Shown one piece after another: positions 1 to 35,344 of a stretch of DNA of 35,344 bases. Within the stretch, counting starts at the first letter, position 1, and each line of letters opens with the position of its first letter. The notes under the pieces are model-generated. The model had not been told where the DNA came from and ran no database searches. It was given only the letters and a program-made list of their open reading frames with translations. Location of the stretch: the IMG/VR virus record IMGVR_UViG_3300039050_000103, positions 1 through 35,344 of that record, one strand, 5' to 3'. The position numbers and the translations under genes are program-made. Source of the stretch: a virus.

Positions 1-1
1 A

Positions 2-448
2 ATAGATATGCTTGTAACTGGTTTGGCTGCTGATGGTCATTTTGGTTTATCAAAAAAAGCAATGATACATTATTCAAAAGATGATGAAAAATTTAAACGA
101 GCAAGACAAGAATATTTTTCAACTTACGAGTCTGCACATATAATTCGTTTGAGAACACTTTGCGATATAAATAAAATATGTTTATTAAATCCATATTTTC
201 ACCCTGCGGTCTTTGATCTTTGGATAAACAAGAATTGGCAAGAACTAAATAAACCTAGACAAAAAGAAGCAATAAAAAAATATTTTCCAGAATTAGATAA
301 ATTTAAAATTAAACCGCATACTAATTTACAACTAGGAGATAGCAAAATTGCACAAAGAGTAGGAAGTGCGGTAGTTTCTAAGTATAAACCTTATGCAAAA
401 TCGCCAGTTGGTATCTATAACAGAATCGCAAAAGGCATCTATGCCTAA
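2..448 (+). CDS. Asparagine-synthetase-like ATP-pyrophosphatase, C-terminal part (cut by window edge)
   Basis: The frame is open to the left edge, so the first ATG at 8 is probably internal and the N-terminal part, where the SGG-type PP-loop would be, is missing. The visible 149 codons have a GLAADGHF stretch near the start and, about 50 residues on, a NPYFHPAVFDLW segment followed by KPRQKEAIKKYFPE. This order resembles the C-terminal synthetase domain of asparagine synthetase B, where a GDG(A/S)DE(L/H)F-like turn is followed by a P-(Y/F)-hydrophobic segment and a K-x-x-(L/A)-(R/K) helix. The family adenylates a carboxylate and transfers ammonia; the substrate here is unknown. It overlaps the cytosine methyltransferase start by 8 bases, so the two are translationally coupled, which hints at a role in nucleic-acid modification. 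A PAPS-reductase-type ATPase is the alternative. Recognition is from pattern memory only. Confidence 0.45.
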   Translation: MDMLVTGLAADGHFGLSKKAMIHYSKDDEKFKRARQEYFSTYESAHIIRLRTLCDINKICLLNPYFHPAVFDLWINKNWQELNKPRQKEAIKKYFPELDKFKIKPHTNLQLGDSKIAQRVGSAVVSKYKPYAKSPVGIYNRIAKGIYA

Positions 449-1499
449 ACCAATTTACAAAATACCATCTATGGTAGAAATAGAAGCAACTCCGTGGAAT
501 GGTTTTAAAGTTGCTTCAACATTCTCTGGTTGCGGTGGTTCTTGTCTTGGTTATCGTATAGCTGGTTATAAAGTTGTATATGCAAACGAATTTATAGAAT
601 CTGCAAGACAAACTTACAAAGCTAACCACCCAAACAGTTATCTTGACCCTAGTGATATAAGAAAAATTACCGCAGACGATATTTTAGATAAAATAAACTT
701 AAAAAAAGGCGAACTTGATTTATTTGATGGCAGTCCTCCTTGTGCTGCTTTTTCTATTGGTGGCAAACGTGAGGCTGGTTGGGGTAAAGAAAAAAACTAC
801 AGCGAAACAACGCAGAGGGTAGATGATCTCTTTTTTGAATATGCAAGAATCTTAAATGGTCTACAACCAAAAGTATTTGTGGCAGAAAATGTTTATGGTC
901 TTGTACAAGGTACAGCAAAAGGTTATTTCAAAAGAATATTAACCAAACTAAAAAATTGTGGTTACAACGTAAAATGTAAAGTCCTAGATGCTCAATGGCT
1001 TGGTGTGCCACAGATGAGAAAGAGGACAATTTTTGTAGGAGTTAGAAAAGATTTAAACATAGAACCAGTACACCCAAAGCCAATTCCATATCAATACTCT
1101 GTAGGCGAAGCACTTATTGGTGTTGAAAAATCTGACGAATATAAACCTATTGTTGAAAATACAGAAACTTATCGTTTATGGAAAGAAACAAAGCCGGGCG
1201 ATCAATTTTATAAAGCTGCCATAAGGTTAACTGGTCAAAATAAATTTTTCTCTCATGTAAAGCAATCGCCATTTCGTGTTGCTAATACTGTTGTACAAGG
1301 AACTATGGATAAATATCATTGGTCAGAACCTCGCTTGTTTACAATTCAAGAACTTAAACGAATCAGCAGTTTTCCTGACGATTTTATTTTGCATGGTAAT
1401 CTGTACCAAAAGTGGGAACGAGTCGGTAGGGCTGTACCACCACTTATGATGGCCAAAGTTGCAGAAACTATTGCCAAAGAAATACTAGAAAAATGTTAA
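441..1499 (+). CDS. dcm: DNA (cytosine-5-)-methyltransferase
   Basis: This is a complete C5-cytosine methyltransferase of 352 aa, taking the ATG at 441 that overlaps the upstream stop; an in-frame ATG at 393 would add 16 residues. Motif I (FSGCGGSCLGY, about residues 28-38) binds S-adenosylmethionine. Motif IV has the catalytic cysteine (SPPC, Cys101). Motif VI is ENV (about 150-152), motif VIII is QMRKR (191-195), and motif X is RVGRAVPPLM near the C-terminus. All key residues are present, so the enzyme is probably active. The variable region between motifs VIII and IX sets the target sequence, which cannot be read from sequence alone. Phages use such orphan enzymes to evade host restriction or to mark their own DNA. 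No partner endonuclease gene is seen in the window. The gene is embedded in a modification cluster just before the terminase. Confidence 0.95.
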   Translation: MPKPIYKIPSMVEIEATPWNGFKVASTFSGCGGSCLGYRIAGYKVVYANEFIESARQTYKANHPNSYLDPSDIRKITADDILDKINLKKGELDLFDGSPPCAAFSIGGKREAGWGKEKNYSETTQRVDDLFFEYARILNGLQPKVFVAENVYGLVQGTAKGYFKRILTKLKNCGYNVKCKVLDAQWLGVPQMRKRTIFVGVRKDLNIEPVHPKPIPYQYSVGEALIGVEKSDEYKPIVENTETYRLWKETKPGDQFYKAAIRLTGQNKFFSHVKQSPFRVANTVVQGTMDKYHWSEPRLFTIQELKRISSFPDDFILHGNLYQKWERVGRAVPPLMMAKVAETIAKEILEKC

Positions 1500-1657
1500 A
1501 AACTAAATTTCCTACAAACCCTTATGATGGTATGATTTTTTATTCAATAAATGAGGCAAGAACCTATGAATTTTTAAAAGATTTTAATGGTATTGGTAAT
1601 CATAAATGGTACGACATAACAAATGAGGATTTAGATCCTCTTACTGGATTACGTTAA
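1493..1657 (+). CDS. Small hypothetical protein (54 aa) between two methyltransferases
   Basis: This ORF starts at an ATG inside the last codons of the cytosine methyltransferase (7-base overlap) and ends directly against the ATG of the next gene at 1658. That tight fit is the main reason to call it real. The protein begins MLKTKFPTNPYDGMIFYS and is rich in aromatic residues (about 9 Phe/Tyr/Trp in 54), with an acidic C-terminal third. No cysteines, signal peptide or membrane segment are visible. I do not recognise the family. Its position suggests an accessory role in the modification cluster, but nothing in the sequence shows a function. Confidence 0.6.
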   Translation: MLKTKFPTNPYDGMIFYSINEARTYEFLKDFNGIGNHKWYDITNEDLDPLTGLR

Positions 1658-2311
1658 ATGGATATACCAACAAACTGGACTTTTGAAACCTCTGGCGTTG
1701 CACAAGGTTTTGATCGTCATGTTAGAGAACAGTTGCCTTGGTATGACTTAGCAACAAATGCAATTCTTCATGTAGCAAGACACTATATTCCAGAAAATGG
1801 TCTTGTTTATGATTTTGGTGCATCTACTGGAAATATTGGTAGAGCATTAGCACCAATACTTAAAAAAAGAAATGCACACTTAATTGGCATAGAACCAAGT
1901 CAAGAAATGATAAAGCTGTACAAAGCACCGGGCGAAATAATATGCAGCAAAGCAGAAACTTTTATCGCTAAAGATTTTGATTTATCTGTTTTATTTTTAT
2001 GTTTAATGTTTATTCCACCAGCCAAAAGATTTAATCTTATGCTAAGACTAAGAGAGAAATGTAAACCCGGAGGGGCAATCATTGTCTTTGACAAGTTAGA
2101 ACCAATTGGTGGCTACGCTTCAACTGTTTTCTATCGTCTTACACTGGCTGGCAAAAAAGCATCTGGTACAAATTCAGATGAGATAATTGAAAAAGAATTA
2201 TCTTTGTCAGGTGTACAAAGACCTATTACAGAAGATCAACTTGCTGGCGATTTCATAAATTGGTTTAAATTTGGCGATTTCTCAGGTTACCTAATAGAAA
2301 AACCAGCATAA
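1658..2311 (+). CDS. Class I SAM-dependent methyltransferase, CmoA-like
   Basis: The 217-aa product has a Rossmann-type SAM-binding fold. Motif I appears as VYDFGASTGNIG (about residues 49-60), and an acidic residue ends strand 2 in IGIEPSQEM. The N-terminus (WTFETSGVAQGFDRHV followed by EQLPWYD) resembles the opening of CmoA, the carboxy-SAM synthase of wobble-uridine tRNA modification, where a similar VA..FD..V...P.Y pattern precedes the SAM domain. I infer a small-molecule or nucleobase methyltransferase; the substrate cannot be stated. It begins right after the 54-aa gene and its TAA overlaps the ATG of the small terminase gene (TAATG), so it sits in the same operon as the packaging genes. 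A generic UbiE-like methyltransferase is the alternative. Confidence 0.75.
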   Translation: MDIPTNWTFETSGVAQGFDRHVREQLPWYDLATNAILHVARHYIPENGLVYDFGASTGNIGRALAPILKKRNAHLIGIEPSQEMIKLYKAPGEIICSKAETFIAKDFDLSVLFLCLMFIPPAKRFNLMLRLREKCKPGGAIIVFDKLEPIGGYASTVFYRLTLAGKKASGTNSDEIIEKELSLSGVQRPITEDQLAGDFINWFKFGDFSGYLIEKPA

Positions 2312-2634
2312 TGGCAGCTTCACAAACAACACAAGCAGAAACAGAAATGCGTATTGCAAGATGCGCAAGAATTATTGCCAATGGTGGTAGAAGGTCTGAT
2401 TGTATTCAATACGCTGCAACAAATTGGGGGGTCACTAAGAGGACTGTTGACAATTACTTAAAAGAAGCAAGAACACAATTACGTGCAGATTGGGATATAG
2501 AAAGACCACAGATGATTGCTGATTTACTTAGTCAGTGCAGTACTTTACAGATGGAAGCAAGAAGAAATGGACAACTCAATATAGCTCTTGGCGCAATCAA
2601 CACTGCGGCCAAGTTAGCTGATCTTTGCTCATGA
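2311..2634 (+). CDS. terS: Terminase small subunit (probable)
   Basis: A 107-aa protein directly upstream of the large terminase with a 4-base ATGA overlap. The N-terminal half contains a helix-turn-helix-like segment (about residues 28-55, with RRSDCIQYAATNWGVTKRTV followed by DNYLKEA), suited to DNA recognition. The C-terminal half is helical and could oligomerise. Small terminase subunits bind the packaging start site and hand DNA to the large subunit. Size, HTH position and gene order all fit, although this family diverges fast and the call rests mainly on context. Its start ATG overlaps the previous stop. A general phage HTH regulator is a less likely alternative. Confidence 0.75.
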   Translation: MAASQTTQAETEMRIARCARIIANGGRRSDCIQYAATNWGVTKRTVDNYLKEARTQLRADWDIERPQMIADLLSQCSTLQMEARRNGQLNIALGAINTAAKLADLCS

Positions 2635-3971
2635 GTATTCTTGAAACAGTTAAAAAAGGTCATGTATTATTTGGCGATGGCCTATTTGATATACCTTCCA
2701 CAAAGACAGTACAAGATAGAATTACATCTAATTTACTACCACATCAAGAAAAGTTTTGCGCTGATACAGAACATAGAAAATTAGCTTTGGTCTGTGGCTT
2801 TGGTGCTGGTAAGACATATGCACTTGTAAGTAAATCAATTCTGTTGGCATCTATGAATGTTGGTCATATCTCAGCAATCTTTGAACCTACTGCACCAATG
2901 TTAAGAGACATACTGATGCGAACTATGAATGATTTGTTAGATGAATGGCAGATACCATATACATTTAGAGCAAGTCCATTGCCAGAGTACCAATTGCAAT
3001 TTAAAGAAGGTGTACATACTATTCTGTTAAGAACCATCTTGACCTACCAAAGATTGCGTGGTCAAAACTTATGTGCTGTTGGTTTTGATGAAGCAGATAC
3101 TGTTGCAAAACGAGATGCAGAGCAAGCAATGAATATGGCACTTGCTAGACTCAGGTCAGGTAATGTTCAACAGTTTTACGCTACTACAACACCAGAGGGT
3201 CACTCATGGGCGTTTGATACTTTTGAAAAAAACGCCAAAGAAGATACTCGGTTGATAAAAGCAAAGACAGCAGATAACCCATATCTTCCAGAGGGTTTTA
3301 TTGATTCATTACTCGAAAACTACCCACCACAACTTATACAGGCTTACCTCAACGGAAATTTCTGCAACTTAACCACAGGACAAGTCTACGATAAGTTTGA
3401 TCGCAAAATTCATGTTTTACAGAATAATCCATATGTTGATGATAATGAACCTTTACGAATTGGAATTGACTTTAACATTGGAAACATGAATGCAGTAATT
3501 GGTGTGGCAGTAGGTAATAAATTTATGGTCATAGATGAAATCTCAAAAAGCCACGATACTGACAGTATTGCAAAAGAAATTAAAGGGAGATACCCTTTCA
3601 ACAAAATATATATCTATCCTGATGCGTCAGGTGGAAACAGAAGTACAAATGCTACAAAGACCGATATCCAAATATTAGAAAGCTATGGCTTTGTTAATCA
3701 ATCTGCTTTGTCTAACCCACCAGTACGAGACAGGGTTAACTCTGTGCAAGGTTTACTGTTAAATGGAAAAGGCGAAACAAGATTAATGATTTCAAAAAAA
3801 GCTGTAAAGTTAATTGAATGTTTAGAGTTGCAAAGTTATAACGAAAGAGGAGAACCAGACAAAGATGCAGGGTATGATCATATGAATGATGCGCTTGGTT
3901 ACATAACTTGGCGGTTGTTCAATCCCTTACATATGGGGGCTGGTCGCAAAACTGGTATTAGGCTTTATTAA
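2631..3971 (+). CDS. terL: Terminase large subunit (packaging ATPase and nuclease)
   Basis: The ATG at 2631 is chosen over a TTG at 2625 because it overlaps the terS stop as ATGA; the product is 446 aa. The N-terminal ATPase has Walker A GFGAGKT (56-62), Walker B AVGFDEAD with D153/E154, and the coupling motif ATTTPEG (about 184-190). The C-terminal RNase H-like nuclease shows the three expected acidic positions: D280 in IGIDFNIGN, D331 in YPDASGGN and D420 in DHMNDALGY. The enzyme cuts concatemeric DNA and pumps it into the prohead through the portal. Length is typical. The gene is followed after a 40-base gap by the portal gene. All catalytic residues are present. Confidence 0.97.
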   Translation: MSILETVKKGHVLFGDGLFDIPSTKTVQDRITSNLLPHQEKFCADTEHRKLALVCGFGAGKTYALVSKSILLASMNVGHISAIFEPTAPMLRDILMRTMNDLLDEWQIPYTFRASPLPEYQLQFKEGVHTILLRTILTYQRLRGQNLCAVGFDEADTVAKRDAEQAMNMALARLRSGNVQQFYATTTPEGHSWAFDTFEKNAKEDTRLIKAKTADNPYLPEGFIDSLLENYPPQLIQAYLNGNFCNLTTGQVYDKFDRKIHVLQNNPYVDDNEPLRIGIDFNIGNMNAVIGVAVGNKFMVIDEISKSHDTDSIAKEIKGRYPFNKIYIYPDASGGNRSTNATKTDIQILESYGFVNQSALSNPPVRDRVNSVQGLLLNGKGETRLMISKKAVKLIECLELQSYNERGEPDKDAGYDHMNDALGYITWRLFNPLHMGAGRKTGIRLY

Positions 3972-4011
3972 GATTATTGTCTAAACTATAAACAAACATT
4001 GGAGCAAAACT

Positions 4012-5430
4012 GTGTATTCTGGATATAGTCATTACAACAGACAGACAGCCGGTAGTAGAGGTACAGAAATAAATGACCCCAACAATACATGGTTTCAGCA
4101 AGAGCCACATTGGATATTAATTGAAGATTTACTTGGTGGCACATATCAAATGAGGTCAAAGCATAGAAAATATCTAATGCAAGAACCTAGGGAACTGGAT
4201 GAAAGTTATGACAATAGATTAGCTCGTTCTGTCTGTCCACCTTATTTTCTTAGGCTAGAAAGAATGTTGGCTGGTATGTTAACTCGTAAACCAGTAAGAC
4301 TAAACGAGACAGGAGATGCCATAAGAGAACAACTGTTCAACGTAGATTTACAAGGTAATGATCTCAATGTTTGGACATATGAGACAGCAAGAAAAATGAT
4401 TCGTTATGGTCATGTTGGTGTTTTGATAGATGCGCCAGCAACTGGTTCTAGTGGTAGACCATATTGGGTTACATATACACCAAGAGATATTTTAGGTTTT
4501 CGCACAGAGATGATAGATGGCGAAATGCAGTTTACACAATTAAGACTACAAGAAAAAGTATCAGAGCCAGATGGTTTATATGGCGAAAAAATTGTAGAGC
4601 AAGTTCGTTTGCTTACACCCGGCAATTTTGAAATACACAGAAAAGCAAAGACAGGTAAGTTTGTAAAAGTAGATGAAGGAACAATGCCAGTTGATAAAAT
4701 ACCTTTTTCTGTTGCTTATTCCAACAGAGTTAACCTTCTGGATTCAAGACCGCCTATGGCAGATATAGCAGAACTAAATTTAAAAGCTTACCAAATACAA
4801 TCTGACCTTGATAACCAACTACATATATCAGCAGTACCAATGCTTGCCTTCTATGGCTTTCCACAAAATGCTGAAGAGGTGTCGGCTGGTCCGGGCGAAG
4901 CTATTGCTTTTCCAGCAGATGGTCGTGCTGAATATATTGAACCAGATGGTAAAAGTTATGATGCACAGTTTCGTAGATTAGATAGATTAGAAAGTCAAAT
5001 CAATGAATTAGGTCTTGCAGCAGTACTTGGTCAAAAGTTATCTGCAGAAACAGCAGAAGCAAAACGAATAGATAGGTCGCAAGGCGATTCAACAATGATG
5101 GTTGTAGCTCAACAGATGCAAGACATGATTGATAACTGTTTAATGTTTCATAGTCAATATATAAATTCTGAAGCTGGAAGTTGTTTTGTAAACAGAGACT
5201 TCCTATCACAAAGATTAGAGCCACAAGAAATACAAGCATTACTTACACTTTACACTTCTGGTTCGATTACACAGAAAACACTTCTTGACCAACTTACTGA
5301 GGGTGAGGTTCTTGGTGATGAGTTTGATGTTGAAGAAGAAATAGAAGCAACGCAAACTGGTGGCATGGTTGAAATGGCACAGCCGAAACAAGAAGCAGAA
5401 CCAGATGAACCAGAACAAGATGAAGAGTAA
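4012..5430 (+). CDS. Portal protein (DUF4055-type)
   Basis: A 472-aa protein following terL, starting at GTG (4012) with GGAG at 4001-4004 as ribosome binding site; no closer ATG is in frame. The layout matches DUF4055-type portal proteins: an N-terminal WILIEDLLGGTYQMR region, YLMQEPRELDESYDNRLARS, then LERMLAGMLTRKPVRL and a central RPYWVTYTPRDILGFR segment. The C-terminus is very acidic and Glu/Gln-rich. The portal is the dodecameric ring at one capsid vertex through which DNA enters and leaves and to which the tail connectors bind. The next gene follows after three bases, as usual for portal and Mu F-like protein pairs. The family assignment comes from remembered patterns. Confidence 0.9.
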   Translation: MYSGYSHYNRQTAGSRGTEINDPNNTWFQQEPHWILIEDLLGGTYQMRSKHRKYLMQEPRELDESYDNRLARSVCPPYFLRLERMLAGMLTRKPVRLNETGDAIREQLFNVDLQGNDLNVWTYETARKMIRYGHVGVLIDAPATGSSGRPYWVTYTPRDILGFRTEMIDGEMQFTQLRLQEKVSEPDGLYGEKIVEQVRLLTPGNFEIHRKAKTGKFVKVDEGTMPVDKIPFSVAYSNRVNLLDSRPPMADIAELNLKAYQIQSDLDNQLHISAVPMLAFYGFPQNAEEVSAGPGEAIAFPADGRAEYIEPDGKSYDAQFRRLDRLESQINELGLAAVLGQKLSAETAEAKRIDRSQGDSTMMVVAQQMQDMIDNCLMFHSQYINSEAGSCFVNRDFLSQRLEPQEIQALLTLYTSGSITQKTLLDQLTEGEVLGDEFDVEEEIEATQTGGMVEMAQPKQEAEPDEPEQDEE

Positions 5431-5433
5431 TTT

Positions 5434-6612
5434 ATGTCAACACCTGAAACTTTTTACAGAGAGGCGATTGACTTAAACCGCTACAGCAACCAAGTTGCTA
5501 GACAGATTGTTACGAATTACAACAATGTAATTTTAGATTTAACAAATAAATTGGCAACCATAGATGAAGTTACAGCACCAGCTACTGTCGCAAGAATTAG
5601 AGCTATGTTGGTGCAAATGAAAGAAAGTCTTGAAAGTTGGTCTAATGCAAGTGCAGTTTATTTAGCAGACGAACTACAAGGTCTTGCTGTATTCCAAACA
5701 GAATTTGTAAAAGATCAACTTGAAAGGGTATTACCAAAAGGTACTGTTGGAGTTAACTCTGTACAAATATCTCCAGACTTTGCTCGTAGTATTGTTTTTA
5801 CTGACCCGACAGAAGTAAACATATTAACATTACCGACTGATCTAGAATCTACTGTTCAAAGAACATTTAACCTTACTGCAGCCAAAGGTTCTGCAATTAC
5901 TTTACCAAGCGGTCAAGTAGCAGAAAAAGCTTTTCGTGGAATATCTACAAAACAAGCAGAATTAATTTCAAGTCAGATTCGTATTGGTATTACAGAAGGC
6001 GAATCTATTCCCAAGATTGCAAAAAGACTAAGAGGTAGATTGCAGTTTGGTGCAAACCAAAACATGACAGCAAAAGCACAAAGACTTGCTGGTGGAGATG
6101 GCATGAAGTTAGCAAACAACCAAGTAATGACTATTGTACGAACTTCTGTTAATCAAGTACAAAATTCTGTTAATCAAGAAACATATGCAGCAAATCAAGA
6201 GGTTACGCAAAGATATGAATATGTTGCAACTTTAGATGCGAGAACAAGTGCGATCTGCGGAAGTTTAGATGGAAGAATTTTTAAATATGGAGAAGGTCCT
6301 ATGCCACCACAACATTTTAATTGTAGGTCAACTACTGTTCCAATAATAGATGACGAAGATTTGCGAAAAAAATTTCCTGATACTCGCCCAAGTGCTACTG
6401 GCAGAGTGCCACAAGGTATGAATTATGCGACTTGGTTAAAAGATAATCCATCAATACAAACCGATGCACTTGGTAATAAAAAAAGATTTTTTAATTATCT
6501 GATTGATAAAAAAAGAAAAAGTCCAAGAGAGGCTTTGCGATTAATAATAAAAGATGATGGAACAGAGCTACCATTAAAAGAGTTAATAAAAAAATATCCA
6601 AATGCCACTTAA
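5434..6612 (+). CDS. Mu F-like head morphogenesis protein
   Basis: A 392-aa protein downstream of the portal. The C-terminal half carries the Mu F domain: RTSVNQ and ETYAAN, then YEYVATLDARTSAICGSLDG, IFKYGEGPMPPQHFNCRSTT. The CG..(D/N)G and P..H.NCR residues are the family hallmark. Known members (SPP1 gp7, Mu gpF) are minor capsid proteins bound to the portal, present in few copies per head, and sometimes ejected with DNA. The N-terminal half is helical. The last ~70 residues are basic and rich in lysine, in line with the basic micro-proteins that follow. The gene ends inside the next small gene. Confidence 0.9.
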   Translation: MSTPETFYREAIDLNRYSNQVARQIVTNYNNVILDLTNKLATIDEVTAPATVARIRAMLVQMKESLESWSNASAVYLADELQGLAVFQTEFVKDQLERVLPKGTVGVNSVQISPDFARSIVFTDPTEVNILTLPTDLESTVQRTFNLTAAKGSAITLPSGQVAEKAFRGISTKQAELISSQIRIGITEGESIPKIAKRLRGRLQFGANQNMTAKAQRLAGGDGMKLANNQVMTIVRTSVNQVQNSVNQETYAANQEVTQRYEYVATLDARTSAICGSLDGRIFKYGEGPMPPQHFNCRSTTVPIIDDEDLRKKFPDTRPSATGRVPQGMNYATWLKDNPSIQTDALGNKKRFFNYLIDKKRKSPREALRLIIKDDGTELPLKELIKKYPNAT

Positions 6613-6751
6613 AAAAGGGAGACAACCAAAGACAATTACAAGCAATATAAGGCAACTTATGCAAGAAGGTTATGGTAGAAGCCAAGCTGTTGCTATTGCT
6701 TTGTCAAAAGCTGGTAAGAAAAAGCAAAAAACAAGACGGAAAACAAAATAA
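6602..6751 (+). CDS. Basic micro-protein (49 aa, MPLKKGRS-type)
   Basis: The ATG lies 11 bases inside the end of the Mu F-like gene. The 49-aa product begins MPLKKGRQPKTITSNIRQLM and continues QEGYGRSQAVAIALSKAGKKKQK with a lysine/arginine tail. I recognise the pattern (MPLKKG..., one short helix with QAVAIALSKAGK) from many marine and other phage head regions, where it remains uncharacterised. The gene is first in a row of six small basic proteins between the Mu F-like and scaffold genes. No enzymatic motif is present. A nucleic-acid or capsid-interior role is only inferred from charge and position. Confidence 0.75.
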   Translation: MPLKKGRQPKTITSNIRQLMQEGYGRSQAVAIALSKAGKKKQKTRRKTK

Positions 6752-6783
6752 AAGATATGATATTAATAGTTGCTTTGTAAATC

Positions 6784-6864
6784 ATGCCAATGGGAAAGGG
6801 TACCTATGGTACAAAGGTGGGTAGACCACCAAAGAAAAAAAAGAAAAAAGGTGGTAAGAAGTAA
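6784..6864 (+). CDS. Basic micro-peptide (26 aa)
   Basis: A 26-aa ORF beginning MPMGKGTYGTKVGRPPKKKK and ending in more lysines. Its TAA overlaps the next ATG (TAATG at 6862-6866), which supports translation. The MPMGKGTYG(T/S)KVGRPPKK pattern is familiar from phage head gene regions, usually as an unannotated ORF. GRPPKKK resembles an AT-hook-like DNA-binding core (G-R-P), but that is only a similarity of a short string. No other feature can be read from so short a peptide. Confidence 0.6.
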   Translation: MPMGKGTYGTKVGRPPKKKKKKGGKK

Positions 6865-6959
6865 TGGCAAAATCATTAGCTGAAAGATTGTCTGAAGCAA
6901 AAAAAGCAAAACAGACACCAAAACCAAAGAAAGATGCGAAAGCTAAGAAGGGTTCCTAA
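6864..6959 (+). CDS. Basic micro-peptide (31 aa)
   Basis: A 31-aa ORF (MAKSLAERLSEAKKAKQTPK followed by a lysine/alanine tail) whose start overlaps the previous stop and whose end overlaps the next gene by 26 bases. The first half could form an amphipathic helix. The family is not recognised. The main support is the chain of overlapping starts and stops and the shared lysine-rich composition of all neighbours. Confidence 0.5.
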   Translation: MAKSLAERLSEAKKAKQTPKPKKDAKAKKGS

Positions 6960-7158
6960 AGATAAAAAAACTGGCATACCTAAAAAGTATTTAGCTGGTT
7001 CAAGAAATCCATCTGCCAAAGCTGCTGAAATTAAAAGAACAGCTAAGCTTTACAAAGCTGGTGCTTTTATTGATGTAAAAGCGGTACAAAAATCAAGAGT
7101 TGCCCAAGATGTCACAAAAAAGCAGAAGAAAACCACTAAGCGCCGCCGTAAAAAATAG
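6934..7158 (+). CDS. Basic small protein (74 aa)
   Basis: A 74-aa protein with the recognisable opening RRVPKDKKTGIPKKYLAGS, then KAAEIKRTAKLYKAGAFIDV and a C-terminus almost entirely Lys/Arg. The DKKTG(I/L)PKKY pattern is one I associate with small phage proteins near capsid genes; no function is known to me. About 40 percent of residues are Lys or Arg. It overlaps both its neighbours in different frames. Binding to DNA or to acidic scaffold surfaces is an inference from charge. Confidence 0.65.
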   Translation: MRKLRRVPKDKKTGIPKKYLAGSRNPSAKAAEIKRTAKLYKAGAFIDVKAVQKSRVAQDVTKKQKKTTKRRRKK

Positions 7159-7363
7159 CCTTAAAAAAAAGGCTGAAGGCACTAAGTTTAAATATGGTGA
7201 ACTTGCAGAAGTTTACAGAAAAGGTCAGGGTGCATATCTTTCTGGCGGTTCTCGTAATGTACCAATGGCTGCATGGGCAATGGGTCGGGTAAATAGTTAT
7301 ATGAGAGGAGATAAAGCAAGAACAGTAGACATGGCCATATTTAAAAAATATAGAAAAAGATGA
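7109..7363 (+). CDS. Small basic protein resembling DUF5824 family (84 aa)
   Basis: The ATG at 7109 is preferred to a TTG at 7100. The product is 84 aa: a basic start, then VKNSLKKKAEG, KYGELAEVYRKGQGAYLSGG and PMAAWAMGRVNSYM. This resembles the DUF5824 pattern in which a YG.L..VY..G..A(W/Y)..G segment is followed by (Q/A)WA.(A/G)RVNS(F/Y). The function of that family is unknown to me. The gene overlaps the preceding basic protein by 50 bases and the next gene by 4 (ATGA). The resemblance is from memory; a profile search would settle it. Confidence 0.65.
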   Translation: MSQKSRRKPLSAAVKNSLKKKAEGTKFKYGELAEVYRKGQGAYLSGGSRNVPMAAWAMGRVNSYMRGDKARTVDMAIFKKYRKR

Positions 7364-7641
7364 GTGACCCTAGAATAAAAAAATTTGGTCTTGCTGGTTT
7401 TAATAAACCAAAAAGAACACCAAATCACCCTAAAAAGTCACACGTTGTTTTAGCAAAAGAAGGCGACAGAGTTAAATTAATTCGTTTTGGTATGCAGGGT
7501 GCAAAGAACAAACCACCAAGACAAGGCGAGTCAGATGCAGATAAAGCAAAGCGCAGATCATTTAAAGCAAGACACGCAAAAAATATTGCAAAAGGTAAAA
7601 TGAGTGCAGCCTTTTGGGCTAATAAAGTCAAGTGGTCATAA
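7360..7641 (+). CDS. Small basic protein with RRSFKARHAKNI motif (93 aa)
   Basis: A 93-aa basic protein with GLAGFNKPKRTPNHPKKSHV, a VKLIRFGMQGA segment, and RRSFKARHAKNIAKGKMSAA followed by FWANKVKW. I recognise this three-part pattern as a conserved protein of marine phages, usually annotated as hypothetical. The central part may be a small beta sheet and the end a helical hairpin ending in the W-A-x-K-V-K-W signature. It closes the run of basic genes and is followed by a 38-base spacer with a possible promoter before the scaffold gene. Its role is unknown; its conservation near head genes suggests a head or packaging function. Confidence 0.75.
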   Translation: MSDPRIKKFGLAGFNKPKRTPNHPKKSHVVLAKEGDRVKLIRFGMQGAKNKPPRQGESDADKAKRRSFKARHAKNIAKGKMSAAFWANKVKWS

Positions 7642-7679
7642 ATTTGGTATATTAATTTTTAAAAGCTACGCTTTAATTT
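7642..7679 (+). promoter_or_regulatory. Spacer with TATATTAA box and AAAGCTACGCT repeat
   Basis: This short spacer before the scaffold gene contains TATATTAA at about 7648-7655 and the 11-mer AAAGCTACGCT at 7662-7672, which forms a small hairpin with the following TTTAA. The same 11-mer is found before the coat gene at 8389-8399. A late promoter or an RNA-processing site is possible. No standard -35 box is seen. Confidence 0.3.
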
Positions 7680-8372
7680 ATGTCAGAAGAAAACAAGGAA
7701 GTGGCTACGCCACCAACACCAAACAACACAGAAGTTGAGCAGTTAAAAGAATCAGTTAAAAAATTAGAAGCAAAAAACTATGAATTGATAGGTAAGCTTC
7801 AGAATCAAAAAAAAGAAACTAAAGTGCCAGAGGACTATGAGTCTTTGTTAGCGTTTAAACAAAAACATGAACGTGAACAGCTTGAGAGTGAAGGAAAGTA
7901 CACAGAAGCTACACAAAAATTAGAACAGCAATACAGAGATAAATCTGCTGAAGATAAAAAAAGAATTGAAGAGTTAACAGCAAGAAACAGGGAACTTGAA
8001 CTTATTGCCCCTGCAATGCAAGCTTTATCAGAAATAACTCACGATCCAGAGTTGGTATTAAATAATCTTGTACCAAAAGATCAGATGCAGATTAAAGAAG
8101 GCATACCTGTTGTCATAGATGGGTACGAACAGTTACCAGTTCAAGATTATGTAAAAAACAAACTTGAGAAAGAAAAACCTTATCTGTTAAAAAATAAATT
8201 ACCAACAGGTGGCGGTGCGCCTATATCAAGACCATCTACCGATAATTTTTCAGAAGATATGTTGAAACCATTTTTAAAAGCAACAGAAGATATTACAGAA
8301 CAGGGTAGAATCTTTAAGACATATGGAAAAGAAACTTGGCAAAAGTTGAGAGATATTGCCAAAACACGTTAG
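7680..8372 (+). CDS. Head scaffolding protein (probable)
   Basis: A 230-aa, highly charged protein directly upstream of the coat gene. Residues about 15-105 are predicted to be a long coiled coil (VEQLKESVKKLEAKNYELIG, later EELTARNRELEL). The middle has an ITHDPELVLNNLVPKDQM segment, and the C-terminus is a short helical, basic region suited to binding the inside of the coat shell. Phage scaffolds guide prohead assembly and then leave or are degraded. No protease motif is visible here or next door. Position and composition make the assignment good, though scaffold sequences are poorly conserved. Acidic coiled-coil composition contrasts with the basic proteins just upstream. Confidence 0.8.
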   Translation: MSEENKEVATPPTPNNTEVEQLKESVKKLEAKNYELIGKLQNQKKETKVPEDYESLLAFKQKHEREQLESEGKYTEATQKLEQQYRDKSAEDKKRIEELTARNRELELIAPAMQALSEITHDPELVLNNLVPKDQMQIKEGIPVVIDGYEQLPVQDYVKNKLEKEKPYLLKNKLPTGGGAPISRPSTDNFSEDMLKPFLKATEDITEQGRIFKTYGKETWQKLRDIAKTR

Positions 8373-8446
8373 TATATAAATATTAGGCAAAGCTACGCTA
8401 AGTCAAATAGGGTTACGCCCACACCGTTAAAATTATTTTTCAGGAC
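8373..8446 (+). promoter_or_regulatory. Spacer before coat gene with TATAAATA box and repeated 11-mer
   Basis: This 74-base spacer holds TATAAATA at 8375-8382, the 11-mer AAAGCTACGCT at 8389-8399 (shared with 7662-7672) and a small GGGTTACGCCC inverted repeat at about 8409-8419. It is one of the larger gaps in a tightly packed region and precedes the gene expected to be the most highly expressed. A late promoter or mRNA 5'-end site is plausible but unproven. Confidence 0.35.
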
Positions 8447-9478
8447 ATGGCAGTTCTAAGGAGTGATATTATCATCCCTGAGATATTTACGCCTTATGTC
8501 ATTGAACAGACCACTCAGCGAGATGCCTTTCTTGCAAGCGGTGTGGTCGCACCAATGGCAGAGCTAAATGCAACAGAGGGTGGTGATTTCGTTAATGTAC
8601 CTTTTTTCTCCGCAAACTTAAGTGGTGATTTTGAGGTTCTTTCAGATTCTTCTTCATTGACTCCCGGCAAGATTTCCACCGACAAACAAGTTGGAGTTAT
8701 CTTACATCGTGGTCGTGCGTTTGAATCAAGAGACTTAGCTGCACTTGCAGCTGGTTCAGACCCAATGGCAGCAATTGGTCAAAAGATCGGTGCTTACATT
8801 GCAAACCAAAGACAAAAAGATTTACTTGCTTGTCTTGATGGAGTATTCGGTTCAATAAATGCTAACGATAGCAACTCTGCTTTCTTTGGTCTTACTATTG
8901 ATTCTGAGTCAGGCGATACACCAACTGGTTTATCTCCAAAGCACGTTGCAAAAGCAAGATCAATTCTTGGCGATCAAGGCGACAAGCTTACAGCAGTTTG
9001 TATGCACAGCAAGGTTTACTATGATCTCGTAGAGAGAAAAATGGTTGACTATGTTCTTGCATCTGATGGAAACGGCGGTTCTGCAACAGCAAGTGGTGGT
9101 ACTATTGCCCCTGCATATGCTGGTGGAAACGATACAGTTCCTACATACTGCGGACTAAGAGTTATTGTTTCTGATGATGTTTCTACTACTGGTAGTGGTT
9201 CTTCAACAGAGTACAGTACATATTTCTTTACTGCAGGCGCAGTAGCAAGTGGCGAGCAAGCTGGCCTAACAACAGAAACAGACAGAGACATTCTGGCTAA
9301 ATCTGATGCTATGGCTATTGACCTTCATTACACATATCATCCTGTTGGTTCAAAGTGGGCTGTTACAACAACAAACCCAAATAGAACACAACTTGCAACC
9401 GTAGCTAACTGGTCGAAAGTTTACGAGACAAAAAACATTGGTATCGTAAGAGCTACCAACGTATCCACTCAAGACTAA
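8447..9478 (+). CDS. Major capsid protein (Gp13-like coat protein)
   Basis: A 343-aa coat protein. The N-terminal IIPEIFTPYVIEQTTQRDAF opening, the FVNVPFF and LTPGKISTDKQVGVILHRGR strand region, and the later AVCMHSKVYYDLVER and HPVGSKWAV segments match the Gp13-like coat family with the HK97 fold. Coat proteins of this type assemble as hexamers and pentamers into the icosahedral shell. A serine/glycine-rich stretch at about residues 205-250 (GNGGSATASGGT, then TTGSGSSTEY) is probably a surface loop or insertion. The gene follows the scaffold and precedes a probable decoration gene. No propeptide cleavage signal is obvious. The assignment is firm from sequence and order. Confidence 0.92.
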   Translation: MAVLRSDIIIPEIFTPYVIEQTTQRDAFLASGVVAPMAELNATEGGDFVNVPFFSANLSGDFEVLSDSSSLTPGKISTDKQVGVILHRGRAFESRDLAALAAGSDPMAAIGQKIGAYIANQRQKDLLACLDGVFGSINANDSNSAFFGLTIDSESGDTPTGLSPKHVAKARSILGDQGDKLTAVCMHSKVYYDLVERKMVDYVLASDGNGGSATASGGTIAPAYAGGNDTVPTYCGLRVIVSDDVSTTGSGSSTEYSTYFFTAGAVASGEQAGLTTETDRDILAKSDAMAIDLHYTYHPVGSKWAVTTTNPNRTQLATVANWSKVYETKNIGIVRATNVSTQD

Positions 9479-9491
9479 AGGTAATTAAATC

Positions 9492-9857
9492 ATGCCAAGT
9501 TTATTCGAGGTTACTGCTGGTAAGTTAACTGGACCAACAAAAGGCGGTACAGTAACACAAGCAACCAACAAATCTACAGGTGTAACTCTAAATACAGAGT
9601 CAGGTCAGATCACTATGAACAACGCAGCTTTAGCTGCTGCTGCAGAAGTATCATTTACAGTTACCAACAGTGAAATTGCTGCAACAGATGTTGTAGTAGT
9701 TAACCATGGTTCTGGTGGTACTGCTGGTTCTTACTTAGTAGGAGTTTCAGCAATCGCTGCTGGTTCTTTTGGAATTACAGTAACAAATGTTTCTGGTGGT
9801 TCTTTAAGTGAAGCTATTGTTATTAATTTCGTTGCACTTAAGGGTGCTTCAAGTTAA
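9492..9857 (+). CDS. Probable head decoration or minor structural protein (121 aa)
   Basis: A 121-aa, glycine/alanine/threonine/valine-rich protein expected to be all beta. It has STGVTLNTESGQITMNNAAL, then VSFTVTNSEIAATDVVVVNH, a GSGGTAGSYLVGVSAIAAGSF turn region and LSEAIVINFVALKG at the end. I recognise this pattern from phages and prophages, generally without a function. The place right after the coat gene and the lambda gpD-like size suggest a capsid decoration protein, but a structural role elsewhere in the particle is possible. The stop overlaps the next small gene's ATG (TAATG). Confidence 0.6.
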   Translation: MPSLFEVTAGKLTGPTKGGTVTQATNKSTGVTLNTESGQITMNNAALAAAAEVSFTVTNSEIAATDVVVVNHGSGGTAGSYLVGVSAIAAGSFGITVTNVSGGSLSEAIVINFVALKGASS

Positions 9858-9997
9858 TGGGCATATTCGCTTTTAAGCGTATGAGAGAACAAGAGGCTGC
9901 CAAATTGGTAGTCTCTGCTCCCTCTAAAAAAAAGAAAACCAAAGTAAAACAAAATGGCAATCACGATAGACGCAACAGTAGGCGGAGCATCAGCTAA
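9857..9997 (+). CDS. Small basic protein (46 aa) overlapping adaptor gene
   Basis: The ATG overlaps the preceding TAA. The peptide reads MGIFAFKRMREQEAAKLVVS, then a lysine cluster and an arginine/serine-rich end. It runs 44 bases into the next gene in another frame. The first 30 residues resemble small ORFs seen after coat genes in other phages (short MG.F..KR hydrophobic-basic start). It may serve mainly to couple translation across the gap between the decoration and adaptor genes. Confidence 0.45.
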   Translation: MGIFAFKRMREQEAAKLVVSAPSKKKKTKVKQNGNHDRRNSRRSIS

Positions 9998-10514
9998 CAG
10001 TTACATTACTTTGGCAGATGCAAATTCAATAATAGAGGGTCTTGTTGCAGATGATGATGTAGCTGCATGGGACGGGTCAAGTAATGATAATAAAAACAGG
10101 GCTTTATATACTGCTGCGGTTAGAGTTGACCGAGAAAGATTTTTAGGAGCAAGAGTAACAAATACACAAGCATTACAATGGCCAAGACAAGGTGTTAGAA
10201 AACCAGACACCTATATCAATACATATTCAATTGGCTTTCCATTTAGAATATCCACAGATTATTTTTCTGAAACAGAAATACCAGAGCAAGTACAAAAGGC
10301 ACAAGTCATACTTGCTGTTTACTTGAATAATAATCGTAATGGTTTAGGATTAAGTGGTCTTGAAGATTTTAAAAATGTTAAAATCGGTAATCTTGATGCA
10401 ACACCGAATTTTTATGGTTCGGTTGGTGCTGATAGAGTACCACCACTATTTGAACGGTACTTTACTGGTTTACGAATAAGTGGACCCGGCAATGTCGCAA
10501 TTAAAAGGAGTTAA
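9954..10514 (+). CDS. Head-tail connector/adaptor (DnaT-like family)
   Basis: A 186-aa protein with the family signature GGASANSYITLADANSIIEG at the start, an AAWDGSS and NKNRALYTAAVRVDRERFLG helix, and LQWPRQGVRKPD. This pattern matches the phage proteins often labelled 'DnaT-like', which are head completion adaptors (lambda gpW / HK97 gp6 role) bound under the portal. The C-terminal part ends with PPLFERYFTGLR. The name DnaT-like is misleading; no primosome role is implied. Order after coat and decoration genes agrees with a connector. It is followed after two bases by the next small gene. Confidence 0.75.
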   Translation: MAITIDATVGGASANSYITLADANSIIEGLVADDDVAAWDGSSNDNKNRALYTAAVRVDRERFLGARVTNTQALQWPRQGVRKPDTYINTYSIGFPFRISTDYFSETEIPEQVQKAQVILAVYLNNNRNGLGLSGLEDFKNVKIGNLDATPNFYGSVGADRVPPLFERYFTGLRISGPGNVAIKRS

Positions 10515-10516
10515 CA

Positions 10517-10738
10517 ATGAGCTACTACCCAGCTGCCAAAATCATTAATGATACAGATGCACATACAGGTCGATTTGGTTGTGTTCAAGCAATCAAAGAT
10601 TCTGAAATTGCAACTTTAGTAGCAGAGAATATTACTGGCGATCTAACAAGCATTGATCTAAAATCCAACTGTAAAATTGAAGGCGTTATTACTAGCATCA
10701 CACTTGCAAGTGGAACTGTTGTTGCTTATCTAATATGA
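10517..10738 (+). CDS. Hypothetical head-region protein (73 aa)
   Basis: A 73-aa protein preceded by AAGGAG at 10504-10509. It contains GRFGCVQAIKDSEIATLVAE and ends IEGVITSITLASGTVVAYLI. A C-terminal segment of the type I.G..TSI.LASG.V(I/V)AY is a pattern I have seen in small phage structural ORFs, often described as beta-rich. The function is not known to me. Its place between two connector genes argues for a particle component. The stop overlaps the next ATG (ATATGA). Confidence 0.6.
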   Translation: MSYYPAAKIINDTDAHTGRFGCVQAIKDSEIATLVAENITGDLTSIDLKSNCKIEGVITSITLASGTVVAYLI

Positions 10739-11088
10739 GTCTTGCAAATGCCTTAAAAAAAGCTGCATCAAAAACACTAAGTAAGCTTGGTGGTGATGTA
10801 ACCATAAGGCAAGTTTCTGCTAGTTCATACAACACAACTACTGGTGCTATAACAGAAACAACTTCTGACACTACAATTAAAGGTTCTTTAAATAATGTAA
10901 ATCGGTCTGAGGTAAATGATCTTATTGAATCTCAAGATAAAATTTTAACTATATCTGCTGGTGATCTGGCCTTTGTACCTACTACAAAAGATAGAGTTGT
11001 AATAAGTAATGTTGAATTTAAAATTATATCTGTTTCTACAAATGAACAAAATAATACACCTATTAGTTTTGAACTTGTCTTGAGGTAA
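10735..11088 (+). CDS. Head-tail stopper / head closure protein
   Basis: A 117-aa protein with the typical order for head-tail joining proteins of the SPP1 gp16 / HK97 gp7 type: LGGDVTIRQVSASSYNTTTG, then IKGSLNNVNRS, QDKILTISAGDLAFVPTTKD, VEFKIISVS and FELVLR at the end. These form a small beta barrel that plugs the portal channel after packaging and offers a docking face for the tail. The gene overlaps the preceding stop by 4 bases and is followed after two bases by the next connector. Confidence is good from pattern plus order. Confidence 0.75.
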   Translation: MSLANALKKAASKTLSKLGGDVTIRQVSASSYNTTTGAITETTSDTTIKGSLNNVNRSEVNDLIESQDKILTISAGDLAFVPTTKDRVVISNVEFKIISVSTNEQNNTPISFELVLR

Positions 11089-11090
11089 CC

Positions 11091-11450
11091 ATGGTTAGAC
11101 AAATAAGGTTGGATCAAATAGATGATGTAATGGCAGAAGCAGTACAAGAGTTAGTACAGAAAACAACATTACGTTGGACAGAACTTTCAAAAAAAGCTAC
11201 TCCTGTTGTAAGCGGTAATTTAAGAAATGGTTGGAAAACTGATATAAGAAAGTTTAAAGGAACAATTATTAATAATGTAGAATATGCAGAACCAGTAATT
11301 TATGGCACACCATCTTCATTGCCACCTAGTTGGCAGGGTAAATATAGAACCAGACAACAAACAATTAAAGGGTTTCCAGAATTGCAGGCAAAACAACTTA
11401 CAACACAATATATTCCAAATGAGTTAAAAAGAATTATTAGAGGTATGTAA
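11091..11450 (+). CDS. HK97 gp10-like / gpZ-like neck or tail completion protein
   Basis: A 119-aa protein with KKATPVVSGNLRNGWKTDIR, NNVEYAEPVIYGTPSSLPPS and a basic C-terminus. The TP..SG.L...W... and N.(V/A)(E/P)YA..(V/I)..G pattern is characteristic of the HK97 gp10 and minor tail Z families, which lie at the head-tail junction or tail end. It sits between the stopper and the tail terminator, as in HK97-like orders. It overlaps the next ATG by one base (TAATG). Exact role in this phage cannot be told apart from sequence. Confidence 0.7.
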   Translation: MVRQIRLDQIDDVMAEAVQELVQKTTLRWTELSKKATPVVSGNLRNGWKTDIRKFKGTIINNVEYAEPVIYGTPSSLPPSWQGKYRTRQQTIKGFPELQAKQLTTQYIPNELKRIIRGM

Positions 11451-11872
11451 TGGCAGCAACCGATCTTAATACAGTTCGATCTACTATAGAAGGCAGACTT
11501 GCAACAGAGTTAGCATCAAGCCCTTCTATACCTGTTGTATTTAACAATATGTCTTTTGATTCAACTACAGAAGATACTTTTGTTCAATGTCAAACAAGTT
11601 TTGGTACTGGTAGTTATCTGACGATGGGTGGCTCTGCCAATTCTACAAATAGTGTTGTTGGATTAATTCTTTTAAACATTTTTACAGAAGAAGGTATTGG
11701 TGCAGGGGCAAATTATGTTATTGGCAAAAGACTCCGTGACCTTTACAATAATATTACAGTTTCAAATGTTATTTTTGATTCGCCAGTAGGACCTGAAGTA
11801 TTAGCATCAAGTCCTGAAGGTAAATTTCAAACACAAATAAGAATAACTTTTGAAATATACGAGGATCTTTAA
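11450..11872 (+). CDS. Tail terminator protein (DUF4128-like, gpU role)
   Basis: A 140-aa protein immediately before the tail-tube block. It starts with TDLNTVRSTIEGRLATELAS and SIPVVFNNMSFD, has FVQCQTSFGTGSYLTMGGSA, LILLNIFTEEGIGAGANYVI and LRDLYNNITVSNVIFD, and ends FQTQIRITFEIYEDL. This resembles DUF4128-type phage proteins that take the lambda gpU position. Such proteins cap the growing tail tube as a hexamer and dock it to the head. Order (connector, terminator, tube) supports the role. Sequence identity to lambda gpU itself is not evident. Confidence 0.7.
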   Translation: MAATDLNTVRSTIEGRLATELASSPSIPVVFNNMSFDSTTEDTFVQCQTSFGTGSYLTMGGSANSTNSVVGLILLNIFTEEGIGAGANYVIGKRLRDLYNNITVSNVIFDSPVGPEVLASSPEGKFQTQIRITFEIYEDL

Positions 11873-11874
11873 TT

Positions 11875-12027
11875 ATGCCAAAACTTGTAATAACAGAAGA
11901 AATGCTTGACGCTATTGAAGCTGTCAAAGGAGTAAGGGATGCAAATTATTGGGATCCTAATTGCAAAAGATATATGGAGAAACAACAAAATTCAAAAAAA
12001 GATGTAAAAAAGACTGAAAAGAGTTAA
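11875..12027 (+). CDS. Small hypothetical protein (50 aa)
   Basis: A 50-aa ORF starting two bases after the tail terminator stop. It reads MPKLVITEEMLDAIEAVKGV, then a tryptophan/aspartate segment (YWDPNCKRYMEKQQ) and a lysine-rich tail. One cysteine is present. The family is not recognised. Its tight placement and codon use like that of its neighbours support it as a real gene. It is followed by a 29-base spacer with a TATAAATA box before the tail-tube gene. Confidence 0.55.
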   Translation: MPKLVITEEMLDAIEAVKGVRDANYWDPNCKRYMEKQQNSKKDVKKTEKS

Positions 12028-12056
12028 ACTATTTATAAATATTTCTTTTTTTTGTT
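12028..12056 (+). promoter_or_regulatory. Spacer with TATAAATA box before tail-tube gene
   Basis: TATAAATA lies at 12034-12041, followed by TTTCTTTTTTTTGTT up to the ATG. The same octamer occurs before the coat gene at 8375-8382. Both precede abundant virion proteins. It could be a late promoter; no -35 partner or ribosome binding site is visible, so the call is tentative. Confidence 0.3.
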
Positions 12057-12476
12057 ATGGCTGCTGTAAAAGGTGATGTCGGTAAAATAATGTTCCACAA
12101 TGCTGCTGGAACTGAAGCTGACATAGGTGGTTTAAGATCTTGGGAATTATCTATTACAAAAGATACTCAAGAAACTACTGTTATGGGTAATACATCAAAG
12201 ACTTTTACTGGCGGTCTTATTTCAGGTGAAGGATCAGCAACTTTAATTTATGACAATGCTGGTAACTCAGATTACTTATCTTTTGTTGAAGATGTATTAA
12301 CAACTGGTGATGCTGCTGATGCATTGTTTGAATTGTTTCCAGATAGTTCAGCAAGTTCCAAAAAATTTGGTTTCTCTGGAATTATTACTGGTGCAACATA
12401 TGGTGCAACACTTGGCGAAATTCAAGAAATTAACATTACATTCCAGTCCTCAGGTGCAATAACTTCAGATATATAG
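12057..12476 (+). CDS. Major tail (tube) protein
   Basis: A 139-aa protein with GDVGKIMFHNAAGTEADIGG, RSWELSITKDTQETTVMG, a FTGGLISGEGSATLIYD strand pair and GATYGATLGEIQEINITFQS at the end. The pattern of a W-x-(L/I)-x-(I/V) strand with D-x-(I/Q)-(E/D)-(T)-T, followed by G.G.....D and a C-terminal I.FQ(S/G)(S/T)G strand, is that of TP901-1/phi13-type tail tube proteins. It polymerises as hexameric rings around the tape measure protein. Position directly before the G/GT frameshift pair equals lambda gpV. Confidence 0.88.
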   Translation: MAAVKGDVGKIMFHNAAGTEADIGGLRSWELSITKDTQETTVMGNTSKTFTGGLISGEGSATLIYDNAGNSDYLSFVEDVLTTGDAADALFELFPDSSASSKKFGFSGIITGATYGATLGEIQEINITFQSSGAITSDI

Positions 12477-12503
12477 TAAGTTAGGTAAACAGCAAAATTT
12501 TCA

Positions 12504-12854
12504 ATGACAACAAAAAGAACAGTTGACATTATTACTGAGGCTTTCAGTGATGTAATGTCTGCAAGACGAAAATATGAACTAGAAACACCATCAGGTAAAA
12601 AAATTGATATATATTTTCCTCCTGTAACTAGATTTGATAGACAGAAAGCGCAAGCTGCTGCTGGCAGTGAGGATGCTCTAGTGGTTTCTACACAATTACT
12701 TTGTCAGTTAGCACAAAAAGAAGATGGATCAAAAATGTTTGCTTTGGCAGATGCAGTAAATCTTCAACGTATGTTACCCGAAAAGGTTTTAAATGATCTT
12801 GAGTTATTTTTATTCGAAATCAAATTAGATGTCGATACAGCAAAAAAAGATTAA
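12504..12854 (+). CDS. Tail assembly chaperone G (short product)
   Basis: A 116-aa protein in the lambda G position between tube and tape measure genes. It contains KYELETPSGKKIDIYFPPVT, RQKAQAAAGSEDALVVSTQL and a C-terminal LELFLFEIKLD, then ends AKKD. Tail chaperones of this type coat the tape measure protein and load tube subunits; they are not in the mature tail. The last codons run over seven adenines (12842-12848) where a -1 shift would open the T frame. The sequence of the protein itself is poorly conserved across phages; position and the frameshift arrangement are the strongest evidence. Confidence 0.85.
   Translation: MTTKRTVDIITEAFSDVMSARRKYELETPSGKKIDIYFPPVTRFDRQKAQAAAGSEDALVVSTQLLCQLAQKEDGSKMFALADAVNLQRMLPEKVLNDLELFLFEIKLDVDTAKKD
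12842..12848 (+). promoter_or_regulatory. Programmed -1 frameshift site (A AAA AAA)
   Basis: In the G frame the codons here read GCA-AAA-AAA, so the heptamer A AAA AAA fits the slippery pattern X XXY YYZ. One step back leads into a frame open until 13024 that encodes a T-like domain. The G stop TAA follows only two codons later. AAGGAG at 12853-12858, just after the site, might pause or re-bind ribosomes, but stimulating Shine-Dalgarno sites normally lie upstream. Confidence 0.8.
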
Positions 12855-13024
12855 GGAGAAATAACTGGCTTTATTTTGAGTTGTTTCTCGCATCTGAACT
12901 AGGGAAAACATTAACAGAATTAAGAAAAAATATGACTGATGAAGAATTTTTTTACTGGGCAGCTTATTACGAAATTAAACAGGAAAAAGAAGAAACAGCT
13001 CGTCAAAGAGCAAAAAACAGGTAG
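12848..13024 (+). CDS. T domain of frameshift product GT
   Basis: After the -1 shift the G protein (115 residues to the second lysine of the slip site) is extended by 58 residues to a fusion of about 173 aa. The extension has ELFLASELGKTLTELRKNM, then TDEEFFYWAAYYEIKQEKEE and a basic end. The pattern (L.S.LG.T..EL...M...E...W.A(Y/F)) is that of the lambda T domain, which binds the tail tube protein while the G part binds the tape measure. The open frame has no good ATG start of its own, and it ends 31 bases before the tape measure gene. This organisation is conserved in lambda-like tails. Confidence 0.85.
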   Translation, partial: RLRRNNWLYFELFLASELGKTLTELRKNMTDEEFFYWAAYYEIKQEKEETARQRAKNR

Positions 13025-13055
13025 TATATAAGAAGTAGATTTCAATAAGAATTAA

Positions 13056-15191
13056 GTGGCAGAAAGTATTGTTACTTTAAGAGTTGACACCAGAAATGCG
13101 GTCAGTTCTTTAAATAATGCTTCTGCATCTACAAATAAATTATCAGCAGCATCAAGAGGCGCAACAAAATCTTTGGCGGCAACATCTTCTGCGGCACAAG
13201 GTTTAGGTACAGCATTAAGAAATAGTATTGCACCAATCCTTGCTGTTGGAACAGCTTTTTCTGTTGTAAATAATAGTATTGGAACTTTTCTTGCGAGAGA
13301 AAGAGATATTGCAATTCTTGAACAAGGTTTAAAAAATTTAGGTGCTGGTTCATTTGCTTTAAATGAATTACAACAAGTTGCAGATAAGTTTGGAAAAACA
13401 ACTCTATTTAATCAAGAAGATTTTACAAGAGGTTTTAACCTTCTTACAAGTTTTAGAAATATTGGTGTTGATTCATATTCAAGAGTTGCTCAGGCAGCAG
13501 CAGATATCGCACAGGTAAACCAAGTTGATGTCAGCACATCTTTCATGCAACTTGCAAAAGCACTACAAGACCCTGAAAGAAATTTATCAAATTTAAATCG
13601 ATCTGGTATTGCTTTTACTAAACAACAAACAAAAGTGATTAAAGAGTTAATGAAAACAAATCAGGTTGCGAAAGCGCATACCATGATTTTGGATATTGTA
13701 GATGAAAGTTATAATAAATTAGCCCAAGCTGCCGCTGTAGGTTTTGCTGGTTCTGTTGATACTCTTGGCGAGGAGTTTCGAGATTTTGGCGAAACTATAG
13801 GAAAGGCACTTATACCTGTTATTGACCCTGCAGTAAAAGGATTAACAGCTTTATTAAATTTTTTAAATTCATCTGGTGGCCAAGCAGCAGCAATTATTGG
13901 TGGCATAGCTTTGGCCGCAAAAGGTTTGGCTGTTGTATTACCTATTTTATCAACTAATTTTATTGCAATAAAAACGTCAGCATTAATTGCAACTGGACAA
14001 TTAATTGGAATGAAAGCAACACTTGCAGCAACTACAGCTGGCTTTGCTTCTGCTTCTGCTGCTGCCAGTGCTTTTAAAATAGCTTTGGCAAAAACTGGAA
14101 TTGGTTTAGCTGTAATTGGTCTTGGTGCATTTATAACTAAATTAATTGAAGCTAATAATGAACAACGAACATTTAACGAGCTTTTAGAACAAGGCTCGGC
14201 AAAAGCTTTAAAAATAGAAATCGCAGACCTTGAAAAAGAACAAGAAATATTAAATAAACAATTAGAAGGTACAAACAGACTTTTAATGGGTATTGCTGGA
14301 ATTGCAGGCCTAGACATATTTACAAGAAGTGCGCAAGACATAAAATTAGAATTAGCAGAAGTAAATAATAAAATAGCAAAATTAAAAGAAGGCTTACCAA
14401 ATGCAGAAGCAAGAGATTTATCACAACAATTTAAAATTCAATTAGATGACCTCAAAAAACAAAATGCAGAACTTACTAATGCAGTAAAAAGAGAAGCAAT
14501 AATTGGCGAAGAAAAAAGAAAAGAGTTTGACCTTGAACAAAAAATTGCAAAAATAAAAGAGCAAAACCTTAAACCTACAGAGGAAGCACAGCTTATTAAT
14601 TTAATTAAGGCAAACCATAGTTTAGATAAACAGCTAGATAAAACAAAAAAAATTAATGAAGCAGCTGAAAAACTAAAAGAAACGTTTAAGGAGGTAGGGC
14701 AAGAAATCGAACAAAATATTAAAGACAATTTACGAGAAGCGATTACAGGAGCGCAATCTTTCGGTGATGCAATGACTAATGTATTGAATAGAATCAGAGA
14801 TAAGATTATTGACGCGCAACTAGATAAACTTTTTGACGGCTTTGCTGAGAATGTTGGAAAAGGCGCAGCGAAAAAGGGTGATGGCAAAGGAATAGGTGGT
14901 TTTATTGGTGGAATATTAGGAGGTTTATTTGCAGAGGGGGGCAACCCACCAGTCGGAAAACCATCTATTGTTGGTGAAAAAGGGCCAGAGCTTTTTGTGC
15001 CACGATCTGCTGGAACAATTATCCCTAACAATCAAATGGGTGGCAGTGTAGTTGTCAATGTCAGCGTAGACGCAAGCGGTTCAGCTATTTCTGGCAGCGA
15101 TCAAAAAGGTAATCAATTTGGTCAGGAGTTGGCGATAGTTATACAACAAGAGATAATAAGACAGAAACGAAGCGGAGGTTTACTTGCATAA
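13056..15191 (+). CDS. Tail tape measure protein
   Basis: A 711-aa protein, the start taken as GTG at 13056 since a stop codon lies directly upstream in frame. The N-terminal region is Ser/Ala-rich and helical. Two hydrophobic stretches (about residues 273-295 and 346-364) could cross membranes during DNA ejection. Residues about 370-540 are strongly coiled-coil. The C-terminus has AITGAQSFGDAMTNVLNRIR followed by a glycine-rich tail with PSIVGEKGPELFVPRSAGTI, a very common tape measure ending. The protein sets tail length; at about 0.15 nm per residue the tail would be near 107 nm. Its position after G/GT matches lambda gpH. Confidence 0.95.
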   Translation: MAESIVTLRVDTRNAVSSLNNASASTNKLSAASRGATKSLAATSSAAQGLGTALRNSIAPILAVGTAFSVVNNSIGTFLARERDIAILEQGLKNLGAGSFALNELQQVADKFGKTTLFNQEDFTRGFNLLTSFRNIGVDSYSRVAQAAADIAQVNQVDVSTSFMQLAKALQDPERNLSNLNRSGIAFTKQQTKVIKELMKTNQVAKAHTMILDIVDESYNKLAQAAAVGFAGSVDTLGEEFRDFGETIGKALIPVIDPAVKGLTALLNFLNSSGGQAAAIIGGIALAAKGLAVVLPILSTNFIAIKTSALIATGQLIGMKATLAATTAGFASASAAASAFKIALAKTGIGLAVIGLGAFITKLIEANNEQRTFNELLEQGSAKALKIEIADLEKEQEILNKQLEGTNRLLMGIAGIAGLDIFTRSAQDIKLELAEVNNKIAKLKEGLPNAEARDLSQQFKIQLDDLKKQNAELTNAVKREAIIGEEKRKEFDLEQKIAKIKEQNLKPTEEAQLINLIKANHSLDKQLDKTKKINEAAEKLKETFKEVGQEIEQNIKDNLREAITGAQSFGDAMTNVLNRIRDKIIDAQLDKLFDGFAENVGKGAAKKGDGKGIGGFIGGILGGLFAEGGNPPVGKPSIVGEKGPELFVPRSAGTIIPNNQMGGSVVVNVSVDASGSAISGSDQKGNQFGQELAIVIQQEIIRQKRSGGLLA

Positions 15192-15781
15192 TGGCGGATT
15201 TCGATACAGCGGTAAATATTAAACCGATTTATGGACAGGTTAAAAACCAAGCACCAAAACAGAGCGTAGTTGCTTTGGGTGATGGATATGAACACCGCTT
15301 GACTGTGGGATTGCAACAAAATCCAAAAGTTTATAATTTAACTTTTGTTGTTTCACAAACTGAAGCAGAAGTTATTGATGGCTTTTTAAGGAGTAGAAAA
15401 TTTAAGAATGAAAGTTTTACTTATACCCCAGAAGGTGAAGGATTCACAAAAACAGGAACTTATGTTCAGAATGATGGTTCAGACGCAAGTGCTTCAGGGA
15501 CAGTAATAACTGCAACTGTAAATAATCATGGATTATCTGCGGGTGATACCATAACTGTTGATTTTACAAGTGGGGCGACTGATGGAACTTATACTGTTCA
15601 AAATGATACTGGAATAAATACTTTCACCCTAACTGCATCTGCGGCTAATATAACCTCTACAGCACTTTCAATAACAAAATCAGGGCAAGGTAAATATAAA
15701 TGCGATAGTTGGTCAATTTCTATTCCTTACAATAATAGATGTACTGTAACAACTACATTTATTGAAGTATTTGAACCCTGA
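15191..15781 (+). CDS. Minor tail protein M-like, with inserted beta domain
   Basis: A 196-aa protein in the lambda M position. Residues 26-80 carry the family pattern: VVALGDGYEHRLTVGLQQNP, YNLTFVV, and a FLRSRKFKNESFTYTPEGEG stretch. Residues about 86-165 form an extra beta module (TKTGTYVQN, then NNHGLSAGDTITVDFTSGAT, DGTYTV, NTFTLTAS). The family resumes at GKYKCDSWSISIPY. The inserted module is similar to one in the J-like protein (residues about 117-205). M-type proteins belong to the tail tip. The start overlaps the tape measure stop (TAATG). Confidence 0.85.
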   Translation: MADFDTAVNIKPIYGQVKNQAPKQSVVALGDGYEHRLTVGLQQNPKVYNLTFVVSQTEAEVIDGFLRSRKFKNESFTYTPEGEGFTKTGTYVQNDGSDASASGTVITATVNNHGLSAGDTITVDFTSGATDGTYTVQNDTGINTFTLTASAANITSTALSITKSGQGKYKCDSWSISIPYNNRCTVTTTFIEVFEP

Positions 15782-16380
15782 TGGCAATACCTGTTTCTTC
15801 ATTACAAAAAGTTGATCCTTCTGCAATTATTGAACTTTTTCAACTTCAATTAATTGAAGGAATACACTATGCAACCGGAAATGCTCCGGCAAGTTCCGAT
15901 AACGGAAAATATTATTTTCATAGTGGTACGAGTTTAAAAACAAACAACTCTATTGTTTGGGCTGGAGTTACTTATGAAAGATACCCTGTTGAATGTATGG
16001 GTTTTGAACTATCCGGTGAAGGTGCAATTGCTAGACCTGTAATGAGAATAAGTAATATTTTATCGTTATTTACAACTTTGATGGCTACTGTTAACAGTTT
16101 TAATTTTGGTAATGATCTTGTAGGAGCTAAATTTACAAGAATACAGACTATGGTTGAATTTATAGATGCAACAAACTTTGCAAATAATCTCAATCCATTT
16201 GGTACCCCAGATACATCAAAAGAATTACCAAAAAGAATTTATGTTTTAAATAGAAAAAATTTAGAATCAAGAGAAATTGTTGAATATGAAATGGTGGCTG
16301 CTGTAGATTTGCCAAATGTTGAGTTACCCACAAGAATTGCTACAAAAAAAATATTTCCAGCAATAGGTGATTTCATTTGA
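15781..16380 (+). CDS. Minor tail protein L-like, lacking the cysteine-rich C-terminal domain
   Basis: A 199-aa protein in the lambda L position. Family features are the start (LQKVDPSAIIELFQLQLI), WAGVTYERYPVECMGFELSG, GAIARPVMRISN and the DLVGAKFTRIQTMVEFIDAT segment, followed by REIVEYEM and the LPTRIATKK turn. Lambda gpL continues past the corresponding LP.R point with a cysteine-rich domain that binds an iron-sulfur cluster. Here the protein ends about 12 residues later and has a single cysteine in all. So the tip-building part is kept and the metal domain is absent. The stop overlaps the next ATG (TGATG). Confidence 0.85.
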   Translation: MAIPVSSLQKVDPSAIIELFQLQLIEGIHYATGNAPASSDNGKYYFHSGTSLKTNNSIVWAGVTYERYPVECMGFELSGEGAIARPVMRISNILSLFTTLMATVNSFNFGNDLVGAKFTRIQTMVEFIDATNFANNLNPFGTPDTSKELPKRIYVLNRKNLESREIVEYEMVAAVDLPNVELPTRIATKKIFPAIGDFI

Positions 16381-16715
16381 TGGATACTTGGGAAATTTCT
16401 ATTTTTGAATATATTAATAAAAAAAAAGATGAGGAATGTTGTGGACTTTTGACAAGGCAAGGCAATGATACAATTTTTTTTCCTTGTAAAAATTATGCAG
16501 AAGATAAATCAAACAACTTTTTAATATCTCCAGATGATTGGATAGAAATAGAGGATAAGGCTAATATAATTGGTATAGTTCACAGTCACCCAAAAGGAGA
16601 TTTGAAGATGTCAGAAGCTGATATAAAAAAATGTGTTTCTCTTGATTATCCCTTTTACCTTTTTAGTATTGAAAAACAAGATTATAAAATTTTTTACCCA
16701 AAAGATTTTAAATGA
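16380..16715 (+). CDS. Stand-alone JAB/MPN metallopeptidase (half of lambda K)
   Basis: The ATG at 16380 overlaps the previous stop; a TTG three bases earlier is ignored. The 111-aa product has a full JAMM zinc site: Glu19 in EECCGLL, and HSHPKGDLKMSEAD providing His68, His70, Ser78 and Asp81 with standard spacing. Such enzymes are isopeptidases or peptidases. Lambda gpK joins a JAB domain to an NlpC/P60 cell-wall peptidase; the second domain is absent here and no NlpC/P60 motif is seen elsewhere in the tail block. The gene lies between L- and I-like genes and overlaps the I-like gene by 4 bases (ATGA). Confidence 0.9.
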   Translation: MDTWEISIFEYINKKKDEECCGLLTRQGNDTIFFPCKNYAEDKSNNFLISPDDWIEIEDKANIIGIVHSHPKGDLKMSEADIKKCVSLDYPFYLFSIEKQDYKIFYPKDFK

Positions 16716-17275
16716 AACTAACTAAAATTATTCTTTATGGCAAATTGGTCAAACTTTTAGGTCAAAAAGTTTTTTATGCAAAGTTAAATTCTGTAGGTCA
16801 AGTTTTTAGTTTTTTGCAAGCAAATTATCCACAGTTGGAGGATATTTTTTTAAAAACAAATTATTATATTAAGGTTGGTAATAGATATGTAGATCAAAAA
16901 AATATTAATTACCCTTTGAGTGATCAGACTCTTAGATTGGTTCCAGTTGCTGAAGGTGCCGTTTTGGGAATTGTTATACCTTGGCTAGTTAAAACTGCCG
17001 TTCCGGTTGCGGCAAAAATGCTTGCAACAAAAATTATTACAAAAGCAGCCTCTAACTTATTAGCACCTAAACCTAAACCACCTAATGAAGCACAACAATC
17101 AAAAGCAGCAAAAGATAAATCTATTTCAGGTGCATTTAATGGCATTACTAATACAGTAAATTCTGGAACTGCAATCCCTTTAATTTATGGTGAGACTGTT
17201 GTTGGTAGTATTGTGGTTTCATCTTCAGTAGATACTGTACAATTTTCTGGTAAGGGTAAGGAGGACGTTGATTAA
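16712..17275 (+). CDS. Tail assembly protein I-like
   Basis: A 187-aa protein in the lambda I position. The first ~85 residues look like a ubiquitin-like beta-grasp fold (TKIILYGKLVKLLGQKVFYA, FSFLQANYP, LRLVPVAEGA). A hydrophobic, alanine-rich stretch (about 86-125) could be a membrane-interacting segment. The C-terminal SGAFNGITNTVNSGTAIPLI, YGETVVGSIVVSS matches the lambda I end, where N.....G..(V/I)P(L/V)(I/V)YG...VGS..(I/V)S is conserved. It is needed for tip assembly in lambda but is not clearly part of the mature virion. The J-like gene starts immediately after the stop. Confidence 0.88.
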   Translation: MKLTKIILYGKLVKLLGQKVFYAKLNSVGQVFSFLQANYPQLEDIFLKTNYYIKVGNRYVDQKNINYPLSDQTLRLVPVAEGAVLGIVIPWLVKTAVPVAAKMLATKIITKAASNLLAPKPKPPNEAQQSKAAKDKSISGAFNGITNTVNSGTAIPLIYGETVVGSIVVSSSVDTVQFSGKGKEDVD

Positions 17276-20200
17276 ATGTTTGATCCGCAAAAACCTTTAG
17301 GTGTCAATAAACCTAAAAAACCTAAAAAATTAACAACTGTTCAATATGCAACAATAATTGAAGCATTGAATGACGGGGAAATAGAGGGTTTTCCAGCTGC
17401 AGTTGCACAAAATTTTAAACTTGGTTCTTTTAATTATGCACAGGCCGCCAAAAAAAATATATTCTTGAATGGAACACCAATTCTAAAGCCATCAACAATC
17501 TTAAAAAAAAGTACGATTCCTACTTCGGAGGGGGGTAATTTTGGATTTGTAGAGATTGATGATAATGACTTTAACTTTAAAAGTATTGGTGTTGATTTTA
17601 GAAAGGGTGTGGGCGCACAGGGCGCAACAAAAACAGGAACTTATGTTGCAAGTAATACTGAAGTGACAGTAGATGGTTTCCCGACTTTTTTTACTACAAT
17701 AACCATTTCAAATCATGGATATTCACTTGGAGATGTTTTAAAAATTGATTATACCAATGCTGATGGCCAACCCCTTATGAATGAAAATGGAACTTTTTTT
17801 GTTAAAGAAGTAGTTGATTCTAATAATTTTAAGGTTGATAATAAAGGACTTATTTTAACTGGTGTTCCAAATTCTGAAGGCACTTGTTCCGTTTTTTTAC
17901 AAGCACAACAACCGCTTGACGGCATAAATCAGGTCGAAACCCCCGTCAATTCTGGAACATTAGGAACTGTAATAACAAAAGAAAATCCTGTAACTATACA
18001 AGTTCCACACGATGCTAATAATCTGATTGATCAAGTCAGAGTAACAATAAGTGCGGATCAATTTAGTAAAAAAAATGGAAAAGCTACTTTAGTAATATAT
18101 AAAATTGAAATTGTAGATAATGATGGCACAGTTTTCCCAGTAATTGATAGCCAGTATCAACTTGGTGGTAAAGATGTAGAATTTAAGGCGTTATCAATAA
18201 AAGGAAAAACAAGTAAACCATTTTCAAGAGATCATATTATTTCATTGGCAAAGCCACAATTCACATCTTATACATTTCCAGTTTCAATAAAAATTAGTCG
18301 TATAACAGATGATAAGGGCGCTCTTTTCCCTGATAAAATCAAGTTTTCAGGGTTATCTACAATTATTTTAGATAATAATGCTTATGAGGGAATAGCTCAT
18401 TTAGCTCTTAGGTTTGATTCACAGCAGTTTCCAAGTCTACCAAAAAGGTCATTTTTGCTAAGAGGAAAAAAGATAGCCATACCAAGCAATTCGACTGTAG
18501 ATTCAAAGACAGGAGGATTAACTTTTAGTGGTACTTTTGATGGAACTTTAAAAACTGTTAAAGAATGGTGTGCTTGCCCTGCTTTTGTTTTATATGACAT
18601 TTTGACGTCTGAACTTTCTGATTTTATAGATTCAACACAGCTTGATGTTTATTCGTTTTATAACGCTTCTGTTTATTGTAATGAGCTTGTTGAAAATTTA
18701 GTCACAGAGGGAGAAAAAGAGCCAAGGTTTAGTTTTAATAGTGTTATTAGTGATCAACAATCTGCCTTTGATGTAATTAATAATATTTGTTCAAATTTTA
18801 GAGCGGTTCCTTTTTTTAGCGAAGGATTAATAAAAATTAATCAAGACAGACCACAAACTACACCCGACTATATTTTTAACAGAAGTAATGTTACAGATGA
18901 AGGTTTTTCATATTCTGGAACTGATGTTAGAGATAGAGCAAATAAGGTTTCAGTAAGTTTTTTTGATAAGACTTTACAAAAAAATCAATATGTCACAGTA
19001 GATTTAGCTGATTTGTTTTCAGCTTCTTCTTTTACAAATGATACAAATGCAAAATTGGCTTTAGGAGTCATACATAAAAAAATTGATGCTTTTGGCTGCA
19101 CTTCTTTTGGTCAGGCAAAAAGACTTGCAAGATTTACTTTATTTGAGGATCAAAGGAGTACAGAATTTATAAATTTTGAAACAACCATAACTGAAGGTGT
19201 TTTGCTACAACCAAATCAAATTATTGGTGTAAACGATCCAATGAAAGCCGGCGTGAGAAGGGGAGGAAGGATTGTTTCTGCTACTACTTCAACAATAGTT
19301 GTTGATGACACAGAATTTACTGATATACCCACCACAAATACCCCTACAATTAGTGTTATTTTGCCTGATGGAACATTAGAGAGTGGAACAATATCAGGCG
19401 TATCAGGGGCGACTATAAGTGTAAATAATATTACTAGAGCAGATGGAACAACTGGGCAATCTACATTTACATCAGCACCACAGTCAAATAGTGTTTTTGT
19501 TGTTGAAAATACAAGTGTAGCTCTTGCTCTTTATCGTGTTTTAACAGTAAAAGAAAATACAAATACTAAAACTTATGCAGTTAACGCTATTACTTATCAT
19601 TCAGATAAGTATGATTTCATAGAAACTTTTGAAACTGATCTTTCATTACAGACAGCCCAGACAACAGTTTTAAATCAAATTATTGATCCGCCACAAGATT
19701 TATCTATTCAAGAACAAATTTATGCAGAAAATGGTCAACTTAAAAGTAAAATTACTATTTCGTGGCAGCCTGTTTTAGGTGCGGCTAATTATAAAGTTGT
19801 TGTTTTTCCGCCAGAAGAAGATTCTTTTGAAATAACTACTCAATCAACATCAGTTGATATATTAAATGCACAGCTTGGTGAATATGATATTGACGTATTT
19901 TCCTTAAATGGTGCGGCAGTTCCATCAGGTTCACCAATAGAGATAGAAAATTTTGAAGTTGTTGGAAAAATTACACCGCCAGATGATTTAACTGGCCTTA
20001 CTGTTGAACCTGTAGATAAAAACTTTGTAAAATTACATTGGAACAAATCAGAAGATATTTCAATGATTAACGGGGGAAGTATTTATATAAAACATACAAA
20101 TCTTACAACTGGGGGTAGTTTTCAAAATTCAAGTCCTATAATTGACGCTGTTAGTGGCACATCAACTGAGGCAGTAGTTCCAAAACTTGCTGGTACTTAT

Positions 20201-21145
20201 GTTATAAGAGCAAAAGATGGCAATGGTACTTTTTCTGAAAATGCTCAAACAGTTCAATTTACTTTAGATGATTCAGAAGCAGATGATGAAGATGCAATCA
20301 CAAACATAAATGAAGATGGAGCCAGTTTTGGTGGAACAAAAACAGGTTGTGAAATCTCACCAGATGGAAATGGTTTAGAAATGATATTAGCTGGTGATGG
20401 ATTATTTGATGATGAAACTGATTTCGATACATTAACACCAAATTTAGATCAGATTGGTGACACTATTTCAACTACTGCAACCTATGAATTTACAACTGTT
20501 GGTGATCTTGGTGCGAATAATAAAATGCCTACACATTTTATAAAAAACATTGCAGCAACTACTTTTTTAAAAAATACAGAAATAGATACAAGAAATAATA
20601 TTGATACATTTTCTGATATTGATGGTACAAAGGTAGACGAACCAAAAGTTGATTTATTTGTTGCTACCACTGAAGATGACCCTAGTTCTGGAAGTCCTAC
20701 GTTTACTGCATTTGAAAAGTTTAGTAATGCTACTTTTAAAGGAAGAGGGTATAAATTTAAAGCTGTATTTACTTCAACGAAACCAGATGAAAATATTAAG
20801 GTAACAACATTAAGAGCTACAGGATCACTTGCACCTAGAACAGAAACACAGAGAGATGCAACTATAACTGAAATTGTAGGAGGAGCAAGTGTAACGCCTG
20901 ATTCTGAAGGTTATATTGCAAGCGGTTCAACTGGTGTAAATGTAGTATTTTCTAAGCGTTTTAAATCACCACCTACAGTAAATATTTTTCCAAGAGCTAG
21001 TTCAAGAGCAAATACAATTTATTATCAACCAGTATCAGTTTCAGAAACGGGTTTTACAATTAGATTTATAGACAGTAGTGATTCAGTTACATCTGTGCTT
21101 TTTACATTTACTGCAACAGGTTTTGGAAAAGGTGATACATCATAG
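17276..21145 (+). CDS. Central tail tip / host-specificity protein J-like
   Basis: The largest protein in the window (1289 aa), in the lambda J position. The N-terminal part has ATIIEALNDGEIEGFPAAVA and a LNGTPI segment, as in J-type proteins. Residues about 117-205 hold the beta module shared with the M-like protein. The middle (about 450-830) carries the tip-attachment and tail-3-like region with WCACPAFVLYDILTSELSDF and AVPFFSEGLIKINQDRP. Fibronectin III-like repeats follow (about 830-1000, e.g. IDPPQDLSI, ITISWQPVLGAANYKVVVFP, KLHWNKSED). The last ~80 residues form a lectin-like beta domain (SKRFKSPPTVNIFPRASSRA). J proteins set receptor recognition. The receptor here is unknown. Confidence 0.93.
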   Translation: MFDPQKPLGVNKPKKPKKLTTVQYATIIEALNDGEIEGFPAAVAQNFKLGSFNYAQAAKKNIFLNGTPILKPSTILKKSTIPTSEGGNFGFVEIDDNDFNFKSIGVDFRKGVGAQGATKTGTYVASNTEVTVDGFPTFFTTITISNHGYSLGDVLKIDYTNADGQPLMNENGTFFVKEVVDSNNFKVDNKGLILTGVPNSEGTCSVFLQAQQPLDGINQVETPVNSGTLGTVITKENPVTIQVPHDANNLIDQVRVTISADQFSKKNGKATLVIYKIEIVDNDGTVFPVIDSQYQLGGKDVEFKALSIKGKTSKPFSRDHIISLAKPQFTSYTFPVSIKISRITDDKGALFPDKIKFSGLSTIILDNNAYEGIAHLALRFDSQQFPSLPKRSFLLRGKKIAIPSNSTVDSKTGGLTFSGTFDGTLKTVKEWCACPAFVLYDILTSELSDFIDSTQLDVYSFYNASVYCNELVENLVTEGEKEPRFSFNSVISDQQSAFDVINNICSNFRAVPFFSEGLIKINQDRPQTTPDYIFNRSNVTDEGFSYSGTDVRDRANKVSVSFFDKTLQKNQYVTVDLADLFSASSFTNDTNAKLALGVIHKKIDAFGCTSFGQAKRLARFTLFEDQRSTEFINFETTITEGVLLQPNQIIGVNDPMKAGVRRGGRIVSATTSTIVVDDTEFTDIPTTNTPTISVILPDGTLESGTISGVSGATISVNNITRADGTTGQSTFTSAPQSNSVFVVENTSVALALYRVLTVKENTNTKTYAVNAITYHSDKYDFIETFETDLSLQTAQTTVLNQIIDPPQDLSIQEQIYAENGQLKSKITISWQPVLGAANYKVVVFPPEEDSFEITTQSTSVDILNAQLGEYDIDVFSLNGAAVPSGSPIEIENFEVVGKITPPDDLTGLTVEPVDKNFVKLHWNKSEDISMINGGSIYIKHTNLTTGGSFQNSSPIIDAVSGTSTEAVVPKLAGTYVIRAKDGNGTFSENAQTVQFTLDDSEADDEDAITNINEDGASFGGTKTGCEISPDGNGLEMILAGDGLFDDETDFDTLTPNLDQIGDTISTTATYEFTTVGDLGANNKMPTHFIKNIAATTFLKNTEIDTRNNIDTFSDIDGTKVDEPKVDLFVATTEDDPSSGSPTFTAFEKFSNATFKGRGYKFKAVFTSTKPDENIKVTTLRATGSLAPRTETQRDATITEIVGGASVTPDSEGYIASGSTGVNVVFSKRFKSPPTVNIFPRASSRANTIYYQPVSVSETGFTIRFIDSSDSVTSVLFTFTATGFGKGDTS

Positions 21146-21192
21146 GCATATTTTCTTTTTTACTGTAAACTTAAAATATCTAATAAAACTTG

Positions 21193-21873
21193 ATGGCTAG
21201 AGTTGATACTACAGGAGGAAACGGCTACATAGTAGATAACAATGTAGGGAGTGTGTTCCGTACGAAGATAAATTCTGCTTTTGCTGCAATAAATTCTTTA
21301 AATTCTGGTTCTGGCGATCCATCAATAACAACAGCATATCAACCGCATATTGATACATCTGATTTAGCTTTAAAAATCAGAAACGGCTCAAATAATGCCT
21401 TTATACAACTTGGGGTAATAGATACAAATTTTGGTATAAATAAACCAGCTTTCGCTGTTAGACCAAGTGGAGCGCAAGCAATAGCAAATACGACTTTTAC
21501 CATTGTTAATAACAATACAGAAATTTTAGATACAAACAGCGCATACAATACTTCAACTTATAAATTTACAGTACCAACAGCCAAGGCTGGAAAGTATGTA
21601 ATAGGTGGTCAGGTGTGCATTGATGATTTGCAAGATGGTGATGCGATACAAATGTCTTTTTATGTAAATGATGCACAGCTAACGGCATATGGGAAGGTTT
21701 CAAGGGCTTATTGTTCTGCTGCTGATGTATTTACATCAGTTCATGCACAACTTATACTTGATTTATCAGTTGGAGATACTGTGGCACAATACGTTGAACA
21801 CAATGAAGGCAACAACCAAAATACAGTTACGGCTGAAACTTGGTTTTATGGTTATAGGTTAACAGTAAGCTAA
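21193..21873 (+). CDS. Tail fibre protein 1 with C1q-like end
   Basis: The ATG at 21193 is preferred to the TTG at 21190; the product is 226 aa. The N-terminal ~75 residues (VGSVFRTKINSAFAAINSLN, then SGSGDPSITTAYQ and LALKIRNGSNNAF) are similar to the start of the next gene product, so this is a shared attachment module. Residues from about 85 on (FAVRPSGAQAIANTTF, YKFTVPTAKAGKYVIGGQV, FYVNDAQLTAYGK, then WFYGYRL) form a jelly-roll of the C1q/TNF type, which usually trimerises and binds receptors. The gene follows the J-like gene with a 47-base gap that shows no clear promoter. Confidence 0.82.
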   Translation: MARVDTTGGNGYIVDNNVGSVFRTKINSAFAAINSLNSGSGDPSITTAYQPHIDTSDLALKIRNGSNNAFIQLGVIDTNFGINKPAFAVRPSGAQAIANTTFTIVNNNTEILDTNSAYNTSTYKFTVPTAKAGKYVIGGQVCIDDLQDGDAIQMSFYVNDAQLTAYGKVSRAYCSAADVFTSVHAQLILDLSVGDTVAQYVEHNEGNNQNTVTAETWFYGYRLTVS

Positions 21874-23388
21874 ATGGCACAACACGATGGAACTATAGAT
21901 AATGGAACGGGAAATGCTGTAAGAACAGACATTAATAATGCTCTTGCTGCAATAAATTCTAATAATTCTGGTGCATCAGATCCTAGTACAACATTTGCCT
22001 ATCAATTTTATGCAGATACAGGAGATAACACATTTAAGATTAGAAATGCAGCAAATGATGGGTATATAAATATATCAATTACAGGTGGATTAGGTACAGA
22101 AAACTTTGGACTAGCACCATTATCAGGTGCAACTTTTACAGGTGATGTAACTTTTACAAGTAATGCAATACTTGATAATCAAGCTGACATTAGGTTTGAA
22201 GAAGCGACAGCAAATGGTTCTAATTACATTGCACTGCAAGCACCAGCAGCGATAGCATCAAATGTAACTCTTACGCTACCAGCAGTCGCACCTACGGCAG
22301 GGCAAGCCTTATTAGCTGATTCTTCCACTCCAACCACTTTAACTTGGGGTTCTGCTGCTGGAGTTGGTGGTGCAACAGGTGTAGATTTTAATGATGATGT
22401 AGCAATTAGATTTGGTACTGGAAATGATATTTCGTTAGATTTTGATTCTGCTACTAATGCTTTTGATTTGGTTTGTAGTAATGGTGCTAGTATTTTACTT
22501 GATTCTGATGATGATATAACTTTAAGATGTGACGATAATATTATATTTCAAACCGATGGTACAACAACACAGGCTTTCTTTAGCAGTGCTGGATTAGAAC
22601 TTGTTGATAATAATACAGGTCAAGGTGCAGATGGAACAACAACAAATGTTATAAAATTTCATGATACTGATACAACTGGTGCTACAGATCAAGTTATAGG
22701 AAGAATAGATTTTGAGGGTTCTGATTCTACTTCTGGGTCTGCTGGTGTTGTTGCAAGAATACAAGGTCAGGGTCAAACATCATTAGGTGGCGGAGAAATA
22801 ATGATGAGATGTGCAAATACATCCAGCACAACTCTTGTTGATTCTTTACTTGTAAGAGATGACTCAGTAGTTGCATTTCAAAACTTTGTACTTGCTAGTG
22901 ATAGTGAACTCCAAGGAATTGGAGTCGGTACTGCCGTTGCTGTATTAAGAGAAGTACAACCTCATGATACTGATTCTGGTACTTTTTCAAGTGGGTCGGA
23001 TCAAGTAAGAGGTTTAAACACAGTACAACATAATGGAGAAAGTTTTTGTACTTTAGATACAGGTACTGGAGAATTTGAATTACCAGCAGGAACATATTTA
23101 ATATACTTTCAAGCTGTGGCTTTTGATGTTGGTAGACATAGAGCAAAAATTGTTACTGATGGTGGTACTGACAAACTTTTTGGAGATAATGTTATAAGTA
23201 ACACAGCATACCCAAACCAGCAGAGTTCTGGAGGTTTTGGTGTGGTAACTAATGCTTCAACAGAGGGTTATTTTCTTAAACACAGAGGTACAACAACAAG
23301 ATCAACTAATGGTTTTGGACGATTTATGGATTTTGCGTCAGAAGAAGAATTTTATTCCCAAGTTATAATCTGGAGGATGACATCATGA
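21874..23388 (+). CDS. Tail fibre protein 2, longer, with C1q-like end
   Basis: A 504-aa protein starting right after the stop of fibre 1. Residues about 1-75 repeat the N-terminal module (GNAVRTDINNALAAINSNNS, SGASDPSTTFAYQ, FKIRNAANDGYI). The middle is a repetitive Asp/Thr/Ser/Gly-rich shaft with short beta repeats (for example DDVAIRFGTGNDISLDFDSA), typical of trimeric fibres. The last ~120 residues (FELPAGTYLIYFQAVAFDVG, HRAKI, GYFLKHRGTT, QVIIWRM) look like another C1q-like head. Two fibres with the same base but different heads suggests either two receptor-binding proteins or a hetero-fibre. The stop overlaps the chaperone gene's ATG. Confidence 0.82.
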   Translation: MAQHDGTIDNGTGNAVRTDINNALAAINSNNSGASDPSTTFAYQFYADTGDNTFKIRNAANDGYINISITGGLGTENFGLAPLSGATFTGDVTFTSNAILDNQADIRFEEATANGSNYIALQAPAAIASNVTLTLPAVAPTAGQALLADSSTPTTLTWGSAAGVGGATGVDFNDDVAIRFGTGNDISLDFDSATNAFDLVCSNGASILLDSDDDITLRCDDNIIFQTDGTTTQAFFSSAGLELVDNNTGQGADGTTTNVIKFHDTDTTGATDQVIGRIDFEGSDSTSGSAGVVARIQGQGQTSLGGGEIMMRCANTSSTTLVDSLLVRDDSVVAFQNFVLASDSELQGIGVGTAVAVLREVQPHDTDSGTFSSGSDQVRGLNTVQHNGESFCTLDTGTGEFELPAGTYLIYFQAVAFDVGRHRAKIVTDGGTDKLFGDNVISNTAYPNQQSSGGFGVVTNASTEGYFLKHRGTTTRSTNGFGRFMDFASEEEFYSQVIIWRMTS

Positions 23389-23765
23389 CAATTAACGCAG
23401 ACGTTGACATTCATTTAGCTATTGAACAGCTTGGCTTAAATAATAATCAGTATGTTATTAATAGGACTACTCATAGTATTGCAAAATGGTACGATGACGG
23501 CAGAAATCCAGATGCACAGCCAACTGATGAGCAGATAAACGCAGCTTGGGAGGCTTGGAAAACTGCTAATGGTTCTTTAGCTATGGTCGAACTACGCTTT
23601 GAAAGAAATATTAAATTAAAAGAAACTGACTGGATGGCATCACCTGATAGAACAATGACTGATGCACAAAAAACTTACAGGCAAGCATTAAGAGATTTAC
23701 CAGCAAATCAAACACCGACAGATACTCATTTATCTAATATCACATGGCCTACTGAACCGACTTAA
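23385..23765 (+). CDS. Tail fibre assembly chaperone (phage_tail_APC-like)
   Basis: A 126-aa protein just downstream of the fibres, overlapping fibre 2 by 4 bases. The C-terminal half has RFERNIKLKETDWMASPDRT, TDAQKTYRQALRDLPANQTP and a final ITWPTEPT. The order R..R...L..(S/T)DW....D, then YR..LRD(L/I)P, and (T)WP..P is the hallmark of tail fibre assembly chaperones. These help the fibre trimer fold or dock and are usually absent from the finished virion. The N-terminal half (YVINRTTHSIAKWYDDG) is variable as expected. The next gene's ATG overlaps its stop (TAATG). Confidence 0.88.
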   Translation: MTINADVDIHLAIEQLGLNNNQYVINRTTHSIAKWYDDGRNPDAQPTDEQINAAWEAWKTANGSLAMVELRFERNIKLKETDWMASPDRTMTDAQKTYRQALRDLPANQTPTDTHLSNITWPTEPT

Positions 23766-24136
23766 TGCCACAATTATCATCTTTAGTTTTTATCCATCTG
23801 ACAGAAAACGGAAAAACAGAGGAAGAAGCAAAAGCAATAATGTCTAATGTAAATAAAATTATGTTATTAGATAGCGGTAATGGTGCTGTAATAAAGACTT
23901 GGAATGTATCAGACGTAATAAGGCCAACTCAGATGCACATGGACAGTTATAAAGAATTAGCTGATAAATACGAAAAAAATAATCGGGTTATTAAAAACAG
24001 AAAGCAGCAATATAAAAAGATACAAGAACAGTTTTCAATGATGACCAAAGACATAGAAAAGTATGGGGTATTAGATAACAGGGGCGAATGGTTCAAGCAT
24101 TGCAGCGAAGTTAAAAAAAATAATCCTAAATTTTAA
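23765..24136 (+). CDS. Hypothetical protein with coiled coil after fibre chaperone (123 aa)
   Basis: A 123-aa protein, its start overlapping the previous stop. The N-terminal half contains LSSLVFIHLTENGKTEEEAK and a MLLDSGNGAVIKTWNVSDV strand region. Residues about 60-105 are a charged helix suited to a coiled coil (ELADKYEKNNRVIKNRKQQY, KKIQEQFSMM). It ends with GEWFKHCSEVKKNNPKF. No family is recognised. Being the last gene of the fibre group, it may be a second fibre-related helper, but that is guesswork from position. Confidence 0.65.
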   Translation: MPQLSSLVFIHLTENGKTEEEAKAIMSNVNKIMLLDSGNGAVIKTWNVSDVIRPTQMHMDSYKELADKYEKNNRVIKNRKQQYKKIQEQFSMMTKDIEKYGVLDNRGEWFKHCSEVKKNNPKF

Positions 24137-24155
24137 ATTTCTGCTATGTTATTAA

Positions 24156-24203
24156 TAGAAGTAGGAATTGGCAGAAGTAAGACACTATTTATTTCTACTT
24201 CTA
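24156..24203 (+). repeat. Imperfect hairpin between 24136 and 24215
   Basis: TAGAAGTAG at 24156-24164 is the exact reverse complement of CTACTTCTA at 24195-24203, with a 30-base loop that contains a further AGAAGTA copy. The 78-base spacer has no gene. The loop is long and no T-run follows directly, so it is a weak terminator candidate or a protein binding site. Confidence 0.3.
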
Positions 24204-24214
24204 ATAATTAAGTT

Positions 24215-24715
24215 ATGGATATAATTTTACCTAATTTACCAGATACCTCAGATGTACTTGTACCACCTAAAACAATTTTTTATCCACCTGTAGTGGAAGA
24301 GCCTTTTTTAGATCCAATTCTTTTGCCGAGTCTGGAACAGGTAGAGTCGGGATTGCAGGTAGATCAGGGAGGTAGCTCTTCAACAGAAAAGGAACCAAAA
24401 GAGGAAGTGAAAGGTATAAACCCAGAACAGATACCAAAGAACCTGCCACAAAACTTAGAAAATACTTCATCTGAAACTGTAGCTACATTTAATATACCAT
24501 TTATTAATTATGAATTTCCTGTACCCTCCCCAGAGGTAATTGCAAGTTCTGTTATCGCTAGTGGAGTATCAGCAACAGCAGCAGTTACAGGATCAATAAT
24601 TTTACAAAGTATCATTAATCAATTAAAGAAAATAATGACAAAAATATTTAAAAAAGTTCTTAAAAAAGAAGTCGCAAATGTTAAGGAAAAGATGGATAAT
24701 AAAAAAGGTAGCTAG
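24215..24715 (+). CDS. Proline-rich protein with one membrane segment (166 aa)
   Basis: A 166-aa protein, the last of the rightward late block. Residues 1-60 are rich in Pro, Leu and Val (LPNLPDTSDVLVPPKTIFYP, later EPFLDPILLPSLEQ). Residues about 60-85 are charged. A single hydrophobic helix at about 105-132 (VIASSVIASGVSATAAVTGS) is followed by a strongly lysine-rich tail (KKIMTKIFKKVLKKEVANVK). The Pro-rich part, one membrane helix and a basic end suggest a membrane-anchored protein, possibly linked to lysis or to the cell envelope. I do not recognise the family with certainty. It ends within the stem of a convergent terminator. Confidence 0.65.
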   Translation: MDIILPNLPDTSDVLVPPKTIFYPPVVEEPFLDPILLPSLEQVESGLQVDQGGSSSTEKEPKEEVKGINPEQIPKNLPQNLENTSSETVATFNIPFINYEFPVPSPEVIASSVIASGVSATAAVTGSIILQSIINQLKKIMTKIFKKVLKKEVANVKEKMDNKKGS

Positions 24716-24757
24716 AGTTCACATTCCTGTACTATGTGGTGTCTAAACTAGCTACTT
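24706..24757. terminator. Bidirectional terminator between convergent genes
   Basis: GTAGCTAG (24708-24715) pairs with CTAGCTAC (24748-24755), extended by two weaker pairs. The 32-base loop holds an inner stem CACAT/ATGTG. The outer stem is flanked by A6 on the left (T-run for leftward transcripts) and AAATTTTT on the right. The stop codons of both convergent genes (TAG at 24713-24715 and TAG complement at 24752-24754) lie in the two arms of the stem. Confidence 0.6.
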
Positions 24758-25276
24758 AAATTTTTCAGAGTTAGCTTTTACATAACTTCGTATATTAATT
24801 ACATCGCTACAAATATATGCAAACTTAGAGTTAGGGTTAATCATATATCCCGATGCGTGAAGCTGACTACATTTCAAAACACGAACTAGTTGTTTATCAT
24901 GCTCTTGCTTGTTTAGTTCTTCTTTGGCTTGCTCTAGTTTTATCTTGGATAATTCGTTACAAGTTTCATTATCCCCTAATGGAATCATAAAAGATAATTG
25001 AACACCCCAACCTTCGTTAATACTGTATGTTTCTCCTCCTTGTGCATCATTACCTGTATAAAAAGGGGTAACAGCCATTGTCGGTTGACTACAAACTAAA
25101 GTTCCAAACTGTTGTTTGCCTGTCATTCCATTATTAATATTCATGTTTTGATTGATGATACTAGAGTTGCCAACAGCATTGGGTTGAGCAGTTACATTAG
25201 TATCAGATTCAGCTTTGACTGAATTACTGACTAAACACAGACAAGCTAGTAATAACGCTTGTAGTCGTAATGTCAT
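24752..25276 (-). CDS. Secreted protein of unknown function (174 aa)
   Basis: A 174-aa protein with a clear signal peptide: basic start MTLRLQ, hydrophobic core ALLLACLCLVSNS, likely cut after VKA-ES. The mature part has an Asn-rich stretch (NSSIINQNMNINNGMTGKQQ), FGTLVCSQPTMAVTPFYTG, GWGVQLSFMIPLG, a helical charged segment (LSKIKLEQAKEELNKQEHDK) and paired cysteines. It is exported to the periplasm or outer surface. The family is not known to me. It overlaps the upstream secreted gene by 53 bases, is the last gene of a leftward trio, and ends at a convergent terminator. Phages rarely carry exported proteins outside lysis or superinfection exclusion, so those are the main options. Confidence 0.75.
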   Translation of the reverse strand: MTLRLQALLLACLCLVSNSVKAESDTNVTAQPNAVGNSSIINQNMNINNGMTGKQQFGTLVCSQPTMAVTPFYTGNDAQGGETYSINEGWGVQLSFMIPLGDNETCNELSKIKLEQAKEELNKQEHDKQLVRVLKCSQLHASGYMINPNSKFAYICSDVINIRSYVKANSEKFK

Positions 25277-25583
25277 CTGTCTGTGTAATCTTTTCTATCA
25301 TTTGGCTGGCTGCTTTTGTTGTTATTGATAATGACCAATCTGCAGTAGTATCTTCTACTGTAAAAACAGCGTCACCACCAGCAATACCAGCAGAAGCAGC
25401 AACGGAAATATTAGAACCTTCCCAACTTTCAACTGCAGCACCATATTTTTCAGTAACAATAGTGCGGTTAATTGTTTGTGTAGTATTTTCAGTTCTATTA
25501 CTTGAACCAGTTGTCCAAGAAGGTACTGTATTCGCATAAATAGGGCTAGAAAAAAGTAAACCTATAAGTAATAGTTTTTTCAT
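25224..25583 (-). CDS. Second secreted protein of unknown function (119 aa)
   Basis: A 119-aa protein with a signal peptide (MKKLLLIGLLFSSPIYANT, probable cut after YA-N). The mature part is Thr/Ser/Asn-rich (SNRTENTTQTINRTIVTEKY) with GAAVESWEGSNISVAASAGI and a beta-rich rest (VFTVEDTTADWSLSITTKA). No cysteines. It overlaps the membrane-protein gene upstream by 4 bases and the other secreted gene by 53. I have a vague memory of the TEKYGAAVESWEGSNI pattern in cyanophage proteins of unknown function, which is not proof. Adhesion, envelope binding or exclusion of other phages are all possible. Confidence 0.75.
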   Translation of the reverse strand: MKKLLLIGLLFSSPIYANTVPSWTTGSSNRTENTTQTINRTIVTEKYGAAVESWEGSNISVAASAGIAGGDAVFTVEDTTADWSLSITTKAASQMIEKITQTDDITTTSVITSLSVFSQ

Positions 25584-25819
25584 TTGATGCCAACTTTTGA
25601 GTTCTTATTATCTACTATAGTATCTTTTTTCTTTTTTATCGAAAAACCTAGTGATGCGGTTGATGCTGAAAAAATCGAAGCAATAAAAGTCGGGTCAAAA
25701 TCTACAATTTTTTTGCCTGATGGAGGTTCATAGTATGAAAGGGATAAAAGTGTTGCTGACCACAAAAGTACGCAAACTTTTACAATGGTTTCAACTTTAC
25801 TTGGTTCTTGATCTTCCAT
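25580..25819 (-). CDS. Small two-helix membrane protein (holin candidate)
   Basis: The ATG at 25819 (MEDQEPSKVE) is preferred to an upstream one at 25861, because the longer version only adds a short, unlikely leader. The product is 79 aa with two hydrophobic segments (about residues 11-30, VKVCVLLWSATLLSLSYY, and 43-62, FIASIFSASTASLGFSI) and a basic cytoplasmic tail (KKKKDTIVDNKNSK). Size, two helices and a charged end fit a class II holin. No endolysin is found near it, so the lysis role is not shown. It starts the leftward trio and overlaps the next gene by 4 bases. Confidence 0.6.
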   Translation of the reverse strand: MEDQEPSKVETIVKVCVLLWSATLLSLSYYEPPSGKKIVDFDPTFIASIFSASTASLGFSIKKKKDTIVDNKNSKVGIK

Positions 25820-25935
25820 AAAAAAAAAGCTGCTTGTGGGTATCTTTAAGCATTTGACCACTGCTTAACAAACAGCCATGTGCCAAATGTAGCATTTCTT
25901 GTTATGTTTGGAAAGTAACACACACATTTAACATA

Positions 25936-26097
25936 ATGTTAAAAATTTTAAGGCCTATTTTAACAACTTTTTTTACAACAACTGCTGTAAAAAGGTTGGT
26001 TGTTGATTTATTAAGAACTATTTGCAAACAAACTACTAATACTCTTGATGATAAGGCTGTAGATATTTTAGAAAAACAGTTGTTTCCAGATAAATGA
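25936..26097 (+). CDS. Small hypothetical protein (53 aa)
   Basis: A 53-aa ORF that starts MLKILRPILTTFFTTTAVKR and continues LVVDLLRTICKQTTNTLDDK, then AVDILEKQLFPDK. The (R/K)(R/Q)T.N.LDD.AV.(I/L)(V/L)E pattern is familiar from short phage proteins near lysis or early regions; function unknown. The N-terminal half is hydrophobic and could associate with membrane. The stop overlaps the ATG of the next gene (ATGA at 26094-26097), which supports both. It is divergent from the secreted-protein trio, with about 116 bases between them where promoters for both must lie. Confidence 0.6.
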   Translation: MLKILRPILTTFFTTTAVKRLVVDLLRTICKQTTNTLDDKAVDILEKQLFPDK

Positions 26098-26369
26098 ACA
26101 TAAAAAAATTTCTCAACATAGATATAGAGGAAGCACCAGCAGAGTTGCAACTATCTGTTGAAATGCGTTGTAGAGAAATCATGCAGAGTGAAGATTATGA
26201 CAATATAAAAAGATACTGCACACATTTAGTAAGACACCAAATGCATCAAGATGTTTTTCTTGCTTCTATTCTTGGTAGGTTGGTAGAACTAGAAGCAGAA
26301 AATGTAGTAAAAAAAGTAAGAAATAAACCAAACCTTATAAAAAGATTCAAAAAAAGATTTTTTAAATAA
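26094..26369 (+). CDS. Hypothetical protein (91 aa)
   Basis: A 91-aa, mostly helical protein: MNIKKFLNIDIEEAPAELQL, then MRCREIMQSEDYDNIKRYC, HLVRHQMHQDVFLASILGRL, an acidic segment and a lysine/arginine-rich end. The family is not recognised. Two-gene rightward operon with the previous 53-aa gene (4-base overlap). It is followed by 7 bases and then the hairpin at 26384-26398, which serves the opposite strand. Coding potential is supported by the overlap and by the absence of any better reading on either strand. Confidence 0.65.
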   Translation: MNIKKFLNIDIEEAPAELQLSVEMRCREIMQSEDYDNIKRYCTHLVRHQMHQDVFLASILGRLVELEAENVVKKVRNKPNLIKRFKKRFFK

Positions 26370-26376
26370 TTTTCAT

Positions 26377-26398
26377 AAAAAAACCCGCATATGGCGGG
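26377..26398 (-). terminator. Intrinsic terminator of the leftward early operon
   Basis: On the minus strand the order is CCCGC, five-base loop, GCGGG, then seven T. The stem is 26384-26388 with 26394-26398; the A-run 26377-26383 gives the U-tract. It stands downstream of the last leftward gene (ends 26420) and also faces the converging 26094-26369 gene. On the plus strand there is no T-run, so it is directional. Confidence 0.85.
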
Positions 26399-26419
26399 CC
26401 TTATCTTAACAACTTTATT

Positions 26420-26533
26420 TTAATGGTAAAGTCTTTGTTTTTCAATAGTTTTTTTCATAGACCAATAACGAATTAAAGTTTTTAATTGATTTATACGTTT
26501 TTTTGCAGCAGTAATTTTTTCTTTTGTATTCAT
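26420..26533 (-). CDS. Lysine-rich micro-protein (37 aa), last gene of leftward operon
   Basis: A 37-aa ORF (MNTKEKITAAKKRINQLKTL, then IRYWSMKKTIEKQRLYH) placed two bases after the upstream gene's stop and just before the operon terminator. It is a single amphipathic, highly basic helix (12 Lys/Arg). The family is not recognised. The support is its tight placement at the end of the operon. Confidence 0.5.
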   Translation of the reverse strand: MNTKEKITAAKKRINQLKTLIRYWSMKKTIEKQRLYH

Positions 26534-26535
26534 AA

Positions 26536-26832
26536 TTAGCTTTCGTATTTTTTTATATAGGCTTGTTTTTCCTCTTCTGTAAAGTCTTTCATTTGCATTT
26601 TGTTAACTTTATCGACTTGATAATTATGTTTTAGAATTGCTGTTTTTATATGTTCAACAACCCAACGACCTTGCTCTGTTACAACTTGTGCTTTACCTCT
26701 TTCGTTTATAAAAACATAATGGTCATAACCTTTTAAAGTATCATCAAGCAACTGTTTTTCCATTTTTTGTAAACGTAATTCTTTAAGTTTGTCTAACTTA
26801 ATTTTGAATTTGTTTTTGTTGTATTCACTCAT
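26536..26832 (-). CDS. Hypothetical protein (98 aa)
   Basis: A 98-aa charged protein: KNKFKIKLDKLKELRLQKME is a basic helix, followed by LKGYDHYVFINERGKAQVVT and a helix ending KQAYIKKYES. The middle segment (YVFINERGKAQVVTEQGRWV) looks like a small beta hairpin. No known motif or cysteine. It overlaps the upstream gene by 8 bases. Function unknown; its position at the end of the recombination operon gives little guidance. Confidence 0.65.
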   Translation of the reverse strand: MSEYNKNKFKIKLDKLKELRLQKMEKQLLDDTLKGYDHYVFINERGKAQVVTEQGRWVVEHIKTAILKHNYQVDKVNKMQMKDFTEEEKQAYIKKYES

Positions 26833-27235
26833 TTGTTTCTCCTTTTAATTTTTTGTGTGAACCATCTTTAAAATCTTTTACAAAAACCTCTTTCATTTTT
26901 TGCCAACAAGCTTTTATTTTACTATTAGAAAAATTGTTGCCAGAGATTGTTTCGCATTCTTTTTCAGAAAATTCATAGTTAAGAAAAAAATCGTCCCAAT
27001 CAATAAATATAGCTTTATTTGCAACAGCGCTTGCATATTCATCTACTGTATCTATATTTGTAAATTCAACGCAACGTAAAATGCTTACATACAAAATTTC
27101 TGTATTTTTTCCATATTGTATGGTTACACATTTAAACTTAGCACCATCAAAGCTACGAATAACTGTTTTACCCATTAAGTCTGGATAATCAATAGCAAGT
27201 TTTTTTCTTTTATTTGAAAAGTTAAATAAACTCAT
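26825..27235 (-). CDS. Hypothetical protein (136 aa)
   Basis: A 136-aa protein: a basic start (MSLFNFSNKRKKLAI), DYPDLMGKTVIRSFDGAKFK, CVTIQYGKNTEILYVSILRC, an acidic middle with FIDWDDFFLNYEFSEKECET and a basic end. It contains five cysteines, without a clear zinc-binding spacing. No family is recognised. The start overlaps the aminotransferase stop by 4 bases, and the end overlaps the next gene by 8, so it is in a continuous translational unit with both. Confidence 0.65.
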   Translation of the reverse strand: MSLFNFSNKRKKLAIDYPDLMGKTVIRSFDGAKFKCVTIQYGKNTEILYVSILRCVEFTNIDTVDEYASAVANKAIFIDWDDFFLNYEFSEKECETISGNNFSNSKIKACWQKMKEVFVKDFKDGSHKKLKGETNE

Positions 27236-28509
27236 TTTAATGCTACCCCCTTACCAGTTAATCTTGTCATAAAAGCTGCAAAGCCTTCTGCAACCGCTTC
27301 TGTTTCTTTCTCTGTAAAGTGCAAAGGTAATCTAAGGTCAAATACATTGTCTAAAATAGATTTTGTATATTTACAAATATCTTCATACCTAATTGTATAA
27401 GGTAAAAATCGCCAATTCCAAAATAATCTTGCATTTGTATTATTTGTTCCACCTAAGTATGAAATAGGTATATTTGAGCTATTACAAAGATGCAAAAGGC
27501 TCATTTTACATTTTTCATCTAAATCAATTTGCATTTGAATAGAATCTCGCACAGGTCTATTCATAGCTGTATAACCAGCAAGAACACCCTCTGGAATTAA
27601 ATTTTCTAACCTTGTTGGGTCAATTAAATATTGATCTGAAAGTGGAAAAGTAATTTGTTTAAATTCTTTCATCTTTTCTTTAAACAACATATAATTTTTA
27701 TTTGTTTGAATAATTGTATTTTCAATCATCTGTAGTTGTGGTCTTGCAATAGCTGCACTTAAATTATTTAACCGACAGTTATAAACTGGTAATTGACATC
27801 TATATTTATTGCCACCACGACCTTCTATCATATGTAGTTTGTAATTGTTTTCATAAGCACCTGACATATGAATACATTGCCACATTAACTCTTCATTATT
27901 AGAAACTATAATGCCACCTTCCCCTGCATTAAGCATCTTATAAGATTGCATTGAATAAATACCAATATCTCCCCATGTACCAGCCATTTTTCCATTATGT
28001 TTTACGCCAAGTGCGTGTGCTGCATCTTCAATAAGCACTACTTGAAAAGCTTTACATAATTCAACTACTTTTGACATTTCTGGCATATGACCACGCATAT
28101 GAGAAAGCAAAAGAAATCTTGGCCTTGTTCTAATAATTTTGTTTTTTAAATCAGATAAACTGATTACATATTGGTCATTACATTCAACAAGAATGGGATT
28201 TCCACCAGCTTGTATTACAGCACTTGGTACCGCAACAAAAGTAAATGCTGGTATTAGTACTTTGTCATCATGTTTAACACCACAAGCTTTTAGTGCTAAA
28301 AAAATACCGTTAGTTGCAGAAGAAACAGCCAAAGCATATTTGCAATTAACATACTCAGTAATTTCTTTTTCAAGATGTGTTACATCACTTGTCGTTTCTT
28401 TGTATTGATAACGAAAAAGTTTTTTTGTTTTTAGTGCTGCTTGTATAGCGTTATTTACTAGGTCAGTATTAAGTTCTGCACCCCAGTTGATTTTTTCTAA
28501 TTCAGTCAC
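27232..28509 (-). CDS. DegT/DnrJ/EryC1/StrS-family PLP aminotransferase
   Basis: A 425-aa enzyme starting at GTG. Family marks are SSATNGIFLALKACGV (cofactor phosphate and substrate region, about 63-78), DDKVLIPAFTFVAVPSAV, LIEDAAHALGV (Asp162 to the pyridine ring, His165) and SMQSYKMLNAGEGG with the PLP-binding Lys191, then YNCRLNNLSAAIARPQL. It probably transfers an amino group to a keto-sugar, as in building amino sugars for surface glycans, or is a related enzyme. The C-terminal part is longer than in typical 370-aa members. It lies in the leftward operon with DNA recombination genes, an odd place for a sugar enzyme. All catalytic residues are present. Confidence 0.9.
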   Translation of the reverse strand: MTELEKINWGAELNTDLVNNAIQAALKTKKLFRYQYKETTSDVTHLEKEITEYVNCKYALAVSSATNGIFLALKACGVKHDDKVLIPAFTFVAVPSAVIQAGGNPILVECNDQYVISLSDLKNKIIRTRPRFLLLSHMRGHMPEMSKVVELCKAFQVVLIEDAAHALGVKHNGKMAGTWGDIGIYSMQSYKMLNAGEGGIIVSNNEELMWQCIHMSGAYENNYKLHMIEGRGGNKYRCQLPVYNCRLNNLSAAIARPQLQMIENTIIQTNKNYMLFKEKMKEFKQITFPLSDQYLIDPTRLENLIPEGVLAGYTAMNRPVRDSIQMQIDLDEKCKMSLLHLCNSSNIPISYLGGTNNTNARLFWNWRFLPYTIRYEDICKYTKSILDNVFDLRLPLHFTEKETEAVAEGFAAFMTRLTGKGVALK

Positions 28510-28861
28510 AGTCGGAACATTTAAATTGTAAAGGTTGTTTTAAAACCATCGCTGATAAAACCAGCATGGCCATTTTTGTTGGTGGTTGCTCGTTACTAAA
28601 TGGCATAATTTTTTGATTTGCCAGATGTAATCCTTCGTTGGAAACTATCAAAGAATGTTCTGCTGATAATTTTTCACCATGGCTTTTATCTAATTGAGAA
28701 AACAAAATGCCATCGCCATATTGCTTGTTATTACAAGTATGTGGTCTAAAGTCAAACCAATCGAGATCAAAGCACTCAAGACCAAGAGCAAGATGGTCTT
28801 GAAATACTTTTACATTATGTGGCAGTTTAGGATTAGATACTCTTTTAAGCACTTTTGTCAT
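28502..28861 (-). CDS. Hypothetical protein upstream of the aminotransferase (119 aa)
   Basis: A 119-aa protein: LKRVSNPKLPHNVKVFQDHL, LECFDLDWFDFRPHTCNNKQ, a YGDGILFSQLDKSHGEKLSA segment and a C-terminal QPLQFKCSDCD. The CxxC at the very end and the single earlier Cys-His pair could bind a metal, but this is not a recognised pattern. The end overlaps the aminotransferase GTG by 8 bases. It follows the SSB-like gene after only two bases. Unknown function; its coupling to the aminotransferase hints that they act together. Confidence 0.65.
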   Translation of the reverse strand: MTKVLKRVSNPKLPHNVKVFQDHLALGLECFDLDWFDFRPHTCNNKQYGDGILFSQLDKSHGEKLSAEHSLIVSNEGLHLANQKIMPFSNEQPPTKMAMLVLSAMVLKQPLQFKCSDCD

Positions 28862-28863
28862 TG

Positions 28864-29148
28864 TTAAAAAGGCATTTCTTCTTTTTCTTCTTTAAGTACA
28901 GAGATTGACCCTGATACAAAAGATGAACCATTTTTAGACATTCTGTTCCAAGCACTTACTGGTATCTTGACAACTTTTTCACCAGCATAATTTTCTTCGC
29001 CTTCTTGTGCTGTAATCCACTCTGTAAGTGCCATGGCATCTGATAAAGTAAATTCAATATTGCCACCAAAGTCTGGTGACTTTTCTGACTTTTTATCATT
29101 ATTGTCAAAGAGGACAAGACGTCCTGTAAAAAGGTTTTCGTAGGCCAT
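28864..29148 (-). CDS. SSB-like protein with acidic C-terminal tip (94 aa)
   Basis: A 94-aa protein: MAYENLFTGRLVLFDNNDKK, SPDFGGNIEFTLSDAMALTE, WITAQEGEENYAGEKVVKIP and VSGSISVLKEEKEEMPF. The last residues, acidic then M-P-F, mimic the conserved D-D-x-(I/L)-P-F tip of bacterial single-strand binding proteins, used to recruit repair partners. The short beta strands in the body could form a reduced OB-fold. The context (Rad52-type annealing protein and RecE-like exonuclease just upstream) fits a phage ssDNA-binding protein. The family itself is not named here; the tail and context are the evidence. Confidence 0.65.
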   Translation of the reverse strand: MAYENLFTGRLVLFDNNDKKSEKSPDFGGNIEFTLSDAMALTEWITAQEGEENYAGEKVVKIPVSAWNRMSKNGSSFVSGSISVLKEEKEEMPF

Positions 29149-29150
29149 AA

Positions 29151-29387
29151 TTAAAAAGATTTAATAGGAATAATTGAATTTGTTTCTTCCCAAGCAAGAA
29201 CTTGGGGTAAGGCATACCGAATGAGTGGTTTACCCAAAGCAGTAGCCTGTCGTGGCACGTTGTACCACTGTGGACCTTCTTCTTTACCTCGCCTAGTACT
29301 TGTTCTCCACTTCTTTATGGTTCTTTCTGTAATACCATATCTTTCAGCGAGGTCTTTGGTAGATAAGTAGGGTTGATCTTGTTCCAT
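29151..29387 (-). CDS. Excisionase/AlpA-like HTH protein (78 aa)
   Basis: A 78-aa protein with a MerR/AlpA-like helix-turn-helix at about residues 8-28 (LSTKDLAERYGITERTIKKW), followed by a basic wing (RTSTRRGKEEGPQWYNVPRQ) and a LIRYALPQVLAWEE helix. Such proteins act as excisionases or small regulators. Without an integrase in view, a regulator of early genes is as likely; it is the only small DNA-binding regulator clearly seen in the operon and so a candidate for binding the CCGAACA sites. The ATG overlaps the last base of the annealing gene stop. Confidence 0.75.
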   Translation of the reverse strand: MEQDQPYLSTKDLAERYGITERTIKKWRTSTRRGKEEGPQWYNVPRQATALGKPLIRYALPQVLAWEETNSIIPIKSF

Positions 29388-30067
29388 TACTTAAGCTTCA
29401 TTTGTTTAGAAATAATTGCTCTGTCTAGTTCGATTTTTTGTTCTTGGGTTAGTTTACCTTGAGCAAATCTAGTGGCAATATTTTTTTTATGGTCTGTTAA
29501 TTGATCTACAGAAGTAGCAATTTCTATAGCTTTTTTTGCAAGACCAAAAGTAACATCAGTATCTGGTTTGTTTGATACTTTTTCTTGTACTTGTTTTCGC
29601 AAAGTTTCTATAACCTCGCCTTTGTTTTCTGAAGGTTTTGGTTTATTTGTTTTCCAACTTTTGTCTTTACCGTTGTACAAAGATAAACCAAACTGGTTAC
29701 CAAACTGCATAAAGGCTCTTTTTCGTGCATCGGTTTCTGCTTCTTTTACTGCTGATTCAAACTTTTCGCCAAGAGAACCAAAACGACCATGACCAGCCCC
29801 TGTACCTTCTTTAACCACATCACCAACAGTAATTCTTACTCTTGCAATATATGTGATACATTTTGGGTCTTCGGAAACAAGAAATGTCTCCAAAGTTTCT
29901 GATGCCCAGCCATCAAATCCAAAGATGCGATTGGCTTCGGCTATAACATGCCAGCCTTCAACATAAGCTAGTTGGAAGGTACCCTCTCGGTTTCCATCTC
30001 TCTCTTTAACGTTTTTTGCGAGTATTGGCTCTTTGAGCATCTCGTTTTGTTTTTCTGTAAAAGTCAT
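29387..30067 (-). CDS. Rad52/22-family single-strand annealing protein
   Basis: The start is taken at the ATG at 30067 (MTFTEKQNEM), five bases after the exonuclease stop; the longer frame would overlap that gene by 74 bases. The 226-aa product has the family core: REGTFQLAYVEGWHVIAEAN, RIFGFDGWASETLE, YIARVRITVGDVVKEGTGAG, then EKFESAVKEAETDARKRAFM and QFGNQFGLSLYNG. These match phage Rad52-like recombinases that coat ssDNA and anneal complementary strands. The C-terminal third is variable and basic. It works with the RecE-like exonuclease encoded directly upstream. Confidence 0.88.
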   Translation of the reverse strand: MTFTEKQNEMLKEPILAKNVKERDGNREGTFQLAYVEGWHVIAEANRIFGFDGWASETLETFLVSEDPKCITYIARVRITVGDVVKEGTGAGHGRFGSLGEKFESAVKEAETDARKRAFMQFGNQFGLSLYNGKDKSWKTNKPKPSENKGEVIETLRKQVQEKVSNKPDTDVTFGLAKKAIEIATSVDQLTDHKKNIATRFAQGKLTQEQKIELDRAIISKQMKLK

Positions 30068-30071
30068 TTTT

Positions 30072-30878
30072 TTAGTTTGTTTTGTAAGCCCAACTTGGTA
30101 GGCTGAGTGTTTGGATTTCTTCTGCATACCCATGCCAATAAGCATCTGTATGGCATTTAGAAATTTGTTTTAAGGCAGCTTGTCTAAGACGTTTGCCTTC
30201 GGCAAGTGCTTCTTCGTCTAACTCTGTAATGCTTATGGCATATGGATAGACTTTTTCAACTGCTATAAATACAAATCGCTTTGCACCAACTACTGATAAG
30301 TAATGAGCAGCTTGCAAATGGTAAAGGTAATTCGCTACTGACTTAATAAATTTGTCTGGGTGGCTGTTACCCTCGCCAGTTGTTTTTAGGTCGATAATAG
30401 TATCGCCATTTAGAAAGTCGCATCTTGCTTTACAAGTAAGACCAGTTTCTTTGTCCTCTTTCCAAAAGCTTTGTTCGGCAAGACCAACAGAAAGAAGTTT
30501 GTTTGCTATCGGGTGTGACCAAACAGCGTTGGCAACATTAGATGCAAGCTCGTATTCTTGGTTTGTAATAGGCTCTATGCCTTTGGCTGCCATTTCTTCT
30601 GCTTGCACTTTACCAGCTTTGGTTGATCTACTAAGGCAAACACCATAAGCTTTTTTTGCTCTGTCTGGTTCTAAAGTAAATGCGTGGCAAAGCTCGCCAG
30701 TTCTAAAAGCTTTTTTAAGTGCTGGTTCGTGTTCTAATTTTTTCTGTTCGTATTTGCTTTGGTAAAACACTTGCGGACAAGTGCTTGTAATAAGCTTCAG
30801 ATCGCTGGCAGAATACGCTGGGTCTGCATGATATACCTCTGCTGGTATATACTCTGAGTCTGTATTAATCTTTGGCAT
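30072..30878 (-). CDS. RecE-like PD-(D/E)XK exonuclease (YqaJ/PDDEXK_1-type)
   Basis: A 268-aa nuclease. The N-terminal AYSASDLKLITSTCPQVFYQ and ALKKAFRTGELCHAFTLEPD are typical of the RecE/DUF3799 group. The catalytic core is E135 in AEQSFW, D154 in ARCDFL, then D163 and K165 in IIDLKTT, followed by Q189 and Y193 in YHLQAAHYL. These residues bind magnesium and cut DNA 5' to 3', leaving 3' tails for the annealing protein encoded next. Its start overlaps the upstream coiled-coil gene by 14 bases. The exonuclease plus annealing protein form a lambda Red-like recombination pair. All expected catalytic residues are visible. Confidence 0.9.
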   Translation of the reverse strand: MPKINTDSEYIPAEVYHADPAYSASDLKLITSTCPQVFYQSKYEQKKLEHEPALKKAFRTGELCHAFTLEPDRAKKAYGVCLSRSTKAGKVQAEEMAAKGIEPITNQEYELASNVANAVWSHPIANKLLSVGLAEQSFWKEDKETGLTCKARCDFLNGDTIIDLKTTGEGNSHPDKFIKSVANYLYHLQAAHYLSVVGAKRFVFIAVEKVYPYAISITELDEEALAEGKRLRQAALKQISKCHTDAYWHGYAEEIQTLSLPSWAYKTN

Positions 30879-31128
30879 TAAGTTTATCCTCTAGGTTTGC
30901 GATACGAAGTTCAAGCATGGTAATTGTTTCTGCTTGCTTAACGATAAAGTCTTTGATGATGTTAGTTTTTTCATCTAAGGCATTACAAGTAGCATCTGTA
31001 TTTTCGCCTAGCTTTTGTACTATGTTTGTAAGTTCTATACAACCTCGTACAATTTCAAGCTTATTTACAGCTTGTGTTTTTTCTTGCTCTTTTAAAGTTT
31101 CAAGAATTTTTTGCATATCTCTTACCAT
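30865..31128 (-). CDS. Coiled-coil protein (87 aa)
   Basis: An 87-aa protein almost entirely helical: MQKILETLKEQEKTQAVNKL, IVRGCIELTNIVQKLGENTD and a final ITMLELRIANLEDKLNAKD with a leucine-type heptad. Two cysteines. It probably forms a dimeric or trimeric coiled coil. It overlaps the exonuclease start by 14 bases and the upstream membrane-peptide gene by 7. Function unknown; it might be a partner of the nuclease by context. Confidence 0.65.
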   Translation of the reverse strand: MVRDMQKILETLKEQEKTQAVNKLEIVRGCIELTNIVQKLGENTDATCNALDEKTNIIKDFIVKQAETITMLELRIANLEDKLNAKD

Positions 31129-31256
31129 TTAGTTACCTCTTGGCAAGCTAGTTCTACACCAGCACGACAATCTGCTTTGGTCATGTCTTGAAGTGATGAA
31201 GTAAGTGCAGTATATAAAATACCGCCTACTGCTAAGTAAAGTAGAAAGTGCTTCAT
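31122..31256 (-). CDS. Small membrane peptide (44 aa)
   Basis: A 44-aa ORF beginning MKHFLLYLAVGGILYTALTS, one hydrophobic helix or an uncleaved signal anchor, then SLQDMTKADCRAGVELACQE with two cysteines that could form a disulfide after export. Overlaps on both sides (ATGA with the upstream gene; 7 bases with the coiled-coil gene) support translation. I do not recognise it. Small periplasm-facing peptides in early operons sometimes block other phages, but nothing shows that here. Confidence 0.55.
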   Translation of the reverse strand: MKHFLLYLAVGGILYTALTSSLQDMTKADCRAGVELACQEVTKW

Positions 31257-31429
31257 GCGTTTGCCCTCTGTCTTAGTAAGAATGAAAGCTGCTTTCTGTA
31301 CTTAGCAACATTTTTCTTAGCTGTACTTAAGTCTTGCCAGTTACCTGTCGCACAGCAGAAAGCGTAACTGTCTTGGGCTTCTTGGAACTTGACCTTTACT
31401 TGGTCTATCTCTTGCTGAAGTGTTAGCAT
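31253..31429 (-). CDS. Small hypothetical protein (58 aa), first gene after promoter A
   Basis: A 58-aa ORF (MLTLQQEIDQVKVKFQEAQD, SYAFCCATGNWQDLSTAKKN, a basic end) that follows the promoter-leader at 31430-31512. It is mostly helical with a central CC pair. No Shine-Dalgarno sequence precedes the ATG; the leader is C- and A-rich. It overlaps the next gene by 4 bases (ATGA). The family is not recognised. Confidence 0.6.
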   Translation of the reverse strand: MLTLQQEIDQVKVKFQEAQDSYAFCCATGNWQDLSTAKKNVAKYRKQLSFLLRQRANA

Positions 31430-31512
31430 TTGTTTGTGGGGGTTGTGGACTCTCGCCCTGATACTTCAATTATAGTCAAGCTTTTCCCCATTGGCTACCC
31501 CACCATGTTCGG
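31430..31512 (-). promoter_or_regulatory. Promoter-leader module A (leftward)
   Basis: Read on the minus strand: CCGAACA (31506-31512), GGGGAA, then TATAAT (31469-31474) 31 bases after CCGAACA, followed by TGAAGTATCA, a hairpin GGGC-GAGA-GTCC (31447-31458) and ACAACCCCC before the ATG at 31429. The same elements in the same order recur at 33204-33286, 33295-33386 and 33770-33851. It drives the recombination operon from inside, downstream of the HNH gene. Confidence 0.8.
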
Positions 31513-31532
31513 TTTGTTTATTGGTGTAACAT

Positions 31533-32048
31533 TTAGGGGTTATAAAATTTTCCATATAACTCTTTACCTTTTTGGTCTCTTGCTTTTAACGCCATCTCCA
31601 ATGTAGGAAAAGACCCTACATAATGGCTCTTATTCTGTTGATGCATACAAACAACATATGGGTTAGTTGTCTGGTGGCTTTGATAAGTAATTGACTTATG
31701 GCCAGAGGTATTATTAGTACCTTTTAATCTGTTAGAACTATTTTGTTGTATAGTTGCTTTTCTAAGATTTGTAAAAGCATTATCACTTTTATTATGGTTT
31801 ATATGGTCGACCTCATATGGCCATGGGTCTTTTTTAGTTACTAATAGCCAAGCAACCCTATGTGCTGCACAATCTTGTTTATTTATAGATAAATAAAGGT
31901 AACCAGTTTTTTTTAGATAACCAGCCTTTGTACCAGCTTTTACATTAGATTTATTGACTTTCCAAGTCAAAACACCAGTAATGATGTTGTAAGTGAGTAG
32001 TTCATTAACAACATCAAATGGTGGCAGTTTTTTTGCCCTACAGTACAT
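31533..32048 (-). CDS. HNH endonuclease with AP2-like end
   Basis: A 171-aa protein. The HNH site reads AHRVAWLLVTKKDPWPYEVD, HINHNKSDNAFTNLRKATIQ, QNSSNR, with the DH, the second N and the final H/N in the usual order. The C-terminal part (YVVCMHQQNKSHYVGSFPTL, EMALKARDQKGKELYG) looks like an AP2 DNA-binding domain. Free-standing HNH-AP2 proteins are phage homing endonucleases that cut a rival's DNA and spread by repair. It sits between the DUF2958 gene and promoter A, and could be removed without breaking other genes, as expected for a selfish insert. Confidence 0.88.
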   Translation of the reverse strand: MYCRAKKLPPFDVVNELLTYNIITGVLTWKVNKSNVKAGTKAGYLKKTGYLYLSINKQDCAAHRVAWLLVTKKDPWPYEVDHINHNKSDNAFTNLRKATIQQNSSNRLKGTNNTSGHKSITYQSHQTTNPYVVCMHQQNKSHYVGSFPTLEMALKARDQKGKELYGKFYNP

Positions 32049-32375
32049 CTAGTCAGTACCGTTAGATATTTTTAATAAAAGTTCTTTTTCTTTTATAGGG
32101 TCAAAGCAGATGTCTCTTTCAACTGGTAAGCCAAAAGGACCTCTTAGTTCTTTTATTTCTTTCATATCGAAAGAACCAAACTCTTGTTCGTGACCTTTTA
32201 CCAAACCCCAAGCAATTTCTGTCTCTGGGTCGTATTCAGCAATAAACCAAGTCCAGTTGCTATCGGGTGTGAATAGCTTTACATAAAAGACCATTTCTTG
32301 TGATAGGTCATCATGTGCTGGTTGGCTGTAAAGCTTAGGAAGTTTTTTTAAGATTTCTTTTGTTAAGAGTTTCAT
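32049..32375 (-). CDS. DUF2958-family protein (108 aa)
   Basis: A 108-aa protein with LLTKEILKKLPKLYSQPAHD, VFYVKLFTPDSNWTWFIAEY, WGLVKGHEQEFGSFDMKEIK and LRGPFGLPVERDICFDP. The pattern LL....LP.L, VKLF.P...WTW(Y/F)..E.D, GLV.G.E.E.G.F....(L/I), GLP(V/I)ERD..F is that of DUF2958, common on plasmids and phages, function unknown. It overlaps the upstream 46-aa gene by 4 bases. The match is strong by eye. Confidence 0.85.
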   Translation of the reverse strand: MKLLTKEILKKLPKLYSQPAHDDLSQEMVFYVKLFTPDSNWTWFIAEYDPETEIAWGLVKGHEQEFGSFDMKEIKELRGPFGLPVERDICFDPIKEKELLLKISNGTD

Positions 32376-32512
32376 TGTTTTTTGTAAAGTGATTTTAAGT
32401 AAGTTGTTTCTATAGTTTTGCGAAGCTGTAGGTAAAGTTCATTGGTCATGTTTTCTAACAAGTACCGATCATTTAACCTACTTATTGCTTCGTCAAATTC
32501 TTTCTTTGTCAT
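32372..32512 (-). CDS. Small hypothetical protein (46 aa)
   Basis: A 46-aa helical ORF (MTKKEFDEAISRLNDRYLLE, NMTNELYLQLRKTIETTYLK, a basic end) with 4-base overlap to the DUF2958 gene and one base shared with the upstream stop. It is not recognised. The overlaps and the absence of any other reading support it. Confidence 0.55.
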   Translation of the reverse strand: MTKKEFDEAISRLNDRYLLENMTNELYLQLRKTIETTYLKSLYKKQ

Positions 32513-32700
32513 TAGAAAGGTTGATGCCAATTAATGTATTGTGAAGTTGATATGTCTCCACTCTTACAGAGTGAATCTGTATAATCATTCCACATTGTTC
32601 TTTTAGCAGTAACATCTGTCCTACGGTAGATAGTATTTTTCCAAAGTTCGTTAAAACATCTAAGTGCTTCTGCTTTGGTCATGTAACGAGAGGTGGCCAT
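32512..32700 (-). CDS. Small hypothetical protein (62 aa)
   Basis: The start is the ATG at 32700 (MATSRYMTKAEALRCFNELW), which overlaps the upstream TAA (TAATG); a longer frame to 32760 would overlap the upstream gene by 61 bases. The 62-aa product is helical, with three tryptophans, two cysteines and an ending DISTSQYINWHQPF. The family is not recognised. It lies in the first part of the leftward operon behind promoter D. Confidence 0.6.
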   Translation of the reverse strand: MATSRYMTKAEALRCFNELWKNTIYRRTDVTAKRTMWNDYTDSLCKSGDISTSQYINWHQPF

Positions 32701-33203
32701 TATATGACCCCTCTGTTCTTGTAAAGATGACCACCAAATGGGTCTAAGTGTTTGAAACAAAGCTGCAAACTTTCTTCATCTAATAGGTTGTATCTAGCAC
32801 CTTTTGCTGGTTTGTTCCAGCCTGCTGGTTTATAGATGTCGCCAGTTTGTCTATCTATAAAAGCTTCAACACATTCGTGCTTATCGTGTTGAACACCATT
32901 TTCACTTGTAAATGGTTCTTCTGTTCTGATGACTTTAAAATACTTGCGACCTGTTTGATAAATGTAATGGGTTACCCATTGTGGGTGCATACCATTATCT
33001 TCGTGCCACTTCTTCATAGAAAGAAAAAGTTTGTTGCAATAAAGTTGAGTTTGTTTCTCAACTAATTGTTCTTGTGTAAGAAGTGTTAAAGAGCCCTTAT
33101 TGGACTCTTTTTCTTTTTTATGTTCCTCTATAAGAGGAGTAATAAATTGATCAAACTCTTTTTGTTCTTCTGGAGTAAGAATCTTTGGTTTTTGTTGGCT
33201 CAT
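32700..33203 (-). CDS. Phage protein with YKPAGW motif (167 aa), first gene after promoter D
   Basis: A 167-aa protein. The N-terminal third is charged (LTPEEQKEFDQFITPLIEEH). The C-terminal half has GRKYFKVIRTEEPF, VEAFIDRQTGDIYKPAGWNK, PAKGARYNLLD. The segment KY.K(V/I)I, (V/A)FID..TG(D/N)(I/L)YKPA(G/S)W..PAK..R(Y/F)NL is a pattern I recall from phage hypothetical proteins, some of them in marine phages. The function is unknown. It follows leader D, again without a clear Shine-Dalgarno sequence. Confidence 0.7.
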   Translation of the reverse strand: MSQQKPKILTPEEQKEFDQFITPLIEEHKKEKESNKGSLTLLTQEQLVEKQTQLYCNKLFLSMKKWHEDNGMHPQWVTHYIYQTGRKYFKVIRTEEPFTSENGVQHDKHECVEAFIDRQTGDIYKPAGWNKPAKGARYNLLDEESLQLCFKHLDPFGGHLYKNRGVI

Positions 33204-33286
33204 TAGTTTTTTGAGGTTGGGAGCATCTCTGCCCTATGATTCAATACTATCATTCCCTAAAGTGTATGTACAGGGACAATGTTCGG
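33204..33286 (-). promoter_or_regulatory. Promoter-leader module D (leftward)
   Basis: On the minus strand: CCGAACA (33280-33286), GGGAA (33253-33257, closer to the -10 than in the other copies), TAGTAT (33244-33249) 30 bases after CCGAACA, then TGAATCATA and a hairpin GGGCA-GAGA-TGCTC (33221-33234), followed by CCAACCTC. The ATG is at 33203. It is divergent from module B, and the two CCGAACA boxes face each other. Confidence 0.75.
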
Positions 33287-33301
33287 AACATAAACCGAAC
33301 A
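33280..33301. promoter_or_regulatory. Operator-like inverted repeat between divergent promoters
   Basis: GTTCGG (33281-33286) and CCGAAC (33295-33300) form a perfect inverted repeat with an 8-base spacer. A smaller palindrome TGTTC-G-GAACA (33280-33290) lies inside. The boxes are shared with modules D and B, so one dimeric regulator could act on both promoters. Confidence 0.65.
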
Positions 33302-33386
33302 CTAATGGTAGACAATGGGGAACAGTATGTTATAATGGTAGTAAGGGCAAGAGATTGTCCTTATTGAACCTCGACATTTTAATACT
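33295..33386 (+). promoter_or_regulatory. Promoter-leader module B (rightward)
   Basis: CCGAACA (33295-33301), TGGTA, GGGGAA (33317-33322), TATAAT (33331-33336) 29 bases after CCGAACA, then the best hairpin of the set: a 9-bp stem 33342-33350/33355-33363 with loop GAGA (one G-U pair). It is followed by TTGAACCTC and the ATG at 33387. No standard -35 box and no Shine-Dalgarno sequence are visible. Confidence 0.8.
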
Positions 33387-33719
33387 ATGGAAAATGCTAA
33401 ACGCATTAAACTTGCCATCTGCGTCTTTGGGCATGGCGGTTCATATCAAGTCTGGGCAACTGGCTCAGATAAGAATATTGTACTTGCAACCAAAGCAGCA
33501 AGAAAAGCAAAAAGGGATTACAAAATTAAAAAAGGTTTTGTAATGCCAGTGAATCTCTATGACATCACTGATACTGAACACTGGGCATACGATGGTTACA
33601 CTATTGTTAACCCAGACAAAGTTGATAAAGAGTCAGAGAGCTACAAGAACGACATTTACAATGAGTTTAGAGGCGCAGAGCCAATTAAACGAATTGAAGT
33701 TTTAGAAGTGGTTCTTTAG
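33387..33719 (+). CDS. Hypothetical protein (110 aa) under module B
   Basis: A 110-aa protein starting at ATG 33387 after leader B. It has IKLAICVFGHGGSYQVWATG, NIVLATKAARKAKRDYKIKK, FVMPVNLYDITDTEHWAYDG and an acidic C-terminus ending RIEVLEVVL. The first part may be a small alpha/beta fold. No family is recognised. It is one of only two rightward genes inside an otherwise leftward early region, each with its own copy of the shared promoter, which suggests an early regulatory or host-takeover job. That is inference only. Confidence 0.65.
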   Translation: MENAKRIKLAICVFGHGGSYQVWATGSDKNIVLATKAARKAKRDYKIKKGFVMPVNLYDITDTEHWAYDGYTIVNPDKVDKESESYKNDIYNEFRGAEPIKRIEVLEVVL

Positions 33720-33726
33720 AAAATAC

Positions 33727-33750
33727 AAGCTGCTTTTAATCGGGCAGCTT
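33727..33750 (+). terminator. Hairpin after the 110-aa gene (weak terminator)
   Basis: AAGCTGC (33727-33733) pairs with GCAGCTT (33744-33750), a 7-bp stem with a 10-base loop. It is followed by TCTTA, a poor T-run, so termination may be partial. It lies between the stop at 33719 and promoter module C. Confidence 0.45.
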
Positions 33751-33769
33751 TCTTACACCAGTTAAGGAA

Positions 33770-33851
33770 CCGAACACTTAATGGTACATCTAGGGGAAAC
33801 TTAGATTATAATTGAGATATAGGGAGAGATCCCACAACCCCCGAGGACTAA
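33770..33851 (+). promoter_or_regulatory. Promoter-leader module C (rightward)
   Basis: CCGAACA (33770-33776), TGGTA, GGGGAA (33793-33798), TATAAT (33807-33812) 30 bases after CCGAACA, then TGAGATATA, hairpin GGGA-GAGA-TCCC (33822-33833) and ACAACCCCC. Unlike the other leaders it has a ribosome binding site, GAGG, five bases before the ATG at 33852. Confidence 0.8.
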
Positions 33852-34028
33852 ATGACTAACGAAGAAAAAATTAATTTTCTTACAGATGGTTACCAAGCTT
33901 GGATTAAAAACCAAGACTTACCAAACATGAGTGCAGATGAACTTCTTTACTCTGACCACCCTTTAACAGAACCACAAAGAAAGTGGTTAAGAGACTTTAA
34001 CAACACTTGGGAAACTGAGATTGACTAA
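33852..34028 (+). CDS. Small acidic protein (58 aa) under module C
   Basis: A 58-aa ORF with GAGG upstream, reading MTNEEKINFLTDGYQAWIKN, QDLPNMSADELLYSDHPLTE, then a helix ending NNTWETEID. It is acidic, with three tryptophans and no cysteine, and probably all helical. No family is recognised. It has a dedicated promoter of the shared type and a strong terminator 111 bases after its stop, so it is a single-gene unit. Small acidic early proteins often bind and alter host proteins; nothing in the sequence specifies a target. Confidence 0.65.
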   Translation: MTNEEKINFLTDGYQAWIKNQDLPNMSADELLYSDHPLTEPQRKWLRDFNNTWETEID

Positions 34029-34087
34029 CACTTAGGTTGACTAGGTACTATTGTTATCATTAAAGCGTAAGTAATCTTTCCTTAAAG

Positions 34088-34139
34088 AACCGCCTTACCG
34101 CCTTTCTAAAAAAACCGCCTTACCGCCTTTCTAAAAAAA
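34088..34139 (+). repeat. Two tandem 25-bp repeats (ACCGCCTT units)
   Basis: The unit AACCGCCTTACCGCCTTTCT plus five A occurs exactly twice in tandem (34088-34112, 34113-34137), followed by the start of a third. Each unit contains ACCGCCTT twice, giving four copies. The repeats lie in a 247-base gap between the 58-aa gene and rusA. Iteron-like spacing near a replication-initiator gene suggests an origin, but a small RNA ending at the terminator that follows is also possible. Confidence 0.8.
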
Positions 34140-34163
34140 CCCTGTACAAAGGGTCTTTTTTTT
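34139..34163. terminator. Strong intrinsic terminator, bidirectional
   Basis: ACCCT (34139-34143) and AGGGT (34150-34154) form a stem with a six-base loop, followed by C and eight T (34156-34163). On the other strand the A-run before the stem gives seven T after it, so leftward transcripts from rusA can end here too. Confidence 0.85.
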
Positions 34164-34183
34164 GTTTATTGTGTATTATTAAG

Positions 34184-34279
34184 ATAATCAGGGAGCCTGA
34201 TGCCCGTTGCAACACGAGGGCTGAAAGCTGTTATGGCAGGGCGGTCTCGGCGAGGTTGACCGATCTATCCCCTGATTAT
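34184..34279. other. GC-rich foldable element (structured RNA or DNA candidate)
   Basis: A perfect 10-bp stem, ATAATCAGGG (34184-34193) with CCCTGATTAT (34270-34279), encloses 76 bases much richer in G+C than the surroundings. Inside are GCCC (34202-34205)/GGGC (34218-34221), a weak CTG/CAG (34228-34230/34237-34239) and CGGTC (34242-34246)/GACCG (34258-34262), so a multi-branched fold is possible. The right arm overlaps the stop codon of rusA. No long reading frame explains it. It could be an RNA on either strand, a replication-origin structure, or a recombination site. I do not recognise a known class. Confidence 0.5.
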
Positions 34280-34704
34280 TCATCTAGTTCAACGACAAGT
34301 ATATCTGCACCCACCTCTTCGCCTTCTTCGCAGTACCTTTTCTTAGCAGTAAGAATTGTTACCAAAGAATCATCTACAAATGTTATTCCGCTAAGAGCAT
34401 CTAAACTAGACCTTACGAGTTTATCTAGGTCATTTTTTCGAACAGTAACATTTCTAGGTGACCCTGTACGGAGACAGCCATTGGTGTAATAATGAGCCTT
34501 CGGCCTCTTAAAACGAAAAGTGGCTTCTACATAACAAGCACCCTTGATAGGTGGTTGTTTTATTTTACTAGCTTCCCTTTTAACCAATTCTCGCCATGGT
34601 TTTACTCTTTTACTTACTTCGATCATTCGACCCTTTCCAATATATTTTTTACTCCCTTGCGGTGCTGCTTCAAGACCATTTACAGAGAATTTAAAAGATG
34701 TCAT
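34276..34704 (-). CDS. rusA: RusA-family Holliday junction resolvase
   Basis: A 142-aa protein of typical RusA length. N-terminal FSVNGLEAAPQGSKKYIG matches the F.V.G.P.PQ.S.R opening. The catalytic region is VRKNDLDKLVRSSLDALSGI, then TFVDDSLV; Asp92, Asp94 and Asp111/112 are the expected metal ligands. It resolves branched recombination or replication intermediates, as in other lambda-like phages. Its first codon overlaps the first codon of the rightward replication gene head to head (34698-34704). Its stop lies in the 3' arm of the GC-rich element and the terminator at 34139-34163 would end its mRNA. It is separate from the exonuclease/annealing operon. Confidence 0.93.
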   Translation of the reverse strand: MTSFKFSVNGLEAAPQGSKKYIGKGRMIEVSKRVKPWRELVKREASKIKQPPIKGACYVEATFRFKRPKAHYYTNGCLRTGSPRNVTVRKNDLDKLVRSSLDALSGITFVDDSLVTILTAKKRYCEEGEEVGADILVVELDE

Positions 34705-35344
34705 TCAATCCACAAGGGTATCAATTTACCGCACTACCAACAAATCTTAGAGGTAAAATACAACCAAATCAACTAGCTGTATTATGGGTAATACAAAGCT
34801 ATGCAAACAAAGATGATCAACAATGCTGGCCATCTTTGAAGACAATAGCTGATAATGCTTGTCTAAGTAAGAGAACCGCACAGAAAGTTGTTAACCAATT
34901 AGTGTCTCTTGGTCTATTAGAGAGAACACACCAAACTGGAAAAAATGGAGAACAAAATAGCAACTTGTATAAAGTAACTGTTTGGCATCTAGCTAATGTG
35001 CCAGAACCTAGTATTAATAGGCGTGGCAAATCCTGCACCCCTGCACCAGATGCTACGCCCCTATGGCAGGAAATGCCATGCCCCATAGCAGCAGATGCCA
35101 CCAAACTAGATACAATTAAACTAGATACAAAAGAACTAAATAAAAAAAATACTAAAAAAGATTATTCTGATGACTTTTTAGAATTTTGGTTTATGTACTT
35201 AGACATTAAAAAAAGAGCTAGTGGCCAGAATAAACCAAAAGCATGGGAAGAATGGAAAAAAGCTATAAAGAAAACAACACCAGTAAATATAAAAATTTCT
35301 CTTATGGCTGCTGTAAAACAACAAAGAGCAACAGAACGAGATGG
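34698..35344 (+). CDS. Winged-helix replication-initiator-like protein (cut by right edge)
   Basis: The frame is open from the ATG at 34698 to the window end (215 codons) with an in-frame stop at 34692-34694, so this is the first possible ATG. Residues about 24-95 are a winged helix-turn-helix (NQLAVLWVIQSYANKDDQQC, WPSLKTIADNACLSKRTAQK, VVNQLVSLGLLER), typical of HTH_36-type phage replication proteins (lambda O role). A low-complexity, Lys/Asp/Leu-rich linker follows. The second domain begins DFLEFWFMYLDIKKRASGQN, PKAWEEWKKAI, a pattern found at the C-terminus of many phage replication proteins. It probably binds the origin and loads helicase. The nearby tandem repeats could be its binding sites. 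Confidence 0.8.
   Translation, partial: MSFNPQGYQFTALPTNLRGKIQPNQLAVLWVIQSYANKDDQQCWPSLKTIADNACLSKRTAQKVVNQLVSLGLLERTHQTGKNGEQNSNLYKVTVWHLANVPEPSINRRGKSCTPAPDATPLWQEMPCPIAADATKLDTIKLDTKELNKKNTKKDYSDDFLEFWFMYLDIKKRASGQNKPKAWEEWKKAIKKTTPVNIKISLMAAVKQQRATERD

Follow-up and report, generated by a model that had tools for sequence, protein, structure and literature searches.

Repeated early promoter cassettes with a common leader hairpin in a siphovirus related to Prochlorococcus and Synechococcus phages

T4-type phages reportedly carry PeSL cassettes, in which an early promoter is joined to a stem-loop and unrelated small genes are shuffled. In phage lambda, the core of the divergent early promoters pL and pR is overlapped by the operators OL and OR, which are bound by Cro and CI; among lambda relatives, the specificities of operator and repressor change together. 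The boxB element of the lambda nut sites is a small hairpin with a GNRA-type loop, located in the early leaders on both strands. Messenger RNAs such as ompA, papA and others are stabilized by 5′-terminal stem-loops, short hairpins that leave few bases unpaired at the very 5′ end (review PMC3997798). Repeated intergenic sequences carry promoters in halovirus HF2 (PMC8707807), and the PeSL stem-loop is called a terminator in the title of a work cited in PMC4503421, which lists Arbiol et al. 2010 and Comeau et al. 2014 on these cassettes.

We analysed a viral sequence of 35,344 nt (IMG/VR record IMGVR_UViG_3300039050_000103; the window), which comes from a siphovirus that is kin to the Prochlorococcus and Synechococcus phages MED4-184, KBS-S-2A and S-H1. 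The original prediction, one promoter-leader architecture in four copies on both strands, was borne out: modules A to D lie at the claimed places, within 2.5 kb, and all four have the boxes, their spacing and a GAGA-loop leader hairpin in common (Table 1). CCGAACA has five exact matches in the window, four of them in modules A–D and the fifth, at 30472, in coding sequence. The pattern CCGAACA..TANNNT was matched four times (reversed control, 0), GGTA-N6-GGGGAA three times versus 0.015 per dinucleotide shuffle, and a stricter full module grammar three times versus none in 200 shuffles. Rfam gave no match at the gathering threshold in the window and only two weak, spurious ones in the early region, and a tRNA/tmRNA search found none.

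Table 1. Positions of the module elements and neighbouring features in the window.
Feature	Position	Strand	Remark
Module A upstream box CCGAACA	31506..31512	-	
Module A GGTA-N6-GGGGAA element	31484..31499	-	overlaps -35-like TAGCCA and spacer
Module A -10 box TATAAT	31469..31474	-	
Module A leader hairpin GGGC-GAGA-GUCC	31447..31458	-	
Module A ACAACCCCC, 3′ of hairpin	31438..31446	-	then ATG of ORF 31253-31429
Module B upstream box CCGAACA	33280..33286	-	
Module B -35-like TGTACA	33267..33272	-	17 bp from TAGTAT
Module B -10 box TAGTAT	33244..33249	-	
Module B leader hairpin GGGCA-GAGA-UGCUC	33221..33234	-	then CCAACCTC
Module B first gene	32700..33203	-	DUF7717
Module C upstream box CCGAACA	33295..33301	+	
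Module C GGTA-N6-GGGGAA element	33307..33322	+	includes -35-like TAGACA 33309-33314
Module C -10 box TATAAT	33331..33336	+	
Module C leader hairpin AAGGGCAA-GAGA-UUGUCCUU	33343..33362	+	
Module C AACCTC, 3′ of hairpin	33367..33372	+	first gene 33387-33719
Module D upstream box CCGAACA	33770..33776	+	
Module D GGTA-N6-GGGGAA element	33783..33798	+	
Module D -10 box TATAAT	33807..33812	+	
Module D leader hairpin GGGA-GAGA-UCCC	33822..33833	+	then ACAACCCCC 33834-33842
Module D first gene	33852..34028	+	
Terminator-like hairpin between cassettes C and D	33727..33754	+	read from sequence; automatic scans of the window did not list it
Terminator 3′ of cassette D, ACCCTGTACAAAGGGT + T8	34139..34161	+	identical feature in contig G004
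Candidate regulator, 78-aa Xis/MerR-like HTH protein	29151..29387	-	A operon

The -10 box is near TATAAT in every module (TATAAT in A, C and D; TAGTAT in B) and follows CCGAACA by 31, 30, 29 and 30 nt in A, B, C and D, respectively, matching the 29–31 nt expected. The view that no module has a TTGACA-type -35 box needs correcting for three of them, which have -35-like hexamers (TAGCCA in A, TGTACA in B, TAGACA in C; 16–17 bp from the -10 box). At the host spacing of 16–18 bp, the match to TTGACA is 5/6 in C, 4/6 in A and in B, and at most 3/6 in D, whose -35 candidate is poor. Module C (TAGACA-16-TATAAT, 11/12) is the top-ranked promoter-like site of the region scanned; A reads TAGCCA-17-TATAAT (10/12) and B TGTACA-17-TAGTAT. 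GGGGAA was found 8–9 nt upstream of the -10 box in A, C and D and displaced in the fourth module, as anticipated: in B the sequence is AGGGAA and ends just 3 nt short of the -10 box, which leaves the element in three of the four modules rather than in all. The spacing from GGTA to GGGGAA is constant, at 10 bp, in module classes A, C and D, and this rigid element is missing from class B. The upstream boxes of B and C together form the dyad TGTTCGG-N8-CCGAACA. Several relatives lack CCGAACA or have it in altered form, and as it is missing or changed in several modules it was rejected as an obligatory operator; we propose that it is an accessory, less constant site.

In the leader, the loop begins 12–14 nt downstream of the -10 box and the stem 0–4 nt past the start predicted from that box; from loop start to ATG there are 22–29 nt in A, B and D and 36–39 nt in C. 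The hairpin is shared in its GAGA loop, present in all four modules, and not in its outer pairs, which number 4 in A and D, 5 in B and at least 8 in C. It is followed by ACAACCCC and no T run, and thus is not an intrinsic terminator. The idea that the C-run serves as an outer stem strand was dismissed for lack of generality, since a matching G-run is missing from many leaders. In a collection obtained partly by demanding stems of 3 or more pairs, 98.4% of stem pairs are standard, with 41 two-sided changes; the stem covariation score was 0.928, as against 0.282 after shuffling and no more than 0.16 when partners were slid. As judged by sequence comparison, these compensatory changes support the hairpin. 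The stability of a 4-bp hairpin is modest (about -6 kcal/mol), and the folding energy of the leader as a whole is unremarkable (z -0.6 to -1.5).

The check proposed with the prediction, a motif scan of this genome and of related phages, showed a coordinated early set kept with boxes and spacing intact. A module scan that accepted any tetraloop, run on 20 contigs (the window plus 19 IMG/VR contigs related to it), recovered 48 modules, all with a GAGA loop; near-complete genomes have 3–4 copies, every one in the early region of the contigs scanned. The divergent B/C distance is 122–123 in eight contigs. Modules are conserved in relatives at 65–73% exonuclease identity, and the leader form persists at ~47%. 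In a wider scan that took in more loci, 54 of 68 distinct leaders have GAGA, and most of the other loops occur just once. The strict marine form is absent from the four isolate genomes scanned (MED4-184, MED4-117, KBS-S-2A and S-H1); KBS-S-2A and S-H1 have other hairpins with C-rich leaders, and the MED4-184 leader hairpin is AGCCU-GAAG-AGGCU. In distant relatives, promoters were chosen solely for being of the TTGAC type and lying upstream of exonuclease VIII, and many of them have a GC hairpin and a CCCCAACC-type leader directly downstream. Since hairpin and C-rich leader there follow canonical TTGAC-type promoters, the hairpin belongs to the transcript; it had been taken as part of the promoter signature, and it is better read as an RNA feature. 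Loops at the same position in more distant relatives are CGAGA, CAAGC, ACGAC and CCA. The loop is thus not a general recognition signal, and loop-specific recognition as a general rule was rejected on these unselected promoters. Across 257 Gb of cellular genomes scanned, the one module match, in a Bacteriovoracia bin, is about the chance expectation and was set aside.

The first genes behind the modules fall into fifteen unrelated clusters, and the same cassette precedes unrelated genes across relatives, indicating gene exchange. Terminator-like hairpins separate from the leader hairpin lie 3′ of cassettes C and D; the one between them has a homologue at 11979 of contig G004. The replication gene at 34699 (+ strand) has neither a module nor a good promoter upstream. 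Positions 34185–34278 hold a conserved structured RNA that is separate from the modules.

In the modules examined from a sister lineage, GGTA-N6/7-RGCTAA (GGCTAA) stands in place of RGGGAA, a lineage-specific switch that runs across several modules of one genome. The switch supports, at the level of sequence, a trans-acting DNA-binding protein, which would be expected to leave such a trace. The HTH recognition helix T[EQ]RTIKKWR accompanies RGGGAA and C[MVI]ATVKRWR accompanies RGCTAA, an association drawn from two lineages and confounded with ancestry. The best candidate for the regulator appears to be a conserved early winged-HTH protein of 78 aa, encoded in the A operon, which has a weak MerR match and, among solved proteins, is nearest in sequence to a recombination directionality factor; it may repress, activate or only promote excision. 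The coordinated conserved set and the lineage-specific change in the spacer element speak for the predicted phage regulator. Its extension to all early units is overstated, given that the rigid element is not present in class B and that CCGAACA is not constant among relatives, several of which lack it or have it changed.

We consider it probable that the modules are host sigma70 early-promoter cassettes combined with a phage operator and a 5′-terminal, probably mRNA-protecting hairpin leader, with genes shuffled behind them. Each would be a self-contained early-gene expression cassette, transcribed by the host sigma70-type RNA polymerase from a core promoter with a -10 box close to TATAAT and a weak TAGACA-like -35 box. 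In three of the four modules the rigid GGTA-N6-GGGGAA would form a second layer over the -35 box and spacer, so placed that any protein occupying it would compete with polymerase for the site. Most likely this element is the operator through which a DNA-binding protein encoded by the phage lowers early transcription later. The third layer would be a leader of nearly fixed length, with a 4–8 bp hairpin ~0–4 nt from the predicted start (GAGA loop in this lineage) and an unpaired A/C-rich stretch (ACAACCCC) from hairpin to ATG. The hairpin most likely guards the 5′ end of phage mRNA against 5′-end-dependent decay, the A/C-rich stretch would keep the start site open, and different small genes would be swapped behind one module. 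The invariance of GAGA in this lineage exceeds the need of simple end protection and counts against the protective role.

It is rather unlikely that the protein bound by the shared elements is an activator, such as one that binds the spacer in the manner of MerR, and not a repressor, producing a positive-feedback early burst. The -35 boxes are weak compared with TTGACC of distant relatives, the spacer is where MerR-type activators bind, and the candidate has a weak MerR match. However, spacers of 16–17 bp would not have to be twisted as MerR-type activators do, the candidate most resembles a directionality factor among solved proteins and, being made from module A itself, it requires that module A fire without it. 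We infer repression rather than activation.

The near-invariant GNRA-type loop on variable stems in the marine lineage recalls boxB, and the hairpin with ACAACCCC could be a nut/boxB-like site, at which a phage RNA-binding protein on the GAGA loop carries polymerase past the C and D terminators into replication and late genes; the replication gene at 34699 has no module or good promoter upstream. We regard this as unlikely: there is no boxA-like sequence, the hairpin at about +3 precedes any readable boxA with only ~7–10 nt between -10 box and stem, the loop varies in distant relatives, no N-like protein was recognised, and transcription of the replication gene may begin independently, near the structured RNA. 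That a phage protein recognises the GAGA hairpin and A/C tail and modifies polymerase as soon as elongation over the first nucleotides begins, a boxA-less processive antitermination common to all early promoters of picocyanobacterial siphophages, is quite doubtful.

The conserved boxes that precede the -10 box, which are unusual, and the sigma factors annotated in the related phages KBS-S-2A and S-CBS1, would fit reading by a phage sigma factor or modified polymerase that recognises CCGAACA, GGTA and GGGGAA. This is very improbable, and the phage-modified polymerase offered originally found no support: the -10 box is kept, a -35-like hexamer stands at host spacing in three of four modules, the -35 boxes of distant relatives are of the canonical TTGAC type, and unmodified host polymerase must read early genes unless the factor enters with the virion. 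A Sigma70 region 2 domain, present in KBS-S-2A, was found in none of the 14 module-bearing contigs of the window lineage searched, and a phage sigma factor in these phages was rejected. Recent duplication of functionless repeats, suggested by one architecture four times in 2.5 kb and by recombination that clearly swaps genes behind the modules, is hardly credible and already contradicted by selective conservation, as linkers and stems diverged, the latter with compensatory changes, while -10 box, loop, rigid spacings and AACCYC did not, and as modules, or at lower identity the leader form, are conserved at the exonuclease identities given above.

Early transcription layout in small Prochlorococcus and Synechococcus siphoviruses is apparently little described in the literature searched. 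The modules provide a transferable signature for locating, in this phage group, early genes whose function is unknown, and the candidate operator/regulator pair offers two natural specificities (GGGGAA and GGCTAA) that can be tested. RNase E expression goes up in phage-infected Prochlorococcus (PMC9692554), and a leader that is standard and nearly constant in length could explain how early mRNA survives there.

Like the halovirus HF2 repeats, the modules are repeated intergenic sequences of a virus genome that are predicted to act as promoters, although HF2 is an archaeal virus and its sequence is unlike. The leader resembles the ompA/papA-type stabilizers in its short hairpin near the predicted 5′ end with few unpaired bases, but is standardised over all early transcripts of the phage group at a near-constant distance to the start codon, and stabilization would be by analogy. 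With lambda boxB it shares a GNRA-type loop hairpin in early leaders of both strands, and differs in the missing boxA, the hairpin position and a loop not kept in distant relatives. As at OL/OR, divergent early promoters would have common operators overlapping the core promoter, with specificities that co-change; here, however, there are four promoters rather than two, no Cro/CI-type protein was identified, and the candidate regulator is Xis-like and encoded inside the operon. PeSL cassettes likewise repeat an early promoter and stem-loop in the genome and exchange unrelated small genes between related phages, whereas here the hairpin lies in the 5′ leader just past the start and has no T run, and the 3–4 copies come with one strictly spaced extra element. 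The cassettes are a variant of already known phage promoter cassettes.

All four modules proposed from the sequence (a CCGAACA box, the GGTA-N6-GGGGAA element in A, C and D, a -10 box, a leader hairpin with a GAGA loop, and AACC(C/T)C) were recovered by direct reading and by pattern, with spacings as originally described. GGTA-N6-GGGGAA occurs three times in the window versus 0.015 times per shuffle, and a stricter full module grammar three times versus none in 200 shuffles. The original prediction, however, was wrong in denying the modules a -35 box: C, A and B have -35-like hexamers, and only D lacks a reasonable one. Module C (TAGACA-16-TATAAT, 11/12) was the top promoter-like site in a scan of 24000-35344, with module A (TAGCCA-17-TATAAT) next; in module B, TGTACA stands 17 bp from the -10. 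In the window the divergent modules B and C form a dyad, TGTTCGG-N8-CCGAACA. Several relatives have a single CCGAACA common to both, and two related contigs, G011 and G001, have CTGTCTA instead.

Features and their positions in the window
Feature	Positions	Strand	Remarks
Module A	31430-31512	-	
Module B	33204-33286	-	
Module C	33295-33386	+	
Module D	33770-33851	+	
B/C dyad	33280-33301		
Exonuclease VIII			left of modules
Rad52-type protein			left of modules
Small early HTH protein	29151-29387		left of modules; in nearly all relatives
RusA-type resolvase			right of modules
Replication protein	34699-35344	+	right of modules
Conserved structured RNA, ~94 nt	34185-34278	+	between terminator after cassette D and RusA 3' end
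Podophage-like segment, ~1.3 kb	24215-25525		

The window, an IMG/VR virus record, encodes a terminase with 53-57% identity to its counterparts in Cyanophage KBS-S-2A, Synechococcus phage S-H1 and Prochlorococcus phages MED4-184, P-HS2 and MED4-117. This indicates a siphovirus, most likely infecting a marine picocyanobacterium. Of the early genes, those read leftward are driven by modules A and B, and those read rightward by C and D. The podophage-like segment has 78% DNA identity to T7-like Prochlorococcus podophages P-SCSP1, the remainder of the queried region having no match, which suggests exchange between phage groups.

Relatives were gathered by pattern scans of IMG/VR and an exonuclease VIII alignment scan. 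The scan of related genomes bore out the predicted conservation: it found 48 modules in the window together with 19 contigs from the same lineage, a count skewed towards presence because part of the contigs was retrieved by module patterns; relatives retrieved solely via exonuclease VIII (L096-L107) carry modules too. When any tetraloop was allowed, 48/48 had GAGA; the same scan found no module in four isolate genomes. Near-complete genomes of the lineage have 3-4 modules each, all in the early region. The loop starts 22-29 nt before the ATG in classes A, B and D (36-39 in C), and the divergent B and C loops lie 122-123 nt apart in eight contigs. The first genes behind the modules fall into 15 unrelated clusters, one hairpin type precedes different genes, and one gene occurs behind different hairpin types; the modules are thus exchangeable cassettes.

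Among 32 distinct leaders, standard pairing holds for 98.4% at the four inner stem pairs, 41 two-sided changes occur, and the stem covariation score is 0.928, versus 0.282 after shuffling and 0.160 in the best slid control. As these leaders were found partly by requiring the stem, distant relatives supplied an independent set: TTGAC-type promoters lying upstream of exonuclease VIII, chosen irrespective of any hairpin. In many of these a GC hairpin comes next and CCCCAACC-type sequence after it, as in TTGACC-16-TAGGAT..GGAGGC-GAGA-GCUUCC-ACCCCACACC; some predicted promoters, which may be false, lack such a leader. Other loops (CGAGA, CAAGC, ACGAC, CCA) occur in some distant leaders, and KBS-S-2A has GCGGG-ACACAAG-CCCGC-ACCACCCC. 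The hairpin is therefore best read as an RNA feature; what is general is a 5'-terminal hairpin ahead of an unpaired, A/C-rich leader, and a GAGA loop is near-fixed only in the window's marine lineage and its close sisters. Folded alone, local hairpins have predicted energies of -5.5 to -9.1 kcal/mol, and the predicted start codons stay mostly free.

In classes A, C and D, the GGTA and RGGGAA starts are constantly 10 bp apart and move jointly by 1 bp with respect to the -10; class B has neither in register. Modules of one genome of the sister lineage (exonuclease 65-73% identical) carry GGTA-N6/7-RGCTAA. The predicted recognition helix of the HTH protein reads T[EQ]RTIKKWR with RGGGAA and C[MVI]ATVKRWR with RGCTAA, with no exception among loci in which the element was found. 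The pattern is consistent with an operator and its candidate protein, although with two lineages only, co-evolution is not separable from ancestry. The protein's matches to excisionase and transcription-regulator families are weak; by sequence, the nearest solved relative is a recombination directionality factor. Since the element overlies the -35 and spacer, repression is favoured. Two close sister-lineage contigs, L101 and L102, also have a GGTAGATAGGCTAA element away from the early modules, without a hairpin (8556 (-) and 11295 (-)), possibly another promoter or chance.

We propose that early transcription would begin at all modules by host polymerase, that a phage protein may later restrict A, C and D, and that the hairpin leader would shield and standardise early mRNAs. 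The modules had been ascribed to one phage regulator or a phage-modified polymerase; in those module-bearing contigs that were searched, no Sigma70 region 2 domain turned up. Stabilisation of mRNA by 5'-terminal stem-loops is known (PMC3997798), and RNase E expression goes up in phage-infected Prochlorococcus (PMC9692554). Nut-type antitermination at the hairpin is conceivable, because terminators stand between the replication gene and cassettes C and D, but unlikely, there being no boxA and no known protein. The terminator-like hairpin after cassette D was picked up by both scans; that after C was read from sequence, its homologue in the related contig G004 being picked up by scan.

No module lies upstream of the replication-protein gene, which sits behind the terminator that follows cassette D and overlaps the RusA gene running in the opposite direction. 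The structured RNA, which could be the leader of a replication or late transcript, has an outer stem (AAUCAGGG/CCCUGAUU) and three inner arms. Across 10 sequences 98.6% of its pairs are standard and six show two-sided changes; its G-U pairs favour the + strand. Rfam gave no match. With a covariance model the RNA was also detected in one contig of the sister lineage (E 9e-15) and, in the same place, in cultured MED4-184 (E 1.6e-8) and MED4-117 (5e-9).

As far as the literature searched goes (mostly without subscription papers), the combination is new, as are its strict spacing and its spread over picocyanobacterial siphophages; the components, namely early promoter cassettes, shared operators and 5' hairpins, are already familiar.
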